Source: a virus. From it: a DNA stretch of 64,000 bases. The notes under the pieces were generated by a model that made no database searches, was not told the DNA's origin, and saw nothing but the letters and a program-made list of their open reading frames with translations. A program made the position numbers and the translations under genes. The stretch lies in IMG/VR virus record IMGVR_UViG_3300032236_000879, positions 1 through 64,000 of that record; one strand, written 5' to 3'. The first letter of the stretch is position 1, and every line of letters starts with the position of its first letter. This document shows, piece by piece, positions 1 through 64,000 of the stretch.

Positions 1-514
1 TGACATTACCGGTACTAACGTTATTAGGAACAAGAAGATTACCTGTCAATTTGTTGAAAGTAAATCCGGAAACACCGCCAAAATTGCCTGAATCATTGAA
101 TTGTACTTGTGTGTTAGCGCCGCCAGGTGTCCCATTGCCGCCGCTGCCATTCCCACCCGGAGCCCATGATAGTGTACCTGCACCATCAGTCTGTAAGAAA
201 TATCCGTTCACTCCTCCCCTGATAGAAACGTTTGACACATTACCTAATGTTAAAACATTTCCATTCCAAGTCGCGTTTGGAATTCCAGCAAATGCACCAT
301 TATTATTATACTGCAATTGAGTATTAGCGCCGCCGGGGCTTGCATTGAACGGTTGACCGTTTGCATACTTATAATCTGAAGCATAGACTACATTAGCGGT
401 TACATTACCTGATGTTAGTACATTAGTAATAATATTGCCATTTGCATCAGCAAGGGGTACTTCAGGTATGCCAACTGAAAATCCACCAAGCGAGTTAAAA
501 TAATTTGCAGTCAT
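1..514 (-). CDS. Tail fibre protein, 5' part only (runs off window)
   Basis: An open frame starts at the ATG complementary to 512-514 and runs without a stop to the window edge, giving about 171 residues. It is low-complexity beta-rich fibre sequence. The motif GGANTQ(L/V)Q(Y/F)N occurs twice, and the segment YKYANGQPF resembles the YMYANGQ/YMYANGT motif of the two fibres at 58402 and 61925. An opening such as LADANGNI, followed by repeated N-G-N-V/L-T turns, is typical of phage fibre shafts. A TATAAATA box lies about 25 bases upstream on the same strand. The C-terminus and any receptor-binding tip are outside the window. Fibre identity is inferred from composition and shared motifs. Confidence 0.75.
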   Translation of the reverse strand, partial: MTANYFNSLGGFSVGIPEVPLADANGNIITNVLTSGNVTANVVYASDYKYANGQPFNASPGGANTQLQYNNNGAFAGIPNATWNGNVLTLGNVSNVSIRGGVNGYFLQTDGAGTLSWAPGGNGSGGNGTPGGANTQVQFNDSGNFGGVSGFTFNKLTGNLLVPNNVSTGNV

Positions 515-538
515 GTCGGGTTCTTTCGTGTGATATAG

Positions 539-550
539 TATTTATAAATA
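539..550. promoter_or_regulatory. Two-way T4-type late promoter box
   Basis: The 12-base palindrome TATTTATAAATA contains TATAAATA on both strands: 543-550 on plus and 546-539 on minus. TATAAATA is the T4 late promoter consensus read by gp55. The minus copy is well placed for the fibre gene starting at 514. Confidence 0.6.
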
Positions 551-592
551 TTTTGGGTTTTTTACCGCAGAAAAAAGTTTTTAGGTTCGCTT

Positions 593-600
593 TATAAATA
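593..600 (+). promoter_or_regulatory. Late promoter box TATAAATA
   Basis: A perfect TATAAATA lies only four bases before the ATG at 605. With T4-like spacing, transcription would start at or next to the start codon and leave almost no leader. Confidence 0.5.
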
Positions 601-604
601 CAGT

Positions 605-973
605 ATGATCATAGAACAACCAGCCAGACCTATATGCTCCCATTGTAAGTTTGCATTAGCCAAACCAAATGGAAAAAGTAAACACGGCTTTCAAAAATGG
701 CACAAGTATTGTGTTGACTGTGCAAAGACATTATATAGCGGTAGGTTCAAACACCTACAATATAAGAAGAATGAATGCGAAAAGTGCGGCTTTATACCAG
801 AAGACAGGATTCAACTTGATCTAGTATATGCTGATGGCAACAAAAAGAACAAAACAAAGAAAAACTTATTGACACTCTGTGCTAATTGTACTAGAGTACA
901 CAACAAGAAAATTCGCACAGGTAAGAAGTCAATATTGAATGTCACGGTCGACGGTGACACTAGAATTGCTTGA
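605..973 (+). CDS. Small zinc-finger protein, HNH-nuclease-like
   Basis: This is a 122-residue basic protein with four CxxC pairs: CSHC near residue 11, CVDC near 36, CEKC near 58 and CANC near 92. The stretch CEKCGF...ADGNKKN...NLLTLCANCTRVHNKK follows the layout of small phage HNH endonucleases, in which an Asp-Gly-Asn turn and NLxTLCxNCH follow a zinc knuckle. The usual first catalytic His is not obvious (the segment reads LDLVYADGN), so it may bind DNA without cutting or be a diverged nuclease. Its 3' end overlaps the convergent gene at 960 by 14 bases. Zinc binding is well supported; nuclease activity is only a guess. Confidence 0.6.
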   Translation: MIIEQPARPICSHCKFALAKPNGKSKHGFQKWHKYCVDCAKTLYSGRFKHLQYKKNECEKCGFIPEDRIQLDLVYADGNKKNKTKKNLLTLCANCTRVHNKKIRTGKKSILNVTVDGDTRIA

Positions 974-1994
974 TCCCTGCTCTTTTAAGTTCCTGTAGAT
1001 GTTCCCATGGATCAAATCTTTTACGGTCTTCTTCTACTAAAGCTGATAGTCTTTTGTTATTTTCTACGAGCCTATTCCAAACTTGTTCACGCAACTCTTT
1101 CACATTTGGATTAGTTTGTATGAAGTTCTTTAATGTTTTTATAACCTTTAGCATCCTAAGATGTTGGTTAGATTCATCATCATATGAATGGTTGTCCATC
1201 AAGTCATCAAATAGATCAAAGCCCAAATCTCTTAGCTTACTTGCTTCATCCGCAGCACCAAACCATATAGGTATTTGATGCCAAGCAAAGGCTTTGTGTG
1301 TCTTCTCTGTGATATAGGAGAATTCTTGAGAATTTTCTATGATCACATTACATAGATTCTTAAACATTACTTCTGTTTTAGGAGGATACAAACATTTTAT
1401 TATATTCACTTCACTGTCAATCATCATAGGAATTGAATAAGGATATAGAATCTTTCTACAAGTTTCAATACTGCTGTTGTTTTTATTCAGAGTTCCGAAA
1501 CTAAATCTACCATGATCTCGTAAGGTGTCTAATAAAAGTTTCATGAATTCTGCTCTAATCACTGTAGGCCTGCGAGATAATGCAATAAAATGTGTATCTA
1601 CTTCTATGTTTTTCCAGTCTATATTTTCTTTTTGCAGTAAGTCATACCAACCAAATTGATTTAAGGTATGATATCCTGCTTCAGTATTTTTATACTTACA
1701 TATACTTCTAGCTTCTTGTACCATGATTCTATTTGAATCAAATAAATTCAAACTAATAATGCGATCAACAAATGCAGTAGAGTCTATAGGTTCCCAAGTA
1801 GAGTCTACAATTATAATAGAATCTTTTATTAGTTCATAGTTCTCTTTAAGAATATTACTTAGATCAATTATACATTTTGGTGTAGCAGTAGACGTATATT
1901 CATCATAATTAAAAACTAACATTTCTGAAATTTTTATTCGTAAGATGTTAGTCTCATCATCAAATAGAATGAAGGGATTCAGCCAGTGTTTCAT
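960..1994 (-). CDS. Glycosyltransferase-like protein (fucosyltransferase-like C-terminal fold)
   Basis: A 344-residue protein. Near residues 230-270 it has ITEKTHKAF followed by IPIWFGA and then LRDLGFDLFDDL with Asp/Ser-rich sequence. This pattern (I-T-E-K-x-x-K-A...P-x-x-x-G...L-x-x-L-G-F-x-x-F-D) recurs in phage proteins related to GT10 alpha-1,3-fucosyltransferase folds, where the Glu-Lys region contacts the nucleotide sugar. It has no signal peptide or membrane segment. Its ATG overlaps the stop of the upstream HNH gene as ATGA, so translation is probably coupled. It could modify a virion or host glycan, but the acceptor is unknown. The family call rests on recalled motifs. Confidence 0.55.
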   Translation of the reverse strand: MKHWLNPFILFDDETNILRIKISEMLVFNYDEYTSTATPKCIIDLSNILKENYELIKDSIIIVDSTWEPIDSTAFVDRIISLNLFDSNRIMVQEARSICKYKNTEAGYHTLNQFGWYDLLQKENIDWKNIEVDTHFIALSRRPTVIRAEFMKLLLDTLRDHGRFSFGTLNKNNSSIETCRKILYPYSIPMMIDSEVNIIKCLYPPKTEVMFKNLCNVIIENSQEFSYITEKTHKAFAWHQIPIWFGAADEASKLRDLGFDLFDDLMDNHSYDDESNQHLRMLKVIKTLKNFIQTNPNVKELREQVWNRLVENNKRLSALVEEDRKRFDPWEHLQELKRAGIKQF

Positions 1995-2770
1995 GATCGG
2001 TGCCTGCAGTTACTACCGTGCCAGCGAGCGTAGTTACTAGGACCAAAAGTTTTATGACAATGTGGGCAAGTTTTCTTTAAGTCTTCTCTGTTATTAGGAT
2101 TATTTTTTGAGAACTCTTCTTTCATCCTAACAGCAACTTTATCACCGAATCCTTCTGGTTTAGCTTTGCCTTTTTGTGCAATAGATCGTTTTAGTTTTTC
2201 TTCTTCGCTCATGGGACCTTTGGATTTACCTTTACTTGCTAAAGACATCTTTATGCGAGTATCTTCAGATCGTTTTTGTCCAAATATCTTAGCAACTCTT
2301 TTTGCCTGTCCTTCGGCTTGTTTAATAGGATCTATTTTTCTATGTTTGGCAGCTTTTTTCAGATTCTCTCTATGTTCATTTGTAATTTCTACCCCACCTT
2401 TATTCCACGGTATTAGATTTTTAGATTTCATAACTATAGAATGATTTTTAGCGTGTTCTATTCTATATTTTTCATATACTCTTGCTGTAATAGAGGAAGA
2501 ATATCGTTGTTGGTATTTATTTTCTGCCTTCATTCCCTGAAGTGCATATAACATTTTATTTCGTTGTTCGCCTTCTGTCATCTTAATAAGAAGCCAATGA
2601 CAAATAAAATGTTCTTTTCCTGTTAAGTCTACAAGATTATCTCTGTCATCGGAGCCTCCCAATGATTGAGGAATAATATGATGTCTTTCCGTATAAGTTT
2701 CTAATACACGGTCTCTTGCTCGGTCTGTAATGATAAAATAGAGTTTGGTATATTTATTATCTTTAAACAT
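1991..2770 (-). CDS. HNH homing endonuclease with NUMOD-like repeats
   Basis: A 259-residue free-standing HNH endonuclease. The HNH motif starts at residues 28-39 (ERHHIIPQSLGG) and continues with NLVDLTGKEHFICH. The middle is basic with NUMOD3-like helices (SEDTRIKMSLASKGK). The C-terminus has a CPHC...WHGSNC zinc finger shared with the second HNH protein at 18332. Such enzymes cut a phage genome lacking the gene and spread by repair. It lies between the major capsid gene and the glycosyltransferase-like gene. Upstream is AAAGGTGA seven bases before ATG, inside a hairpin with a late promoter (separate entry). Homing function is inferred from the family. Confidence 0.85.
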   Translation of the reverse strand: MFKDNKYTKLYFIITDRARDRVLETYTERHHIIPQSLGGSDDRDNLVDLTGKEHFICHWLLIKMTEGEQRNKMLYALQGMKAENKYQQRYSSSITARVYEKYRIEHAKNHSIVMKSKNLIPWNKGGVEITNEHRENLKKAAKHRKIDPIKQAEGQAKRVAKIFGQKRSEDTRIKMSLASKGKSKGPMSEEEKLKRSIAQKGKAKPEGFGDKVAVRMKEEFSKNNPNNREDLKKTCPHCHKTFGPSNYARWHGSNCRHRS

Positions 2771-2799
2771 AATATCACCTTTCAGTGATATTATTTATC
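2771..2799 (-). promoter_or_regulatory. Late promoter overlapping an RBS-masking hairpin
   Basis: On the minus strand, GATAAATA (2799-2792) is followed by a perfect 8-bp inverted repeat: arms 2792-2785 (AATATCAC) and 2778-2771 (GTGATATT), loop TGAAAG. The 3' arm and loop hold the ribosome binding site, and ATG follows directly. A transcript starting at the late promoter would begin near 2786 and lack most of the 5' arm; readthrough transcripts would keep the hairpin. Confidence 0.65.
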
Positions 2800-2821
2800 A
2801 TATTAGGATAAAAAGTAATAG

Positions 2822-2847
2822 AAAAGGGGACATTTCTGCCCCCTTTT
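2822..2847 (-). terminator. Rho-independent terminator after gp23
   Basis: On the minus strand an 11-bp stem (AAAAGGGGGCA paired with TGTCCCCTTTT, one G-U pair) has a GAAA tetraloop and is followed within a few bases by CTATTACTTTTT. It lies about 40 bases after the gp23 stop. The A and T flanks may let it work in both directions. A weaker hairpin (ATAACT/AGTTAT) precedes it. Confidence 0.85.
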
Positions 2848-2889
2848 CCACCGTAAATAACTTTCTAATAGTTATCACTGTAAAGTGAA

Positions 2890-4086
2890 CTATTGGAATG
2901 TAAGGTTCTGAACAGCAATTTCCCCAACGTAGTCTGCCGCGTTGCCGAAGCTGCTTGCAGTATTGGTGAGTTCTATGTAGCCATAACGTGTCATGAATGA
3001 AACGACCGGCTCGAAAGTGGTCGGATCAAGGACGACGCCTGAAGACATCAACGGAATGTATGGGCAGTAGAATGCTGCTGCGTCAGTTTCCGATGAACCC
3101 TTATAGCCTACGAGTACTGGCTGAGTGTCTGGTGCGTAGCTGTTTACGAAAACGCGCATTGCACCGTTCAAAGTACCAACGAACTTAGTGTTAGTTGGAG
3201 CTTCGAAAGTACCTTCAGTAGTACGTGCGAAAGCTGAAGTTGTTGCTGACTGAAGAACAGTCAATGAAGCTGGGGATACAACAGCCCAGTTACCTGCACC
3301 ACGACGAGTGCGCTGTGCAATCAAGTTTGCAACGCGGTTGATGAGAACTGCAAGAGCAGCATGTTCGTCACCGACGTAAGTAGCAGTACCTGATACAGTT
3401 GCCTGGTTGTAAGTATACTCAGTTGATGCAAGAGTTGCCAATGAGAGCAAGATTTCCTGATCGATTTCAGCAGTGATTTCTTGTGCGAGAGCAGCCATGA
3501 TTTCTGCTTCAACGTCAATACCATGCTGTGACTGTGCGTCCTGAGCAGCTTCGAAAGTCCAGCGAGCTTGTAGCTTGCGTGACTTGGCTTCTACGGCCTG
3601 ACGAAGGATCTGAACAGAAATCTGCTTACCACCATTGCCTTCAAGAGTTGCAGTGTCAGCACCAGTGTAATAGTTGGTGCTAGTTGCGCCAGCTGGTACA
3701 CGTGAGTATGCCTGTGCGATCTTGAATGGTGAAAGAGCTTCTTCACCAGCATTAACAGAAGTTGCTGCTGCTGAGTTGTCAGTCAATGAGTTAGCATAGC
3801 GAACACGTAGAGTATGAATCTGACCAACTGGGCCAGTCATTGGCTGAATGCCGACGAGTTCGTTTGCAATAACAGTTGGCATAACACGACGAATTACTGG
3901 AAGAATAACGCGATTGAGTGTTGCGATATTACCAGCAGTTGTAGTGCCTGCTGAAGATTCAGCAAGAAGCTGCTTCTTCGTATTTTCAAGTAGAACACCC
4001 ATAGTTGACTTACGAGTGCCCTTTAAGCCTTCTAACAGGGCGTCTTTAGTTTCGTCCCAACGGCTTTCTAAAAGTACTTTTGACAT
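2890..4086 (-). CDS. 23: Major capsid protein gp23
   Basis: A 398-residue T4-type major head protein. After a helical N-terminal region, the sequence AGNIATLNRVILPVIRRVMP followed by NELVGIQPMTGPVGQIHTLRVRYA matches the conserved gp23 core. A gp21 cleavage site of form (L/I)-x-E is visible as LAE ending at residue 43 (LLAE/SSAG), so about 43 residues would be removed at maturation. It is shorter than T4 gp23 (521), mostly through a reduced middle. AGGAG sits before the ATG, and a strong terminator follows. It comes after gp22 with a 27-base gap, the conserved T4 order. Confidence 0.95.
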   Translation of the reverse strand: MSKVLLESRWDETKDALLEGLKGTRKSTMGVLLENTKKQLLAESSAGTTTAGNIATLNRVILPVIRRVMPTVIANELVGIQPMTGPVGQIHTLRVRYANSLTDNSAAATSVNAGEEALSPFKIAQAYSRVPAGATSTNYYTGADTATLEGNGGKQISVQILRQAVEAKSRKLQARWTFEAAQDAQSQHGIDVEAEIMAALAQEITAEIDQEILLSLATLASTEYTYNQATVSGTATYVGDEHAALAVLINRVANLIAQRTRRGAGNWAVVSPASLTVLQSATTSAFARTTEGTFEAPTNTKFVGTLNGAMRVFVNSYAPDTQPVLVGYKGSSETDAAAFYCPYIPLMSSGVVLDPTTFEPVVSFMTRYGYIELTNTASSFGNAADYVGEIAVQNLTFQ

Positions 4087-4113
4087 TTTTATATTCTCCT
4101 AAACTATGTCTAA

Positions 4114-5256
4114 TTAAAGCCCTGCCAGGCGCTTAATATCGATTACATTGTCTTTTTCTGATGAATCGATTTCTTCAAATTTCTTGGCAGATTTATTACC
4201 AGTTGCTTCTACAATAACAGATTCATTCAAAGCCTTCTTTGTTGAAGTAGGTTGAACTGCACCAGTATTAAGAACAGCTGGTAAATATTTGTCGAAAGCA
4301 GCCTGTAACTTTGAGGTTTGGACACTTTCGAGTAAAGTCTTCATTACCTGAGCCTTTTCAGCATTTAGAGTGCTTAGGAGCTTACCTAATTCTCTTTCAC
4401 GCTGAGTTGATTCTTTGATAATTCTAACTTCACGTTCCTTATTTTCAACTAACCTAGCTGTTTGCGTTAGTCTTGCATTAGCTTCAGCGAGTTGACGGTC
4501 TTTTTGAGCAAGTGCTTTCATAATCTTGCGAGTTTCAGCCTTATCGTTTAGATAAGTTACTGAGAATTCACTTGCAAATGATTCGAAAATCTTGCGTCCG
4601 AAATTATTTTCTTTGGCGAGCTTGATATCTTCTTTAAGCTGAAATAGTTCAGCCTTAAGTTGTGATGTGACTGCTGCATTGACTTTCTTAGCACTTTCTG
4701 CAATGAATCTTGCTTTGAGTGCTTCAAGTTGTTTGCGACCTTCTGCGACGAGCTTAACCTTAGCTTCAACAACAGCTTGTCTATCTTGAGCGAACTCTTT
4801 GATTTCACGAGCTAAAGCATGAACAATGAATTGTTCTAGCTTCATGTTGTTTTCCATCTGAAGTTGACGATCGGTGCGTAGCTCTCTGATTTCTTCAGCT
4901 AATTTAGTAACCATGAAATCATTGAACTTTGTAGCGTTTTCACGCAATTTTACTTGTGTTCTAACGCGGTCTTCGTTCATTGCTTTTCTTTCAGCAGCGA
5001 ATTCTTCAATTTCTGCTTTAAGATTTTCTGTCATCATCTTATCAAGGGCTTCTACCATTACGCCACGATCATGTTCGTAACGTTGTGCAAATTCCTCATG
5101 GAGTTCTGCACGGATCTCGTTACGGGCTTCATTTAACTTAGATTGCCAGGCTTCATTTAATTGAACCCCGATATCTTCGTTGATAAGTCCGCTTTCGAGT
5201 AGTGGTTTGATAGCGTCTAGCATTTTATCTAGTCCCTTATTATAATTTGAGTTCAT
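4114..5256 (-). CDS. 22: Prohead core scaffold protein gp22
   Basis: A 380-residue, almost entirely alpha-helical, Glu/Lys/Ala-rich protein with long coiled-coil stretches (for example EIRAELHEEFAQRYEHDRG and LVENKEREVRIIKESTQRE). It sits between gp21 and gp23, the position and composition of the T4 scaffold core protein, which fills the prohead and is digested by gp21. It is longer than T4 gp22 (269). The N-terminus (MLDAIKPLLESGLINEDIGVQ after a short lead-in) matches the usual gp22 opening. The start overlaps the end of gp21 by 17 bases; an internal ATG at MLDAIK would avoid most of the overlap, so the exact start is uncertain. Confidence 0.9.
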   Translation of the reverse strand: MNSNYNKGLDKMLDAIKPLLESGLINEDIGVQLNEAWQSKLNEARNEIRAELHEEFAQRYEHDRGVMVEALDKMMTENLKAEIEEFAAERKAMNEDRVRTQVKLRENATKFNDFMVTKLAEEIRELRTDRQLQMENNMKLEQFIVHALAREIKEFAQDRQAVVEAKVKLVAEGRKQLEALKARFIAESAKKVNAAVTSQLKAELFQLKEDIKLAKENNFGRKIFESFASEFSVTYLNDKAETRKIMKALAQKDRQLAEANARLTQTARLVENKEREVRIIKESTQRERELGKLLSTLNAEKAQVMKTLLESVQTSKLQAAFDKYLPAVLNTGAVQPTSTKKALNESVIVEATGNKSAKKFEEIDSSEKDNVIDIKRLAGL

Positions 5257-5878
5257 TGATGAGACGCTTTACTTCCTCACCTAAGAATCTCTGTACTTTT
5301 TTGTCACCACCTGCGCCTTTAGCGATCTCAAGAATTTTATGACCGTGCTTCATATTCATGACGCCTTCATAAATTGCCTTAGGATACGCATTAGGTGCGC
5401 TCGGTTGAGCAACGATATCGACAGTGATTATTTCAAAATCACTGACACGGCCATCCATGTCGTTCACATTACCTGATCCACGACTGGAAACGCCTAGCTT
5501 AACTCCCGACTCTAACATAGTCTTCACGAGTTGACCCATTGGAGTTGGGAGAATTTTCAGTTTCCCGAAACCATTTGGACCGTCCATCCACATACGAGTG
5601 ATCATATGAGATACGCGATCCAGATTAATCTTTAGATCGTCTGGGTGATCTACTTCGCCCAGAACAGAATAACCTTCTTCAATTTGTTTATTCAAAGTAT
5701 CTACAGCATTCTCGATTTCTTTGACGGGGTAAACACGCTCATTTGCGTTCTTTACCCCGCCTTGAATGAAAATACCTTTCATATAGAGAGACTTTAGTTT
5801 GTCGTCGCCTTCAGTGATGGCTTCGACAACTATGCCTGCTCTATCGAAAGTTAGATTTTCCCTAAGATACAAAGCCAT
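5240..5878 (-). CDS. 21: Prohead maturation protease gp21
   Basis: A 212-residue serine protease of the T4 gp21 (S21-like) family. Visible catalytic segments are His in GEVDHPDD (about residue 77) and Ser in GVSSRGSG (about 128), followed by DFEIITVDIVAQPSAPNA, the conserved beta-strand and product-site region. It cleaves capsid and core proteins after (L/I)-x-E during head maturation, and sites of that form occur in gp23 and in three proteins at 55.2-57.3 kb. Length equals T4 gp21 (212). It is co-transcribed with the gp67-like gene, with a 16-base gap. Confidence 0.93.
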   Translation of the reverse strand: MALYLRENLTFDRAGIVVEAITEGDDKLKSLYMKGIFIQGGVKNANERVYPVKEIENAVDTLNKQIEEGYSVLGEVDHPDDLKINLDRVSHMITRMWMDGPNGFGKLKILPTPMGQLVKTMLESGVKLGVSSRGSGNVNDMDGRVSDFEIITVDIVAQPSAPNAYPKAIYEGVMNMKHGHKILEIAKGAGGDKKVQRFLGEEVKRLINELKL

Positions 5879-5894
5879 TTGTTCTCAGATTCCC

Positions 5895-6755
5895 TTAACG
5901 AACTGGTCTACGAGAAGAACGTTTTCTTGACTCTGCGACCGGGCTCTTAGTATTCGCTGCTCCATCCTTCTTTACAGGAGCTGGAGTCTTGCTTAGATCG
6001 ATTCCTCTGTGACCTGGTGCATTCTGGAATTTACCTGCACCCGGTAGATCGCGTTCACCCTTTGAATACATGTTGCTTGGGCCCTTTGGTCCAGTTGGAA
6101 CTGTTTCAGCAGCACCGGAGAATCTTACTGGTCTGCTTGCCATTCCTGCTTGACCTGCATTTGCGGCTGAACCTACTGCGCTTCTTCTCTGTGCGCCATT
6201 GTCGCCGTGAGACATAGAAACCTTCTGAAGCTGAACAGCTTCCATCATTGCTTCTTCGTCTTCTTCGTCACCTTCTTCGTCTTCCATATCTTCATCACCG
6301 AAGTCTTCTTCTTCATCACCGAAGTCTTCTTCTTCATCACCGAAGTCTTCGTCGTGATCGTCTCCGCCCATGATTTCTTCGAACTCAGCCATCAACTGGT
6401 CGAGCTTGTCTTCGATACGAATTACGGCACTTTCAATTTCTTCATGTTCGATGTCTTCTTCATCATGATCCATTTCATAATCATTCATGAAGTCTTCTTC
6501 TTCATCTTCCATATCATCATCGAAGTCGATGTCTGATTCGTCATCTTCCATGACGCCTGATTCTTCAGCATTGATCTCATCAAGTAGATCACCTACTTGA
6601 CCGCCCATCATACCTTCTTCCATATCTTCGTCCATAAGTGACTCAAAGATTTCACGTGACTTTTCAACAACGATTTCATGGAATAGTTCACGAGCTTGAG
6701 CTACGTCTTCATTGATGATAAGATCATGCAATTGCTTAAATTTTCTAATGTCCAT
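5895..6755 (-). CDS. 67: Prohead core protein, gp67-like, acidic
   Basis: A 286-residue protein. The first ~45 residues (FKQLHDLIINEDVAQARELFHEI) resemble the helical start of T4 gp67 (pattern x-x-N-D-x-x-x-A-R-x-L-F), followed by a long Asp/Glu tract as in T4 gp67 (about 80 residues). This copy adds a Gly/Ser/Pro/Arg-rich basic tail ending KRSSRRPVR. The acidic tract contains three tandem FGDEEED-type units coded by 21-bp repeats at 6291-6353. T4 gp67 is a core component and is chopped by gp21 into small internal peptides. Location between gp21 and gp20 agrees. AGGAGAAAT precedes the ATG. Confidence 0.75.
   Translation of the reverse strand: MDIRKFKQLHDLIINEDVAQARELFHEIVVEKSREIFESLMDEDMEEGMMGGQVGDLLDEINAEESGVMEDDESDIDFDDDMEDEEEDFMNDYEMDHDEEDIEHEEIESAVIRIEDKLDQLMAEFEEIMGGDDHDEDFGDEEEDFGDEEEDFGDEDMEDEEGDEEDEEAMMEAVQLQKVSMSHGDNGAQRRSAVGSAANAGQAGMASRPVRFSGAAETVPTGPKGPSNMYSKGERDLPGAGKFQNAPGHRGIDLSKTPAPVKKDGAANTKSPVAESRKRSSRRPVR
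6291..6353 (-). repeat. 3 x 21-bp tandem repeat in the gp67-like gene
   Basis: Three 21-base units (6291-6311, 6312-6332, 6333-6353) are near-identical; the third differs at the 3' end on plus. They code for repeated Asp/Glu with FGD and could change copy number by slippage without loss of frame. Confidence 0.85.
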
Positions 6756-6867
6756 TGAATATTTCTCCTGATAGAAATGGCTTTGTATAGTTACTTATGC
6801 CATAGTCATCAAAAGCATTCAATAAGTATGTATTTTTTACATTTTTAGAAAATATACCCCAAATAGC

Positions 6868-7089
6868 TTAAATGCCGGGCGCTGCAGGCTTAGGACCATA
6901 TTGGGTTTTTACTTGTTGTAGATATAGTTTACGTTCATAGTTCCGAACATCAATCATTCGGCGCAACTTTCGTATTTGCTTGAGGGTTAGTTTAGTTTTT
7001 CTGGATGTTCGGTATACAGGTCTACTATTATCCCCATTGATATCTTGGGTACCTAACACCGGCGGATCAAACATCTCTAACAGTTTCAT
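6868..7089 (-). CDS. Small capsid-operon protein (gp68 position)
   Basis: A 73-residue protein between the gp67-like gene and gp20. The opening MKLLEMFDPPVLG and the basic middle SRKTKLTLKQIRKLRRMIDVRNYERK, ending in PKPAAPGI, recall short proteins found at this position in cyanophage-like T4 relatives. T4 itself has gp68, a core protein, near here; homology to gp68 cannot be shown by eye. A GATAAATA box lies at 7102-7095, six bases before ATG. Its small size, basic middle and context suggest a prohead core or portal-associated role. Confidence 0.65.
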   Translation of the reverse strand: MKLLEMFDPPVLGTQDINGDNSRPVYRTSRKTKLTLKQIRKLRRMIDVRNYERKLYLQQVKTQYGPKPAAPGI

Positions 7090-7094
7090 ATGAT

Positions 7095-7102
7095 TATTTA
7101 TC
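7095..7102 (-). promoter_or_regulatory. Late promoter box GATAAATA (minus)
   Basis: GATAAATA reads 7102-7095 on the minus strand, between the gp20 stop (7105) and the ATG at 7089. It would restart transcription for the rest of the capsid operon with a very short or absent leader. Confidence 0.45.
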
Positions 7103-7104
7103 TT

Positions 7105-7581
7105 TTAAATCTGTATTGCGCCGGCTGCTGCGCTAGCTGGTCCGGCTGCTCCGCCCGGAACTGCCGCCCCGCCTGTATCTGCTACAGGACCAGCAGTTTC
7201 AAGTCCTGCGCCCCCTTCAAATTCATTTCCGGCACCTTGAATTTCATCAGCAGTATTCTGATCAGATTCAAAGTCACCCACAGATACTCCGATATTTCTA
7301 AGATCAGAACCCTTAGTGTCCTGAGTAACATTCTGTGCATTTTCTTCTTCCCAAAGCTTTTCATTCTTCTTGATTTCTTCTTCAGTCAAGCCTAAGAATC
7401 TTTCGAGAGCAAATCTCTTTGACATATACGGGAAACCTTCTACGGAAGTGAATGTAGATACTCTTGCAGTATCCAGTTCAATCTGACGATATGCAGCAAA
7501 GTTTTGTGGAGGATTGAAAGTGATATTGAACAAGCCAGTATCGATATTGAATCCTCTCCAGCGCAAGAATAGTTTGAACTC
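7105..7581 (-). CDS. 20: Portal protein gp20, C-terminal part after in-frame TAA
   Basis: This open stretch continues the gp20 frame directly after the TAA at 7584-7582. Its beginning, EFKLFLRWRGFNIDTGLFNI followed by FNPPQNFAAYRQIELDTAR and YMSKRFALERFLGLTEEEI, is the standard gp20 C-terminal domain, and it ends in a Gly/Ala-rich tail. There is no ATG or Shine-Dalgarno site; the first possible start is a TTG at 7566 inside a conserved strand. It is therefore not an independent gene. Either the TAA is a sequencing or assembly error, the gene is broken in this genome, or the stop is read through. About 159 codons. Confidence 0.85.
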   Translation of the reverse strand, partial: EFKLFLRWRGFNIDTGLFNITFNPPQNFAAYRQIELDTARVSTFTSVEGFPYMSKRFALERFLGLTEEEIKKNEKLWEEENAQNVTQDTKGSDLRNIGVSVGDFESDQNTADEIQGAGNEFEGGAGLETAGPVADTGGAAVPGGAAGPASAAAGAIQI

Positions 7582-8913
7582 TTAATCCAACTTCATGCAG
7601 ATATAATTCTGCAAGCGTTCACAGTATTTGTTGAATCTAAACTCTTGAATCATCGCTGTGCCCACCCGACCATCAGATAATGGAGTAGAACTATCATCTG
7701 GACCAGTCGGCAAGTATGAAGATGGAACACGAAGACCACGAGCAAGACGATTGTTGAAATACTTCAAGTCATCGATCTCTCCGAGATTCTGTCCACCAGG
7801 AAGAACTTCAACTGATGATCCCCGTCCTTCTGCGGTCACAGGGAAGAAGTAGTCTTCATTCATTGATAGTGGATTGTATGATGCATCAACAATAGATGAA
7901 CCACCGTACAATGAAGGAATTCTACGCTGGTGGATTTCATTCTTGACCCGCTCAACGAATGCCATAGCTAAGTGAGATGGCATATTACCGACATCGATCT
8001 TGAACATTCTGCGTTCAGGTGCACGTTGTACACGATAGATCAGAACAGCGTCTTCCAGCAGTTCTTTCTGCTTGTAAACTTTGAAGATATTTTCAAGCAC
8101 AGATTGTCCGAACGGCCAAAATCTATCTAGACCTTCAGTCAGGGACAAGTGAACGATATGCTTCGCATCAACCGCAGATTCAGATTGACCTAGGGTGAAT
8201 CTTGAACCAGTTGTATTGTAAGGCATTGCCGGAACAGTATACGGTGTATTAGTTCCTCCACCAGAGCCACCGAGACCTGTTGCTGGGTTTGCTGCAAAGT
8301 CGGTGTTAGTTTTCTGTGCTACTGACAGATTCTGTAGATTGATATTGATATCCTTGATGACATACTGTTCTGGTTTCTTGCCTTCAGATTCATTCACGAT
8401 GACTTTAATGACTTTGACCATATCGACCCAGTATAACTTGAAGTTTTCTGGATCACGAACAAATACCTGATCTCCGTACTTCACGACGTTACGGAAAATC
8501 TTGAACATACGCACATCAAATTCATTGAGCTTGCACCACTGCTGTAGCTGCTTAGTGAGCAATTCTACTTCACGTGGAGTAGGATCTTCTTTGTATTCAA
8601 AAGAGAATGGGGTTTTATTATGTTCATTGCGTAGGGTCGAAAACTCTGCTAGAATGTCTAGACATGCATTGATTTCAGCATCAACGTCCATCATTTCATA
8701 TTGATTGTAGCGTTCGATTCTGTTAGGGTGACCTGTATAGACTTCCGGAAGTCTAGACATATAATTCTTATATCCAAACTCAGTGTTGTTCCAACCCCCC
8801 GTAGGGGATCCGTTCTGCCCAGGTGAGCCATTCCATGCACCCGAATTACTGTTGATGCCGGAAATAGGACTGGATACGCCGCTCTTGTTTAGAAATTTCT
8901 TTTTATATGACAT
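7582..8913 (-). CDS. 20: Portal protein gp20, N-terminal 443 residues
   Basis: T4-type portal (connector) protein, which forms the dodecamer at the head vertex through which DNA is packaged. Conserved blocks seen include RIERYNQYEMMDVDAEINACLDILAEFSTL near residues 65-95, DQVFVRDPENFKLYWVDM, and toward the end RAPERRMFKIDVGNMP, FFPVTAEGRGSSVEVLPGGQ and LKYFNNRLARGLRVP. It stops at KLD-TAA, exactly where homologues continue with an acidic/polar residue and EFKxFL. Joined with the downstream part the product would be about 602 residues, a normal size. The start MSYKKKFLNK fits the family. It cannot work as a portal if truncated here, since C-terminal crown sequence would be lost. Confidence 0.93.
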   Translation of the reverse strand: MSYKKKFLNKSGVSSPISGINSNSGAWNGSPGQNGSPTGGWNNTEFGYKNYMSRLPEVYTGHPNRIERYNQYEMMDVDAEINACLDILAEFSTLRNEHNKTPFSFEYKEDPTPREVELLTKQLQQWCKLNEFDVRMFKIFRNVVKYGDQVFVRDPENFKLYWVDMVKVIKVIVNESEGKKPEQYVIKDININLQNLSVAQKTNTDFAANPATGLGGSGGGTNTPYTVPAMPYNTTGSRFTLGQSESAVDAKHIVHLSLTEGLDRFWPFGQSVLENIFKVYKQKELLEDAVLIYRVQRAPERRMFKIDVGNMPSHLAMAFVERVKNEIHQRRIPSLYGGSSIVDASYNPLSMNEDYFFPVTAEGRGSSVEVLPGGQNLGEIDDLKYFNNRLARGLRVPSSYLPTGPDDSSTPLSDGRVGTAMIQEFRFNKYCERLQNYICMKLD

Positions 8914-8947
8914 AGGTACCTATTCTCTTACTACAGACTATTTAGTT

Positions 8948-11900
8948 TCAATATGCATGTTTTAATAACTTCTGTTGGACATGATTGGTGCTTTCTATCT
9001 TGCCAATCACCCGGTCAAATTTATGTGCCATAGATCGAACCATTTCTGTGGTCAATCCCTTATTCTTTGTAGTAGGGGTAGTAGTATAATTAGGATTTGG
9101 TTTTGATACAGATTTTGTTACATTGTGTTGCAATTCATTAATTACAGCATCTTCAGACGTTGAAGCTATTTTAGTTAAGATTGAATTTGAGTCTAACGGA
9201 ATCACTAATTCAGTTCCATGTAATTCTATTGGATAGCCATCATGAGGTCCCTCAAATAAACCACCAACTTTTGCTTTCATAGCACCATCCCGAATCATTG
9301 CAATATCTTCTTGCGCTCTTCTACCGACTTGTTTAGCCCATTTACTACCTTCTAATTGATTAGCCGCTCCATGTAGGTCCCCTGCATCTAATGCTCGCGT
9401 AAAGTTAGGCCATTTTCTATACCAAGCAGGCCCTAAATTGAATGTCATATCAATCAGTGCCCCCTTTCCTCTTTCATTTAATCTATTAAAACCGGGAATA
9501 CCCGATGCAGCCTGAGCATGTCTCGTATAATCTTGTTGGAACATTGCTTTGACTTCATCTTTAGAAAACTCCCTATTATATTGAGGAGGTAGACTATGTC
9601 CATCTCCAATCAAATGTCCGACACCTACTGTCCATAGTCCCAAAGAATCTTTATACGGTCTAGTTCTTACTCCTTCATGTCCGGCAATAGTATCCATGAT
9701 CCAGTTACCGAATGAACCAAATGCACCAGCCACTGCGTTAAATGCACCGGATCCCATTTTACCTAACCAACTTCCAGCAGAACCTATAGCACCAGCTGTT
9801 GCACCTACCACACCACCTGCTATTGCTGCCGCCCCATTTGCCAATCCAGTGAGTGCTTTACCCAAATTACCTGAATCTGCTGAAAGTATACCCATAGCTT
9901 TTGAAAAATTCAAGAATGCTTGGGTATTTTCTGTAACTTTAGGTCCTATATCAATAGCTGCGAATTTTTTAAAACTGTCCAAAGGACCATCTATACTAAA
10001 TAATCTACCGATTGCGGCTCCTGCAATAGTGCTTATTGTATCTTCAAAGCTGCCGGTTCCTTTGAATGATGCCATTGCTTTTGCAAAATAAACAAATGAA
10101 TCTGCATTTGTTTTAACCGCCTTTGAGTCAATTTTTAATCTTGAAAAATTTTCTAAATCTTTATAAGGAGGCTTAGCTCCGAATAACTTACTAATACTAC
10201 CGTATACTCCTTTTACTGCATCTGCAATGGCACGTCCGGCACCCAATGCCGAAATTGCAGCCATTGCTTTTGCATAAGCCATTAGTGAGGCGCCGTTATC
10301 TTCTATCTTTTTCCGATCAAGATTCATTTTTTGCAATCTGTTTAGGAGTTCAGATACTTGTGTTAACGGATCCTTATCACCGGTGAAAAATCTTACTATA
10401 GTTCCCATAGCATTTGACATAGCACCTGCGCCCATAGCAAGTATACCCACTCCTAACCCTGCCATACCTATTCCTGCTTGTTTTAGATTTTCTCCATTAA
10501 TTTCATTAAATGACTTCAATCCTTTAGAAAGAGAAGGCAATGATGCGCCTATTATGTAAACTGCTCCTGCTATGCCAGCACCAAATTCAGCTATCGCAGT
10601 CGCTAGCACACCGGCACCTAAGATTACCTGAGGTGCAGCTTTACCTGCATCAGATAATGCACCTGCAATAGATTTCAAAGATTCAGCGAATCCTTGTTTA
10701 GGGCTTGCATTCACCTGTTCTTTTGATTTTCTACCCATTAACTTTTCAGGCAGCACATTTTCAGATACCATTGCTGCTTCTTCGGCAATCTCTGCCTTTT
10801 CAGCAGTTGGTATATTTTTTCCAAATAATGATGATATGAATTGTTTTCCGGCCTTAGTTGCTCTTGATGCAATTATTGTAGTAAACGCAGCAGTTATAAC
10901 TGTAGCTGTAGTAGCAAACAATGCAAACATTCCAGTATTTCCTAGCAATGGATTCATAGACGCTACTAAATCATCGACTACTTGACCTGCATCAATCTGC
11001 ATTTGAGTCATTTTATTTCTAGCTTGTTGTGCCGGATCAGTAGCTACTGGTCCCTTTTTATTCTTATTATCTTCTATGAGTTTGCGAGCAATATTCCCCT
11101 GAGCCCTAAAATCATCAAGTGATTTATTTAAATTTTCTGTGCTACTTTCTATGTATTGTTGATTAAATCCATACTGTTTTGCAACACCTTCATTAAACGT
11201 TGCCGCAGTTCCCATATTTTGTAGATTTCGTTTATACCCTTGAACCTGTTGATCCATTAATTGTGCACGAGCTTCTCCGATGCCCTTTTCAGCTTCAATA
11301 GATTCATATGATCGATTCATTTGATCTTTCAAAATTTTATCAAGATCAATGTTACGCCTTAGCAGGGTCACACTAGCATTAGTATACATCCCTGTAGCTA
11401 ATTTACTTTGTACTGCTGTTAAATATTCTGCATCATGTGTTTGTTCTGCGGTGTTAAGCAACTGATCTTCAATTGCTAATCGCTTTCTTATTTCATTTTG
11501 CCTTTCTATCTTAGTTTTTGGATCATCCAGTTCTGCTTGTAACCGGGCTTGATGTATTTGAATATCAAAATTAGCTTTAGCCTTCAACATGCCCTTTTTA
11601 GCTTCTTCTGCATTTCTATTTGTGATCGTAGAAATCATAGTAATAGTTTCAGCATATTCTAGTGCATGTTTTTGTGCTACACCTGTTTCTACTGCATTTT
11701 TGTCTAGTATCAATCCAGATTGTGTTTGCAGTTCAACATAGTCGGCCATTCTATCCATAAGTTGTTCTTGGCTAACACCTAAACGCTGGAAGGCTTGCCG
11801 TTGTTCTGCACTAACAGCAAACATTTTTGCAAGCTGTTTTATTCCATTGCCGGTATTTCCACCAAGCGCAATCAAACTAGTTCTAGCATGGTCTGTTGCT

Positions 11901-12478
11901 TTAGTAAAAACCTCAATATTTTGTGAAGTTAAACCTGCATTATGAGCCATATCATATAGGTCTTTAGAAGTGACCTGTCCGACTGCGCCCATATTAGAAA
12001 GAGAATCAACCCCTTTCAATATTCCATCAGCTTGTTTAAATGCTTGTTCAGTTATTTTACTAAGAACAAAAAATGATCCGCCTACTGCCATTCCTAAGGC
12101 ATTGAAACTAGATCCTAATTTAAGAGATGTTTTTCCTAATTGGTTTACAGTGCTACCGTACTTAGTAAACCCGGCTTCGCTGCTTAGAACCGTTTGATAA
12201 AAAGTTTTTGATGCTTCCCACAATCCTTTGAATGCTTCTGCTATATTAGTTGATGCATTTTGTACTGTGTCTGCTGCTTTTTTATCGGCTTCGGTTCGTT
12301 TGTTTATTGCTGCTGTATTGCTATCTTGAGCATTAATACCTGCCCGTTTGATAATTGTATCTTTTTCAGCAACTCCGGTTACAACTGCTACTTGATCAAC
12401 CACACCTACTAGATTACCAGTGAAACTTGTGATAGTGTCTGCTAGTTGTGCTAATTCTAATTGTAAATTTTGGTCCAC
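8948..12478 (-). CDS. Tape-measure-like protein with T4-type lysozyme domain
   Basis: A 1,176-residue protein, GTG start with GGAAG upstream. Residues ~1-900 are helical, Ala/Gly-rich with hydrophobic segments (near 530, 640 and 690), as in tail tape measure proteins. Near 925-1065 lies a GH24 lysozyme: GHEGVRTRPYKDSLGLWTVG has Glu935, Asp944 and Thr950 with spacing 9 and 6, identical to T4 lysozyme Glu11-Asp20-Thr26. A C-terminal helix follows. It is a paralogue of the neighbour at 12494 over most of its length (for example LKGVDSLSNMGAVGQ/LKGIDDLSEIGAAGQ and QRLGVSQEQLM/QRLGVSQEELM). Likely part of the tail that digests peptidoglycan during injection. Which paralogue sets tail length is unknown. 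Confidence 0.8.
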   Translation of the reverse strand: MDQNLQLELAQLADTITSFTGNLVGVVDQVAVVTGVAEKDTIIKRAGINAQDSNTAAINKRTEADKKAADTVQNASTNIAEAFKGLWEASKTFYQTVLSSEAGFTKYGSTVNQLGKTSLKLGSSFNALGMAVGGSFFVLSKITEQAFKQADGILKGVDSLSNMGAVGQVTSKDLYDMAHNAGLTSQNIEVFTKATDHARTSLIALGGNTGNGIKQLAKMFAVSAEQRQAFQRLGVSQEQLMDRMADYVELQTQSGLILDKNAVETGVAQKHALEYAETITMISTITNRNAEEAKKGMLKAKANFDIQIHQARLQAELDDPKTKIERQNEIRKRLAIEDQLLNTAEQTHDAEYLTAVQSKLATGMYTNASVTLLRRNIDLDKILKDQMNRSYESIEAEKGIGEARAQLMDQQVQGYKRNLQNMGTAATFNEGVAKQYGFNQQYIESSTENLNKSLDDFRAQGNIARKLIEDNKNKKGPVATDPAQQARNKMTQMQIDAGQVVDDLVASMNPLLGNTGMFALFATTATVITAAFTTIIASRATKAGKQFISSLFGKNIPTAEKAEIAEEAAMVSENVLPEKLMGRKSKEQVNASPKQGFAESLKSIAGALSDAGKAAPQVILGAGVLATAIAEFGAGIAGAVYIIGASLPSLSKGLKSFNEINGENLKQAGIGMAGLGVGILAMGAGAMSNAMGTIVRFFTGDKDPLTQVSELLNRLQKMNLDRKKIEDNGASLMAYAKAMAAISALGAGRAIADAVKGVYGSISKLFGAKPPYKDLENFSRLKIDSKAVKTNADSFVYFAKAMASFKGTGSFEDTISTIAGAAIGRLFSIDGPLDSFKKFAAIDIGPKVTENTQAFLNFSKAMGILSADSGNLGKALTGLANGAAAIAGGVVGATAGAIGSAGSWLGKMGSGAFNAVAGAFGSFGNWIMDTIAGHEGVRTRPYKDSLGLWTVGVGHLIGDGHSLPPQYNREFSKDEVKAMFQQDYTRHAQAASGIPGFNRLNERGKGALIDMTFNLGPAWYRKWPNFTRALDAGDLHGAANQLEGSKWAKQVGRRAQEDIAMIRDGAMKAKVGGLFEGPHDGYPIELHGTELVIPLDSNSILTKIASTSEDAVINELQHNVTKSVSKPNPNYTTTPTTKNKGLTTEMVRSMAHKFDRVIGKIESTNHVQQKLLKHAY

Positions 12479-12493
12479 TGTTAATCTTCCGTG

Positions 12494-15400
12494 TTATGAC
12501 ATTGAATATTTCAGAATTTTAGATTGGGTATTATGACTATTATCTAGTGCAGTAAGAACATGATCTAATTTGTGATTTATCATATTGTACAATTCTAAAT
12601 TTAACATCCCTTGATCTTCTGGAACCAGCTGCGTATGCTCAGTCAATGCGTTCATTGTTTTGATCTGATTCAGAGATTCTACATTAGTCCTTGCTAATTT
12701 CATTAATAAAGAATCTAGTTTAAGAGGAGCTAATTTTTTTCCGGTAGGCATTGAAGGAACACCCGGTTCATCTACTGTATTGCTAAAAATACCACCGTCT
12801 CTAGCTTTCATAGTAGCTGCTCTTTTAAGCCAAGCCGGAGTAGAAGCAGCAGTATAATCTGCTCCCCATAATGTTAATTGCGGATGTGAATCATCGATGT
12901 GAATATGATTTCCTTCACCGCCTATGCCAGTAAATCCTGCTCGTATTGCAGATTGTACGACGGCAGTTTGATCTCCGGTTATTCCTAGATCAAGTGCCCT
13001 TTTAACTACGTGTGGATTATTCTTGCCGCTTATTGTACCCTTAGGTGTTATCCACCCTTCAGGTCTTGCACCACTTGTAACATATATGGATTTATTACCC
13101 AATGCACCTTGTACTTTACCAAACTTTTGTAACGTATTGGGGTCAACACCTTCAGTCTTACCTATAAATCTGTTATAGATTGATTTACCAAATTCTATTG
13201 CACTTTGGGACAGTGAGCCGGTTGCTCCGATAATCGACCCTGCCGCGCTTGCTCCGCTTTTTCCTCCAGATTGGAAACTCTGTGCAATACCGCCAAAAAA
13301 TCCTCCTCCGGATGCATTTTCTCCACCACCTGCAGGTTTTTCTCCGCTATTAGGTAAAGAATTATTTCCTCCTCCGGATTTAGCAGCTAGCATATTAGCT
13401 GATTGTGCATACTTATAAAAGGCATCAGCGTTGTCTTTAGCTTTAGAACCAAAATCCATTTTTGCAAATTTACCAAATGCTTCGACTGGACCGTCACCGC
13501 CAAATATCTTATTAAATCCTGCTCCTGCTAAGGAACTTATAGTATCTATTAATCCGGGTCCGCCCTTATAAGCAGACATCGCATTAGCAAATGCAATAAA
13601 TGCAGTAGAGTTTGAATTTGCTTTCCCTGCATCGATCTTGAGATTAGAAAAGTAAGTAAATTGATCAATCGGCGGTTTCCCACCAAAGAATTTTGAGATT
13701 CCTCCTGCTATTGCTCCTCCTGCTTCTGCAAGTGTACCTAATGTCCCTAATGAAGAAGTAGCAGCCATAGCTTTAGCAAAAGCAACCAATGCATCTGAAT
13801 TGTTTTGAACTTTTGTTTTGTCAAAATTGAATTGTTGAAGTTCAATAACTTGGGTTGAAACTTTTTGTATAGGATTAGTATTGCCGGTAAAGAATTGCAT
13901 GATATTACCGACTGCACCTACTATTTGGCCGCTGCCCATAGCAAGTATTCCTGCTCCTAATCCCGCCATTCCAATACCAACTTGTTTAAGATTAGGACCA
14001 TTCAACTTATCAAATGCTTTTAATCCATTTGCAAGAGACGGCATTGCTTTTCCCATAACCCAAGTTGCACCTGCTAAGCCTGCACCAATCGCAGTAATCG
14101 CAGCTCCAATTGCACCTGCACCTAAAACTATGTAAGCCGGAGTAGGGGGTTTACCTGCTAGAGCAAGACCTTCTACGATTCCCTTCAAGAACCCACCTGC
14201 TACGCCGCCACCTGAATTCGCTGCCTTATTAAGATTCTGCAAGCCTACATCTGCTGCGCCGTTTGCAGCTTTTCCGACAAGCGCCTTTTCACCTTCTTGC
14301 ACAGCTTCTGTGGTTATTTTTTTTCTACCTAGTATTCCCATTAGACCGCCGCCCGAACCGCCTAGCATTCCCATCAAACCACCTGTAATACCGGATGTGC
14401 CGCCGCCTCCTTTTTTACCCCTAAACAGTATGGCTGCTGTCAATATCGCAGCAACACCTGTAGCAGCAACTGCAAGAGCTTTTAATGCACCTGTATTTCC
14501 TAATAAAGGATTCATTGACTTTACCAAATCATCCACAGTTTGTCCTGCATAAATCTCCATATTAGTCAAGTTATTTCTAGCAACTTGTGCAGGATCTTGG
14601 TCCGTTTGGGCATTTGTCGTGCCGTCTTCAGGATTGCCTGTTTTTTCTCTAGCTAATCTATATCTTTCTTTAGTTTGCTCTAGTGTTTCTTTTCCTAATT
14701 TTGCTGCATTAATTTGCATCTCTGAACTTTGTAGGGTCCCTTCAGCAAAGTCTTTGTTAAAAGTCGCAACTGTTCCTAAATTTTTATTATTTCTTTTAGT
14801 TGCCTCAGCAAGTTCATGTGTTAATCCTGCAGTGATATCACCGGCTAATTTTTGTTTTCTAAGTTCTTCTATACTAAGTTTATTGGCTTCTGCGTCAATT
14901 TTTTCCTCATTGACTCCTGCCCTCAATAACACGCTACTAAGAGGTCCATATGCTCCGGTTGCAAGTTTTTCTTGATAAGCTGCTAATATTCTTGGGTCTT
15001 TTGTTGCGGCTGCTGCTGTTAATTTTTGATTTTCAATTAACAGTTGTCTCTCTGCTGCTTCTCGTTGTGCTTTGGGTAGACTTTCATCATCCATTTGTGC
15101 TTGGAGTTTAGCCTGATGTATCTGAATATTAGTTGCAGCATGGGCTCTTTCTTGATCAGCTTGTGCTTCTTTTGCATTTTGTGAAGTGGCTGCAGCAATT
15201 ACCGATAAATCTTTAGCATACTCTAAAGATAGTCTTTGTAATGTTCCGTCAGCTATATCTTTTTTGCTGATCGCCATACCAGATTTAAGCTGCAACTGAA
15301 TGTAATCAGTCTGACGCTGCATCAATTCTTCTTGACTTACACCCAAACGCTGAAAAGCATTACGTTGTTTGGTCGTTACTGAAACTAAATTTCCTAATTC

Positions 15401-16054
15401 TTTGATGCCATCTCCGGCGGTAAGACCCAAAGAAATTAAGCTACCACTAAGGGTGTTAGCTGTTTTTGTAAATATCTGAAGATTATGTGAATTGAGTCCC
15501 ATTCGGTGACCCATTTTATACATCTCATCAGATGTTATTTGTCCAGCAGCACCGATCTCAGATAGATCGTCAATTCCTTTTAAAAGTCCATCAGCTTGTT
15601 TAAATCCTGCTTCTGTTGCTTTACCGATAGCAAAACTTAATCCACCTAGTAGTTTACCAAATATACCAAAGTTTTTTCCAACATTCCATGCAGCTTCACC
15701 TAAACTACTAACTGTACTTCCGTACTTCTCAAATCCTGCTTGATTACTTAAAACTGCTTTAGAGAAGCTATCTAATGCCGATCTTGCCCCGTTGAATCCT
15801 TTTTGAAGGTTGCCAGATACTTCTTTTATTGTTTCTGCTGCTTTTTTATCAGTTTCTTCCTTCTTAGAAATACCGGCAGTACTATCATTATTGGCAGTAG
15901 TGTTTCGTGTAGTTGAAGTTTTATTCTGTTCATTGGCTTTATTTAATTCATCAAAAGATTTTATAACTTTAGACAAAGCAGTAGTTTGGCTAACCAATAC
16001 TCTATTAAGCTCGGTTATAGATTGCTGTAATTCTAAAATTTCTTCAGGATCCAT
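12494..16054 (-). CDS. Tape-measure-like protein with M15-type peptidase domain
   Basis: A 1,186-residue paralogue of the protein at 8948, with the same helical, hydrophobic tape-measure character through residue ~900. The inserted catalytic domain differs: about residues 960-1070 read VTSGARPEGW, then NPHVVKRALDLG with His1015 and Asp1022, then GNHIHIDDSH with His1050/His1052, the layout of zinc D-Ala-D-Ala carboxypeptidase or endopeptidase (M15-like) domains. The C-terminal ~60 residues again resemble the paralogue (HKLDHVLTALDNSHNTQSKILKYS/HKFDRVIGKIESTNHVQQKLLK). A Gly/Ser-rich linker precedes the enzyme. Only 15 bases separate the two genes. It probably crosses the periplasm and cuts peptide stems while its twin cuts glycan. 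Confidence 0.8.
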   Translation of the reverse strand: MDPEEILELQQSITELNRVLVSQTTALSKVIKSFDELNKANEQNKTSTTRNTTANNDSTAGISKKEETDKKAAETIKEVSGNLQKGFNGARSALDSFSKAVLSNQAGFEKYGSTVSSLGEAAWNVGKNFGIFGKLLGGLSFAIGKATEAGFKQADGLLKGIDDLSEIGAAGQITSDEMYKMGHRMGLNSHNLQIFTKTANTLSGSLISLGLTAGDGIKELGNLVSVTTKQRNAFQRLGVSQEELMQRQTDYIQLQLKSGMAISKKDIADGTLQRLSLEYAKDLSVIAAATSQNAKEAQADQERAHAATNIQIHQAKLQAQMDDESLPKAQREAAERQLLIENQKLTAAAATKDPRILAAYQEKLATGAYGPLSSVLLRAGVNEEKIDAEANKLSIEELRKQKLAGDITAGLTHELAEATKRNNKNLGTVATFNKDFAEGTLQSSEMQINAAKLGKETLEQTKERYRLAREKTGNPEDGTTNAQTDQDPAQVARNNLTNMEIYAGQTVDDLVKSMNPLLGNTGALKALAVAATGVAAILTAAILFRGKKGGGGTSGITGGLMGMLGGSGGGLMGILGRKKITTEAVQEGEKALVGKAANGAADVGLQNLNKAANSGGGVAGGFLKGIVEGLALAGKPPTPAYIVLGAGAIGAAITAIGAGLAGATWVMGKAMPSLANGLKAFDKLNGPNLKQVGIGMAGLGAGILAMGSGQIVGAVGNIMQFFTGNTNPIQKVSTQVIELQQFNFDKTKVQNNSDALVAFAKAMAATSSLGTLGTLAEAGGAIAGGISKFFGGKPPIDQFTYFSNLKIDAGKANSNSTAFIAFANAMSAYKGGPGLIDTISSLAGAGFNKIFGGDGPVEAFGKFAKMDFGSKAKDNADAFYKYAQSANMLAAKSGGGNNSLPNSGEKPAGGGENASGGGFFGGIAQSFQSGGKSGASAAGSIIGATGSLSQSAIEFGKSIYNRFIGKTEGVDPNTLQKFGKVQGALGNKSIYVTSGARPEGWITPKGTISGKNNPHVVKRALDLGITGDQTAVVQSAIRAGFTGIGGEGNHIHIDDSHPQLTLWGADYTAASTPAWLKRAATMKARDGGIFSNTVDEPGVPSMPTGKKLAPLKLDSLLMKLARTNVESLNQIKTMNALTEHTQLVPEDQGMLNLELYNMINHKLDHVLTALDNSHNTQSKILKYSMS

Positions 16055-16074
16055 TTACATTCCAATTTTGATAA

Positions 16075-16082
16075 AATAAATA
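16075..16082 (+). promoter_or_regulatory. Possible late promoter box AATAAATA
   Basis: AATAAATA lies 76 bases before the gp26 ATG. It differs at the first base from the G/T seen in other boxes here, so support is weak. Confidence 0.3.
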
Positions 16083-16099
16083 ATTAGGATTTTACCCAC

Positions 16100-16121
16100 T
16101 AAATACATAACAATGTATTTA
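16100..16121. promoter_or_regulatory. 9-bp palindrome between divergent tail operons
   Basis: TAAATACAT (16100-16108) and ATGTATTTA (16113-16121) are perfect inverted copies around AACA. It is centred between the tape-measure start (16054, minus) and gp26 (16158, plus). The arms include late-promoter-like AAATA elements facing both ways. Operator, two-way promoter or RNA hairpin are all possible. Confidence 0.5.
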
Positions 16122-16157
16122 TTACAAATATAAAACCTATTTTTTAAGAGGAACTAT

Positions 16158-16985
16158 ATGGATAACAACCCATTAAAGCAGTATTTCAGAAGACCATCAG
16201 TTTACATGAAATTGCCGTCACAAGGTCAAGGATATCCGGTAGGAGCACTAGACCTACCGGTAACAGGAGAAATTCCAGTTTACCCTATGACAGCAATCGA
16301 CGAGATTACTACTAGAACTCCTGACGCTTTATTTAACGGTACTGCAATTGCAGACTTGATAGCTAGCTGTTTGCCTAATATTAAGGATCCTTGGGCAGTT
16401 CCTAATGTTGATCTTGATGCTATTTTGGTTGCAATTAAAGCAGCATCTTCTCCTTCAGGTGAAATGGATTTAGATACAGCATGTCCTAATTGCAATGAAG
16501 TATCTACATATAAAGTGAATCTTTCAGCCATACTCACTTCAATTGCTAGCCCGGATTTTTCTAAAGAATTAGAAATGGGTGAACTCAGGGTGAAGTTGAA
16601 GGCAGTCAGTTTTAAGGACATAAACACTGCATCTATCAAACAATTTGAATTCCAAAAAATAGCTACCCAGATCGAATCGATAGAAGATGATACACAGCGT
16701 AACAAATTATTAAAAGAATCATTGGAGAAGGTAACTGAACTCACAATGGAGTTAGTATGTCATGCAATTGAATATATTCAAACACCAAACGTGAAGGTAG
16801 ATCAAAAAGAATATATTCTTGAATTCTTAAGGCAGTGTGATCGTAATGTATATGTCACTATTAGAGACCGCAGTTCAGAATTACGTCAGGTGAGCGAAAT
16901 TAAACCAGTAAATATCACATGCGATAGTTGCCAGCACCAGTACGAACAATCAATCACACTAAATCCAACGGATTTTTTCGACTAA
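16158..16985 (+). CDS. 26: Baseplate hub/tail assembly protein gp26
   Basis: A 275-residue gp26-family protein. The N-terminus NPLKQYFRRPSVYMKLPSQG and the following LPVTGEIPVYPMTAIDEI with PDALFNG are the family's conserved opening. Two CxxC pairs (CPNC near residue 113 and CDSC near 256) suggest a zinc ribbon. T4 gp26 (208 residues) is needed to assemble the hub/tape-measure complex. AAGAGGAACT precedes the ATG. Its last codons lie on a slippery heptamer followed by a hairpin (separate entry), so part of translation should shift to -1 and continue 76 residues. The divergent neighbours are the tape-measure genes, its likely partners. Confidence 0.85.
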   Translation: MDNNPLKQYFRRPSVYMKLPSQGQGYPVGALDLPVTGEIPVYPMTAIDEITTRTPDALFNGTAIADLIASCLPNIKDPWAVPNVDLDAILVAIKAASSPSGEMDLDTACPNCNEVSTYKVNLSAILTSIASPDFSKELEMGELRVKLKAVSFKDINTASIKQFEFQKIATQIESIEDDTQRNKLLKESLEKVTELTMELVCHAIEYIQTPNVKVDQKEYILEFLRQCDRNVYVTIRDRSSELRQVSEIKPVNITCDSCQHQYEQSITLNPTDFFD

Positions 16986-17020
16986 CGCTTCTTAAATCTG
17001 TGCCCGAACAGATTAAGAAG
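16973..17020 (+). promoter_or_regulatory. Programmed -1 ribosomal frameshift signal
   Basis: The heptamer T TTT TTC (16973-16979) is in the gp26 frame (GAT TTT TTC GAC TAA). After an 8-base spacer comes a 12-bp hairpin: CTTCTTA (16988-16994), one bulged A, ATCTG (16996-17000), 8-base loop, CAGAT (17009-17013), TAAGAAG (17014-17020). This matches the slippery site, spacer and stem plan of -1 frameshifting. The zero-frame stop sits right after the slip site. Confidence 0.85.
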
Positions 17021-17209
17021 CTGATTGATTCATACGAAGAAGAGGTTGATTCTATCAAGAAATCATCATTGGAAATGGCCTGGCACATGAGGGGCGGTGC
17101 TACATATGAAGATATTTTGAACATGTCTTTTCAAGAAAGACTAAGCATCAATAAGATGATAGAAGAACATCTAGAGATCACAAAAAAATCACAGATGCCA
17201 TATTTCTAG
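16979..17209 (+). CDS. 51: gp51-like extension read by -1 frameshift from gp26
   Basis: An open -1 frame after the slip at 16979 adds 76 residues (RLTLLKSVPEQIKKLIDSY... ending TKKSQMPYF), giving a gp26 fusion of about 350 residues. The part LEMAWHMRGGATYEDILNMS followed by INKMIEEHLEITKK is a conserved small tail-assembly module in T4-like phages, located where T4 has gene 51. There is no ATG near the start and no Shine-Dalgarno site; alternatives are TTG 16928 or GTG 17000, both poor. The arrangement mirrors lambda G/GT tail chaperones, in which the shifted product recruits other tail parts. The gp51 equivalence is inferred from position. Confidence 0.7.
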   Translation, partial: RLTLLKSVPEQIKKLIDSYEEEVDSIKKSSLEMAWHMRGGATYEDILNMSFQERLSINKMIEEHLEITKKSQMPYF

Positions 17210-17212
17210 TGA

Positions 17213-17245
17213 GGGGAACTATTCATTTAGTTCTCCTTACTTTTT
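17213..17245 (+). terminator. Rho-independent terminator after gp26/gp51 operon
   Basis: Four bases after the TAG, GGGGAACTA (17213-17221) pairs with TAGTTCTCC (17228-17236), 9 bp with one G-U, loop TTCATT, followed by TTACTTTTT. It ends the plus-strand operon. Confidence 0.75.
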
Positions 17246-17249
17246 GTTC

Positions 17250-17759
17250 TCATTGGGAGTTGTCCTTCAGACAACTTATACCTCACTCACTCCGTTCGTT
17301 TCGGTATATTCTTTTTCATTCTCTATAAAGGTAACTCGTCATTTAATCTTTTCTTTAAACCAATTGCCGGTTTAGAGCCATGGTAGTGCTATTCAGCACT
17401 ACCAATGGTTTAGGACACTGCCATGGCCCGTCACCTTTGCCGTCTATCCCCCGTCAATCTAGCTTTTTGTGCTGATTGACGCCACCGGTTGCCCTGTAAA
17501 GTTCGCTGGGGCTGTAGTGAGGCTATCTTTCGATTCCTCGGCAACGCATGTTCTGTGACTTCAAGACAGAATAGATCACAGACTCATTCAGGGTTCGTCT
17601 ACCTAACGAGAGCCCTGTCGGTATTCCGTAGACTGTTACATCCACGCACTTTGAAGGAATGCACCTTCGACTCCAGAATCCGTTCGCAGTGTTTCATGCG
17701 TTCTCAAGGAGAGTCGAGCTACCCCGACCAAACAGCTATGTAGGGTTCTGTGGGTTTTA
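17250..17759 (-). ncRNA. Candidate large structured RNA, ~510 nt, no protein gene
   Basis: No credible coding frame spans this stretch, and it is visibly richer in G+C than its surroundings. It holds many perfect inverted repeats: AGTTGTC 17258-17264/17270-17276; TGGTAGTGCT 17381-17390/AGCACTACCA 17395-17404 (10 bp, 4-base loop); CGTCAATC 17452-17459/17474-17481 plus inner AGC/GCT; GTTGCC 17488-17493/17540-17545 enclosing GAGG-ATC/GAT-CCTC 17519-17539; TCTGTGA 17552-17558/17576-17582; CAGGG+TTCGT 17589-17598/ACGAG+CCCTG 17606-17617; TCGACTC 17667-17673/17711-17717. Loop CTAC 17599-17602 can pair with GTAG 17628-17631, a possible pseudoknot. Read on minus, loops become GAAA, ACAAAAA and TGAAG, typical RNA loops, so minus is favoured. 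It would follow the nuclease gene at 17760. Strand and ends are uncertain. Confidence 0.6.
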
Positions 17760-18323
17760 TTAAGTGTTGATTGTTAGTACGTTTGCGCTAGACTTGGTGT
17801 CAATATGTGTACTAGATGAGCCAGAATAGACTTTAAGAAGGTCTTTGTTGAGCTTAAAGAAGTGATCAAATTCAATAATAACCCAGTCCCCTAACTTAGC
17901 GGAACTGTAATAGACAAAGTTGTCCGTAACCCAAGTGCATCGTGTTTGCACAGCAACGTACTTGCCCTTGCGGTTGAACTTCATGAATAGGATGTTGCAG
18001 TCATCATCTTCTGCTACATCCATCAGTTGTCCTAACCAAGATTCAAGTTGCTTGCAATCGCCTGACAACAGCAGATGAAAGGGGAAGTCACCATATGACT
18101 TACACTCTGCATTAAACTTAGTAAAGGTTTGTCCAGGAACGATATCGCCTTTGAAACTACGAACCTGTCCCTCATGCAAATACTGCTTGCGAGCTTGATT
18201 CTTTCCTCCCACATAAGCGCCTGAGCCAGGAGCCCTGATGAAACTCTCTTTGTAGAGATCAGAGAGGTACTTTGCGACCTCTCTTTCGAACGATGAACCT
18301 TTGGCTTTACTTGGTGACGGCAT
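17760..18323 (-). CDS. PD-(D/E)XK-type nuclease, resolvase-like
   Basis: A 187-residue protein. It opens KAKGSSFEREVAKYLSDLY, the helix with an acidic residue typical of this nuclease fold, followed by FKGDIVPG (Asp near residue 60) and FNAECKSYG (Glu-x-Lys near residue 73), giving the D...E-x-K metal-binding core. The N-terminal Ser/Lys-rich segment and GSGAYVGGKN may bind DNA. Family members resolve or cut branched DNA; a Holliday-junction role next to gp46/gp47 would make sense but is inferred. The ATG follows a GATAAATT box overlapping the stop of the HNH gene upstream. The candidate structured RNA begins at its stop codon. Confidence 0.65.
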   Translation of the reverse strand: MPSPSKAKGSSFEREVAKYLSDLYKESFIRAPGSGAYVGGKNQARKQYLHEGQVRSFKGDIVPGQTFTKFNAECKSYGDFPFHLLLSGDCKQLESWLGQLMDVAEDDDCNILFMKFNRKGKYVAVQTRCTWVTDNFVYYSSAKLGDWVIIEFDHFFKLNKDLLKVYSGSSSTHIDTKSSANVLTINT

Positions 18324-18331
18324 ACTATAAT

Positions 18332-18985
18332 TTATCTTTCTATTAAGGGGGTGGGAATATTTTTACAACGATCACCGTGCCAACGTTTCATTACGCCAAC
18401 ACCGCCTTCGGTACCGCAATGCGGACACATTGTTGTGGTCTGTTTTCCTTTTGTCTTACCCAAACTTTCGGAAGACCGTCTAGCTCTCATTTCTGCCGCT
18501 TTTTCGGCTCCAAATATTTCTTCATATGATTTGCCTTTTTTCTTAGCTGACATTAATGCTTTGGTTTCGTTATTATGAGTTTTATCATAGAATGGGTTTA
18601 ACGAACCCTTCATTCTAGAACTGTGATTCTTTGCATTTTGTTCTCTCGCTACCGCATATTCTTCCGGAGAGATCGTATAGGTTCGAGCTTGGTTTTGGCT
18701 TTGTTTATTCATCATTCTCCAAAGTGCAGACCACATTTTTCCGTTTTCTGTGCCGGTGGTCATTTCTATTAGAAGTTTATGACAAGTGAAATGTTCAGCA
18801 GCAGTTAACCATACCTTGTTGCTGATCTTATCTTCTCCGCCCAAAGATTTAGGAACGATATGATGATCTTCGATATATCCTCGTACTAACATTGCATCTT
18901 TCTTTTTCATAGTTCTGGGGCAGACAGTTTCGGCATTATTAATAATGTTATAATACTGATCATATGCGGCATTTTTGATAAACAT
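18332..18985 (-). CDS. HNH homing endonuclease, second copy
   Basis: A 217-residue HNH endonuclease related to the one at 1991. It shares YIEDHHIVPKSLGG, AEHFTCHKLLIEMT, a basic NUMOD3-like middle (NNETKALMSAKKKGKS) and the ending CPHC...KRWHGDRC. I chose ATG 18985 because AGGAG stands six bases before it; an ATG 21 bases further upstream lacks a site. It sits between gp46 and the PD-(D/E)XK-type gene. A GATAAATA box and a weak stem around the ribosome site precede it, repeating the arrangement of the first copy. Homing role inferred from the family. Confidence 0.85.
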   Translation of the reverse strand: MFIKNAAYDQYYNIINNAETVCPRTMKKKDAMLVRGYIEDHHIVPKSLGGEDKISNKVWLTAAEHFTCHKLLIEMTTGTENGKMWSALWRMMNKQSQNQARTYTISPEEYAVAREQNAKNHSSRMKGSLNPFYDKTHNNETKALMSAKKKGKSYEEIFGAEKAAEMRARRSSESLGKTKGKQTTTMCPHCGTEGGVGVMKRWHGDRCKNIPTPLIER

Positions 18986-19018
18986 AAGTTCTCCTATAGG
19001 ATTCACTTCTTATTTATC
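18986..19018 (-). promoter_or_regulatory. Late promoter box and weak RBS hairpin before HNH gene
   Basis: GATAAATA reads 19018-19011 on minus. Downstream, AAGT and ACTT flank TCCTATAGGA, giving a short stem around the AGGAG ribosome site just before ATG 18985. The pairing is weaker than at 2771-2799. Confidence 0.45.
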
Positions 19019-19031
19019 TTTTATTTGTCAT

Positions 19032-21113
19032 TTAATCAATTTCGGTAGTGGTACTATATGTGGTAAATCCTGCTTCCTTAACGACTTTCAGAACACTGGG
19101 AACACGACCAGCTAGTTCTTCCCGATGACTCACAAGCCAGATAGACTTGCTGCGCCGTCGAGACATGTCCTTGAGAATAGCCATTGAGTTTTCGACCCCG
19201 ATGCTATCAAGACCACTGTCAATGAGTTCATCAATGAACAATGTGTTGATCGGGAAGTACAAGTTCTCCCAGACATCACGGAAAGCGAATGACAAGCCTA
19301 GGATAAGCCTATTGCGTTCGCCACGGGACAGATTGTCAAAGTCAAGCTCACGGCCGAGTTCAGTGATTTCAACTGAGAGGTCATTCATGAACACAACCGT
19401 GTGAGGTAGACCGATCTTGTCAAGATAGTGCGTCAGTCGTGCGTTCAGATATGACAGGTTTTGGTCGATGATCTTCTTACGAACAAAGCTATCCTTGCTT
19501 GTTAACAAGTCAAGCAGGAACTTCAAGTGATCGCCTAGCTTCGATAGCTCATTGATCTTTTCAAAATTAACTTCTTGAAGTGCGTTTGCTTCCATGTCAC
19601 TGATCTGATCCACATAAGGATCGACTTCAGCTACCTTCGTCTCAATCTGCTTGACTAAGCCGGCTACCACGCTGCGATGTTCAATCGCTTCTGCTTCCGT
19701 ATCATAATGTGTTGCAGGCGGAGGGCCTAAGACTTCATTGGTACATGCTTCATCGATCTGTTCAGCATATGGATCAGTTTCTGCCATTTTAGTATTGATC
19801 TGATTTTGAATGTTCTCAAGTTCAGACTCATGCTTGATAGCTTCTGCTTCAGTCTTGTAGTGCGTGACAGGAACCAAACCCAAATCAAATATAGAATTTT
19901 TATTTTTTTCTAACTCAGTTTGGGTTTGGGTAAGCTCATCATGTGCAGCAGTAAGAAGTTCACGTTTACTGCTTACAACGGCAGTATGATTTTCATCATG
20001 AAAGTCTTGACCGCAAGCATAACACTTGTTTTCTTCAAGTGTCTTGATCTCACTTTCTAGCTTTGTGACGAGTGCCTTATCCTTCTTGAGCGTTGCTTCC
20101 AAAGAAGCAATCGTCTTGTTCAGCGAAGCAAGCTCAATCTTATTGGCGTTATAAACCTTAAGATTAGAGTGAGCCTGTAACTCAGCAGCGATATCAATCG
20201 TCTTGATGTTATCATAGCTAGCCTGCAGGACTGCAACATCTGCATCTCGTTTTTGCATCCATGCAGTCTGCCTAGCAATAAGCGCATTGCATGTATCTTG
20301 CTTCTTCTTCTTTTCATTATAGATTGCTAGATCAGCATGAGCCTTTAGTTCTGCGGTGATGTCGATCTTGCTTAGTTCGTCAAAGTCACTCACAAGATTG
20401 TTGAGGTCTTCGCTGTGCTTTGCATTCCATAGTCGCTGGCGCCTGCGCAGATTCTCAATCTGTTCTTCGACTCGCTTGTTAGCTTCCTGAATAGTCTTGA
20501 CCTTGAACTGCTCTTGTTCAATGGTATCTTTGTTAGACTTCATTTTGGTCTTGATCGCTTCTGCTTTCTCTGAAAGCAGGGTGATACCGAGAAGCTGTTC
20601 AATGATCTTGCGCTGCTCACCGGCACCCAATGAAAGGAAAGGTTCAGTATAGGTGTTCAATGCTACGATATGCTTGAACATATCATGAGTCATTCCTAGA
20701 GTACGCTCAATTTCTTTTTGCGTGTCCTTGTTCTCGCCTTGAGCAGTGTCTTTGTCTTCTTGTTGCTCTACACCGTTGACATAAAACTTCAGGATGTTTG
20801 GTCTACGACCACGTTCGATCTTATAGTCAACCCCCTTAGAACTATATTCAAGCGTGATCATCATACCCTTTCCGTTGGTACGATTGATCAGATTGTCTTT
20901 TCGAATCTTGTTTATGGGTAGGTCAAATAACGCATAGGATAATGCTTGCATGAGTGAAGTTTTGCCGGTTCCATTACGAGATCCGGCTCCACCCAAATCT
21001 AGATTCTCACCTAGAATAAGAGTAAGTTCTTTGTTATCAAAGTTTACAGCTTGTGTCACTGCCCCAATAGAAAGGAAATTACGTAAGGTTATATTCTTGA
21101 TTACAATACTCAT
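19032..21113 (-). CDS. 46: Recombination endonuclease subunit gp46 (Rad50/SbcC-like)
   Basis: A 693-residue SMC-like ATPase that, with gp47, resects DNA ends for phage recombination and recombination-primed replication. Walker A is GSRNGTGKTS (residues ~44-53). The zinc hook CYACGQ is near 362, between two coiled-coil arms. The ABC signature NLSRGERNRLILGLSF and Walker B TLFIDELID lie near the C-terminus. It is longer than T4 gp46 (560). Each arm carries a duplicated segment: IDI(T/A)AEL(K/Q)AH repeated 56 residues apart before the hook, and THY(K/D)TEAEAI repeated 51 apart after it. Its ATG overlaps the end of gp47. Confidence 0.95.
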   Translation of the reverse strand: MSIVIKNITLRNFLSIGAVTQAVNFDNKELTLILGENLDLGGAGSRNGTGKTSLMQALSYALFDLPINKIRKDNLINRTNGKGMMITLEYSSKGVDYKIERGRRPNILKFYVNGVEQQEDKDTAQGENKDTQKEIERTLGMTHDMFKHIVALNTYTEPFLSLGAGEQRKIIEQLLGITLLSEKAEAIKTKMKSNKDTIEQEQFKVKTIQEANKRVEEQIENLRRRQRLWNAKHSEDLNNLVSDFDELSKIDITAELKAHADLAIYNEKKKKQDTCNALIARQTAWMQKRDADVAVLQASYDNIKTIDIAAELQAHSNLKVYNANKIELASLNKTIASLEATLKKDKALVTKLESEIKTLEENKCYACGQDFHDENHTAVVSSKRELLTAAHDELTQTQTELEKNKNSIFDLGLVPVTHYKTEAEAIKHESELENIQNQINTKMAETDPYAEQIDEACTNEVLGPPPATHYDTEAEAIEHRSVVAGLVKQIETKVAEVDPYVDQISDMEANALQEVNFEKINELSKLGDHLKFLLDLLTSKDSFVRKKIIDQNLSYLNARLTHYLDKIGLPHTVVFMNDLSVEITELGRELDFDNLSRGERNRLILGLSFAFRDVWENLYFPINTLFIDELIDSGLDSIGVENSMAILKDMSRRRSKSIWLVSHREELAGRVPSVLKVVKEAGFTTYSTTTEID

Positions 21114-22126
21114 AGGTTGCGATAAATCTCTAACAGTAGCTTAGGATCATAGAAATCACTTTCAATCTTTGTGATTTGATCAATGACGATTTGGTCAACA
21201 CTTTCAAAGCTGACTTCACCGGGAGCGAGGTCTTGGGAATGTTCAGTATTCTTGATAGGAATCAGTGACATTTCTCGTAGTTTATATTGTGGAATGAGGG
21301 TTTCACGAATGAAGGTTGCTTCCTCATATGAGATATCGATATCAAGATGAACACGAACACATGATTTAGGAAGCAGAAGCCCGTCAGGATTATCTAGAAC
21401 CTCACTCAACTTATAGACACGAAACAGCGGTTGACCTGACCACGAATAAAATTCAGGGTCACTGCCCCATTCTAGGATCATCATTCCTCGGGCATCATCA
21501 CCTGCATCTGCGTAGTTATGCGGAAACGCATTCCCGATATACCAAATGTTCTTCTTGCACTGGCGCTTGTGGAAATGCCCAGAGAACACCCATTCAAAAC
21601 CTGCGACATACTCTGAATTGATTTCTCCATGATCAGGCATCTCTACCATCGCATTCATATAGAAGTGTGGCAACTCTAGATGGGCAAATAGATACTTACC
21701 CTTCATCTTTAGTAGCTTCTTATAGTCCTCACCGACTAACCAAGGAGCAATGACTACATCATCTTGCATGAACCAATCATTCACGATTGTGACATTAGGT
21801 AGATGTGTTGCCCATTCTACTGAGTGAATGTCCCTGCGATCACGATAGTAAAGATCATGATTGCCAGGAATGAAATATACATGATCAAATGCAGAATTTA
21901 GTTTCTCTAAAGCACGAAGACCGAACTGAAGGGTGTGCATATTGATGCTCGCTCTATGGTGATTGTAATCACCTAGAAAGAAACAAGTCTCACACCCTTC
22001 AGCTTTAGCTTTACTGATAAACCAATCTACGAAATCAAGACAATCTTGGTTGTGCTGTAAACTGTTACTCTTTAGTCCGAAATGAATGTCTGTAAAGACA
22101 GCCGCTTTTTTGAATAGTTGTGCCAT
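21110..22126 (-). CDS. 47: Recombination endonuclease subunit gp47 (Mre11/SbcD-like)
   Basis: A 338-residue metallophosphoesterase, same size class as T4 gp47 (339). Metal-binding motifs in order: FTDIHFG (Asp13, His15), FFLGDYNHHR (Asp ~53), PGNHD (~95), FAHLELPH (~145), FSGHFHKRQ (~185). It is the nuclease partner of gp46. The last four bases overlap the gp46 ATG, so the two are translated in a coupled way. It follows gp55 in the same operon. Confidence 0.95.
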   Translation of the reverse strand: MAQLFKKAAVFTDIHFGLKSNSLQHNQDCLDFVDWFISKAKAEGCETCFFLGDYNHHRASINMHTLQFGLRALEKLNSAFDHVYFIPGNHDLYYRDRRDIHSVEWATHLPNVTIVNDWFMQDDVVIAPWLVGEDYKKLLKMKGKYLFAHLELPHFYMNAMVEMPDHGEINSEYVAGFEWVFSGHFHKRQCKKNIWYIGNAFPHNYADAGDDARGMMILEWGSDPEFYSWSGQPLFRVYKLSEVLDNPDGLLLPKSCVRVHLDIDISYEEATFIRETLIPQYKLREMSLIPIKNTEHSQDLAPGEVSFESVDQIVIDQITKIESDFYDPKLLLEIYRNL

Positions 22127-22175
22127 ACTTATACTATATTGTCCTTGATTGTAAATTGCAATCGGTTAGGTTACC

Positions 22176-23060
22176 TTAGTCTAGCTGCATTTTTGTATCA
22201 CGCATTTGTCTCGTGAATGAAGGATTCAATCCATTCATCTCAAGGATATCATCGCGGATATTCTGATTCCTCTTTTCAGTGTTAAGAACACGGCAGAAGC
22301 TATTAGTAATGGCTGCGGTATAATAAGCAAAAGGATTAGAAGATTTAGCTTCATTGAATCGAAGCCCGACGTAAGTTAATTGAAGGATAGCCGAATTGCG
22401 CATCTCATCGTTGTACGTGTATCCACGCCAGTTGAACTTCATTGCATACTTCTCACACAGCATCATATACATGCGAGCTAGCTTGTTCGTGATTTTTCCG
22501 TGGTCCTTAGAGAAATGTCCGTTCTCAATGCCGCCTACCCAGTGAGACTTACCGATACATCGCATTGTGTTGGTTTCGTCTAACTTGAAATGCTGGAAGG
22601 GAGGAAAATTAACCTTAATGTGGACCATATCATCTACGTCGTTCCGGGTGGTCTTATCTTCTAAATCTGAAAAATCTTCACTGTCGTCTTCATCAAACAT
22701 GATGATATCTTTGGCAGTTTTTTTCTTAGTTGATTTTCTAGGTTGCTTCTGTGCTACAGGGATGTGATCCCAAGTCATGACCCTGAATATGAGATCAGTG
22801 ACTGGGATATCTTCTGCTGAAATCTTCTCATTTAATTCTTGTGATAATCTAACTGCTCGCACCTCTTTGGCTGATTGTACTTGTTCTGGCTTCAGTGCGT
22901 ATTCTAAACTAGTTTCCACTGGAGAATCCGGCATGTCGATAATCAAGTCATAGCGATGATATTCCGGAAGTGTGAAGTAGCAGTATGAGTTTTTGCTTGT
23001 GTGTATTTCTTTTAATATGTCTTTGTTGTTTAGATAATTGATAGGTCTCTTAGAAGTCAT
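22176..23060 (-). CDS. 55: Late-transcription sigma factor gp55
   Basis: A 294-residue gp55-family sigma factor, larger than T4 gp55 (185). The conserved part is the C-terminal half: LARMYMMLCEKYAMKFNWRG, then YNDEMRNSAILQLTYVGLRF, NPFAYYTAAITNSFCRVLN and QNIRDDILEMNGLNPS, as in cyanophage-type gp55. The N-terminal ~170 residues hold a Lys-rich then Asp/Glu-rich linker and are not recognised. It should direct host RNA polymerase to the (G/T)ATAAATA boxes seen throughout the window. It is divergent from the baseplate operon, with a palindrome and boxes between them. Confidence 0.85.
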   Translation of the reverse strand: MTSKRPINYLNNKDILKEIHTSKNSYCYFTLPEYHRYDLIIDMPDSPVETSLEYALKPEQVQSAKEVRAVRLSQELNEKISAEDIPVTDLIFRVMTWDHIPVAQKQPRKSTKKKTAKDIIMFDEDDSEDFSDLEDKTTRNDVDDMVHIKVNFPPFQHFKLDETNTMRCIGKSHWVGGIENGHFSKDHGKITNKLARMYMMLCEKYAMKFNWRGYTYNDEMRNSAILQLTYVGLRFNEAKSSNPFAYYTAAITNSFCRVLNTEKRNQNIRDDILEMNGLNPSFTRQMRDTKMQLD

Positions 23061-23099
23061 TAGTACTGGTTTTCCTTTATAGTAACACTATTGTACTAG

Positions 23100-23123
23100 T
23101 ACTGTTGTATAAATGCAACAGTA
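23100..23123. promoter_or_regulatory. 8-bp palindrome upstream of gp55
   Basis: TACTGTTG (23100-23107) and CAACAGTA (23116-23123) are perfect inverted copies. The 8-base centre reads TATAAATG, close to the late promoter box. It stands 40 bases before the gp55 start and could be an operator or an autoregulatory site. Nearby AGTACT repeats add symmetry. Confidence 0.5.
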
Positions 23124-23151
23124 TTGGGTAAAAATTGGGGTTTTTCTGAGC

Positions 23152-23159
23152 GATAAATA
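23152..23159 (+). promoter_or_regulatory. Late promoter box GATAAATA (baseplate operon)
   Basis: GATAAATA lies 33 bases before the ATG at 23193, which has AGAGGGAAAT as ribosome site. Good spacing for a T4-type late promoter driving the rightward baseplate operon. Confidence 0.6.
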
Positions 23160-23174
23160 CAATGTAGAGAAATA

Positions 23175-23182
23175 TATTTATC
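23175..23182 (-). promoter_or_regulatory. Late promoter box GATAAATA facing gp55
   Basis: On minus, GATAAATA reads 23182-23175, about 115 bases before the gp55 start. Together with the box at 23152 it makes a convergent pair in this intergenic gap. Confidence 0.4.
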
Positions 23183-23192
23183 AGAGGGAAAT

Positions 23193-24758
23193 ATGGTTGA
23201 ACCAGTAACGTTTAATGCTAGCGGCGGCGGCACAATTGTTGCTACACAAGATCCAAACACCGGACAGCCTACCTATGTTCTCAAGTTACCGAGCGGTACT
23301 GTATTAGGACCTATATCGCAATCTGATTTTAGTAGTGGTAATAAAGGTTTTAGTGATTCATTAAGTGGTAGAGGCGGCAATGTAGCAAGTTTATCATTAG
23401 GAAATTTTACTGCGTCTGATATCACTGTTCCTGCTGACATAGATTTTTTGCAAGGTTTGTATATCAATAATCAAAATATTGCAGCACAAGCACAACAAGA
23501 CTTTCAAACACAAGATACTACTGCATCTAATACTACTGCGGCAGACACTCCGACTGCAACTGCACCTGCTGTAGCACCAGTAGTAGAAACTTCTACACCT
23601 GCAAATACAACAGACCCGTCAGTATTTCTTAATGCTGCTAGTGCTGCCGGTATTGCTAACACACCGCTTCCTAATAATACTACTATAATACCTGCACAGA
23701 GTGATCCTATAGTAGCAACCGGTTTAAATACTGATACTGTGCAAAATTCTACACCTGAAGTAGTTGCAGTCATCGCCCCCACAGCAATCACACCAGTAAC
23801 AGCAGAAACTATAAAAACACCTCCGTTAACTGATGCACAGATATTAGATATTGCTCCTCCTGTATTACCGGATGTTGGAACTGTTGCACCTTCTGCTACA
23901 GGTGGATCACAGGGTATTACTGGTGCTAAAAAATCTGCACAAAAATCTGCGACTCAACAAGATCAAGCTAATGCAAATGCAAAAAATGACTGGAGAGTTA
24001 GACTTGCGTTAGCTCCAGGTGCAAATTATTTGTACAAAGCAGCGACTGAAGGAACGTTATTATACCCCCTTAATAAGACAGATGGTGTGATATTTCCATA
24101 TACACCTACTGTAAGTGTGGCATACGCAGCAACATATGATGCGCAGTCACTCACCCATAGTAATTATAAAGTCTATCAATACCAAAGTAGCAGTGTTGAT
24201 TCGGTTACGATATCCGGAGATTTCACCTGCCAGGACGTGTTCGAAGCAAACTATTTAATGGCAGTGATTCACTTTTTTAGATCAGCGACAAAAATGTTTT
24301 ATGGACAAGATAGTAATCCTAAAAACGGAACTCCTCCTCCGTTATGTTATATTTATGGATTAGGGGCATTTCAATTTGATGGTCTTCCTTTAGCAATTAC
24401 CGCTTTTACATATAGTTTGCCGGCAGATGTGGATTATATTCCTACAACAGGTGCAGCTCCTGCAGGAGTTTCTCAAACCTCAACTCCAAATAGAAACAAT
24501 ACATCTAATAGTTCACTTCTTTCAGGATCAGGAAGAATGATAGGTTTACGGGTTGGGGCAGGCGGAACACCCGCTCTTCCCGTTTATCCTACAACTACTT
24601 CTTCTATCAACCAAACTACTTCATGGGTACCTACAAAAATTCAGCTTTCTGTAACATGCGTCCCTGTTGTAAGTAGAAATGCAGTATCCAATAAGTTTAG
24701 CCTAAGAGATTATGCTACTGGCAACTTACTTAACCGAACAAACGGAGGATTTTGGTAA
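23193..24758 (+). CDS. Baseplate/tail-tube junction protein, gp48-like
   Basis: A 521-residue protein in two parts. Residues ~1-265 are Thr/Ala/Pro-rich low-complexity. From ~266 onward is a folded domain: RVRLALAPGANYLY, LLYPLNKTDGVIFPYTP, then FTCQDVFEANYLMAVIHFFR with SATKMFYGQ, PPPLCYIYGLGAFQFDGLP and SLPADVDYIP, ending KFSLRDYATGNLLNR. This layout (APGA...PL..T.G..FPYTP...F....D..YL....HF.R..TKM.FG) recurs in phage proteins annotated as baseplate tail-tube cap gp48 in cyanophages. It is first in the operon and overlaps gp53 as TAATG. Structural role is firm; the gp48 assignment is recalled. Confidence 0.6.
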   Translation: MVEPVTFNASGGGTIVATQDPNTGQPTYVLKLPSGTVLGPISQSDFSSGNKGFSDSLSGRGGNVASLSLGNFTASDITVPADIDFLQGLYINNQNIAAQAQQDFQTQDTTASNTTAADTPTATAPAVAPVVETSTPANTTDPSVFLNAASAAGIANTPLPNNTTIIPAQSDPIVATGLNTDTVQNSTPEVVAVIAPTAITPVTAETIKTPPLTDAQILDIAPPVLPDVGTVAPSATGGSQGITGAKKSAQKSATQQDQANANAKNDWRVRLALAPGANYLYKAATEGTLLYPLNKTDGVIFPYTPTVSVAYAATYDAQSLTHSNYKVYQYQSSSVDSVTISGDFTCQDVFEANYLMAVIHFFRSATKMFYGQDSNPKNGTPPPLCYIYGLGAFQFDGLPLAITAFTYSLPADVDYIPTTGAAPAGVSQTSTPNRNNTSNSSLLSGSGRMIGLRVGAGGTPALPVYPTTTSSINQTTSWVPTKIQLSVTCVPVVSRNAVSNKFSLRDYATGNLLNRTNGGFW

Positions 24759-25075
24759 TGTCGGGCAATCAAAGTTTATACCCTGCTACTAGTCCATATA
24801 ATAGTACGAACGTGGCTAACAATTTATTTTTAGATGTTATGTTGTATCGTCCTATACCTATGTATCCTAGTGATGTATATATGGTTCTAACTTCGGTGTA
24901 TGAGTATAGACCTGATCTATTAGCATACGACTTATATGGTGATGCAAAACTTTGGTGGGTATTTGCTGCACGAAATCCAAACAGATTAGGACCTAATCCT
25001 TACTTTAATTTTACTGCTGGTACAGGGATATACATACCTAATATAGATACATTGAGGACGGTATTAGGAATATAA
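24758..25075 (+). CDS. 53: Baseplate wedge protein gp53-like
   Basis: A 105-residue protein. The core VYEYRPDLLAYDLYGDAKLWW, followed by VFAARNPNRLGPNPYFNF and AGTGIYIPN, is the conserved C-terminal domain of gp53-type wedge proteins (RPDL-x-A-Y...YGD..LWW..A..N...DP...AG..I.IP), which has a LysM-like fold. T4 gp53 is longer (196). ATG 24758 overlaps the previous stop (TAATG) with GGAGG upstream; a TTG at 24752 is an alternative. It joins wedges around the hub. Confidence 0.8.
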   Translation: MSGNQSLYPATSPYNSTNVANNLFLDVMLYRPIPMYPSDVYMVLTSVYEYRPDLLAYDLYGDAKLWWVFAARNPNRLGPNPYFNFTAGTGIYIPNIDTLRTVLGI

Positions 25076-25076
25076 G

Positions 25077-27902
25077 ATGAGTGTAAATTCTTCTGTAACT
25101 GTAGGCGGATATACTATAAAATATTCAGCAGCTAGTAATGGTTATGTAACAATAACAATATTTTCAAATTCAACTTCAAAAACTGTAGCAATAACTCAAG
25201 GTGCTGATGTTAATACTGTAATTTCTACAGCGGTCAACCAAATACAAAGAGATGTTAAGACTGGCAGTGTAACTTCAGTAGATGCAGACACTTTAACAAG
25301 TTACTTAAATTCATCAGGTGTAACTGATCTTAATAACCTAGTAAGTCAGGCAGCTCCGACAGCACCGCCTCCAACTCCGCCGCCCCCGACCACACCTGCT
25401 ACAACGCCAACGACTACCCCTCTCCCTCCGCAACCGCCACCGTCAAGTGCAAACACATTGACTGGACCGGCAAATAGTGATAGCGGATCTATTCAAAAAT
25501 CTTCTTCCGGAACTACTCCGAAATCTCCTGCTGCTGTTGCTGGCGCAGGCGGAGCTACTCCAAATAGCGTGAGTGGATCTTCTACTGCTCCTAGTAAACC
25601 ACAAAGTGCTTCTAGTTCTAAATTGCCTACTACTCCAAATGGGTATCAATTTCAAGCAAGCATTGCTAGCACTCAACAAGTAGCACAATATTCTGCCCCT
25701 GGAAAACGACTAAAAAATCCATTAGGAGAGTTTCCAACATACACATATCAACTTAGCTTGTATATGATCACCCCTGATGCATATGAAGCATTTGTTACTA
25801 GTGGTAGAACAAAGATCGATATTTTTAATGATCTCACTAAAGGAACCGGTGCCGGTGGAGCATTCCTTATTGCACAAAGCGGAGGGATCAACAATACTAC
25901 TACAAAAAGAATGCCGGGCTTTGAATTTGATTATGGCATTGATAATTTAGAAATCAGACAAGCGATTAATGCTAAAGCTACGCAGGATGCTAATACCATT
26001 TCTGCAATTGATTTAAATTTCCAAATATCAGAACCTTATGGATTTTCTTTGATTCAAAAACTCAAAAAAGCAAATGACTTGATTTCTGCTTATTCCGGCG
26101 GCCCCCAAAACACACCGGAGAATGGAACTAGACAATTCTTTATCTTAGGTATTAGATTTTTTGGGTACAATACAAACGGTATTCCTGCCAAACCTACTGA
26201 TAAAATGTCTTATAATGGAAATGCAGCCAATCAACCCAATGTAGATGGAATGATCGATCCTTTAGCACAGAATGGAGTATTGTTCGAACACTTTTATGAT
26301 ATAGTTATAAAAACTTTTACATTTAAACTTGATGGAAGAATGATAGTCTATAACATAGAAGCAGCTAATGCAGGCACTCAAGCAGGATTTTCAATAAAGC
26401 GTGGAACTATTAAAGAAAACACCCCTATTACCGCAAGTACTGTGGCAGAGATGTTAGATAAATTAATAGTTAAAATTAATAATGATCAGAAACTATTAGC
26501 TGATCAGAAGAAAATACAATATCCTAATACATGTGAAATTGTTTGGATGCCGGGAACACAACCTATAATTGATGCTACCATGGTATCAGATGCTGATAAG
26601 GATAAATCTAAATCGCCCGGAAGCGGAGCTACCTCTACGAAAGATGTTACGGTTGCAAATGAAGTTTCTCATCAGACTGCTAGTGTGGGTGTTGCTCAGA
26701 CTATAAACTTTCCTTACGGTATGAATATTATGGCAGCAATAAATCAGGTAATTGCTCAAAGCTCATATATCAATGATGCATTAAAGGTAATTTATACAAC
26801 AGCACTAGAATCATCGTCTGCAACTAAATCACCGGCTGAACAAAAAAATCCACAGCCTAAAAATGTTAGTTGGTTTAGCTGCTATGCACAAATAAAAACT
26901 ATAAAATGGGATAGCATAGTGAATGATTGGGCATATGAGATGCAATATATAATTCAAAAATATGAAACGCCTGTTGTAGATAGTGCTTATGTTTTTTCAG
27001 GAAAATCATATCCAGGTGCCCATAAGCGATATGAATATTGGTATACCGGAAAAAATTCAGAAATTCTTCATTATGAACAAACATATGATAACCTATTTTT
27101 TAATGTAGCAGTAGCTCCTGACGAAGGTAACGGCGGCGCAAAACCTTCAGGTAGCAGCGGTGCCCCAACACCAACTAGTGGCACTACAAAAAACACAGCA
27201 ATTGTTCCTGGATTATTTACTTCACAACCGCGTTTAGGAAAAACAGGGGACGGCATGGAAGCTACTAACAATTATACTACGTCATTGTATGATCCGAATT
27301 CGTATTCTCAAGTGCGTATGAGTGTTTTAGGAGACCCAGATTATCTCATGCAAGAACCATCATTTAGTGAACAAGTTGTATATGACAAAGTATATGGAAC
27401 CAATGGATTTAATATTAATCCGGGCGGTGGCCAAATCTTTGTTGAAGTAGATTTCAAAGAAGCAATAGATTATGAAAATCAATTTGGTACATTAAGTATA
27501 AATGAGTCTATAAACTTTCTTAAATATCCACCTGAGATTGCTGAAAAGATAAAAGGAATTGCATTCATACTCACTGATGTCAGTAGTAAATTTAGAGGAG
27601 GGTCTTTTACTCAAGATTTAACTTTAATTCTACCTCCTTTTGCTAATGCAAGTGCATCTAGTAGCTCAGTTGATAGTGGTAGGCCTCCGACAAATGTTAC
27701 GCCTAATAATGCAAATAATGGGTCACCGCCCGGAAACACCACTCAGTCATCCGGTAGTACAGGGACAAAGGCTGACCCTACCTTTAATTCAAGTAATCCT
27801 ACTACTGTAGCAACAAATACTAATAACCAGACTCCTGCACAAGGTACTACTCCTACAGGGGCCAATGCCCAACCGGTAGCAAATGATGATTCACATGGAT
27901 AA
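25077..27902 (+). CDS. Large baseplate-associated virion protein
   Basis: A 941-residue protein with a beta-rich N-terminus, a Pro/Thr/Ser-rich linker (~90-200), and a folded part from ~215: YTYQLSLYMITPDAYEAF, KRMPGFEFDYGIDNLEI, LNFQISEPYGFSLIQKLKKA and FFILGIRFFGYNTNG. These blocks recur in large structural proteins of cyanophage-like T4 relatives. Near the C-terminus PGGGQIFVEVDFKEAIDY and ITDVSSKFRGGSFTQDLTL precede a Ser/Asn/Thr-rich tail. It stands just upstream of gp5, where a hub partner (gp27-like) would be expected, but I cannot show gp27 homology. Structural role inferred from operon and family memory. Confidence 0.65.
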   Translation: MSVNSSVTVGGYTIKYSAASNGYVTITIFSNSTSKTVAITQGADVNTVISTAVNQIQRDVKTGSVTSVDADTLTSYLNSSGVTDLNNLVSQAAPTAPPPTPPPPTTPATTPTTTPLPPQPPPSSANTLTGPANSDSGSIQKSSSGTTPKSPAAVAGAGGATPNSVSGSSTAPSKPQSASSSKLPTTPNGYQFQASIASTQQVAQYSAPGKRLKNPLGEFPTYTYQLSLYMITPDAYEAFVTSGRTKIDIFNDLTKGTGAGGAFLIAQSGGINNTTTKRMPGFEFDYGIDNLEIRQAINAKATQDANTISAIDLNFQISEPYGFSLIQKLKKANDLISAYSGGPQNTPENGTRQFFILGIRFFGYNTNGIPAKPTDKMSYNGNAANQPNVDGMIDPLAQNGVLFEHFYDIVIKTFTFKLDGRMIVYNIEAANAGTQAGFSIKRGTIKENTPITASTVAEMLDKLIVKINNDQKLLADQKKIQYPNTCEIVWMPGTQPIIDATMVSDADKDKSKSPGSGATSTKDVTVANEVSHQTASVGVAQTINFPYGMNIMAAINQVIAQSSYINDALKVIYTTALESSSATKSPAEQKNPQPKNVSWFSCYAQIKTIKWDSIVNDWAYEMQYIIQKYETPVVDSAYVFSGKSYPGAHKRYEYWYTGKNSEILHYEQTYDNLFFNVAVAPDEGNGGAKPSGSSGAPTPTSGTTKNTAIVPGLFTSQPRLGKTGDGMEATNNYTTSLYDPNSYSQVRMSVLGDPDYLMQEPSFSEQVVYDKVYGTNGFNINPGGGQIFVEVDFKEAIDYENQFGTLSINESINFLKYPPEIAEKIKGIAFILTDVSSKFRGGSFTQDLTLILPPFANASASSSSVDSGRPPTNVTPNNANNGSPPGNTTQSSGSTGTKADPTFNSSNPTTVATNTNNQTPAQGTTPTGANAQPVANDDSHG

Positions 27903-27908
27903 TATAAT

Positions 27909-30900
27909 ATGACACAAGACGTAGTAAAAACAGTAGGACCTATAAAATCTTCAAAACCAGATGTCGGTGGTGCTGCTACAAAAAACTTTCCGGTGTTCGG
28001 TATTGTGAAAGATAATATTGATCCTACGCGATCAGGTAGAATCAAAGTATTGCTAGCTGATAAGATACCGAACAATTCAGATGATGCATCAAATTGGGTA
28101 ACAGTTAGTTTCCTCTCTGACTTTTTCGGTAAAATAGATAGTGCTGCTGGAACAGGAAAAGACGATCACGGCACATATAAATCAAACCCTACTTCATATG
28201 GACAATGGCATGCTCCTCCTGATATCGGGACAAAGGTAATCTGTATTTTTGTTAATGGAGACCCTAATTATGGATTTTATATTGGATGCGTTCCGGAAGC
28301 AGAGACACTTCATATGGTTCCTGCGATTGGTTCATCTGATAATATTATAGCAAACGGCGGTGAGGCACAAAGCTACGGCGGTGCAACTAGATTACCGGTC
28401 ACAAATTTAAATACTAATAATGCTTCTAATGCAGATAGTCCTAATTTCAATAATAGTCCTCGCCCGGTTCATAGTTATTCTGCTACTATCATGAACCAGC
28501 AAGGTATCTTACGAGATCCTATTCGAGGTCCTATCTCATCTTCTGCATCACGTGAAGCAGCATCTCGGGTAGGTTGGGGAGTATCTACTCCTGGTCGTCC
28601 TATCTATGAGGGAGGATATGATGATTCTACTGTAACTCAGAACTTAGATGCAAGCAAGAATGCACAATTAAAAGTTGTTGCTCGCCGGGGCGGACATTCT
28701 ATCGTCATGGACGACGGAGATATCATCGGCAGAGATCAACTTGTTCGTATTCGTACTGCATTAGGACATCAGATTTTAATGAGTGATGACGGTCAGACAT
28801 TGATGATCCTTCATTCTAATGGTCAATCATATATTGAGTTAGGTAAGGAAGGTACGATTGACATGTACTCTACTAACTCAGTGAATATCAGAACACAGGG
28901 TGACTTAAATTTACACGCTGACCGAAACGTCAATATTCATGCCATGGAGAATCTCAATATCCAAGCAAAGAATCTTCAGACTAATTCTGAAGAAAATACA
29001 ATGATGCGATCAGGGTCAGACTTTAACGTGTCAGCTACAGGTAAACTTACTGGTCTTGCGGGTGGACCTGTTGCTTGGGCTGCCGGCGGCGAAGCAAGTT
29101 TGGTAGGTGGCGGACAGACATTTGTTAATGGCAGTAAAGTAAATCTCAACAGCGGTTCTCCTAGCACGACTCCTGAAGCAGTCAAGCCTATCCCGTTGGT
29201 AGCACAAACGGATACACTACATGATCAAGAAAAAGGATTTGTCGCTGCACCAGGAAAGCTACTCACTATCGTATCTCGTGCCCCAGCACATGCCCCCTGG
29301 GCTAATGCAGGACAGGGTGTTGATGCTAAAACAAATCTTGATGCAGCAAGCCAACTTCCTTCAGCAGCAAGCCCGGCAGTTCAATCAGCTACTGCGACTG
29401 CCTCTAATAATGCAACTCCGCCCGCAGTAGCTACAGTTGCATCAGCGCCGTCGAGCGTACCGGCAGTTTCTGCTGCTATGGATAAAAATACTACAGCAGC
29501 AGCACTAGGTGCAGTAGCAACTTCAGCAGCAGCAGGGCCATTATCAGCAGCAGTAACTCAGGGTGCAGCAGTGGTCAATACTGCACAGGGACCTATCGCT
29601 GCGGTAGGATCATTTGCACAAACTGCATCTCAGCTTGCTGCGGGTGGAATATTAAAGCCTGGATCAGCTACGTTGGTAACAAGTTTAGTTCAGTCAGGTG
29701 CAAACATCACACAGGCGATGCCGTCATCATTGTTCACTGGAGCAGGTGGGGTACAAAATCTTACTAGCCTAGTACAAAATACTACAGCACAGGCTACATC
29801 TGTTGTCAATACCATGCAACAAGCACAGACTGCATTAGGACAGGTGGGAGCTATTACCGGTGCTGAATCTGCCACTCAAGTGACTGGCATGGTTACCGCT
29901 GCTGCAACTGTTGGGCTGGGTTCTACTATCTCTGCTATTCAACAAACAACCACTACAGCATCTTCAGTGGCAAGTGGAGCTATTCCAATAGCCGGTATTG
30001 TAGGAGTCGAAGGCACAGTGACAGGTGCATTGAATTCTGCAACCGGTACACTAAACAGTGCTGCAACTACATTGACTAGTGCAGCAAGTGGAGCATTAAA
30101 AAACGCGACAGGTGCAGCAGGATCGCTCGCCGGAGTTGCAAACTCATTGACCGGATCTCTGTCGGGTGCAGCAACAGGTATACTAGGGTCAGCAAAATCT
30201 GCATTGGGTGCGATTGGATCAGGGGCAGCCGCAGCAGGGTTAGCACAATCTATTGGTGGATTGGGCGGAATTCAAAGTGCATTGACTGCAATGGGAAATG
30301 TTCCTAGCTTAGCTTCACTTATCAACAAAGCAGAAGGAGTAGCTGCATCAGCATTTAATGCAGTAAAAAATTCATTCAAGCCACTACAAGCAGGTGTTCC
30401 GCAAAATCTAACACAAATCGCAAAAGAAAATGCTGCATCAGCCGCAGCGGTCGCGAGCCAGACCACACAAGCAAGTAGTAATTTGTTAAACTCTGTGGGG
30501 GCTATTGCTGGAAATGGAGCAGGCACTGGTATCTTGACAGGAGCATTATCTGCTGCTACAAGTGCTATAGGAAGTGTAACAGGCGCAGTGAACACAGTCG
30601 GCGGCGCAGTAGTAAATGCATCTGGATTAAGTTCTATTGCAGGAACAGTAGGTGGTATCACGAAATCAGTTGCATCATTGAACAATAGTGTATCAAGCAT
30701 TACCGGAGGCATTACCGCTGCTACTAACAAGTTAAGTGCAACCGGTGGATTAGGAACTGCGGTAACTTCTACTATCAATAACCTATCAGGAGTTGCGGGC
30801 AGTGTGTCTAATGCAGTGACAGGTTCAGTGTTGAATACTACGATAGGTGGAATACAAAATGCTGTAAACAACGTGAGTGCAATAGCCGGTGCAGGAGCTA

Positions 30901-31688
30901 CGATTGCATCAGGTGGAACGGCTGCATTAACAAATGCCGCATCAGTAATTCAGCAAGGAGCATCTGCTGCGGTATCCTCTGCTCTAGCGAGCGGATTGAG
31001 CAATCTTCCAGGAGGAATCAATACGGTCAATAATGTTGTGAACCAAGCAGCAGGAGCAGTAAATTCTATTCCAGGAACTGGAGCATTGACTGGTGCGATC
31101 AAGACAGCACAGACCGCAGCGATGAATGGATTATCTTCATTGACAAGTACATCAGGTGCACTGACTGCTGCTACGAGTGGTATAACCGGAGCATTAGGTG
31201 GTGCAGCAAGCCAGTTAGGTGGACTGACTGCATTAGCATCTGCTGGACTACCGGTAGGTGCAGTTGCACAGCTACAATCCTCTATTGCCTCGCTCACTAG
31301 TGGAACACCGGGGGCGATTTCTCTACCTACTGTAGGATTCAATACCACAGACAGAGGATCAATCACAGCACAGATCACATCTACTCTAGGTGATCCAGGT
31401 ATTCCAACTCCGAATTTAGTCGGGTCTATCCCTGAAGCTACTAAATCGGCAGTTGATGATGCTAAACAAAAGGCTGAACAAGAGTATCAGGCTGCTGGTG
31501 CTGCATATGATGCAAAAACCGCAGAAATAAAAGTACTACTAGATGCATACAAAAAACTAGATGCAACATTACCGCCGGGCGATCCTGCAATCGATGCAGC
31601 TTATAAAAAGTATCATGATCTCTATTATGGAGCAGAGTATGCTGCAATAAAGAAACGCTACTTCGATGCGGTAAAAGCTACAGTATAA
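27909..31688 (+). CDS. 5: Baseplate hub/spike gp5-like, no lysozyme, long Ala/Gly/Ser tail
   Basis: A 1,259-residue protein. Residues ~20-125 form the gp5/VgrG OB-fold: FPVFGIVKDNIDPTRSGRIK, then WHAPPDIGTKVICIFVNGDP and YGFYIGCV. Residues ~255-420 are the spike beta-helix type: HQILMSDDGQTLMILHSNG, IDMYSTNSVNIRTQGDLNLH, ADRNVNIHAMENLNIQA. The T4 gp5 lysozyme between them is missing. After ~450 comes about 700 residues of Ala/Gly/Ser/Thr-rich sequence with imperfect repeats, then a charged helix (~1180-1259). T4 gp5 has 575 residues. It follows the large structural gene and precedes gp25. Confidence 0.85.
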   Translation: MTQDVVKTVGPIKSSKPDVGGAATKNFPVFGIVKDNIDPTRSGRIKVLLADKIPNNSDDASNWVTVSFLSDFFGKIDSAAGTGKDDHGTYKSNPTSYGQWHAPPDIGTKVICIFVNGDPNYGFYIGCVPEAETLHMVPAIGSSDNIIANGGEAQSYGGATRLPVTNLNTNNASNADSPNFNNSPRPVHSYSATIMNQQGILRDPIRGPISSSASREAASRVGWGVSTPGRPIYEGGYDDSTVTQNLDASKNAQLKVVARRGGHSIVMDDGDIIGRDQLVRIRTALGHQILMSDDGQTLMILHSNGQSYIELGKEGTIDMYSTNSVNIRTQGDLNLHADRNVNIHAMENLNIQAKNLQTNSEENTMMRSGSDFNVSATGKLTGLAGGPVAWAAGGEASLVGGGQTFVNGSKVNLNSGSPSTTPEAVKPIPLVAQTDTLHDQEKGFVAAPGKLLTIVSRAPAHAPWANAGQGVDAKTNLDAASQLPSAASPAVQSATATASNNATPPAVATVASAPSSVPAVSAAMDKNTTAAALGAVATSAAAGPLSAAVTQGAAVVNTAQGPIAAVGSFAQTASQLAAGGILKPGSATLVTSLVQSGANITQAMPSSLFTGAGGVQNLTSLVQNTTAQATSVVNTMQQAQTALGQVGAITGAESATQVTGMVTAAATVGLGSTISAIQQTTTTASSVASGAIPIAGIVGVEGTVTGALNSATGTLNSAATTLTSAASGALKNATGAAGSLAGVANSLTGSLSGAATGILGSAKSALGAIGSGAAAAGLAQSIGGLGGIQSALTAMGNVPSLASLINKAEGVAASAFNAVKNSFKPLQAGVPQNLTQIAKENAASAAAVASQTTQASSNLLNSVGAIAGNGAGTGILTGALSAATSAIGSVTGAVNTVGGAVVNASGLSSIAGTVGGITKSVASLNNSVSSITGGITAATNKLSATGGLGTAVTSTINNLSGVAGSVSNAVTGSVLNTTIGGIQNAVNNVSAIAGAGATIASGGTAALTNAASVIQQGASAAVSSALASGLSNLPGGINTVNNVVNQAAGAVNSIPGTGALTGAIKTAQTAAMNGLSSLTSTSGALTAATSGITGALGGAASQLGGLTALASAGLPVGAVAQLQSSIASLTSGTPGAISLPTVGFNTTDRGSITAQITSTLGDPGIPTPNLVGSIPEATKSAVDDAKQKAEQEYQAAGAAYDAKTAEIKVLLDAYKKLDATLPPGDPAIDAAYKKYHDLYYGAEYAAIKKRYFDAVKATV

Positions 31689-31691
31689 ATA
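31684..31691 (+). promoter_or_regulatory. Late promoter box TATAAATA across the gp5 stop
   Basis: A perfect TATAAATA spans the TAA stop of gp5 and stands 17 bases before the gp25 ATG, which has AAAGGAATG upstream. It would boost gp25 and later genes. Confidence 0.6.
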
Positions 31692-31708
31692 CTACAAAGG
31701 AATGATCA

Positions 31709-32212
31709 ATGCCGCAATACGTAGGATTTAGTACTCAAAATGCATGTCTACCAAGAAGCACTAACATGCAACTCAATAGTTCTATGGGTTCTAGTGTAAG
31801 CATCAACGGACTCAACATCAATGGTTACGGAATTCCTACTGGATATGGCGGAATCGGGAACTCATTGATTTCTGGAAAGAAGTTTACTCTAACTGATAGT
31901 CAACTAGTGATTCGAGATTTTCTAAACGCATTGAATATTCCTCTAGGATCAGTTGTCGGTCAACCCGGAATAGGCACCTCGCTCTGGTCATTCTTGTTCG
32001 AACCTAATACTATAGATGTTCAGACACAACTTGAACTTGAACTTCGCAGGGTTGCTGCTCAGGATCCTAGAATCGATCTTAATCTTGTGCAGGCTTTTCC
32101 GCAAGAAAACGGTATCCTTGTAGAAATACAATTTTCAATAGTGCCTTTCAATAATCCACAAACTTTAAATGTATTCTTTAATCAGCAAACATTAGTTGCT
32201 GCTCCGGTATAA
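31709..32212 (+). CDS. 25: Baseplate wedge subunit gp25
   Basis: A 167-residue gp25/GPW-family protein (T4 gp25: 132). The family signature is clear: FLNALNIPLGSVVGQPGIGT, LWSFLFEPN, TQLELELRRVAAQDPRIDL and VEIQFSIVPFNNPQTLNVFF. gp25 contacts gp6, gp53 and the sheath start. Extra N-terminal residues (~1-45) are Gly/Asn/Ser-rich. It lies directly before gp6, a conserved neighbour. Confidence 0.93.
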   Translation: MPQYVGFSTQNACLPRSTNMQLNSSMGSSVSINGLNINGYGIPTGYGGIGNSLISGKKFTLTDSQLVIRDFLNALNIPLGSVVGQPGIGTSLWSFLFEPNTIDVQTQLELELRRVAAQDPRIDLNLVQAFPQENGILVEIQFSIVPFNNPQTLNVFFNQQTLVAAPV

Positions 32213-32235
32213 CAAAAATCCACTTTTTTGATAAT

Positions 32236-32243
32236 GATAAATA
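32236..32243 (+). promoter_or_regulatory. Late promoter box GATAAATA before gp6
   Basis: GATAAATA lies 24 bases before the gp6 ATG, which has AAAGAG as a weak ribosome site. The context ATGATAAATA is the same as at 55163 and 61893. Confidence 0.6.
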
Positions 32244-32267
32244 TATTCATATCAAAAGAGTATAATT

Positions 32268-35200
32268 ATGGCAACAAGTACTAGACAATCTGCATTATTT
32301 GGACTGAATGACTGGAAGACATTCTATCAAACATATAATCAGGCCGATTTTCAAAGTTATGACTATGAAACCCTGCGCAAGGCTTTCATCGATTATCTAC
32401 GTCTGTACTATCCTGAAACTTTCAACGACTACACCGAATCTTCTGAATTCATCGCATTACTAGATGTTATCGCATTCATGGGTCAAGGTCTTGCTTTCCG
32501 CGATGACCTAAATGCTCGTGAAAATTTTATTGATACTGCTGAACGTCGTGACTCAGTTATCAAGCTCGCGAACCTCGTGAGTTATACACCGAAAAGAAAT
32601 CTTGCCGGTCAAGGATACTTAAAAGTAATCAGTGTTTCAACAACGCAAAATATCACTGATATCAACGGCATGAATCTAGGCAATCAGACAGTTCTTTGGA
32701 ATGATCCGGCTAATGCGAACTGGCTAGAACAGATGAATACGATCTGGAATGCTGCAATGATCAATACACAAAGGATTGGCAGACCAGGCAACACGACTGA
32801 TATTTTAGGTGTTACTACGAGTGAGTATGCATTACAGATTCCTACTACATCACTTCCGATCATTCCGTTCACTTCTAATATCAATGGCATGAACATGAAC
32901 TTTGAATTAGTGAGCGTATCAACTATCGGTGAAGATTATGTTTACGAGATTCCTCCTGCACCTTCAGGTCGTTTCAACATGCTATATCGTAATGACAAGT
33001 TAGGATTCGGATCTCCAGAAACAGGATTCTTCTTCTACTTCAAGCAAGGTTCTCTACAGAATTATGACTTCACCCTTCAGCAACAAGTTGCTAATCAAAA
33101 TATCGGTATTGGTACTATCGAAGGGGTGAACAACACTGATACATGGTTATATCAGATCAATAATAATAACACACGGACCTTATGGAAGCAAGTAGATAAT
33201 ATCTACGCTGATGCGTATCTACAGACTGAAACATCTGGAAGAAAGATTTTCTCAGTAAACTCAGGATTCAATGATACTGTTTCATATATATTTGGTGATG
33301 GAGTATTTTCTGCGATTCCATTAGGAAATTATAGAGCATATGTTCGTGCAGGAAATGCGTTGACATATACTATCGATCCTAATGAGATGAACAATGTCAC
33401 TATCTCGTTTACATATATTGATAGAACAGGTAAACCTCAGACCTTGACTATCGGACTAACACTGACATTAGTTGTGAATAATGCACAGGCTCGTGAAACC
33501 CAGCAAGACATCAAGCAACGTGCACCTACTCGCTACTATACACAAAACAGAATGGTCAATGGTGAAGACTACAATAACTTCCCGTACACGCTGTATAGTT
33601 CAATCATCAAGTCTAAGGCGCTGAATCGTTCTTCGATTGGAGTATCAAAGAACTTAGATTTACTTGATCCTACTGGCAAATACTCAAGCACTAATTCTTT
33701 TGGTAGTGATGGTGCACTATTCCAGAGTGATGTGGAAGGATTCTTGAATCTAACTATCACGAATTCTAGTGACATTATTTCATTCTTCACGAATAATTTA
33801 GCTGCGGTACTTGGACTGAATAGTGCCAATCAATATTATGTACAGAATTATCCTAGATATCTAATCACGGATCCTGCAACAACCCCAGCATCTCAATTTG
33901 TATATTGGAAAACAAGCACAGTTGATACTAGCACAGAATCAGGTTACTTTTATAGTGTGCTCGGTGCCCTAGAATCTCCGCTTTCGGTAGGAACATATTC
34001 TTCTACTAATCTAAAGTATATAACAACAGGAGCGTTGTGTAAATTCGTCGCTCCTATCGGTTATTACTTTGATCCTAATAATCGTTTAATCCCCGGTATT
34101 CCAGGATCAGGTGATTCTACTTATATCTGGACAACTGTTCTCAATGTAGCAGGTGATGGCAGTAATAATAATCAAGGAACGTTTGCTAATGGAACAGGCC
34201 CAATAAAGATCAGCGGGTATCTACCTGACGGTGTTATCTTGACCAATGTCATTCCTGTATTTGACAATAATATTCCTGCTGCGGTAATTCAAGAATGTGT
34301 TCTGAGAATGGAGCTACAGCAGAACTTTACATTAGAATTTGACAACTCATTGTTGATTACACAACAACGTTGGTCAGTAGGTAAATATAATAATCCAAAT
34401 TATTTTGTAAAGTTTACATCTACTGGTGTCAATATGTATACTATCACATACAGAGCATTAAACTATTATTTTGGTTCTGTTGCAAGCACTAGATTTACTA
34501 TGAATAACAATGAGATAGTATATGATCCTTATTCGGGTAAGATCATTCAAGATTTCGTGAATATTCTTTCAATCAATACCCAACCTAATTCAACACAAGC
34601 ATTGGGTAAAGATTATAAGATAAATGTCATAGGTCAAACAACACAGAGCGATGGTTATGTGAATGATTTTGAAGTACAAGTTGCAGCTACAGATGTAAAC
34701 AACAGACAACTACTATTGAATCCAGATTTTTTCAGTGAAGTGACTGGATATGTTTCAGGTGGCACCAATACAGGAATCTATGTTTTCTTTGAAACAGTCA
34801 TTGATCCTCTAAATCTGTCACGCCAATACATTATTCCTACGACTGATGTTGTCTATGTATATCCTACTTTGAGTCAGATCGAAGTAGTGAAATATGATTA
34901 TCCTTTAGGACAATTGTTTTATGCATATAGCGATGGGATTTTTTACAAGTCAGTGCAAGATTATACGGTCGTAACTCCATCTTATATTATGACTCCGCAA
35001 CCACAATATTCAGTATTGCCGGGTCGTCAGGGACTATCCTTCCAGTACAGACATAACTCTAATAACACAAATAGAATTGATCCTGTCACTACGAACATCA
35101 TTGATCTATATGTGGTGACTCAATCATACTATACAGCATATCAAAATTATATTCAAGATACTACCGGTACTGTTCCTGAACCAAATCGACCAACGATCAA

Positions 35201-35648
35201 TGAACTTAGCCAAGACTACGGACAAGTTCAAGATTATAAAATGCTATCAGATGCAGTGATCTTAAATAGTGTTGTGTTCAAGCCGCTGTTTGGTCCAAAA
35301 GCTGAACCTGCACTTCGTGGTACTATCAAAGTTATCAAGATGAGCAGTACAAGCGCAAGTGACAGCGAAATTAGAAGTGCAGTACTGACTGCTATGAATA
35401 CATATTTCAATGTTAACAATTGGAACTTTGGTGATACTTTCTACTTCTCAGAATTAAGTGCTTATCTACATGCACAGTGCGGTGATTTGATTAGTTCTGC
35501 GGTTCTTGTTCCTAATGACCCAAATAAAAGATTCGGAGACTTATATGAAATCAAATGTTTACCCTATGAAATTTTCGTGAACGCAGCAACATCAAATGAT
35601 ATCGTAGTCGTAGCGGCTCTTACACCCGCAGAACTTCAAATTGCATAA
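32268..35648 (+). CDS. 6: Baseplate wedge subunit gp6
   Basis: A 1,126-residue gp6-family protein, much longer than T4 gp6 (660). Its N-terminus is typical: YETLRKAFIDYLRLYYPETF followed by ESSEFIALLDVIAFMGQGLA, RDDLNARENFIDTAERRDS and KLANLVSYTPKRN. Later, RETQQDIKQRAPTRYYTQNR and MVNGEDYNNFPY is the second conserved block, as in J/gp6-type wedge proteins. The C-terminus includes GTIKVIKMS and FNVNNWNFGDTFYFSELSAY. gp6 dimers make the inner baseplate ring that rearranges on contraction. It is followed after 15 bases by the giant gene. Confidence 0.92.
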   Translation: MATSTRQSALFGLNDWKTFYQTYNQADFQSYDYETLRKAFIDYLRLYYPETFNDYTESSEFIALLDVIAFMGQGLAFRDDLNARENFIDTAERRDSVIKLANLVSYTPKRNLAGQGYLKVISVSTTQNITDINGMNLGNQTVLWNDPANANWLEQMNTIWNAAMINTQRIGRPGNTTDILGVTTSEYALQIPTTSLPIIPFTSNINGMNMNFELVSVSTIGEDYVYEIPPAPSGRFNMLYRNDKLGFGSPETGFFFYFKQGSLQNYDFTLQQQVANQNIGIGTIEGVNNTDTWLYQINNNNTRTLWKQVDNIYADAYLQTETSGRKIFSVNSGFNDTVSYIFGDGVFSAIPLGNYRAYVRAGNALTYTIDPNEMNNVTISFTYIDRTGKPQTLTIGLTLTLVVNNAQARETQQDIKQRAPTRYYTQNRMVNGEDYNNFPYTLYSSIIKSKALNRSSIGVSKNLDLLDPTGKYSSTNSFGSDGALFQSDVEGFLNLTITNSSDIISFFTNNLAAVLGLNSANQYYVQNYPRYLITDPATTPASQFVYWKTSTVDTSTESGYFYSVLGALESPLSVGTYSSTNLKYITTGALCKFVAPIGYYFDPNNRLIPGIPGSGDSTYIWTTVLNVAGDGSNNNQGTFANGTGPIKISGYLPDGVILTNVIPVFDNNIPAAVIQECVLRMELQQNFTLEFDNSLLITQQRWSVGKYNNPNYFVKFTSTGVNMYTITYRALNYYFGSVASTRFTMNNNEIVYDPYSGKIIQDFVNILSINTQPNSTQALGKDYKINVIGQTTQSDGYVNDFEVQVAATDVNNRQLLLNPDFFSEVTGYVSGGTNTGIYVFFETVIDPLNLSRQYIIPTTDVVYVYPTLSQIEVVKYDYPLGQLFYAYSDGIFYKSVQDYTVVTPSYIMTPQPQYSVLPGRQGLSFQYRHNSNNTNRIDPVTTNIIDLYVVTQSYYTAYQNYIQDTTGTVPEPNRPTINELSQDYGQVQDYKMLSDAVILNSVVFKPLFGPKAEPALRGTIKVIKMSSTSASDSEIRSAVLTAMNTYFNVNNWNFGDTFYFSELSAYLHAQCGDLISSAVLVPNDPNKRFGDLYEIKCLPYEIFVNAATSNDIVVVAALTPAELQIA

Positions 35649-35663
35649 AAGATAAGTATATAC

Positions 35664-38600
35664 ATGGCTAGAATTAGAACACTTAATTTTCTTCCAGAGG
35701 TTTTTCAAACTCCTCCTAACGCTCAGTTTTTGGCAGCGACATTAGATCAACTCGTAAATTCTCCCAACGTCGCTAACGTTCAAGGTTATGTGGGAAGTAA
35801 GTTTGGCACCGGCGTCAATGCTACAGATGCTTATGTGCCCGAACCTACTAAAGCTCGTGTTGACTATCAGTTAGATCCTGCAGTGGTCTTCACCAAACCA
35901 AACGAAACGACTGCAAATGATTTTGTGACTTATCCTGGAATCCTTGATGCTATTAAATTAGCAGGAGGAATCACAGATGATAACAGCAAGTTGTTCACTA
36001 GCCAATTTTATTCATGGGATTCATTCACTAACTTAGATCCATTGATTAATTTCAATCAGTACTATTGGCTACCGGATGGTCCTCCTGCAGTAACAGTTGC
36101 AGCTTCTACTATATTCTCCAAAGAAGCCTTTGTTGTAACTAGTAATACCAATTCATATAGTATTGTAAGAGAAGGTTCTACTACTTCAAATGCTAATCCT
36201 CCGATCACCTTATTGAGAGGAGGTACATATACTTTTGCAGTCAATCAGAATACCCGATTCTGGATTCAAGGGGCTCCGGGCATATCAGGTTATAGTCCAA
36301 CCCAGCCTAATCAACCGGTTCGTGATGTTTATGGTGTAACGAATAACGGAGTAGAAACTGGATTTGTGACATTCGAAGTTCCGCTGAAGAATGCACAGGA
36401 TGAATTTAATTTTCCAAATACTGTGAATGTCGATGTGATCAGTACTACATCATTTGATAACATCAATGGTCAGTTCGTTAATTCATTTGCAGGCATCGAC
36501 GGTATCACATCACTATTAGGATTGACTGTTGCATTCTACAACACGCCGCAAGAAATCGCATACATCTCTTCCTACTACGGTGAGACCTCGTATGATACAA
36601 ACGATCCTGCGTTAGTTCCTCCGGCTACGCTTTCTATTGCTAGCTGTAATACGAGCGCATTCACCCTTGCATCAGGAAATACTAGTGGTTTGGTTGTAGG
36701 TGGTACTGTAACTTTCACGGGAACAGTATTCGGTGGAGTCAATCCTGGTCAAGTTTATTTTATCAATAGCATTCCTAGCTCTAATTCATTCACTATCGCA
36801 ACTTCATTGAATGGTCCGACCCTAACCCTGACTGCTGCATCAGGCAGCATGACTGCAAACGTCAATCAGGGCTTGTATGAAGATGGATATAATGCAAACA
36901 TTAATACAACATTCTTCACTGTAACCTATATCGGTGATCCTACTAATCCAATCATTCGACTAGTACCGTCAGGTGCGATTCCGTCAAACACGAAGATCGT
37001 GCCCGTATATGGAGTAGAGTGGAACAATAGACCATTCTATCTAGATGTTGCCAACAATCTAGAATTGATTCCTTATATTAGTGCTCCGCTTGATGTTCTT
37101 TACTATCAGGATGGAACTGATCCTAATAAAGTGGGAACTATTCACCTAATCGAAAGCAATCTTAATAATACTATCGACGTTGATCTACAGATCCTAGGTA
37201 AAAAGAATTATACTGCTCCAAATGGGGTTGTATTCACTAATGGGTTGAAAGTAGAATTTGACGGCGACGTTATTCCTACAAGTTATCTGACTGGACAATA
37301 CTATGTTCAGGGTGTAGGTACAGCCATCGAATTAGTAAATGTAGAGACTCTCGTTGTTCCGGAAAAGTTCAGTGAAGGTGAATATATCGCATGGGATGTA
37401 ACAAGCTGGGATATCGGAAATTATGACATCAGCCTTGACATTCCAGTGCTTGCTGATTATATTGTAATTGCGCGTAATGCAATCAGCAAGAATGCATGGG
37501 CACGAAGCAATCGTTGGTTCCATATTGATGTGATCAATGCAACTGCAAAATATAATAATGATCCTACTATTGTCACAACGTATGCAACTGCTGCCAATAA
37601 AGCAGCAAGACCTATTATTGAATTCTATCCGAATCTAAAACTGTTTGATTCTGGTGCTACTGGTGTAAATCCAGTAGACTTTATTGATACTACCAATACT
37701 GATGCGCTCTCGACTGTTCCCGGATCAGTCGCATATTATCCGGATGTTCAAGTGTATTCGACTGCATCTGCTACTATTACTGCTAGCCCTACGACTCCTG
37801 TCTCTGCCGGTTCATTCGTTGTAGGAAACACCTACCAAATCAGTACATATGGTACAACGACTGACTGGAATGCGATTGCTGGAACTTCATATCAAAACTA
37901 CGCAGTAGGAAGCAGATTTGTGTGCGTGAATGCGGGTTCTGGTAATGGTTTTGCAGTACCATTGGCAACATCAACTACTATCACAGTTGCAGCAAGTGCA
38001 CTTAATGGTACACTTGCTGATTATATGTTTATTGCTGACTCTACTGGTATATTACCTGCTAATTCACAGATCACTAATATTTCAGGAACAACTACATTAA
38101 CATTGACAGTAACTTGGGCAATTCCTCAGAATGTTGTCGGAGCATCAGGCGTAATTCTATATGCGAGTGATACTACTGTCAATAACTACGGACTATTTCC
38201 GGGCGCTCGTGTTATCTTTGCAGGAGATAGTGATCCTAACGTAAGAAATAAAATCTATGTTTCTAATTTCTCTGTGATCGCACCTTCTACTACACCAACC
38301 ATTACTTTGATTGTAGCAGAAGATGGTATAATCGGACCAGACACACAAACAGTAATAACCCGGGGTTATACAAATGCTGGATTGAGTTACTGGTTTGATG
38401 GCTTATATTGGAATCAAGCACAGCAGAAAGTATATTTGAACCAAGCTCCAAAGTTTGATGTATTTGATGCGAACGGTGTAAGCTTCGGAGATAGCACAGT
38501 ATATCCTAGCACGACTTTTGCAGGCTCTAAGTTATTTGCTTACGGTCTAGGGACAGGAACTAAAGACCCTGTTTTAGGGTTCCCGATTCGTTATAGTTCA

Positions 38601-41600
38601 GTATCTAACCTAGGGGATATCAGCTTTGATGTCTCGCTAAATTCTGATACGTTTAACTACGTCTATAATAGTAATCCAGTAACACAAAAAGTAAACACCG
38701 GATATGTTTATAATTATACCAATGCAGCGACTTACAAGAGATTGTTAGGTTGGGAAACTGCAATCGCGCCTAGCCAGCAGTATCAGATTCTGGAGTTTAA
38801 TTTTGTTCCAGGAACCACACAAACATCTAATCAGTTCTTGTGTGATATTGCACCTCTTGCTCCTTTGGGGCCACATGAAACTGGTTGGCCAAGAGTCAAG
38901 GTGTACATCAATAATGAATACCAAGATACAAATACATACACCTATACAACAACTGATACTACCACTACTGTAATACTCAATACTCTTCCTACAGTAAAAA
39001 CTGTGATTCAGATTTTGATTCTAAGTGATCAAGTGAGCAAGGCAGGTTATTATCAGATTCCGTTGAATCTAAGCAACAATCCATTCAACACTGACTTGAC
39101 AGTTGTTAATACAGGTGATATTAGAACACAGTATCAAGATATCTTTATCAATTCTCCTATCGTTACAGGAACTATTTTCGGTACAAATAACTTCAGAGAT
39201 TGCGGTGATCTAGTACCTTATGGCACTAAGATCATTCAGAACAGTGCTTCACTTGTGTTGCCTGGAATGTCCCTACGTAATCCGCAATATAATCTATTCA
39301 ATGCTCTGCAATTTAACTCTAATGAATACATCAAGTACAAGCAATTGATCGTAGACACTGTGCAGAACACAGATTATGTTCAGCGATATACTCCTTCACA
39401 AATTTTGGATGATGCGATCTCACAGATTGCCGCAGCTAAAAGTGAAGTAAATGCATTCTTCTGGTCAGACATGCTACCAAATCAGAATTCATATATTAGC
39501 AATACATATGTCTTTAATAATGATTTGGATAGATCACAGTATCCATTGAGTCATGTATATAATTTCGAGAGTGCAAATTATAATGGTGTTCTAGTTTATT
39601 TGACCCGTAATATCGGTGGAATCCTTGCTGAAAGACAATTGATTACTGGTGTCGAATATGTCATTAGTACTGATTCACCCACGTTGACCATCACTATTCC
39701 AATGTTGCAAGGTGACAATGTAACAATCAAAGAATATAATCAGACTTATGGTTCTTATGTACCAAATACTCCAACTAAGTTAGGTATATATCCTAAGTTT
39801 ATTCCGGGAGTTGTACTTGATCCGAATTACACGATCCCTACTTACTTCATTCAAGGTCATGACGGATCATATACCAAACTATACGGTGATTATATTCCTG
39901 AAGCTAATGTACTAGTTGATTTCAGAGATCAGGCACTATTGGAATTTGAACAGAGAGTCTATAACAACCTCAAGTTAAGCACAGAGACACCTATCAAGCG
40001 TTATGAAGTTGTTCCTGGATTCTTTAGGACTTCAACATATACTTGGGATCAGTATCTACAAATCTATTCGACTCAGTTTCTAAATTGGATCGGTCAGAAT
40101 CGAATCGATTATAAGACACAGTACTTCTCACGAGTAAATGAGTTCACTTACAACTATACTAATTCTACAAGTAAAGTAGACAATAATCCTATCGTCCAGG
40201 GATACTGGAGAGGACTATACGAATACTACTATGATACTACTACTCCAAACACTACTCCATGGGAGATGTTAGGATTTGAGATCATGCCAGATTGGTGGAC
40301 CTCTCGCTACGGTCCCGCTCCGTATACGAGTGATAACGGAATCCTCTGGGGCGACCTAGAGCAGGGACTAGTATGGAATAACGGTGAACCTTATATCAAT
40401 CCTCTCGTAGCTCGACCTGGCTTATCAAAGATCATTCCAGTTGACTCTAATGGAAATCTACTCTCTCCTTATAAAGTGATCGTAGGTAATTATAATCCAA
40501 GCACATTCAATAAAGATTGGAAAGTCGGTGATGATGCTCCTGCTGAATTGAGCTATCGTCGTAGTTCAACTTATCCGTTCGACTTGACTAGAATCTTTGC
40601 ACTAACCCGTCCTGCTGAATTCTACAATCTCTGTGTTGATCTGGATCACTACAAATATAATGTAGAGTTCAATCAGTATCTTGTTGATGATAGAAGCCAT
40701 CTAGTCCCAGCAAATATCCAAGTATACGGTAATGGTATAGCAAAGACCAGCTATCTAAACTGGATCGTTGATTTTGAAAAGCAACAAGGAATTGATTCTA
40801 CTACTGAATTAACAACATCACTCAATAACCTAGATGTAAGACTAGTATATCGTCTTGCTGGTTATAGTGATAAGTCATTGCTTCAGTTTTATGTTGAAAA
40901 ACCATCACCTAGCAGTACCAACGCATCACTGTTGATTCCAAATGAAAGCTATGCTATTCTACTATATGATAACCAAGCATTTGATCGCATCATGTTTAGC
41001 GGTGTCATTGTTCAGCAGAATGATTCATACTGGACAGTATATGGTAACTCACAGACTAATGCGTACTTCCAGATACTTGATCCAAACTTCAATGGAAATT
41101 GGACAACACTAACTACTGAAAATATATCAGTGAAGGTAGCACAATCATACAGCACTAATGTTTCTCTAGTGCCATATGGTACTAAGTTCTACAGCACACA
41201 AGACTTAGCACAATTCCTGATCTCATACGGTAAATATCTAGAATCAAAAGGAATGGTTTTTGATGCAATCGAAAATGGAATTCATGTCACTTGGCAACAG
41301 ATGGTGTATGAATATCTATACTGGGTTCAGACAGGATGGTCAATCGGAAGTATAATCACATTGAATCCTGCTGCAACAACAATGGATATCAATCAGCCGA
41401 GTGCCATCGTTCAACCATTGACGATCCAACAGCAGAATTTTGTGTTGAATCAAAATCTATATCCTATCAAGCTCAACGATCTCTGCATCAATCGTGATGG
41501 TACATTGCTTCATATGCACACGTTGAATGCAGGAGATACTATGGCTTATGCACAGTTCAACTTGAGCAATTTTGAACATGGTATCGTGTTTGATAACTAT

Positions 41601-44600
41601 ACCCTATTCAATGACACCATCTATAATTTGATAACCGGACTTTATCAGAATAGAATCTTTGTTCGAGGACAAAAGACTGCTGAATGGAACGGAACGGTCA
41701 ATGCTTGGGGATTCATTCTAAATCAGACTGATATTCACGAATTCAATTCTTTCACGAAATATACTAAGGGTGAGATTGTAAAATACAAAAATAAGTATTG
41801 GACTTCATTAACCATCATTGAACCATCCGGCGTCTTTGATGAGACAAAGTGGAAGCAGATCAATTACAGCAAGATTCAGCAAGGAATGTTTGCTAACCCA
41901 AGCACTCGTGCATATGAAAGCACGTTGTATTATGATGCACAGAAGGCTAATCTACACCAAGATGCTGATTTGTTATCCTTCTCATTGATCGGCTATCGTC
42001 CGCGTGATTATCTCGCACTCATTGACTTGACTGATACTGCACAAGTTCAAGTCTACAAGAACATGATTAGAAATAAAGGTACGCTCAATGCATTGAATGC
42101 ATTCAAGGGAGCTAACCTTCCACAGGGCGGAATTCAGTACGACATTTATGAGAACTGGTCTATTCTAACAGGCACATACGGCGGTGTGCTAAATGAAAAT
42201 TTTGTAGATTTCAGGCTTCAACAAGCAGACATGACAGGTGATCCTGCAATTGTCAGCCTAACCAACGGTAACGGTACAGCAGGAACGATGCAAGAAGTGT
42301 CGATATATGATCTATACAACTATGGCACGGAGATCACTTCACCTGACATTCTTAGTACTACAACAGCAACACCTACACAGATTCTATATCCTAGTGCAGG
42401 ATACGTCAACTTCAATGATGTCAAGATGTCAACATATTTCTATTCGGGATTGCCTACCGCAACAGATATAAATGGCAAGATCATTCCTATTCAGAATTTC
42501 TATGTCGGTGAATTCATCTGGATGGCAAACTTCAAAGAGAAGTGGGGCGTCTTTAGATGGAAGCCTATCGGTCAAGTAACCCAGGTCAGAAATAATCAAA
42601 ACCAAACAGCAACAGTCACGTTCAACACTCCGCACGGATTGAGCAAGTTAGATCCAATGGCAATCATCAACTTTGCTACATCGGTTGACGGGTACTATAT
42701 CGTGACTGACGTTGTTAATTTATATGAAGTCATCATTAATCTATCAATCGTTGGTGCTAATCAGACAACTGTTCAAGGGCGTGGGCTGGGCTTCGCATTC
42801 GAATCACAGCGTGTTGCGACTCCAAGTGAGATTGAAACACTTAATTTAACTGAGAATGAATTCATCAAGAACCTAGTGTGGGTAGATGAAAATAATGACG
42901 GTGGTTGGGCAGTCTATGAGAAGAGCATCAATTACCTATATCAAAATCAATTACAGCTTCCAGAATCTACTACATATGGTTCCGCAGTCGCATACACTGA
43001 TACATCAGGATATCTCGTAGGGGATGCGGGCGCTAACCGTGTTTATCGATATTCTTATAACAATGTATCCGGTCAATCGACACTCACTCAAACTGTTGTA
43101 CCATACGGTGGATCCATTGCTACCTCATTCGGATCAAATATCGCATATGCTAAGAATATCTATGTGATCGGTGCTAATGGTCCAGGTGAAGATGACATTG
43201 GTAATTTTATCTATGTAATAAATGATAGCATCATTTCAACTGATATGCTAAAATATCAGAATGATTACATCTATGCGTCAGCCGCTGACATCGCAATGTC
43301 AGATGATGCTAATTGGCTATATGTGTCTGATATTGCAAATGGGCTTGTTTTAGCATATCGCAGAGATAACATCACATTTAATGCAGGGTATTTCACTTCA
43401 GGTGAAACTTACATTATCGATAGTTTAGGCACTACTGATTTTACTGCTATTGGTGCTATACAAAACAAAGTTGGAATTGCATTTATTGCAACTGGTCCTG
43501 GTACAGGAACAGGTGTCGCAACACAAGCATCATACAAGCTAGCGCACATCATCAACTGTGCTGATTTGGGACTGACTGCTGATAGTAAATTCGGTAATTC
43601 TCTATCAACCAACTATGATGGTAGTGTTCTGATGATAGGTGCTCCTGATGTAGCTGATACTAGTCCGGTTCTTGCTAACTGGGGTGCGGCATATGTTTAT
43701 CAGCGAGCAGTACAAACATTTGAAGCTCAGTATTCGAGCGTTCCTTATCAACCGTTCGCATTTAATCTAGCCTGGACACCCCAGACAAACACATTCCTTC
43801 CTCCGCAGACATTGACTTCGACTACTGTTATTGGAAATTACATTTATGTTAATGATGCAACTTATCTTAGAATAAACATGCCTGTCATGTTCATCGCTGG
43901 AAGTGCAGGTGCTGGATTAAATAATAGCGGAATCAATCCATACGTCACTTATTATATTGCAGATATTATAGAAAACACAATTGCATTAAAGACCTCACGT
44001 TCAACTAGCACTATTGTTAGCTTGATTGATGGTACAATCACATGCACTATGTATCCGCAATATGATGTGAACGGAAGCACTAGGGTTTATGTTTCTGTTA
44101 ACGGCAAAGTGGTTCAAGATAACAACTATGCATTAGCCGGAAGTACTCTGTACTATACAGGTAATTTACAAGTAGGTGACATTGTTAACGTTAGTGGTAC
44201 TGATTTCTTTATGGCGCAAGAATTTAATTCTGAGTACAACAATAGACCTGATGTATATTTTGGTACTTCTGTTGCAGTCACAAAGTATGGATCAACTGTT
44301 CTTGTAGGTTCACCGTATGAAATCGATACAGACGGTAAAGAAGGTGCAGTATATAGTTATACAAACGGCGGTGCAAAATATGGTCTAGTGATCGGTACAT
44401 CACCTTGTAATATCACATCTGCTAGAACATTATTAATTAATGGGTTTGCAGTATACTTACCTATCGGAAATGCCGCTGTAGTGGCAAATGCGATAAATGG
44501 TTCAAATATTAATAATATACAAGCAGCCGCAACTGCTGATAATAAGATCATGATTCAGCTTATTAATAGTTCTCTGGCAGGAGTTGATAACAAATTGTTA

Positions 44601-47600
44601 TTGACAACATTTGACAGTAATCTATTTGGTGAGCTGGGTGTGGAACTATTTACTAATACTCAGATTATCAAGTGCCCGCATCAATTTGGTCCAACTGAGT
44701 TCGGGTACAAAGTAAAAACAAATCATGCAAATAGTATCGTAATCTCTGCTCCTGTTGGTACACGATATGAAGGTACAGTATTTGATTTTACAGATGACAA
44801 TAATCTAGACAATGATACTGTGTTCGATAATAATGCGACTCAGTTTGTAGATACTTATCCAAATGCCGGTGCAGTATATATGTTTGAGTATCTCTCAAAT
44901 TATAATGAAAATCTGGCAAATCCTGGAACATGGACTTACGCACAAAGCACAAATGATATCTCAACTGATTATGGATATAATCCTCAATACGGTGCAGCAC
45001 TAGATTTCAATCAATATAATGTGATGATAGGTTCTCCGAACTTCCAACCATATACTCTTGGTGGAGAAGTCATCGTTTATAATAATGCTACAGGCGCGAA
45101 TGACTGGACAGTCTATAGACAGAGTGCACCTGTTGTAGATATCAACAAGGTTCAGAATACACAACTGTATAGTGCTTCTACTAATAACACACTCACCAAT
45201 CTTGACTACATCGATCCTCTGCAAAATAAACTTCTAGGTGCTGCTCGTGAGAATCTCGACTTTGTGACAGGAGTAGATCCTGCTGTTTATAATGTGAGCT
45301 ATAACGCAGAAGCTGGCCCAGTCTGGGGAGCACCTCAAGTGGGTAAGCTATGGTTTGATACAGCAAACGTGAGATGGGTGAACTATCATCAGAATGATGT
45401 AGTATACAATAGCAAATATTGGGGAGAAGTATTCCCTGGATCAGACGTTGCAGTCTATAGTTGGATCGCTAGCTTCATTCCGCCTCAGAACTACCAAGGA
45501 CCCGGCGTTCCGTATGATGTGAATCAATTTGTCGTCAACAATACAATGAACTCATCAAACGTTGTTGTTCCTGTTTATTATTTCTGGGTACGTAACACTA
45601 ATGTAATTTTCAGCAAGACAGGTAAAACGTTATCTGATTCTGTCGTTCAGAATTACATTTCTAATCCTCGTACTTCCGGTATTCCATTCATGGCTCCGGT
45701 ATTACCGAACACATTCTCTATCTATAATTCAGGTAATTTCTTCAATGCAGATGACACGGTGTTCCATATTGGATTTGCGAATGGATCGTCACAGGATATC
45801 GTTCACAACGAATACTCATTGATCAGAGAAAATTTTGCAGATGATTTCTTGCCTGGATTCCCTAATACAAATAATGCACACAATGAATCAGGAGTTCACG
45901 GTGATATCGGAAAAGAATATATCTACGGTGCACCATCGTCGCTATACGCTAAGATGATCGACTCTCTTGCAGGATGTACTCCTGCAGGAAATATCGTACC
46001 TGATCCATTCTTACCTTTGGCAGTTCAATCAGGTGTTCTAGTTCGCCCAAGCCAGAGCTTCTTCTATGATAGATTTGCGGCATTAGATAATTACTTGTCA
46101 TATGCCAACAGCGTATTGATCAATTATCCAATCTTTGAATTACGTGAAGAACTCTCGTTCTTGTTCACATCCGGAACTTATTTTAATACTCCGGATTATT
46201 GGAGCTATGTTGATTGGTGGGCTACCGGTTATAATAATAGCACAAAGGCATCAGTGCAAGTAGCAGTGTATGCTGATCTATCCACATTGAATGTTCCGGT
46301 TGGTACTATCGCAAAAGTAAATCAAAATGGTGCAGGCAAGTGGGAAGTATATATTCAATCATACACCAATATTTGGACAAGAATTGGATTACAGAACGGA
46401 ACACTTCAGTTCAGCAGTTCTCTCTGGGATTACTCGGCTGGTAAGTTAGGTTGGTCAGGAAACTTCTTTGACACAACTCCGTTTGATCTCTATCCTAGTG
46501 AAGAAACCCGAAGCATCGTTCGTGCATTGAACGAACAGATTTATATTGGTGATCTATTGATTCATAGAAACAAGAGCTTGATCTTGCTATTTGAATACAT
46601 TCAATCTGAAACAATTGAATCTCAGAATTTCTTACCTTGGTTAAACAAGACTTCATTGGTTGATGTTGCTCACACCATCCGTGAACTGCTTCCTTATGAA
46701 GTATATAAAACAGATGATCAAGTATTCTTATCTGGATATGTCAATGAAGCCAAACCATATCGTGTTGTCATTAAGGACTTCTTATTCAAATATACAAAAA
46801 CTGATGTATTTGAAGGTGACATAACTGACTTTGATCTTCCTGCAATCTACGATTCAGTAAATCAACAATTCGTATCACCACAGTTAATCTATACAACCGA
46901 TACTAGCAGCGATTATGAATTTAATACTACTAGTCAAATCTGGCAGAATGTAAACTATTCTCAGTGGTTCCAACACTACGGTCTATCAGTAACTGGACAA
47001 CCTGAGTTCCCGATCACAATTTTAAGTTCATATCTAAATCGTAGATCAACTTATATTATTGTAGATAATGCACACGGTTTCCCAACTAACGGTATCATAA
47101 CAATTGGAACAGAACAGATCAGCTATTCATATGTTGATCGTGCCCTTAATATCATAGGTGGACTGACTAGAGGGGTGAATCAAACTACTCCAGTAGATCA
47201 TATTCCAGGAGAACAAATCATCATTGATCTTCCTGCTGTGATACTATTGGATGGGGGCCGTGGTTATGCTAATCCGCCTAAAGTGACAGCGGTATTCGAT
47301 ACTACAAAATATCCTGCTCCTAGAGAAGATGCGACATTTGAAGCAGTATTAGGAAATGGTTCTGTCGTTCAGATCAATGTCACTAATCCAGGGAGTGGAT
47401 ATGCAGTTCTACCTGATCTAGTAATCGAACCTGCATTGACTGTCTATTTTGATAACACAAACATCAATTCAAGATTCCATACAATTAACGTGTATGCACC
47501 TGCACTACAAACAGGCGATCTAATTCAATATAGACCTGGAACAGGCGCTGGTGCCGGAAGACTCGCAGATGGGCAGTGGTATTATATCAACGTCCTAGAA

Positions 47601-50600
47601 ACTAGCACGATTTCTGTCATCGGATTGTATACGACTTATAGCAATGCAATCAACGATCAGGATAGAGTAACAATATTCGATAATGGAACAGCCGCAGGGA
47701 TGTCATTGAATCTAGGTGCCAAAGCATCTATCATTACTTCTTCTGCACCTGTTAGAGAAAATATTGTTACACTACGTTTTGATAGAACCTCATATGGATC
47801 AAAGATTCAAGATTGGCAAGCCGATTCGTTCTATGGTGCTTATTTCGCAGGTAGCTATTATAGCGTAGATACAACATCATCTAGTTCTCCGCTTCTATTA
47901 GAAAACACAAATCCTGATATTAATACGATTACTGCTTCTGCCGATGGTGTGACGTTTGAAATTACTAGTGTTTCAAATGAAGAGCAAACCACATGGTCAT
48001 CTTACACTCGATCGGTGGGTAGCACGATTGCTGCAAATAATGCTATCAGACTCATTCCTCAAGATGGGAACAACAATCCATTAGGGGCTGAACCTAATGC
48101 ATCGGGTACGACAATTGGATTCTATGTAGGAATGCCAATCAAGTTCCACGGAACTGTCATCGGTGGAATAGTACAGGATCAAGTTTATTATGTTGCACAG
48201 GTATTGAATGAGATTGATTTTACTATCTCTGCAATATCAGGTGGATCAGTTGTCAGTTTGACAAATTCTACTGCTAATTATCCACTCTATTGCTACACAG
48301 GTGAAGTAGTCGATACTGCGCTCATCAATGTAAACTATCCAGGCATATTAACTGCTACTGCAACTTCAGCCAGTAACAATGCGATCACTGTTCCATTGAC
48401 AGCAATAGGTACAGGCGGTACTAATGGATTCTATCCAGGATTGACTGTATTTTTTACCGGCACTGATTCACAGTTTACTGCATTTGGAAATGCGATCACT
48501 GCAAATGAAGTCTATTATGTTAACACAATAATCGATGAACAAACATTCACTATTTCTGAATTCAAGAATCCTACATTTACGAATGTGCTGCATAATGTTA
48601 CAGAAAATAACACAGTTTACCCTATCACTGCTAATGTAACACAGACTATTGGTTCAACCGATATAGTTGTTGTAGATTCTACGCAAGACTTTAATCTACA
48701 TGATCCTGTGATCTTTAATTCAATGGTTGTCTCTGGGAACCCAGTAACAACATTCGGTGGAATCGTTTCGGGAACAGTGTACTACGTAAGTCAAATTGTC
48801 AACGGTACTGAAATGAAGATTTCCCAGACATCGACTGGGGTAACATATAATCTATCAGATCAAACAGGTACAGCGATTGCTACTAACCAAAGTAACGTAG
48901 TTCAGCTTACAACTGCCACTGGTCAATTGACCCTTAATGTTGCATTGCCAGTAAGCCCGGGACAAGTCAATGGACAAAAATTAAAGTTCTATCAAACATC
49001 AACCCAGTTTACTGGAATAAACACAGGTGTTATTAGCAACCTAATCAAAACAAGTGTTGATGCTACTATTGGTACTGTAAACAAGATTGCAGTTGGAACA
49101 ACAACTAATTTCTATACTAATATGCCTGTGCAGTTTGAGGTTGCAACAGGTGGGTTGCTTACAGGAACAACTTACTATGTCATAGATTATACAGGCAATG
49201 GTGGCATTACTCCTACATTACAGGTTGTTGTTTCAGCTACTTCTTCGACTGGAAATAAATTGATCTGTAAGTCTGGAACTAATACTGGTGACTTATATGT
49301 AAATATGCCATTGATATTCTCCGGTACCGGACTCGGAGGAATCATCATCGGTGAAGTATACTACGTCAAAAGTGTAGTAGATAGCACACACTTCACGGTC
49401 TCGCTATCTCCGGGCGGAGCTACATTAACTTTAGCAAATGACTCAGGGTACATGTTAGGTACCGGGGATTCTTATATCACTGTTTCACTCACACCCGGTG
49501 GTTCTCTCGTATCATTGTCTACTAGCACAACCGCTTCAACATTAGATCAGATTGTCACTGCTACTCCTACATTTGATATTTCTTATATACTCGGTGGATA
49601 TAGAGCAATCATTGCAAACGGCGGAACAGGTTTTGCAGTAGATAACGTGATCACTATTAGTGGTACTGCGGTCGGCGGAGTATCCCCTGCAAATGATATT
49701 ATAATAACAGTTGCTGCGGTTGACACAAATGGTGCAATAACCAGTATATCTCTTGCAGGTAATCCGCCCGACATTGAGTTGAGTTATTATGTGAAAGTAG
49801 TTTCTGCAACAGGATTAGAACTCTACCAAGATTCACTTTTATCTATTCCAGTAAACGGTAAGACATTACCATATACAGGATTTACAAGTGCTAATGTAAC
49901 TCAAACAAGTAGCACCGGAAATATTATTACAGTATCAAGTTCTACTGCATTCAGTATAAATGATGAAGTCATTTTTACTGGAAACGTGATCGGTAATATC
50001 GTATTAGGTCAACCTTACTACGTGATCTCAAAGCCATCATCAACACAGATCAGAGTATCACAATTGCCAAATGGTTCACCGTTCAATCCAGGCAATGCAA
50101 CAGGATCATGCTTAGTGACGAAGCCAGGAAGCTTTGCATATCTACCTGAACCATTCTACTTCCAACCATCTATCATCAGATACAATAACAGGCTATATGA
50201 ATGCTTAGTATCAAATAATGATCCTGAGTTCGTGTTCGGTAAATGGCAATTGATTGATTCGGGTGCTCGCAATATCAATGCAATGGACAGAGTCATTGGT
50301 TACTATCAACCAACTGCAAATATGCCAGGCAAAGATTTAACACAATTGTTCGAGGGCGTTTCATATCCAAACCCAATCTATTATGGTAATGCTTTCCAAC
50401 CATCACAGCAATTCGAGCTAGATACATTATTACAAGATCAACCATTCTACCCTACCGGAGTTCAACTTACTTCAGTCGTATACAATAACGGTGAATACTA
50501 TGCTGCATCAAATCTAACAGATTATTCAGCAGTATTGTATAGTACAGACAACGTAAATTGGGCATTGACTAAATTGAGTAGCGTGAATGTACACACAACT

Positions 50601-53600
50601 GATATCATTTATCACAATAGTGTCTATGTGATGACTTCGAATAATTCTGCAACACCTATCTTTAGAAGTAGCAATGGAATCGATTGGAGCACTAACGGAT
50701 ACTTCACTCCTTGGGGAGCAGACGGTTGGTCTGATTTCAACTATGATATGACTTCACTGAATGTTGCTGCACTTGCATTAAACAGTGTAACGACATTTAA
50801 TAACTTCTGGTTTGCAGCAGGTGATAGTATCGTGTCTAGCAATGACACATATGTCTGGGGCAAGGTACATTCTTATCCTTCTGCAAACGCAGTGACACTA
50901 TATAGCATTGCTTCTGTTTCGATTCCTAATTTTACAGGATTGATTGCAGTAGGTAAAGGGTTGAGACTCGACTATTCTACTGGAACAACTCAGCTAGTCC
51001 CTACAGATATTATCTCAACTAGTACAGACGGGTTGATCTGGCAAGACCTTGCCTCGCTCACTGATAAAACATTCCGCGCAGTGGCAGCTAATACAAACAG
51101 AATCACTGTTGTTGGTGACAGCGGAGTTATCTACTACTCTACTGATGGAATAAACTTCTTAGGATTGAATGAAGCAACAGTAACTAACGTAGATGACGCG
51201 AATAACATTCTATCGTTAACCAACACTGCTGGGCTGACCGTAGGGGATACTATTAGATTCACTACTGCATTTTCATCTATTCTAGCAGGAACAACATATT
51301 TTGTCAAGAGCATCATCAGCCCGACAAGAATAACAATTTCTGCTACATTAGGCGGTGCCACTAAAACATTGACTCCTTATGCTATCAATAGTCAAATCAT
51401 CGCATATAAGTATGATCCAGCTAATCCAAATCCGAATGCATTGTACAATATCATCTATGCTAATGATCTCTGGGTAGCAATCGGTGCTGCAGGAACAATC
51501 AAGACTTCTTCAGATGGTATGTCATGGACTGTACGTTCATCAGGTACAACACATAATCTGAACGGTATTATTTGGTCAGGTACAGAATTCACAGTAGTAG
51601 GTGATAACAATACAGTAATAACTTCTACTGATGGCATCACTTGGTCGGGCTCAACGATATTCAGTGTCTTGCCTTCAACATATGATGTCAAGGGAGCAGA
51701 TTTCCAATACGGATATGCACCGGAAGAACTCGTTGCAGGAAATGTTCGTGATGATCTAGCGATGACAGTAGTCACCCGTCCCGGAACAAACTGGGATGCA
51801 GCAGAATATTCAAACGTTGGATATAATGTTATATCTATTGAGGTTGCACCGAAAACACAAACACAAACTATCTATAACTTTGATCGTATTGTTCAAGTTC
51901 CAGTACAGGTATCAGTACAAGTACTAGATGCATCTACTATGTTAGGAACAACACTATCACCGACTCAGTATAGTGTAGACTGGGTGAACAAAAATATCAT
52001 CCTAAACTCTCCTATCTCATTCACTCCTGACATGCAGAAGTTGAGGATTGATATATATGAAGTTGGAAATGGGGAACAGCTAGTAAAAGCAAGTACACAT
52101 AATGATCCGATCAGAACTAACGTAGATACCGGATTTAACGAGATTTACTTAAATTGTAATTACAGTGCTAACATCTTTAATGGTAGTGGTGTGATCAAAC
52201 CCGGTTCATTTGATCTAACAGTGACTGCTGTTGCAACAGATAGCATTACCAATTCAATAACGTGCGATGATGTATCCCAGTTTTCAATTGGACAAGCGGT
52301 GACATTTACAGGGGTGGTATTTGGAAACCTACAAACCAATACCACTTATTACATCAAATCAATCAGTATGATAACTGAATCTATCACAGTATCATTATCA
52401 TATGATCCTATTACAGGAATCGCAGGACCTACTACAAACTTGACCACCGATACAGGAACAATGTCTGTTAACCTAGCATACGGTTCAGATATTCCTTGGA
52501 CTACTCCTTATGTAGTTCACAATGGAACTAGACTTGTTCAAGGTTACTCAAGTCAAGTGACAGGAACGTCTTCTATAACCAATACCGTCATCACTAATTC
52601 TACTGCTGGTATGACTGTAGGAATGCCAGTAACATTCAGTAAGAGTGTGTTTGGTGTGCTTTCTCCTATAACAAGATACTACGTAGCATCAATCATAGAT
52701 AATAATAATTTCACTGTTTCTGCAACTCCTAATGGATCAACAGTGACCCTTACTGATGCAGCAGGTGCAGCATATTATATCACTAATGATTTCGCATTTG
52801 GGTTACAGCCAAACAAAATTCAAGCAACACTCATATTTGCAACTGATACATATACTCGTGCAAATGATTATATTGCTTACTCTGTGTTCGGGGAATCTGA
52901 ACCAGCAGAATACGGATATACTGTTCCGGAAAGACAAGAATTTGTAGCGAACGGAACTACAGTAGCATTCACCTTAGGTAACTATGTCGGTGGTGATAAC
53001 CCAACAAATGCAATCGTAGAGATCAACGGGATTCGTCAATCGTCATCCAAATACACTATTAGCTTTGGTACTAATAGTGTTATATTTGCAACACCTCCTG
53101 CAAATGGTGCGATTGTCGCAGTCACGAGCTACAATGTCACTGATCGTCAATATCTAAATAGCCAATACGGTATCACAGGTAATGTTGGAAGTGCATTTGC
53201 TACTTTTGTGGTAGGACAAACTAACAACGTGACCGGAACATGGGATCAAAATTCACCGTCCGCGCAGACATGGGATGAGAATTCTCCTTCAATTATCTCG
53301 TGGGATGAGCAACAAAATTGGTTGACATTAAGTTCAGGTACTACAGGAGTATTGCACGTAAACGATCCTATCATCTTTAGTGCTCCTACTATCGGTGGAC
53401 TCGTTGCCGGACAAACATACTATGTGACTCAGATTCTTGACACAAGTAATTTTGTGATTTCTGCTACATTGGGTGGTCCGGCAGTCGTATTAACTAACGA
53501 TACCGGATCAATGACTGCAAATGCGAATGCGTTGATCGTTGCTCAGATCACTAACATAAACAATAACATTACATCTCCTATTGCAGATACAGTTGCTACT

Positions 53601-55166
53601 GCTACAGCGACCGGAACTAATAGAATAACAGTACTAAGCACGAGCGGATTTATCGCAGGTGCTACTGTTCAGTTCCGTGGTACTTCTTTCGGTGGACTTG
53701 CAACTGATGGTACTATCTATTTTGTGGGAACAATAGTTGATGGAACACACTTTACTATCGTTGATTCTACTAACACAACTGTTCCGCTCTCAAATGCTAC
53801 TGGAACAGTAGAAGTTATCGTCGGTGGTCAGCCTGCAGTACGTGTCATAACTGCAATTCAAACTGGATTCGCAACTAACACCTTAATAAGAATCGATGGA
53901 ACTCAAGGTTCTACTCAATTGAACAACAATACATATTATGTAAGAGTGATTGATCCGTATACATTTGATCTTTATACCCAACCGTTCACTGCGGCATTGA
54001 ATGGTGTTAATTATCCGGTAACTAATGTCTCAAATTATGTGTCTGGTGGATTCATATGGAGACAGGGAACATTCTATCTGATCGACACATATGCAACCGC
54101 AACTACAGCAGCTAACGGACGTATCACTGTAGCTTCGACAGCAAAGTTAGTATACGGCACTCCGGTATACTTTACCCAATCTGGATATCAGAACGGACAG
54201 ACTTTGATGGGAAATCTTGTTCAGGGAACAGAATACTATGTACGTGATATAATTGATGCTACACATTTTACGGTTTCATCAACTAGAGGTGGCCCGATAA
54301 CAACAGTCACCACTGACACTGGATATATCAATGTTACACAGTGGGAACAGGGTAATGTTGACCGTCTATGGGTAACAGTCAATGGTTATCGCGTACCTTC
54401 TTCTAAGCTAAAGCTCAATGCAGTGAATGAAGTCAGCATCTTGACTACTATTAATCCAGGCGATGAAGTTGTGATGACCAGCATGATTCCTAATGCTACA
54501 CCAAATCAAGAAATCTACTTGAACTTTGTTGATGTGTATGGTGCGGGATCAGTATATAGAGCAGGTGCTGAAACTAGAACTTGGTTGACGCAAACCTTAG
54601 GCATTCTAGATACAGTCATGTACGTCAATGATGTTACTTCTTTAACAAAAGAAATAATACAAAATGTAACTGCTCCGACAGAAGTAAACGGATACTATAA
54701 CATTGGATTAACCGTAGATAAGAGAATTCTTACTGGGGTTACAGTACTCAACCATACAAAAAATCTGTATATCAATAGCAGCTATGTGAACGTGATACTT
54801 GTAGATTCTTCTCCTATAGTGCAGATCACTGCAGGCTCTTGGATCAACACAGGTGATCTACTCACCGTTATCACACTTGAAGGTAATACAGTATTCATGA
54901 ACGGTGAACAGATCAGATTTAGTAGCGTAGATTTTGTGACTAATACATTGAGTGGACTAGAGCGAGGCGCGAATGGCACGGGTGCACAACTCATAATTCC
55001 GCAATATACTGAAGTATATGGATTGTTAGATTCGGACAGATTGACTGATGTTGAATATCATCAAGTCTGGAATTCATATGTATATAACACAGTAGATGGT
55101 GACCCTCTACAGATTAGTCAGACTGTTTCTGCTACATTCTTAAGTGCTAGTGAGTATCCTGAATGA
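35664..55166 (+). CDS. Giant 6,500-residue baseplate/fibre protein with two beta-propellers
   Basis: An uninterrupted frame of 6,500 codons. N-terminus RIRTLNFLPEVFQTPPNAQF and QGYVGSKFGTGVNA resembles the large structural protein that follows gp6 in cyanophage-type genomes (T4 gp7 position). Residues ~2430-3160 hold FG-GAP-like blades (YFGTSVAVTKYGSTVLVGSP, SFGSNIAYAKNIYVIGANGP, YGAALDFNQYNVMIGSPNF). Residues ~4930-5330 hold Asp-box blades (STDGINF, SSDGMSW, STDGITW). A ~75-residue beta module (pattern F-x-G-x-x-x-G-G-(L/I)...G..YYV..I.....FTIS....G) recurs about a dozen times, mainly 4090-4820 and 5515-6220. EQI(S/R)(Y/F)...L.(G)L.RG modules lie near 3810 and 6410. It probably reaches from the wedge to the cell surface. 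Function of each domain is inferred. Confidence 0.85.
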   Translation: MARIRTLNFLPEVFQTPPNAQFLAATLDQLVNSPNVANVQGYVGSKFGTGVNATDAYVPEPTKARVDYQLDPAVVFTKPNETTANDFVTYPGILDAIKLAGGITDDNSKLFTSQFYSWDSFTNLDPLINFNQYYWLPDGPPAVTVAASTIFSKEAFVVTSNTNSYSIVREGSTTSNANPPITLLRGGTYTFAVNQNTRFWIQGAPGISGYSPTQPNQPVRDVYGVTNNGVETGFVTFEVPLKNAQDEFNFPNTVNVDVISTTSFDNINGQFVNSFAGIDGITSLLGLTVAFYNTPQEIAYISSYYGETSYDTNDPALVPPATLSIASCNTSAFTLASGNTSGLVVGGTVTFTGTVFGGVNPGQVYFINSIPSSNSFTIATSLNGPTLTLTAASGSMTANVNQGLYEDGYNANINTTFFTVTYIGDPTNPIIRLVPSGAIPSNTKIVPVYGVEWNNRPFYLDVANNLELIPYISAPLDVLYYQDGTDPNKVGTIHLIESNLNNTIDVDLQILGKKNYTAPNGVVFTNGLKVEFDGDVIPTSYLTGQYYVQGVGTAIELVNVETLVVPEKFSEGEYIAWDVTSWDIGNYDISLDIPVLADYIVIARNAISKNAWARSNRWFHIDVINATAKYNNDPTIVTTYATAANKAARPIIEFYPNLKLFDSGATGVNPVDFIDTTNTDALSTVPGSVAYYPDVQVYSTASATITASPTTPVSAGSFVVGNTYQISTYGTTTDWNAIAGTSYQNYAVGSRFVCVNAGSGNGFAVPLATSTTITVAASALNGTLADYMFIADSTGILPANSQITNISGTTTLTLTVTWAIPQNVVGASGVILYASDTTVNNYGLFPGARVIFAGDSDPNVRNKIYVSNFSVIAPSTTPTITLIVAEDGIIGPDTQTVITRGYTNAGLSYWFDGLYWNQAQQKVYLNQAPKFDVFDANGVSFGDSTVYPSTTFAGSKLFAYGLGTGTKDPVLGFPIRYSSVSNLGDISFDVSLNSDTFNYVYNSNPVTQKVNTGYVYNYTNAATYKRLLGWETAIAPSQQYQILEFNFVPGTTQTSNQFLCDIAPLAPLGPHETGWPRVKVYINNEYQDTNTYTYTTTDTTTTVILNTLPTVKTVIQILILSDQVSKAGYYQIPLNLSNNPFNTDLTVVNTGDIRTQYQDIFINSPIVTGTIFGTNNFRDCGDLVPYGTKIIQNSASLVLPGMSLRNPQYNLFNALQFNSNEYIKYKQLIVDTVQNTDYVQRYTPSQILDDAISQIAAAKSEVNAFFWSDMLPNQNSYISNTYVFNNDLDRSQYPLSHVYNFESANYNGVLVYLTRNIGGILAERQLITGVEYVISTDSPTLTITIPMLQGDNVTIKEYNQTYGSYVPNTPTKLGIYPKFIPGVVLDPNYTIPTYFIQGHDGSYTKLYGDYIPEANVLVDFRDQALLEFEQRVYNNLKLSTETPIKRYEVVPGFFRTSTYTWDQYLQIYSTQFLNWIGQNRIDYKTQYFSRVNEFTYNYTNSTSKVDNNPIVQGYWRGLYEYYYDTTTPNTTPWEMLGFEIMPDWWTSRYGPAPYTSDNGILWGDLEQGLVWNNGEPYINPLVARPGLSKIIPVDSNGNLLSPYKVIVGNYNPSTFNKDWKVGDDAPAELSYRRSSTYPFDLTRIFALTRPAEFYNLCVDLDHYKYNVEFNQYLVDDRSHLVPANIQVYGNGIAKTSYLNWIVDFEKQQGIDSTTELTTSLNNLDVRLVYRLAGYSDKSLLQFYVEKPSPSSTNASLLIPNESYAILLYDNQAFDRIMFSGVIVQQNDSYWTVYGNSQTNAYFQILDPNFNGNWTTLTTENISVKVAQSYSTNVSLVPYGTKFYSTQDLAQFLISYGKYLESKGMVFDAIENGIHVTWQQMVYEYLYWVQTGWSIGSIITLNPAATTMDINQPSAIVQPLTIQQQNFVLNQNLYPIKLNDLCINRDGTLLHMHTLNAGDTMAYAQFNLSNFEHGIVFDNYTLFNDTIYNLITGLYQNRIFVRGQKTAEWNGTVNAWGFILNQTDIHEFNSFTKYTKGEIVKYKNKYWTSLTIIEPSGVFDETKWKQINYSKIQQGMFANPSTRAYESTLYYDAQKANLHQDADLLSFSLIGYRPRDYLALIDLTDTAQVQVYKNMIRNKGTLNALNAFKGANLPQGGIQYDIYENWSILTGTYGGVLNENFVDFRLQQADMTGDPAIVSLTNGNGTAGTMQEVSIYDLYNYGTEITSPDILSTTTATPTQILYPSAGYVNFNDVKMSTYFYSGLPTATDINGKIIPIQNFYVGEFIWMANFKEKWGVFRWKPIGQVTQVRNNQNQTATVTFNTPHGLSKLDPMAIINFATSVDGYYIVTDVVNLYEVIINLSIVGANQTTVQGRGLGFAFESQRVATPSEIETLNLTENEFIKNLVWVDENNDGGWAVYEKSINYLYQNQLQLPESTTYGSAVAYTDTSGYLVGDAGANRVYRYSYNNVSGQSTLTQTVVPYGGSIATSFGSNIAYAKNIYVIGANGPGEDDIGNFIYVINDSIISTDMLKYQNDYIYASAADIAMSDDANWLYVSDIANGLVLAYRRDNITFNAGYFTSGETYIIDSLGTTDFTAIGAIQNKVGIAFIATGPGTGTGVATQASYKLAHIINCADLGLTADSKFGNSLSTNYDGSVLMIGAPDVADTSPVLANWGAAYVYQRAVQTFEAQYSSVPYQPFAFNLAWTPQTNTFLPPQTLTSTTVIGNYIYVNDATYLRINMPVMFIAGSAGAGLNNSGINPYVTYYIADIIENTIALKTSRSTSTIVSLIDGTITCTMYPQYDVNGSTRVYVSVNGKVVQDNNYALAGSTLYYTGNLQVGDIVNVSGTDFFMAQEFNSEYNNRPDVYFGTSVAVTKYGSTVLVGSPYEIDTDGKEGAVYSYTNGGAKYGLVIGTSPCNITSARTLLINGFAVYLPIGNAAVVANAINGSNINNIQAAATADNKIMIQLINSSLAGVDNKLLLTTFDSNLFGELGVELFTNTQIIKCPHQFGPTEFGYKVKTNHANSIVISAPVGTRYEGTVFDFTDDNNLDNDTVFDNNATQFVDTYPNAGAVYMFEYLSNYNENLANPGTWTYAQSTNDISTDYGYNPQYGAALDFNQYNVMIGSPNFQPYTLGGEVIVYNNATGANDWTVYRQSAPVVDINKVQNTQLYSASTNNTLTNLDYIDPLQNKLLGAARENLDFVTGVDPAVYNVSYNAEAGPVWGAPQVGKLWFDTANVRWVNYHQNDVVYNSKYWGEVFPGSDVAVYSWIASFIPPQNYQGPGVPYDVNQFVVNNTMNSSNVVVPVYYFWVRNTNVIFSKTGKTLSDSVVQNYISNPRTSGIPFMAPVLPNTFSIYNSGNFFNADDTVFHIGFANGSSQDIVHNEYSLIRENFADDFLPGFPNTNNAHNESGVHGDIGKEYIYGAPSSLYAKMIDSLAGCTPAGNIVPDPFLPLAVQSGVLVRPSQSFFYDRFAALDNYLSYANSVLINYPIFELREELSFLFTSGTYFNTPDYWSYVDWWATGYNNSTKASVQVAVYADLSTLNVPVGTIAKVNQNGAGKWEVYIQSYTNIWTRIGLQNGTLQFSSSLWDYSAGKLGWSGNFFDTTPFDLYPSEETRSIVRALNEQIYIGDLLIHRNKSLILLFEYIQSETIESQNFLPWLNKTSLVDVAHTIRELLPYEVYKTDDQVFLSGYVNEAKPYRVVIKDFLFKYTKTDVFEGDITDFDLPAIYDSVNQQFVSPQLIYTTDTSSDYEFNTTSQIWQNVNYSQWFQHYGLSVTGQPEFPITILSSYLNRRSTYIIVDNAHGFPTNGIITIGTEQISYSYVDRALNIIGGLTRGVNQTTPVDHIPGEQIIIDLPAVILLDGGRGYANPPKVTAVFDTTKYPAPREDATFEAVLGNGSVVQINVTNPGSGYAVLPDLVIEPALTVYFDNTNINSRFHTINVYAPALQTGDLIQYRPGTGAGAGRLADGQWYYINVLETSTISVIGLYTTYSNAINDQDRVTIFDNGTAAGMSLNLGAKASIITSSAPVRENIVTLRFDRTSYGSKIQDWQADSFYGAYFAGSYYSVDTTSSSSPLLLENTNPDINTITASADGVTFEITSVSNEEQTTWSSYTRSVGSTIAANNAIRLIPQDGNNNPLGAEPNASGTTIGFYVGMPIKFHGTVIGGIVQDQVYYVAQVLNEIDFTISAISGGSVVSLTNSTANYPLYCYTGEVVDTALINVNYPGILTATATSASNNAITVPLTAIGTGGTNGFYPGLTVFFTGTDSQFTAFGNAITANEVYYVNTIIDEQTFTISEFKNPTFTNVLHNVTENNTVYPITANVTQTIGSTDIVVVDSTQDFNLHDPVIFNSMVVSGNPVTTFGGIVSGTVYYVSQIVNGTEMKISQTSTGVTYNLSDQTGTAIATNQSNVVQLTTATGQLTLNVALPVSPGQVNGQKLKFYQTSTQFTGINTGVISNLIKTSVDATIGTVNKIAVGTTTNFYTNMPVQFEVATGGLLTGTTYYVIDYTGNGGITPTLQVVVSATSSTGNKLICKSGTNTGDLYVNMPLIFSGTGLGGIIIGEVYYVKSVVDSTHFTVSLSPGGATLTLANDSGYMLGTGDSYITVSLTPGGSLVSLSTSTTASTLDQIVTATPTFDISYILGGYRAIIANGGTGFAVDNVITISGTAVGGVSPANDIIITVAAVDTNGAITSISLAGNPPDIELSYYVKVVSATGLELYQDSLLSIPVNGKTLPYTGFTSANVTQTSSTGNIITVSSSTAFSINDEVIFTGNVIGNIVLGQPYYVISKPSSTQIRVSQLPNGSPFNPGNATGSCLVTKPGSFAYLPEPFYFQPSIIRYNNRLYECLVSNNDPEFVFGKWQLIDSGARNINAMDRVIGYYQPTANMPGKDLTQLFEGVSYPNPIYYGNAFQPSQQFELDTLLQDQPFYPTGVQLTSVVYNNGEYYAASNLTDYSAVLYSTDNVNWALTKLSSVNVHTTDIIYHNSVYVMTSNNSATPIFRSSNGIDWSTNGYFTPWGADGWSDFNYDMTSLNVAALALNSVTTFNNFWFAAGDSIVSSNDTYVWGKVHSYPSANAVTLYSIASVSIPNFTGLIAVGKGLRLDYSTGTTQLVPTDIISTSTDGLIWQDLASLTDKTFRAVAANTNRITVVGDSGVIYYSTDGINFLGLNEATVTNVDDANNILSLTNTAGLTVGDTIRFTTAFSSILAGTTYFVKSIISPTRITISATLGGATKTLTPYAINSQIIAYKYDPANPNPNALYNIIYANDLWVAIGAAGTIKTSSDGMSWTVRSSGTTHNLNGIIWSGTEFTVVGDNNTVITSTDGITWSGSTIFSVLPSTYDVKGADFQYGYAPEELVAGNVRDDLAMTVVTRPGTNWDAAEYSNVGYNVISIEVAPKTQTQTIYNFDRIVQVPVQVSVQVLDASTMLGTTLSPTQYSVDWVNKNIILNSPISFTPDMQKLRIDIYEVGNGEQLVKASTHNDPIRTNVDTGFNEIYLNCNYSANIFNGSGVIKPGSFDLTVTAVATDSITNSITCDDVSQFSIGQAVTFTGVVFGNLQTNTTYYIKSISMITESITVSLSYDPITGIAGPTTNLTTDTGTMSVNLAYGSDIPWTTPYVVHNGTRLVQGYSSQVTGTSSITNTVITNSTAGMTVGMPVTFSKSVFGVLSPITRYYVASIIDNNNFTVSATPNGSTVTLTDAAGAAYYITNDFAFGLQPNKIQATLIFATDTYTRANDYIAYSVFGESEPAEYGYTVPERQEFVANGTTVAFTLGNYVGGDNPTNAIVEINGIRQSSSKYTISFGTNSVIFATPPANGAIVAVTSYNVTDRQYLNSQYGITGNVGSAFATFVVGQTNNVTGTWDQNSPSAQTWDENSPSIISWDEQQNWLTLSSGTTGVLHVNDPIIFSAPTIGGLVAGQTYYVTQILDTSNFVISATLGGPAVVLTNDTGSMTANANALIVAQITNINNNITSPIADTVATATATGTNRITVLSTSGFIAGATVQFRGTSFGGLATDGTIYFVGTIVDGTHFTIVDSTNTTVPLSNATGTVEVIVGGQPAVRVITAIQTGFATNTLIRIDGTQGSTQLNNNTYYVRVIDPYTFDLYTQPFTAALNGVNYPVTNVSNYVSGGFIWRQGTFYLIDTYATATTAANGRITVASTAKLVYGTPVYFTQSGYQNGQTLMGNLVQGTEYYVRDIIDATHFTVSSTRGGPITTVTTDTGYINVTQWEQGNVDRLWVTVNGYRVPSSKLKLNAVNEVSILTTINPGDEVVMTSMIPNATPNQEIYLNFVDVYGAGSVYRAGAETRTWLTQTLGILDTVMYVNDVTSLTKEIIQNVTAPTEVNGYYNIGLTVDKRILTGVTVLNHTKNLYINSSYVNVILVDSSPIVQITAGSWINTGDLLTVITLEGNTVFMNGEQIRFSSVDFVTNTLSGLERGANGTGAQLIIPQYTEVYGLLDSDRLTDVEYHQVWNSYVYNTVDGDPLQISQTVSATFLSASEYPE

Positions 55167-55172
55167 TAAATA
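55165..55172 (+). promoter_or_regulatory. Late promoter box GATAAATA at the giant gene stop
   Basis: GATAAATA overlaps the TGA of the giant gene and stands 41 bases before ATG 55214. It would drive the three leader-bearing genes as a separate late unit. Confidence 0.6.
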
Positions 55173-55213
55173 AAAGAACACATTCTTTGAATGTTTAATT
55201 GGAAACGGAATAC

Positions 55214-55966
55214 ATGAGTAATTCAGACGACTTTAGAAAATTGATGACTCTCCTAGAGTCGATTGAACAGGGAAATCAATCCCAGCAGCTGGATGAGATT
55301 TTTGGTATTCCTGATCTTCCGGATTGGGTTCCTGGCAGTAAAGCAAATAAAAAAATGAAAGCTGATGAAAAAGCTAGTGAAGAAAAATATAAGAAAGAAT
55401 CCGAAGAAGTTGATCGTGTTTGGGATAATATTAAGGCAAGAAGCCAATCTATTCCGGTGTGGATGTATTTCTTTTGGCAGCCAAGCCAAACAATGGATTC
55501 ATTAAAAGAAGTTGCTCAAACGACTGGAATCTTAGAACCTTTTTTTGTTGATGCTAGTTATGACCCGGTTAAAGGAACAGGCAAAGCTTCAAATCCGAAT
55601 GCTGATGCATCAGGAATAATAGGTTCAATGTTGGCGGGTATGTTAGCAGTAGGGATAGTACCATCTAGTTATCTTGTATACCAAGGTAAAATATTGAAAA
55701 GTCCCTTAACAGGTCATAGAGCTATTGTTCATAGTCCGGGTATGTTTCCCGGTATGAGTGATTTCGGCAATCTTGATCATCCGGATACTGCAAGTTCAAA
55801 AAATAAGATAATCGATATTGTAAAACGTTGGACAGGACGGGGCGGGCCTCCTAATGGCGGCGGTGAAAGAACAACTGAACCTCAAAAAACTACTGTTGCA
55901 CCTCCGGGCGGACAAGGAAGCAACGTGATTCCCCTTAGACCGGTAGCTAATAGAAGAGCAGCATAA
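55214..55966 (+). CDS. Candidate packaged internal protein 1 with shared leader
   Basis: A 250-residue protein. I take ATG 55214 (MSNSDDFRKLMTLLESIE) because its start aligns with the two following genes; a TTG at 55199 is less likely. The first ~28 residues, ending QQLDE (Glu28), match the others and fit gp21's (L/I)-x-E cut. The rest has a Lys/Glu-rich helix, SIPVWMYFFWQPSQTMDSLK, a glycine-rich hydrophobic stretch (IIGSMLAGMLAVGIVP, ~137-152), YLVYQGKILKS, IIDIVKRW and a Pro/Gly/Thr tail. It is paralogous to the gene at 56451. No known function recognised. Confidence 0.7.
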   Translation: MSNSDDFRKLMTLLESIEQGNQSQQLDEIFGIPDLPDWVPGSKANKKMKADEKASEEKYKKESEEVDRVWDNIKARSQSIPVWMYFFWQPSQTMDSLKEVAQTTGILEPFFVDASYDPVKGTGKASNPNADASGIIGSMLAGMLAVGIVPSSYLVYQGKILKSPLTGHRAIVHSPGMFPGMSDFGNLDHPDTASSKNKIIDIVKRWTGRGGPPNGGGERTTEPQKTTVAPPGGQGSNVIPLRPVANRRAA

Positions 55967-55976
55967 AGGACAACAA

Positions 55977-56414
55977 ATGAACTCAGACGACTTTAGAAAA
56001 ATGATGACTCTACTGGAGTCAATTGAAACCCCGACACATCAGATAGATGAAGGCAAAGAACATCATGATGTATCATCAGGTAAATGGGCTGCTAGCGTTC
56101 CTGAAGGTCAGAAAGCACTCAATACTGCTTCAAACATAGTTTATAATAAACCGTTTGAACAACTTGACCCAGCTATTCGAAAAGTATTAGTTGCTGCTAT
56201 AACTGCTGCTGCTACAGTAGAAGAATGGTGGAAAACTGATTGGTTGGGAAACATTAAGGAACATTACTCACAGTTTATGTGTCCTAAACCCGAAGATGTC
56301 ATCAATCGTCTTCGTTCTGAATACCCTGAAATCATTACAGACAACAAACTTAATTCCGCAGTTAAACAAACCGTTAAAGAGTGGCGTAAATATCACCGCA
56401 CCGCGGCTCAATAA
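55977..56414 (+). CDS. Candidate packaged internal protein 2 with shared leader
   Basis: A 145-residue protein whose first 25 residues (MNSDDFRKMMTLLESIE...HQIDE) match its neighbours, while the remainder is unrelated to them: LDPAIRKVLVAAITAAATVE, EWWKTDWLGNIKEHYSQF, then a basic helical tail (VKQTVKEWRKYHRT). After a cut at Ile23-Asp-Glu25 the product would be about 120 residues. AAGGACAACAA precedes the ATG, 10 bases after the previous stop. A shared leader on a different body suggests the leader is a targeting tag. Function of the body is unknown. Confidence 0.7.
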   Translation: MNSDDFRKMMTLLESIETPTHQIDEGKEHHDVSSGKWAASVPEGQKALNTASNIVYNKPFEQLDPAIRKVLVAAITAAATVEEWWKTDWLGNIKEHYSQFMCPKPEDVINRLRSEYPEIITDNKLNSAVKQTVKEWRKYHRTAAQ

Positions 56415-56450
56415 ATCTTTATACACAAATAATGAAAAAAGCAGATAAAA

Positions 56451-57260
56451 ATGAACTCAAATGACTTTAGAAAAATGATGACTCTACTAGAGTCGATTGA
56501 GCAAGGGCGCCCAACACACCAATTAGATGAGATTTTTGGTATATTTGGTCGTGGGGATAAGCAGGGACAACTAGCAGACGAAATCAAGAAAACTGAAATC
56601 ATACTAAATTCAGCCATACAAGCTAAAGAACTTTGGGAAAAGCTTGAAGGAGAAAGCCAATCTGCTCCGATCTGGTTATACTTCACAACAGATCAACACA
56701 CTTCCCCCGGTGTAGTAAGTAATATACGAAGAGCCGCTGCTATCAGTAAATTTAATACCTTTTTCGGAGAGTATTCATTCGCTGACACACCATATCAACA
56801 GACTGATCTTAGAATAAATCTTGAACGTTGGGATAATATAGCTCAACCGTATGATCTTGAATACGGAGGGAATGGATTTTATTATGGTAATGCTGTAAAG
56901 TTAATACAAGTTTATAAGTGTTATAACTTTAACTTTCCTACTAGTTCTATTCTATACAAAGGAAAGGTTATAGAAAGCGGTAATTATTCTGGAGCAGGTA
57001 AGACTACGTTTGTTCATACACCTAAAGCTACTGCTAGTGGTAACCTTCAGGATGAGAATTGGAGAGATAATCCAGACTCTGGACACTCTTTTGAAAGAAT
57101 AGTTGATATTGTGAAACAGTATTGTAATTGGGAAGACGGTCATTCTATTGGTTCCTTCCCACCAGAAGGTGTATCGTTAGCCCCTGATGGTAACGGATTG
57201 GATTGGGGAATCAATCACTTTAGCGAAAAACTAGATGAACTTAGAAAGCAGCGTAGATGA
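56451..57260 (+). CDS. Candidate packaged internal protein 3 with shared leader
   Basis: A 269-residue protein. Leader MNSNDFRKMMTLLESIE...HQLDE (Glu27), then IFGIFGRGDKQ. The body aligns with the protein at 55214: SQSAPIWLYF/SQSIPVWMYF, SSILYKGKVIES/SYLVYQGKILKS, VHTPK/VHSPG, RIVDIVKQY/KIIDIVKRW. The conserved S-Q-S-x-P-x-W-x-Y-F and (L/V)Y-x-G-K motifs mark an unrecognised domain. The gene end overlaps the next ATG by 4 bases. Confidence 0.7.
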   Translation: MNSNDFRKMMTLLESIEQGRPTHQLDEIFGIFGRGDKQGQLADEIKKTEIILNSAIQAKELWEKLEGESQSAPIWLYFTTDQHTSPGVVSNIRRAAAISKFNTFFGEYSFADTPYQQTDLRINLERWDNIAQPYDLEYGGNGFYYGNAVKLIQVYKCYNFNFPTSSILYKGKVIESGNYSGAGKTTFVHTPKATASGNLQDENWRDNPDSGHSFERIVDIVKQYCNWEDGHSIGSFPPEGVSLAPDGNGLDWGINHFSEKLDELRKQRR

Positions 57261-57391
57261 AATCGAATAATAAGAACAAAGTCACTCCTAGAAAACCGGA
57301 TGAGGTAGGTGGAATTTATTTTTCTTCTGCTATAAAGATTTTTGATCCAAAGACAGGTGAGATAATTTTACATAAAAGAGGAGACGGATAA
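57257..57391 (+). CDS. Small conserved phage protein, 44 residues
   Basis: The ATG overlaps the preceding TGA (ATGA). The 44-residue product ends SSAIKIFDPKTGEIILHKRG, a motif (I-K-I-x-D-x-x-T-G-E-x-(I/L)-(L/V)-x-K-R) I recognise from small proteins next to structural genes in cyanophage-like T4 relatives. It also resembles the start of the virion protein at 57660 (ITITDVTEPDNHIVLVDK). Function unknown. Confidence 0.65.
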   Translation: MKSNNKNKVTPRKPDEVGGIYFSSAIKIFDPKTGEIILHKRGDG

Positions 57392-57670
57392 ATGCCAAAC
57401 ATTTATCTGACCGAAAACCTATTTAATAAGGCATTTGGAATATTACCATGGCGATATATAGGTAGTGAAAAAAATAATAATGCATTAGTATGGACATTGA
57501 CTACGCCGAACGGTGATATTATAACAGTATCCGGACTTCGTCATTGGGCAAAGAGTAACGGACATAAGTATCAAGATATATATAATAGCAAGAACGGATG
57601 GAATGCGGTAAAGCATGGCTCTGGTCGCGGCGGCGGAAGAAAGAAAAAGGAACATAACAGTGGAATTTAA
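57392..57670 (+). CDS. Small NUMOD-like DNA-binding protein
   Basis: A 92-residue basic protein. The middle WTLTTPNGDIITVSGLRHWA followed by KYQDIYNSKNGWNAV follows the pattern of DNA-binding modules on phage homing endonucleases (W-x-L-x-x-P-x-G...V..L..(F/W)...N......L......G...GW). The C-terminus is Gly/Arg/Lys-rich (GSGRGGGRKKKE). It has no nuclease domain. It overlaps the next gene by 11 bases. It may be a regulator or the remains of a mobile gene inserted ahead of the virion gene. GAGGAGACGG precedes the ATG. Confidence 0.55.
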   Translation: MPNIYLTENLFNKAFGILPWRYIGSEKNNNALVWTLTTPNGDIITVSGLRHWAKSNGHKYQDIYNSKNGWNAVKHGSGRGGGRKKKEHNSGI

Positions 57671-58286
57671 TATAAAGGTGTTTATAAAGGGACACATTAC
57701 TATTACAGATGTTACTGAACCTGACAATCATATTGTTTTAGTTGACAAGGATAACCAAATCAACTATGAAAACATGTCAGAGGCTATTGCAGACTCTCTG
57801 AGCAGCCGTGGCTACGGTCAAATCTATGAAATGGCATTTGGAAACGGTGCGTCGTCTATCGATGAGACCGGGGTGATCACCTATCTTCCTCCGAACACGA
57901 CTGGACAGAATGCTGCTCTCTACAATCAGACATATGCGAAGATTGTAGATGATACGAGCGTATTCAATCTAGACCCAACCCGAAACAAAATGACAGTGCT
58001 CCATAGTGCAGGTAACTTGTACACTGATATTCTAGTACAGTGCTTGCTTGACTACGGTCAGCCTGCAGGACAAGCAGCTTTTGATAATAGCACTTCAGTC
58101 ACATCAGATTATATCTTTGATGAATTAGGATTGCTAGCTAATTACGGTACGGATGCTAACGGTAATACAATCACTAGACTTTTAACTCACGTAGTATTTC
58201 ACCCTGTACAGAAGTCTTTGAATAGACAGATTCAAATAGATTACACTGTGCGGGTGCAGTCACTTACCAATTTGGTGACTATATGA
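57660..58286 (+). CDS. Conserved virion structural protein (cyanophage type)
   Basis: A 208-residue protein if it starts at GTG 57660, which has AAAGGAAC upstream and gives the expected opening VEFNIKVFIKGHITITD; an upstream frame to 57615 is open but unlikely. Conserved blocks: INYENMSEAIADSLSSRG, EMAFGNGASSIDETGVITYL, PPNTTGQNAALYNQTYAKIV, YTDILVQCLLDYGQP, DYIFDELGLL and THVVFHPVQKSLNRQIQIDY. I recognise it as a structural protein common in T4-like marine phages, usually near baseplate and fibre genes. The exact position in the particle is unknown. Confidence 0.75.
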   Translation: MEFNIKVFIKGHITITDVTEPDNHIVLVDKDNQINYENMSEAIADSLSSRGYGQIYEMAFGNGASSIDETGVITYLPPNTTGQNAALYNQTYAKIVDDTSVFNLDPTRNKMTVLHSAGNLYTDILVQCLLDYGQPAGQAAFDNSTSVTSDYIFDELGLLANYGTDANGNTITRLLTHVVFHPVQKSLNRQIQIDYTVRVQSLTNLVTI

Positions 58287-58414
58287 ACGATAAATTCGCC
58301 CCTACCTGGTTGATGATTAAACGCCACATGCATACAGGCGTGCTGTATTTCTGTAAAACTACTAGGGCCGATCCATACAAATATAACGGAGTGCATAAAC
58401 AGTGTCATATGTAA
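58283..58414 (+). pseudogene. Truncated homing-endonuclease N-terminal fragment
   Basis: A 43-codon frame starting at an ATGA overlap. LMIKRHMHTGVLYFCKTTRA followed by DPYKYNGVHK matches the start of a common phage endonuclease-associated domain (YIKxHxxTGLKYFGKTTxxDPYKYxGSGKYW). It breaks off right after KYNG, where homologues go on for over 100 residues. The end overlaps the fibre gene start at 58402. It looks like a remnant left by recombination. Confidence 0.6.
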
Positions 58415-60936
58415 TTTTAAAAAGCGATGGTACAATACTAACGACTATTGCCGACGGCACTATCAACACGACCAGTACTCCTCTAGGGCTACCGGGTAGG
58501 CTCTATCCTGGCTACGGTCAGGTAATCGACACTGACGTTGTACATCTTCTTGAGAATTTCGCAAACAGCTCACCGCCGACTGCTGCTCTTAGGGGGCAGC
58601 TATGGTTCAACACGACTAACAGTACACTCAATATAGCACCGAGTGATTCACCTGCTGCTAGCGCATGGTTAACTATCGCTACTACAGGAAGTGATGGTGT
58701 TTTTGGTAATCTCACTATTACCGGCAACATCACTGCTAATAATGCTGCAATAAGCAACAATACTACATCTAATACAATCACTGTCAATTATGCAACAGTC
58801 AATGTGAGTGCGAATATCACTAACGCGAACGTGACTGGTAATTTTGTTGCAGCTAATGTTCTAACTAACTTGATCAGCACTGGTGCACAAGTACTACCGG
58901 GACAGATGATTGGAACTTGGACTGTTTCAGGCGGACAGAACGGTAATTCATTATATGTTAATGCCGGTAACCTTGTGATCAGTAATGCAGGTTATGGTAT
59001 CAAGACTGACTTATACATGTACGCTAATGGTCAGCAAGTAAGTTTTAATGGTACATATACTAATTCAAACGTAGCTGCATTCTTACCGGTATATGTAGGT
59101 GATATTGGATTAGTAGGCGGCGGCGCTAACTTGAACGGCAATGTACTTAATACTGGTTCTTCTACTAATCCAGGAACTATCATAGGTAACTGGACTATTC
59201 AACCTGGTTCAAATCTCACTGGTCTTACTAATGTTCCGGGTTCAATCGTTACTGGTATTGTTGCTAATGCTAATACATCATTGTATACTGTGAATGTTTT
59301 AGGCATCAATCAGCCTAATATTGTTTCAGTCGGTACTTTGACTTCACTGAATATCAGTGGATCATTGACTTCAGGCCAAATAATATCTACTGTTACTACT
59401 GGAACTCCTCCGCTGACTGTGTTGTCAAATACTAAAGTTTCAAATCTTAATGCTGATCTGCTTGATGGATACACTACTGACGTTGGTCCTACTGCAAATA
59501 CTATTGCAACCAGAGACGCTCAAGGAAATGTTTCAGCTAATTACTTCTTAGGTAACGGTGCTCTTCTTACTGGCATCAATAATTTTACTTCTAACATATT
59601 CAATGGTACTTCTAATATAAACATTGCAACTCCAAACGGTAATATTGTTGCGTCTGTTAACGGAACAAGCAATATACTAACTATTTCAACAGTTGGTGCC
59701 AATATTTTAGGAACAGTGACTGCTACTGCATTCGTGGGAGATGGTTCTAGACTTACCAATATACCTGTAGGAAATATTAGCGGCACTATTTCAAACGCAA
59801 ACTATGCGTCATATGCTGGTAATATTATCAATTCTTCTCAACCAAATATCACTTCAATCGGTACGCTCACTTCGCTTAACATTAGCGGAAATCTGAATGC
59901 AGGTAATGTAATCAGTTCATTCTTCGGAAGCGGTGCAGGGTTAACTAACATCCCAGCAGGAAATATAATAGGAACAGTTAGCAGTGCTGTATCTGCTACT
60001 AGTGCTTCGACTGCTGGTTCCGCCACAACTGCTGGTACAGTAACAACTAATGCTCAACCAAATATCACAAGCGTAGGAACACTAACATCACTTAATGTTT
60101 CCGGTAGGGTAAATGCAGCTTCATTTGCAGGCGACGGCTCTGCTCTAACGAATCTTACCGTAGGTAATATTAGCGGTACGATTTCAAATGCAAATTATGC
60201 AGCATATGCCGGTAATATTATCAATTCTTCTCAACCAAATATCACTTCAATCGGTACACTCACTTCACTTAATGTTACCGGAAATATAACAGGTTCAAAT
60301 ATTTCTGGAAATCATTATGGCAATGGATTTGCGCTGACCAATATAAACGGATCTAATGTCAGCGGAACAGTAGCTCTTGCGGTATCTGCTGGTACAGCAA
60401 ATACTGCTAGCACTGTCACTACTGCGGCACAGCCAAATATCACAAGTTTAGGAATACTATCTGGATTGGGTGTTGTTGGTACAGTAAATGTTACCGGAAC
60501 TATGACAGTAAGTGGTAACTCGTCATTCGCAACTGGAACACAACAAGTTAGAGATATAATCGAACAAGTTAATCTTTCTGGATCAGCTATTTCAGGGTCA
60601 ATCAATGTCAATTTGATCGGCCCCTCAGTCAATTATTTTACCACTAATGCTGCAGGAAATTGGGCTATCAATTTTATAGGAAATAATTCTGTAACCGTTA
60701 ATTCTTATCTAGGAGTTGGTCAATCTGCAACTACGACAGTGCTGGTTACGATAGGTTCAAGTGCATATTATCCGTCTGTGTTTTCTATTGACGGTGTATC
60801 TGTTACTCCTAAATGGCTGGGTGGGTCCGCTCCTTCTTCCGGTAGTGCTAACAAGGTTAATGTTTACACATTCACTATCGTAAAGACCGGTTCTTCAGCT
60901 TTCACGGTATTTGCTTCAGTGTCAAATTACGGATAA
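58402..60936 (+). CDS. Tail fibre protein, long repeat type
   Basis: An 844-residue protein with GTG start; GGAG lies about 10 bases upstream. Residues 1-85 (KSDGTILTTIADGTINTTST, LLENFANSSPP, LRGQLWFNTTNSTLN) are shared with the fibre at 61925 and are likely the attachment domain. LYMYANGQQVSFNGTYTNSN is also shared. The shaft has repeated units: GNG(A/F)LLTGIN, GDGS(R/A)LTN(I/L), GNISGTISNANYA(S/A)YAG, NIINSSQPNITSIGTLTSLN. The C-terminal ~160 residues (from VRDIIEQVNL) form a separate beta-rich tip with no known match. Two 47-base identical DNA repeats lie inside. Confidence 0.85.
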   Translation: MSYVILKSDGTILTTIADGTINTTSTPLGLPGRLYPGYGQVIDTDVVHLLENFANSSPPTAALRGQLWFNTTNSTLNIAPSDSPAASAWLTIATTGSDGVFGNLTITGNITANNAAISNNTTSNTITVNYATVNVSANITNANVTGNFVAANVLTNLISTGAQVLPGQMIGTWTVSGGQNGNSLYVNAGNLVISNAGYGIKTDLYMYANGQQVSFNGTYTNSNVAAFLPVYVGDIGLVGGGANLNGNVLNTGSSTNPGTIIGNWTIQPGSNLTGLTNVPGSIVTGIVANANTSLYTVNVLGINQPNIVSVGTLTSLNISGSLTSGQIISTVTTGTPPLTVLSNTKVSNLNADLLDGYTTDVGPTANTIATRDAQGNVSANYFLGNGALLTGINNFTSNIFNGTSNINIATPNGNIVASVNGTSNILTISTVGANILGTVTATAFVGDGSRLTNIPVGNISGTISNANYASYAGNIINSSQPNITSIGTLTSLNISGNLNAGNVISSFFGSGAGLTNIPAGNIIGTVSSAVSATSASTAGSATTAGTVTTNAQPNITSVGTLTSLNVSGRVNAASFAGDGSALTNLTVGNISGTISNANYAAYAGNIINSSQPNITSIGTLTSLNVTGNITGSNISGNHYGNGFALTNINGSNVSGTVALAVSAGTANTASTVTTAAQPNITSLGILSGLGVVGTVNVTGTMTVSGNSSFATGTQQVRDIIEQVNLSGSAISGSINVNLIGPSVNYFTTNAAGNWAINFIGNNSVTVNSYLGVGQSATTTVLVTIGSSAYYPSVFSIDGVSVTPKWLGGSAPSSGSANKVNVYTFTIVKTGSSAFTVFASVSNYG
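59818..59864 (+). repeat. 47-bp direct repeat, copy 1
   Basis: Identical to 60211-60257 within the same fibre gene; similarity continues on both sides for about 35 bases each way. It codes for part of NIINSSQPNITSIGT. Confidence 0.9.
60211..60257 (+). repeat. 47-bp direct repeat, copy 2
   Basis: Identical copy of 59818-59864, 393 bases later and in the same frame, so recombination between them would remove 131 codons cleanly. Confidence 0.9.
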
Positions 60937-60941
60937 GTCAA

Positions 60942-61889
60942 ATGACTAGGTTATCAACATTTAGTGCAGATAGTTATAGAGCGTGGGTAGGTCCAGCTGC
61001 ATCTACGGACACACATTGTGCTAATAGTGGATATACCTTTCCTCTACTAATACCTAACTCATCTGATGGATACACACTGTCACAATTAGGTACACCTCAG
61101 TATAATGCACATGCATGGACTATAAACACAGGATATATCAAATACTTGATCAATGGTCAAGGAAGAGGTATTTTTGGAAACGGTACTATCGGAAACACAA
61201 GCCCGTCGGAATATATGTTGCTATATGATCCTACTGGGAAAGGCAACTACACCTATGGTCTGTTCGATGACTGTTTTCAACCTGGTACACCCCATGAAAT
61301 GGGTATTTTTAGCATAGACGATGCTGTATTTTTAGGGGGCGGAAATGAACCAACCTTTGGAAACAATCCTGCCAATGGAACAGTTTTATCCTGGCAAGTT
61401 TCTGATGGTAGAATCGTAGTTCTAATGGGTAGCACTACTTGGGGACATGCAGTCTTTCAATATTTTTCTTATCCAGGTGAATCTATAGTCCGTATGCAAA
61501 TGTCGTACACTAATACAACTTCATCTAACCATTTTATACTGGCGCAACGCGGCGGCGATTGTGATTTCGATCAATACCCCACTTTCAATGATCGGGGAAT
61601 TTCACCGACTGCACCTGCTAATGTAGCTTATTCTATCGGTCAGTTAACAACAAAATCAGTGTGTCTTTATACTCCGGGTAATTCATATACATGTAATACA
61701 TCAGTCATTGCTGATTGGCCATTGTATGATCCTGGACAAGTTCTAACTGGAATTAATAACGGAATCGGAGATTATTCGATTTATAGTGCATGGAATTTAG
61801 GAACAGTTTCTCCGGGTCAGACCGTATATGTGACCTGTTTTTATATAGTAGGATTAGGGTTATCCGAATTCCCTACTTATATATGTTAA
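60942..61889 (+). CDS. Possible fibre tip or adhesin, family not recognised
   Basis: A 315-residue protein between two fibre genes, 5 bases after the first. It is rich in aromatic, Gly, Ser and Thr residues, with no signal peptide or membrane span, and probably all-beta. Features: FSADSYRAWVGPAASTDTHC, GRGIFGNGTIGNTSPSEYML, WGHAVFQYFSYPGESIVRMQ and a C-terminal cysteine (FPTYIC). Its position suggests a receptor-binding or fibre-assembly protein, since such genes often sit just after the fibre shaft gene. Sequence alone does not show activity. Confidence 0.5.
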   Translation: MTRLSTFSADSYRAWVGPAASTDTHCANSGYTFPLLIPNSSDGYTLSQLGTPQYNAHAWTINTGYIKYLINGQGRGIFGNGTIGNTSPSEYMLLYDPTGKGNYTYGLFDDCFQPGTPHEMGIFSIDDAVFLGGGNEPTFGNNPANGTVLSWQVSDGRIVVLMGSTTWGHAVFQYFSYPGESIVRMQMSYTNTTSSNHFILAQRGGDCDFDQYPTFNDRGISPTAPANVAYSIGQLTTKSVCLYTPGNSYTCNTSVIADWPLYDPGQVLTGINNGIGDYSIYSAWNLGTVSPGQTVYVTCFYIVGLGLSEFPTYIC

Positions 61890-61894
61890 GAAAT

Positions 61895-61902
61895 GATAAA
61901 TA
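61895..61902 (+). promoter_or_regulatory. Late promoter box GATAAATA before second fibre
   Basis: GATAAATA lies 22 bases before ATG 61925. The following AATAACGGAGTG leader is almost the same as before the fibre at 58402, which lacks the box. Confidence 0.6.
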
Positions 61903-61924
61903 AAAATAACGGAGTGATTGAACG

Positions 61925-63151
61925 ATGGCATATACGATTGTAAAAACTGATGGTACAGTATTGACTACCATCGCAGATGGTACTATTAATACAACTAGTA
62001 CCTCTATTGGATTACCTGGTAGAAACTATGCAGGTTACGGACAGACATTGGACACAAATTTTGTCCATACACTAGAAAACTTCGCTGCATCTACTCCTCC
62101 TGCTAACCCATTGAGAGGTCAACTTTGGTTCAATACTAATAATAGCACATTATATGTTTGCCCTGCTGACGGTACTACATCTGCCTCATCTTGGTTATCA
62201 CTCACTTCAACTGCTTCAGGTGGTTCAACTACGTTCGGTGCTGTCAACGTAACAGGTAATGTTCAATCAAACAACCTAGCTGCAACTAATGGTGTTTCTG
62301 CTAACGTAGTCACTTCTAACTATCTCACCATCAGCGCAAATGCAACAATCGCTAATGCGTCAATTGCTAATGCAAATGTAACTACCCTATTGACTGTTGC
62401 AAATATCACTTCAGGTGGCCAGTCAGTCCCTGGCAACTTGACAGGCGGATGGACAGTAAATGGTTCTGTCACTGGCAACGCTCTTATAATCACGAACGGT
62501 AATCTAGCGGTAAGCAATTCTGCTGGTGCTAACCTGTACGGTATTCTCTGCGACAGATATATGTATGCGAACGGTACTCCAATCAGCTTCGCAGGTACAT
62601 ATAGTAACGCAAATGTTCAAGCATATCTTCCTACTTATACAGGTAACGTAGGAACAACTGGTGCAACGTTCTATGGCAACGTACTAACGACTGGGGCAAA
62701 CACTACTACAGGTGCGATCACAGGCAACTGGTCATTGACAACTGGTTCACGACTCAATGCTACTTACGCTGACTTGGCTGAGCGTTTTGCGGCTGATGAT
62801 GTATATGATGCAGGAACGGTTGTTTCTCTAGGCGGAGAAGCAGAGATCACTGCTGTTAAATATGAACTCTCAGAAGATGTATTTGGTGTTATCTCTGACA
62901 CTGCTGCGTATTTGATGAACTCGGCCGCAGGTGATGATACGACACACCCTGCTGTAGCAGTTTCGGGGCGTGTTCCTGTTAAGGTTCTTGGATCCGTCAA
63001 GAAGGGTGATCGTCTAGTCAGTGCAGGAACTGGTCTTGCTCGTGCTGCTAAGGGCGGAGAAGCTACTCCATTCAACGTGATCGGCAGAGCATTAGAAAAC
63101 AAGACTGATATTGGTGTCGGATTTGTCGAAGCCTTCGTATCGATTAAGTAA
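61925..63151 (+). CDS. Tail fibre protein with cyanophage-type C-terminal domain
   Basis: A 408-residue protein. The N-terminal ~85 residues match the fibre at 58402 (KTDGTVLTTIADGTINTTST, LENFAASTPP, LRGQLWFNTNNSTL). A short shaft contains YMYANGTPISFAGTYSNANV. From ~280 is a compact domain: YADLAERFAADDVYDAGTVV, DVFGVISDTAAYLMNS, HPAVAVSGRVPVKVLGSVKK, GDRLVSAGTGLARAA and NVIGRALENK. That domain is common at the ends of T4-like marine phage fibres, often where an S74 chaperone would be, but the S74 dyad is not seen. GGAG precedes the ATG. Confidence 0.85.
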   Translation: MAYTIVKTDGTVLTTIADGTINTTSTSIGLPGRNYAGYGQTLDTNFVHTLENFAASTPPANPLRGQLWFNTNNSTLYVCPADGTTSASSWLSLTSTASGGSTTFGAVNVTGNVQSNNLAATNGVSANVVTSNYLTISANATIANASIANANVTTLLTVANITSGGQSVPGNLTGGWTVNGSVTGNALIITNGNLAVSNSAGANLYGILCDRYMYANGTPISFAGTYSNANVQAYLPTYTGNVGTTGATFYGNVLTTGANTTTGAITGNWSLTTGSRLNATYADLAERFAADDVYDAGTVVSLGGEAEITAVKYELSEDVFGVISDTAAYLMNSAAGDDTTHPAVAVSGRVPVKVLGSVKKGDRLVSAGTGLARAAKGGEATPFNVIGRALENKTDIGVGFVEAFVSIK

Positions 63152-63163
63152 TAAGGAACACAC

Positions 63164-64000
63164 ATGAGTTACGCACAATATGGTACAGTCCAGGCAACAG
63201 ACTTTAACGCACTAGCGGGCGGTAACCCTACTACGACTGCTAATACATTGAATGCAGTATGGGCAACAGGTGGAACCAGTGCAGGTTACGGTCAGCCTGC
63301 ACTATCAAATGTCGCTGCTGGACAGACAGTTGCTGCAACTTCACAGTGGGCTACCCTAGTGGCAAATACAGCAAGTGCAGCAACTCACCAAGGTTCAGCA
63401 ATCACTGCTGTTACCGCACCGGTAGCTGGTGGCACAATAACATACTTGTCAGCTATTCCAACTAACCTAACTACGATTTATACTAACAGGTTAAATGCTG
63501 CTTCACAAGGTTCAACAGGTACAACCTCAGCCAACCGTGCATCAACATGGTCAAACAACTTAGTGTTTACTCTGTCGGCTACATTTGCGAACGGTGATGC
63601 TGCTCGCTATTTCTTTAATGCCGGCGGACAACTCAAGATCACATTCAGTCATCCAACTGGTACAACCATCGACAACTCATTGAACGCACTTGCTACTGCT
63701 TGCGGAACTGTTGTTCTTTCAGCACCGACTAGTGGTACGATTACTGTAGCATCTACTTCATATAACGGTGTAACTAAGATTGGTGGTAGCGGAACAGTAA
63801 ATGCGATTTCTACCAACTCAGGATATTATGCTTGGACTACTGCAAACACTCAGGTATTCAAACAGCTAGTTGCTTCTGCACCCGTCGGATATACAAATAC
63901 AAACATCAATTTGAATGTAAAGACCAATGGTCCAGTTGGTACAAACGGTGACGTTGGTAACGTGATCACAATCTACGCAAACTGGGCAGAACTTACTTCA
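63164..64000 (+). CDS. Virion structural protein, 3' end outside window
   Basis: The ATG at 63164 has AAGGA upstream, and the frame stays open for 279 codons to the window edge. It starts MSYAQYGTVQATDFNALAGG and includes NAVWATGGTSAGYGQPALSN, FANGDAARYFFNAGGQLKIT and a region rich in Thr/Ala/Gly. I recognise the opening (Y-G-x-(V/I)-x-A-x-D-(Y/F)-N) and ARYFFNAGGxL from cyanophage-type tail or fibre-associated structural proteins. It follows the second fibre by 12 bases. C-terminal half not seen. Confidence 0.7.
   Translation, partial: MSYAQYGTVQATDFNALAGGNPTTTANTLNAVWATGGTSAGYGQPALSNVAAGQTVAATSQWATLVANTASAATHQGSAITAVTAPVAGGTITYLSAIPTNLTTIYTNRLNAASQGSTGTTSANRASTWSNNLVFTLSATFANGDAARYFFNAGGQLKITFSHPTGTTIDNSLNALATACGTVVLSAPTSGTITVASTSYNGVTKIGGSGTVNAISTNSGYYAWTTANTQVFKQLVASAPVGYTNTNINLNVKTNGPVGTNGDVGNVITIYANWAELTS

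Follow-up and report, generated by a model that had tools for sequence, protein, structure and literature searches.

We propose, at a probability of roughly 90%, that a gp26-like locus of the DNA analysed here is a tail assembly chaperone (TAC) gene that makes a short protein, TAC-N, and an extended form, TAC-NC, by −1 frameshifting. The window, by which we mean the whole stretch of 64,000 nucleotides, belongs to an 83-kb virus fragment. On the T4-like genes that PHROGs recognised in it, encoding a major head protein, a head maturation protease, a portal, gp46/47-like nuclease subunits, a late sigma factor and a baseplate wedge, the phage is an uncultured giant T4-like phage. No close match turned up when 12 kb were compared with phage records by megablast, and no tRNA or tmRNA was found in the window. 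The baseplate wedge genes are followed by one open reading frame of 6500 codons (35664–55166, plus strand).

In the proposed mechanism, most ribosomes would stop at 16983 and release the 275-residue TAC-N. Others, fewer in number, would pause at the hairpin that follows, slip back by one base on T TTT TTC and yield the 350-residue TAC-NC, with a 76-residue helical tail (TAC-C) read from the −1 frame. By analogy with lambda gpG/gpGT, TAC-N would coat the tape measure protein or proteins, the TAC-C extension would recruit tail-tube subunits, and neither form would stay in the virion.

Table 1. Features of the chaperone locus and its surroundings, in window coordinates
Feature	Position	Strand	Evidence
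Tape-measure-like protein 2, 1176 aa, C-terminal phage lysozyme domain	8948–12478	−	PF00959, E 2.5e-15; putative role
Tape-measure-like protein 1, 1186 aa, divergent neighbour of the chaperone gene	12494–16054	−	35% identical to the next gene; PHROG peptidase match only at E 0.012; putative role
TAC-N, 275 aa, short form of the gp26-like tail assembly chaperone	16158–16985	+	PF12322, E 4e-16; PHROG_150, E 1e-16
Slippery heptamer T TTT TTC	16973–16979	+	56/56 non-redundant relatives; 106/106 loci picked by the downstream RNA
TAC-C extension in the −1 frame, 76 codons (16979–17206) plus stop TAG	16979–17209	+	pN/pS 0.15; resembles the end of T4 gp51
Zero-frame stop TAA	16983–16985	+	Sequence
Putative stimulatory stem-loop, 14 bp, one bulge, 6-nt loop	16987–17021	+	z −4.9; compensatory changes; beats synonymous recodings
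Terminator-like hairpin with T-run, just after TAC-C	17208–17241	+	Consensus match alone (one, against 0.6 expected in shuffles)
Conserved structured RNA core, element of about 400 nt	17355–17745	+	Covariation; conserved noncoding DNA at about 17211–17760

The slip site and its conservation

The gp26-like frame ends in the codons GAT TTT TTC GAC TAA, with the heptamer in its phase and 10 nt before the stop. The site has the X XXY YYZ form of a −1 frameshifted chaperone of the lambda G/GT kind and lies, as in such genes, just before the zero-frame stop. Codon-phase TTTTTTC occurs in 2 of the 29 window genes tested, and the copy in the other gene is 919 nt from its stop. Past the slip, the −1 frame remains open for exactly 76 codons with no ATG near the junction, and neither the GTG at 17000 nor the TTG at 16928 in that frame has a Shine-Dalgarno-like site. 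The first-pass annotation had reported the heptamer in the gp26 frame, the stop just beyond it and a −1 frame of 76 codons lacking an ATG, and on all of these it was accurate. Its spacer of 8 bases was not, since the hairpin starts 7 nt past the heptamer; its hairpin of 12 bp with one bulge stood except for the length, the minimum-energy fold having 14 bp, a single 1-nt bulge and a 6-nt loop.

Relatives were gathered by protein similarity (77 from IMG/VR, together with Atu_ph07, 121Q and PA5oct), and removal of duplicates and cut loci left 56 non-redundant relatives, with the window counted among them. Aligning the junction in relatives and looking for a conserved heptamer had been suggested as a check, and TTTTTTC is indeed present in the same codon phase in all 56, at 10 nt from the stop in 51, 19 nt in four and 16 nt in one. 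The distance from the slip to the −1 stop is exactly 78 codons in 53 of the 56. All of the 61 conserved gp26 columns show synonymous change except the two slip Phe codons, TTT followed by TTC. A sample assembled independently of the protein, consisting of at least 120 contigs selected solely for a DNA pattern of the downstream RNA and overlapping in part with the 56 relatives, gave the same picture: the heptamer was present in 106 of the 106 loci with a readable TAC-N end. In-phase TTTTTTC is found in Atu_ph07, 121Q and PA5oct and also, among nine phage records beyond the 56, in RaK2, GAP32, CBB, Phosso, Vibrio 2.275, XaC1 and Hallingskeid, while the remaining two, XacN1 and RAS14, have TTTTTTT in phase instead. 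A reading of the junction as a sequencing error or a pseudogene was ruled out by the recurrence of the layout in the 56 non-redundant relatives.

The −1 frame is coding and under purifying selection, with a pN/pS of 0.15 over 14 related pairs and 85, 38 and 233 changes at codon positions 1, 2 and 3, respectively (233 of 356 at the third). It is therefore an open, selected frame, and in the window it has no start of its own. Another possibility would be that it constitutes a separate small gene, read from a weak start codon of its own or by re-initiation after the gp26 stop. Separate small coding sequences are annotated there in 121Q, Phosso, GAP32, CBB, XaC1 and Atu_ph07, and an ATG lies at or just after the zero-frame stop in 121Q, Atu_ph07, L008 and L027. 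However, ATG, GTG and TTG are absent near the junction in the −1 frame of most relatives. The conserved protein begins at the slip itself, with FFR in 55 of the 56 relatives, and its alignment (FFR...WHMRGG...ER...) runs on from there, upstream of every possible start, leaving no room for a separate one. Moreover, no site of the gp26-like gene other than the heptamer is synonymously frozen, and gp51, the probable T4 counterpart, is one fused protein. We thus regard a separate gene as improbable, and frameshifting as the better account of the −1 frame.

The downstream hairpin has a free energy of −17.9 kcal/mol (z = −4.9); none of 200 dinucleotide shuffles folded as well, and of 1,066 tiles across the window only 0.8% did. 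Compared with synonymous recodings of the same peptide, the stem has a mean z of −2.4, falling below −2 in 33 of the 56 relatives, and 5.68 of its 7 lower pairs are kept, against 4.20 ± 0.11 in the recoded controls. Stem cells with compensatory changes outnumber those in shuffles, although the lower stem taken alone shows no such excess in the number of pairs that vary. Part of this conservation is driven by the protein, because the arms of the stem also encode conserved residues. Near the window, nonetheless, the stem is selected beyond its codons, as the suggested search for compensating changes had anticipated; in distant phages it is weak or absent. Such a downstream structure accordingly accompanies the heptamer in the window and its near relatives, not in all distant members, and is missing or unrecognisable in L003, L049, L052 and L070. 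The stem would therefore be a lineage-specific enhancer, and the heptamer is universal.

The long product might instead arise from slippage of RNA polymerase on the T6 run. The homopolymer of six T, extended to seven in XacN1 and RAS14, would suit such an origin. On the other hand, the run is kept as T6C in one codon phase, a selected RNA stem lies downstream at ribosomal spacing, and transcript slippage in bacteria usually requires longer runs, which together make this origin highly improbable. We infer that it is the ribosome that slips here, and that only a minority of ribosomes do so.

The chaperone family, its neighbours and a +1 sister branch

TAC-N scores 59.7 bits against PF12322, for which the cut-off is 24.5, and this places it in the family. 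Its AlphaFold2 model is a confident mixed fold (pLDDT 86.5), for which Foldseek returned 'baseplate hub assembly' proteins of T4-like viruses (E 2e-24), with Aeromonas gp26 among the matches. A fold search of the PDB with the same model gave no match below E 0.001, and thus ties no solved chaperone fold to TAC-N. The AlphaFold2 model of TAC-C is all-helical. TAC-N also has two CxxC pairs (window residues 109, 112, 255 and 258), conserved in more than 90% of 31 aligned sequences, which suggests metal binding by the chaperone.

PF12322 covers residues 1 to about 200 of T4 gp26 and of T4 gp51 alike; a C-terminal extension of about 48 residues is present in gp51 alone. The TAC-N/TAC-C fusion aligns with gp51 through to its C-terminus. 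TAC-C by itself, compared with gp51 residues 221–249, reached a profile score of 21.8 against a maximum of 17.7 in 60 shuffles, a modest margin for a match that is colinear to the C-terminus. A single-sequence search did not find gp51 with TAC-C, and when the −1 domain was searched against PHROGs, only 3 of 16 members had a match, to a family of unknown function. By these comparisons, the first 200 or so residues of T4 gp26 and gp51 are paralogous, and the −1 frame probably corresponds only to the last 48 or so residues of gp51. The first-pass annotation, which had gp26 joined to a gp51-like frame, was therefore inexact about the second part, gp51 itself being a gp26 paralogue with an extension.

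The chaperone gene adjoins two tape-measure-like genes and diverges from them; it is not upstream of them. These tandem paralogues are 35% identical and differ at their C-terminal ends, one having the lysozyme domain and the other a possible peptidase. Matches suggest two such copies in G001–G004 and G010, and fewer in G005, G006 and G008. The homologue occupies the position of lambda G/T in Flavobacterium phage immuto, Listeria phage LIS04 and Bacillus phage SP-15: on one side of it is a tail-tube or tail-completion gene, and on the other the tape measure or a putative tail protein.

This synteny bears on whether the frameshift product could be a structural protein of the baseplate hub rather than a tape-measure chaperone. 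The label 'baseplate hub' is attached to gp26 in databases, and a T4 review cites genetic evidence for gp26 in the hub (PMC3004832). The same review, however, classes both gp26 and gp51 among the hub assembly chaperones, with gp51 absent from the final particle (PMC3004832), and the gene order in the Flavobacterium, Listeria and Bacillus phages is that of G/T. A structural hub role is thus unlikely, if less so than the other alternatives. The earlier suggestion that gp26 and the gp26-51 product form a G/GT-like pair near the tape-measure genes gains support, in that a tail assembly chaperone would fit all of the sequence evidence.

A sister branch would reach the same domain by a +1 shift. In LR756508 (L107) the +1 frame that holds TAC-C follows TTT CTA, and in most of its viral relatives (L109–L118, L120–L123, L125 and L126) it follows a conserved TTT TGG, the putative +1 site of L109–L118 reading TTC TTT TGG. 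We rejected LR756508 as an exception lacking a slip site, because it belongs to the +1 branch. The +1 frame has a pN/pS of 0.09, and a start codon at the junction is often absent; in L119 and L124 a separate start seems to take the place of the shift. TAC-C is also in the +1 frame in Microcystis phage Mel-JY01, Flavobacterium phage immuto, Listeria phage LIS04, Streptomyces phage BRock, Bacillus phage SP-15 and Streptococcus phage GXN1. A profile comparison of the −1 and +1 domains scored 34.7, against a shuffled maximum of 17.4, indicating that the two are homologous. The direction of the shift would thus differ between the branches. With a −1 branch, a +1 branch and T4 with its fixed separate genes, the evolution of recoding becomes testable within one protein family.

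A structured RNA behind the chaperone gene

The noncoding DNA at 17211–17760, downstream of TAC-C, folds with a z of −4.8 on either strand and matches the corresponding region of many relatives at about 68–84% identity. We rejected it as coding sequence, finding it not coding in any frame. In a 32-sequence alignment of its core (A7; window 17355–17745), 51 pairs were recognised, with 94.7% of cells paired and double compensatory changes in 29 of the 51. Double changes occur in 246 cells; shuffles give 75 ± 7, and sliding the alignment gives no more than 36. The core forms about 10 helices, has long invariant stretches, and is closed by a helix whose arms are some 370 alignment columns apart. 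RNAalifold energies did not distinguish the strand of the RNA.

The DNA pattern of this RNA was found in at least 120 contigs of uncultured phages (loci L136 onward), and in none of 84,980 bacterial and archaeal genomes. The RNA is downstream of TAC-C on the same strand in 108 of the 108 loci with enough upstream DNA, usually 68–239 nt away. Of the 56 relatives, 35 were found to have it, and no distant one was. The Rfam 15 covariance models gave no match at E up to 1 for the window stretch, and in five relatives only chance, unrelated matches; a limited literature search found no paper on such a phage RNA. It very probably represents an undescribed class of large structured RNA, confined to one clade of giant T4-like phages and fixed in place behind the chaperone gene.

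Between the chaperone frame and the RNA lies a terminator-like hairpin, a consensus match of a kind expected 0.6 times in shuffles, and in L018 an open reading frame of 247 codons is inserted there (4058–4801). TAC-C and the RNA are far apart, with a long gap, in L017, L033 and L071 as well. The arrangement suggests that the RNA does not merely belong to the chaperone message and, because of the separating hairpin and the inserted frame, our first guess is a separately made RNA. Such an RNA would matter more than the frameshift, given that few large structured RNAs restricted to phages are known to us and that its strong covariation can guide experiments.

Comparison with known systems

A study by Vladimirov and colleagues in 2022 reportedly found frameshifting conserved in several T4-like groups, with T4 using the separate genes 26 and 51. 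Two later papers (PMC10885494, PMC12846349) credit this study (Vladimirov, Gautam and Davidson 2022, Virology 566:9-15) with identifying the T4-like tail assembly chaperones, which are of the same protein family as the window protein (gp26, PF12322). The PRFect paper describes some T4-like phages as doing without frameshifting, with a short gene alongside a separate, longer fusion gene (PMC10885494), and the paper on phage Adele treats poly-T slippery sequences in T4-like TAC-N genes as known (PMC12846349). As far as these sources tell, Vladimirov et al. 2022 had already put forward a frameshifted chaperone for T4-like phages, and the window adds another case. In public records, the chaperone extension is missed, truncated or entered as a separate hypothetical protein in 121Q, RaK2, GAP32, CBB, XaC1, XacN1, Phosso, Atu_ph07, PA5oct and Vibrio 2.275. 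Giant T4-like phages would appear to use slippage for tail assembly, with a TAC-C domain overlooked from 121Q to RaK2.

In T4, gp26 is the counterpart of TAC-N and gp51 probably that of TAC-NC. The separateness of the T4 genes, which the first-pass annotation had pointed out, is borne out: they are two paralogous genes on opposite strands, where the window has one gene with a proposed frameshift. The contrast is not new in view of Vladimirov et al. 2022, and a 2016 review had given T4 as the exception to G-T frameshifting (PMC5009743). T4 gene 26 has neither a T6 run nor a TAC-C frame after it, and the window has both.

Lambda gpG/gpGT, as proposed here for the window gene, comprises a short and a −1-extended chaperone made from one gene near the tape measure (PMC5009743). 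The window differs from lambda in its T TTT TTC site, in the strong stem of its near relatives and in the divergence of the gene from the tape-measure-like genes; we do not claim sequence homology to lambda. The Pseudomonas phage Adele and its relatives (Vandenendeviridae) also resemble the window, having a myovirus TAC with an invariant poly-T slip motif and an open −1 frame (PMC12846349). Their motif, however, is GTTTTT, and their locus lies directly upstream of the tape measure.
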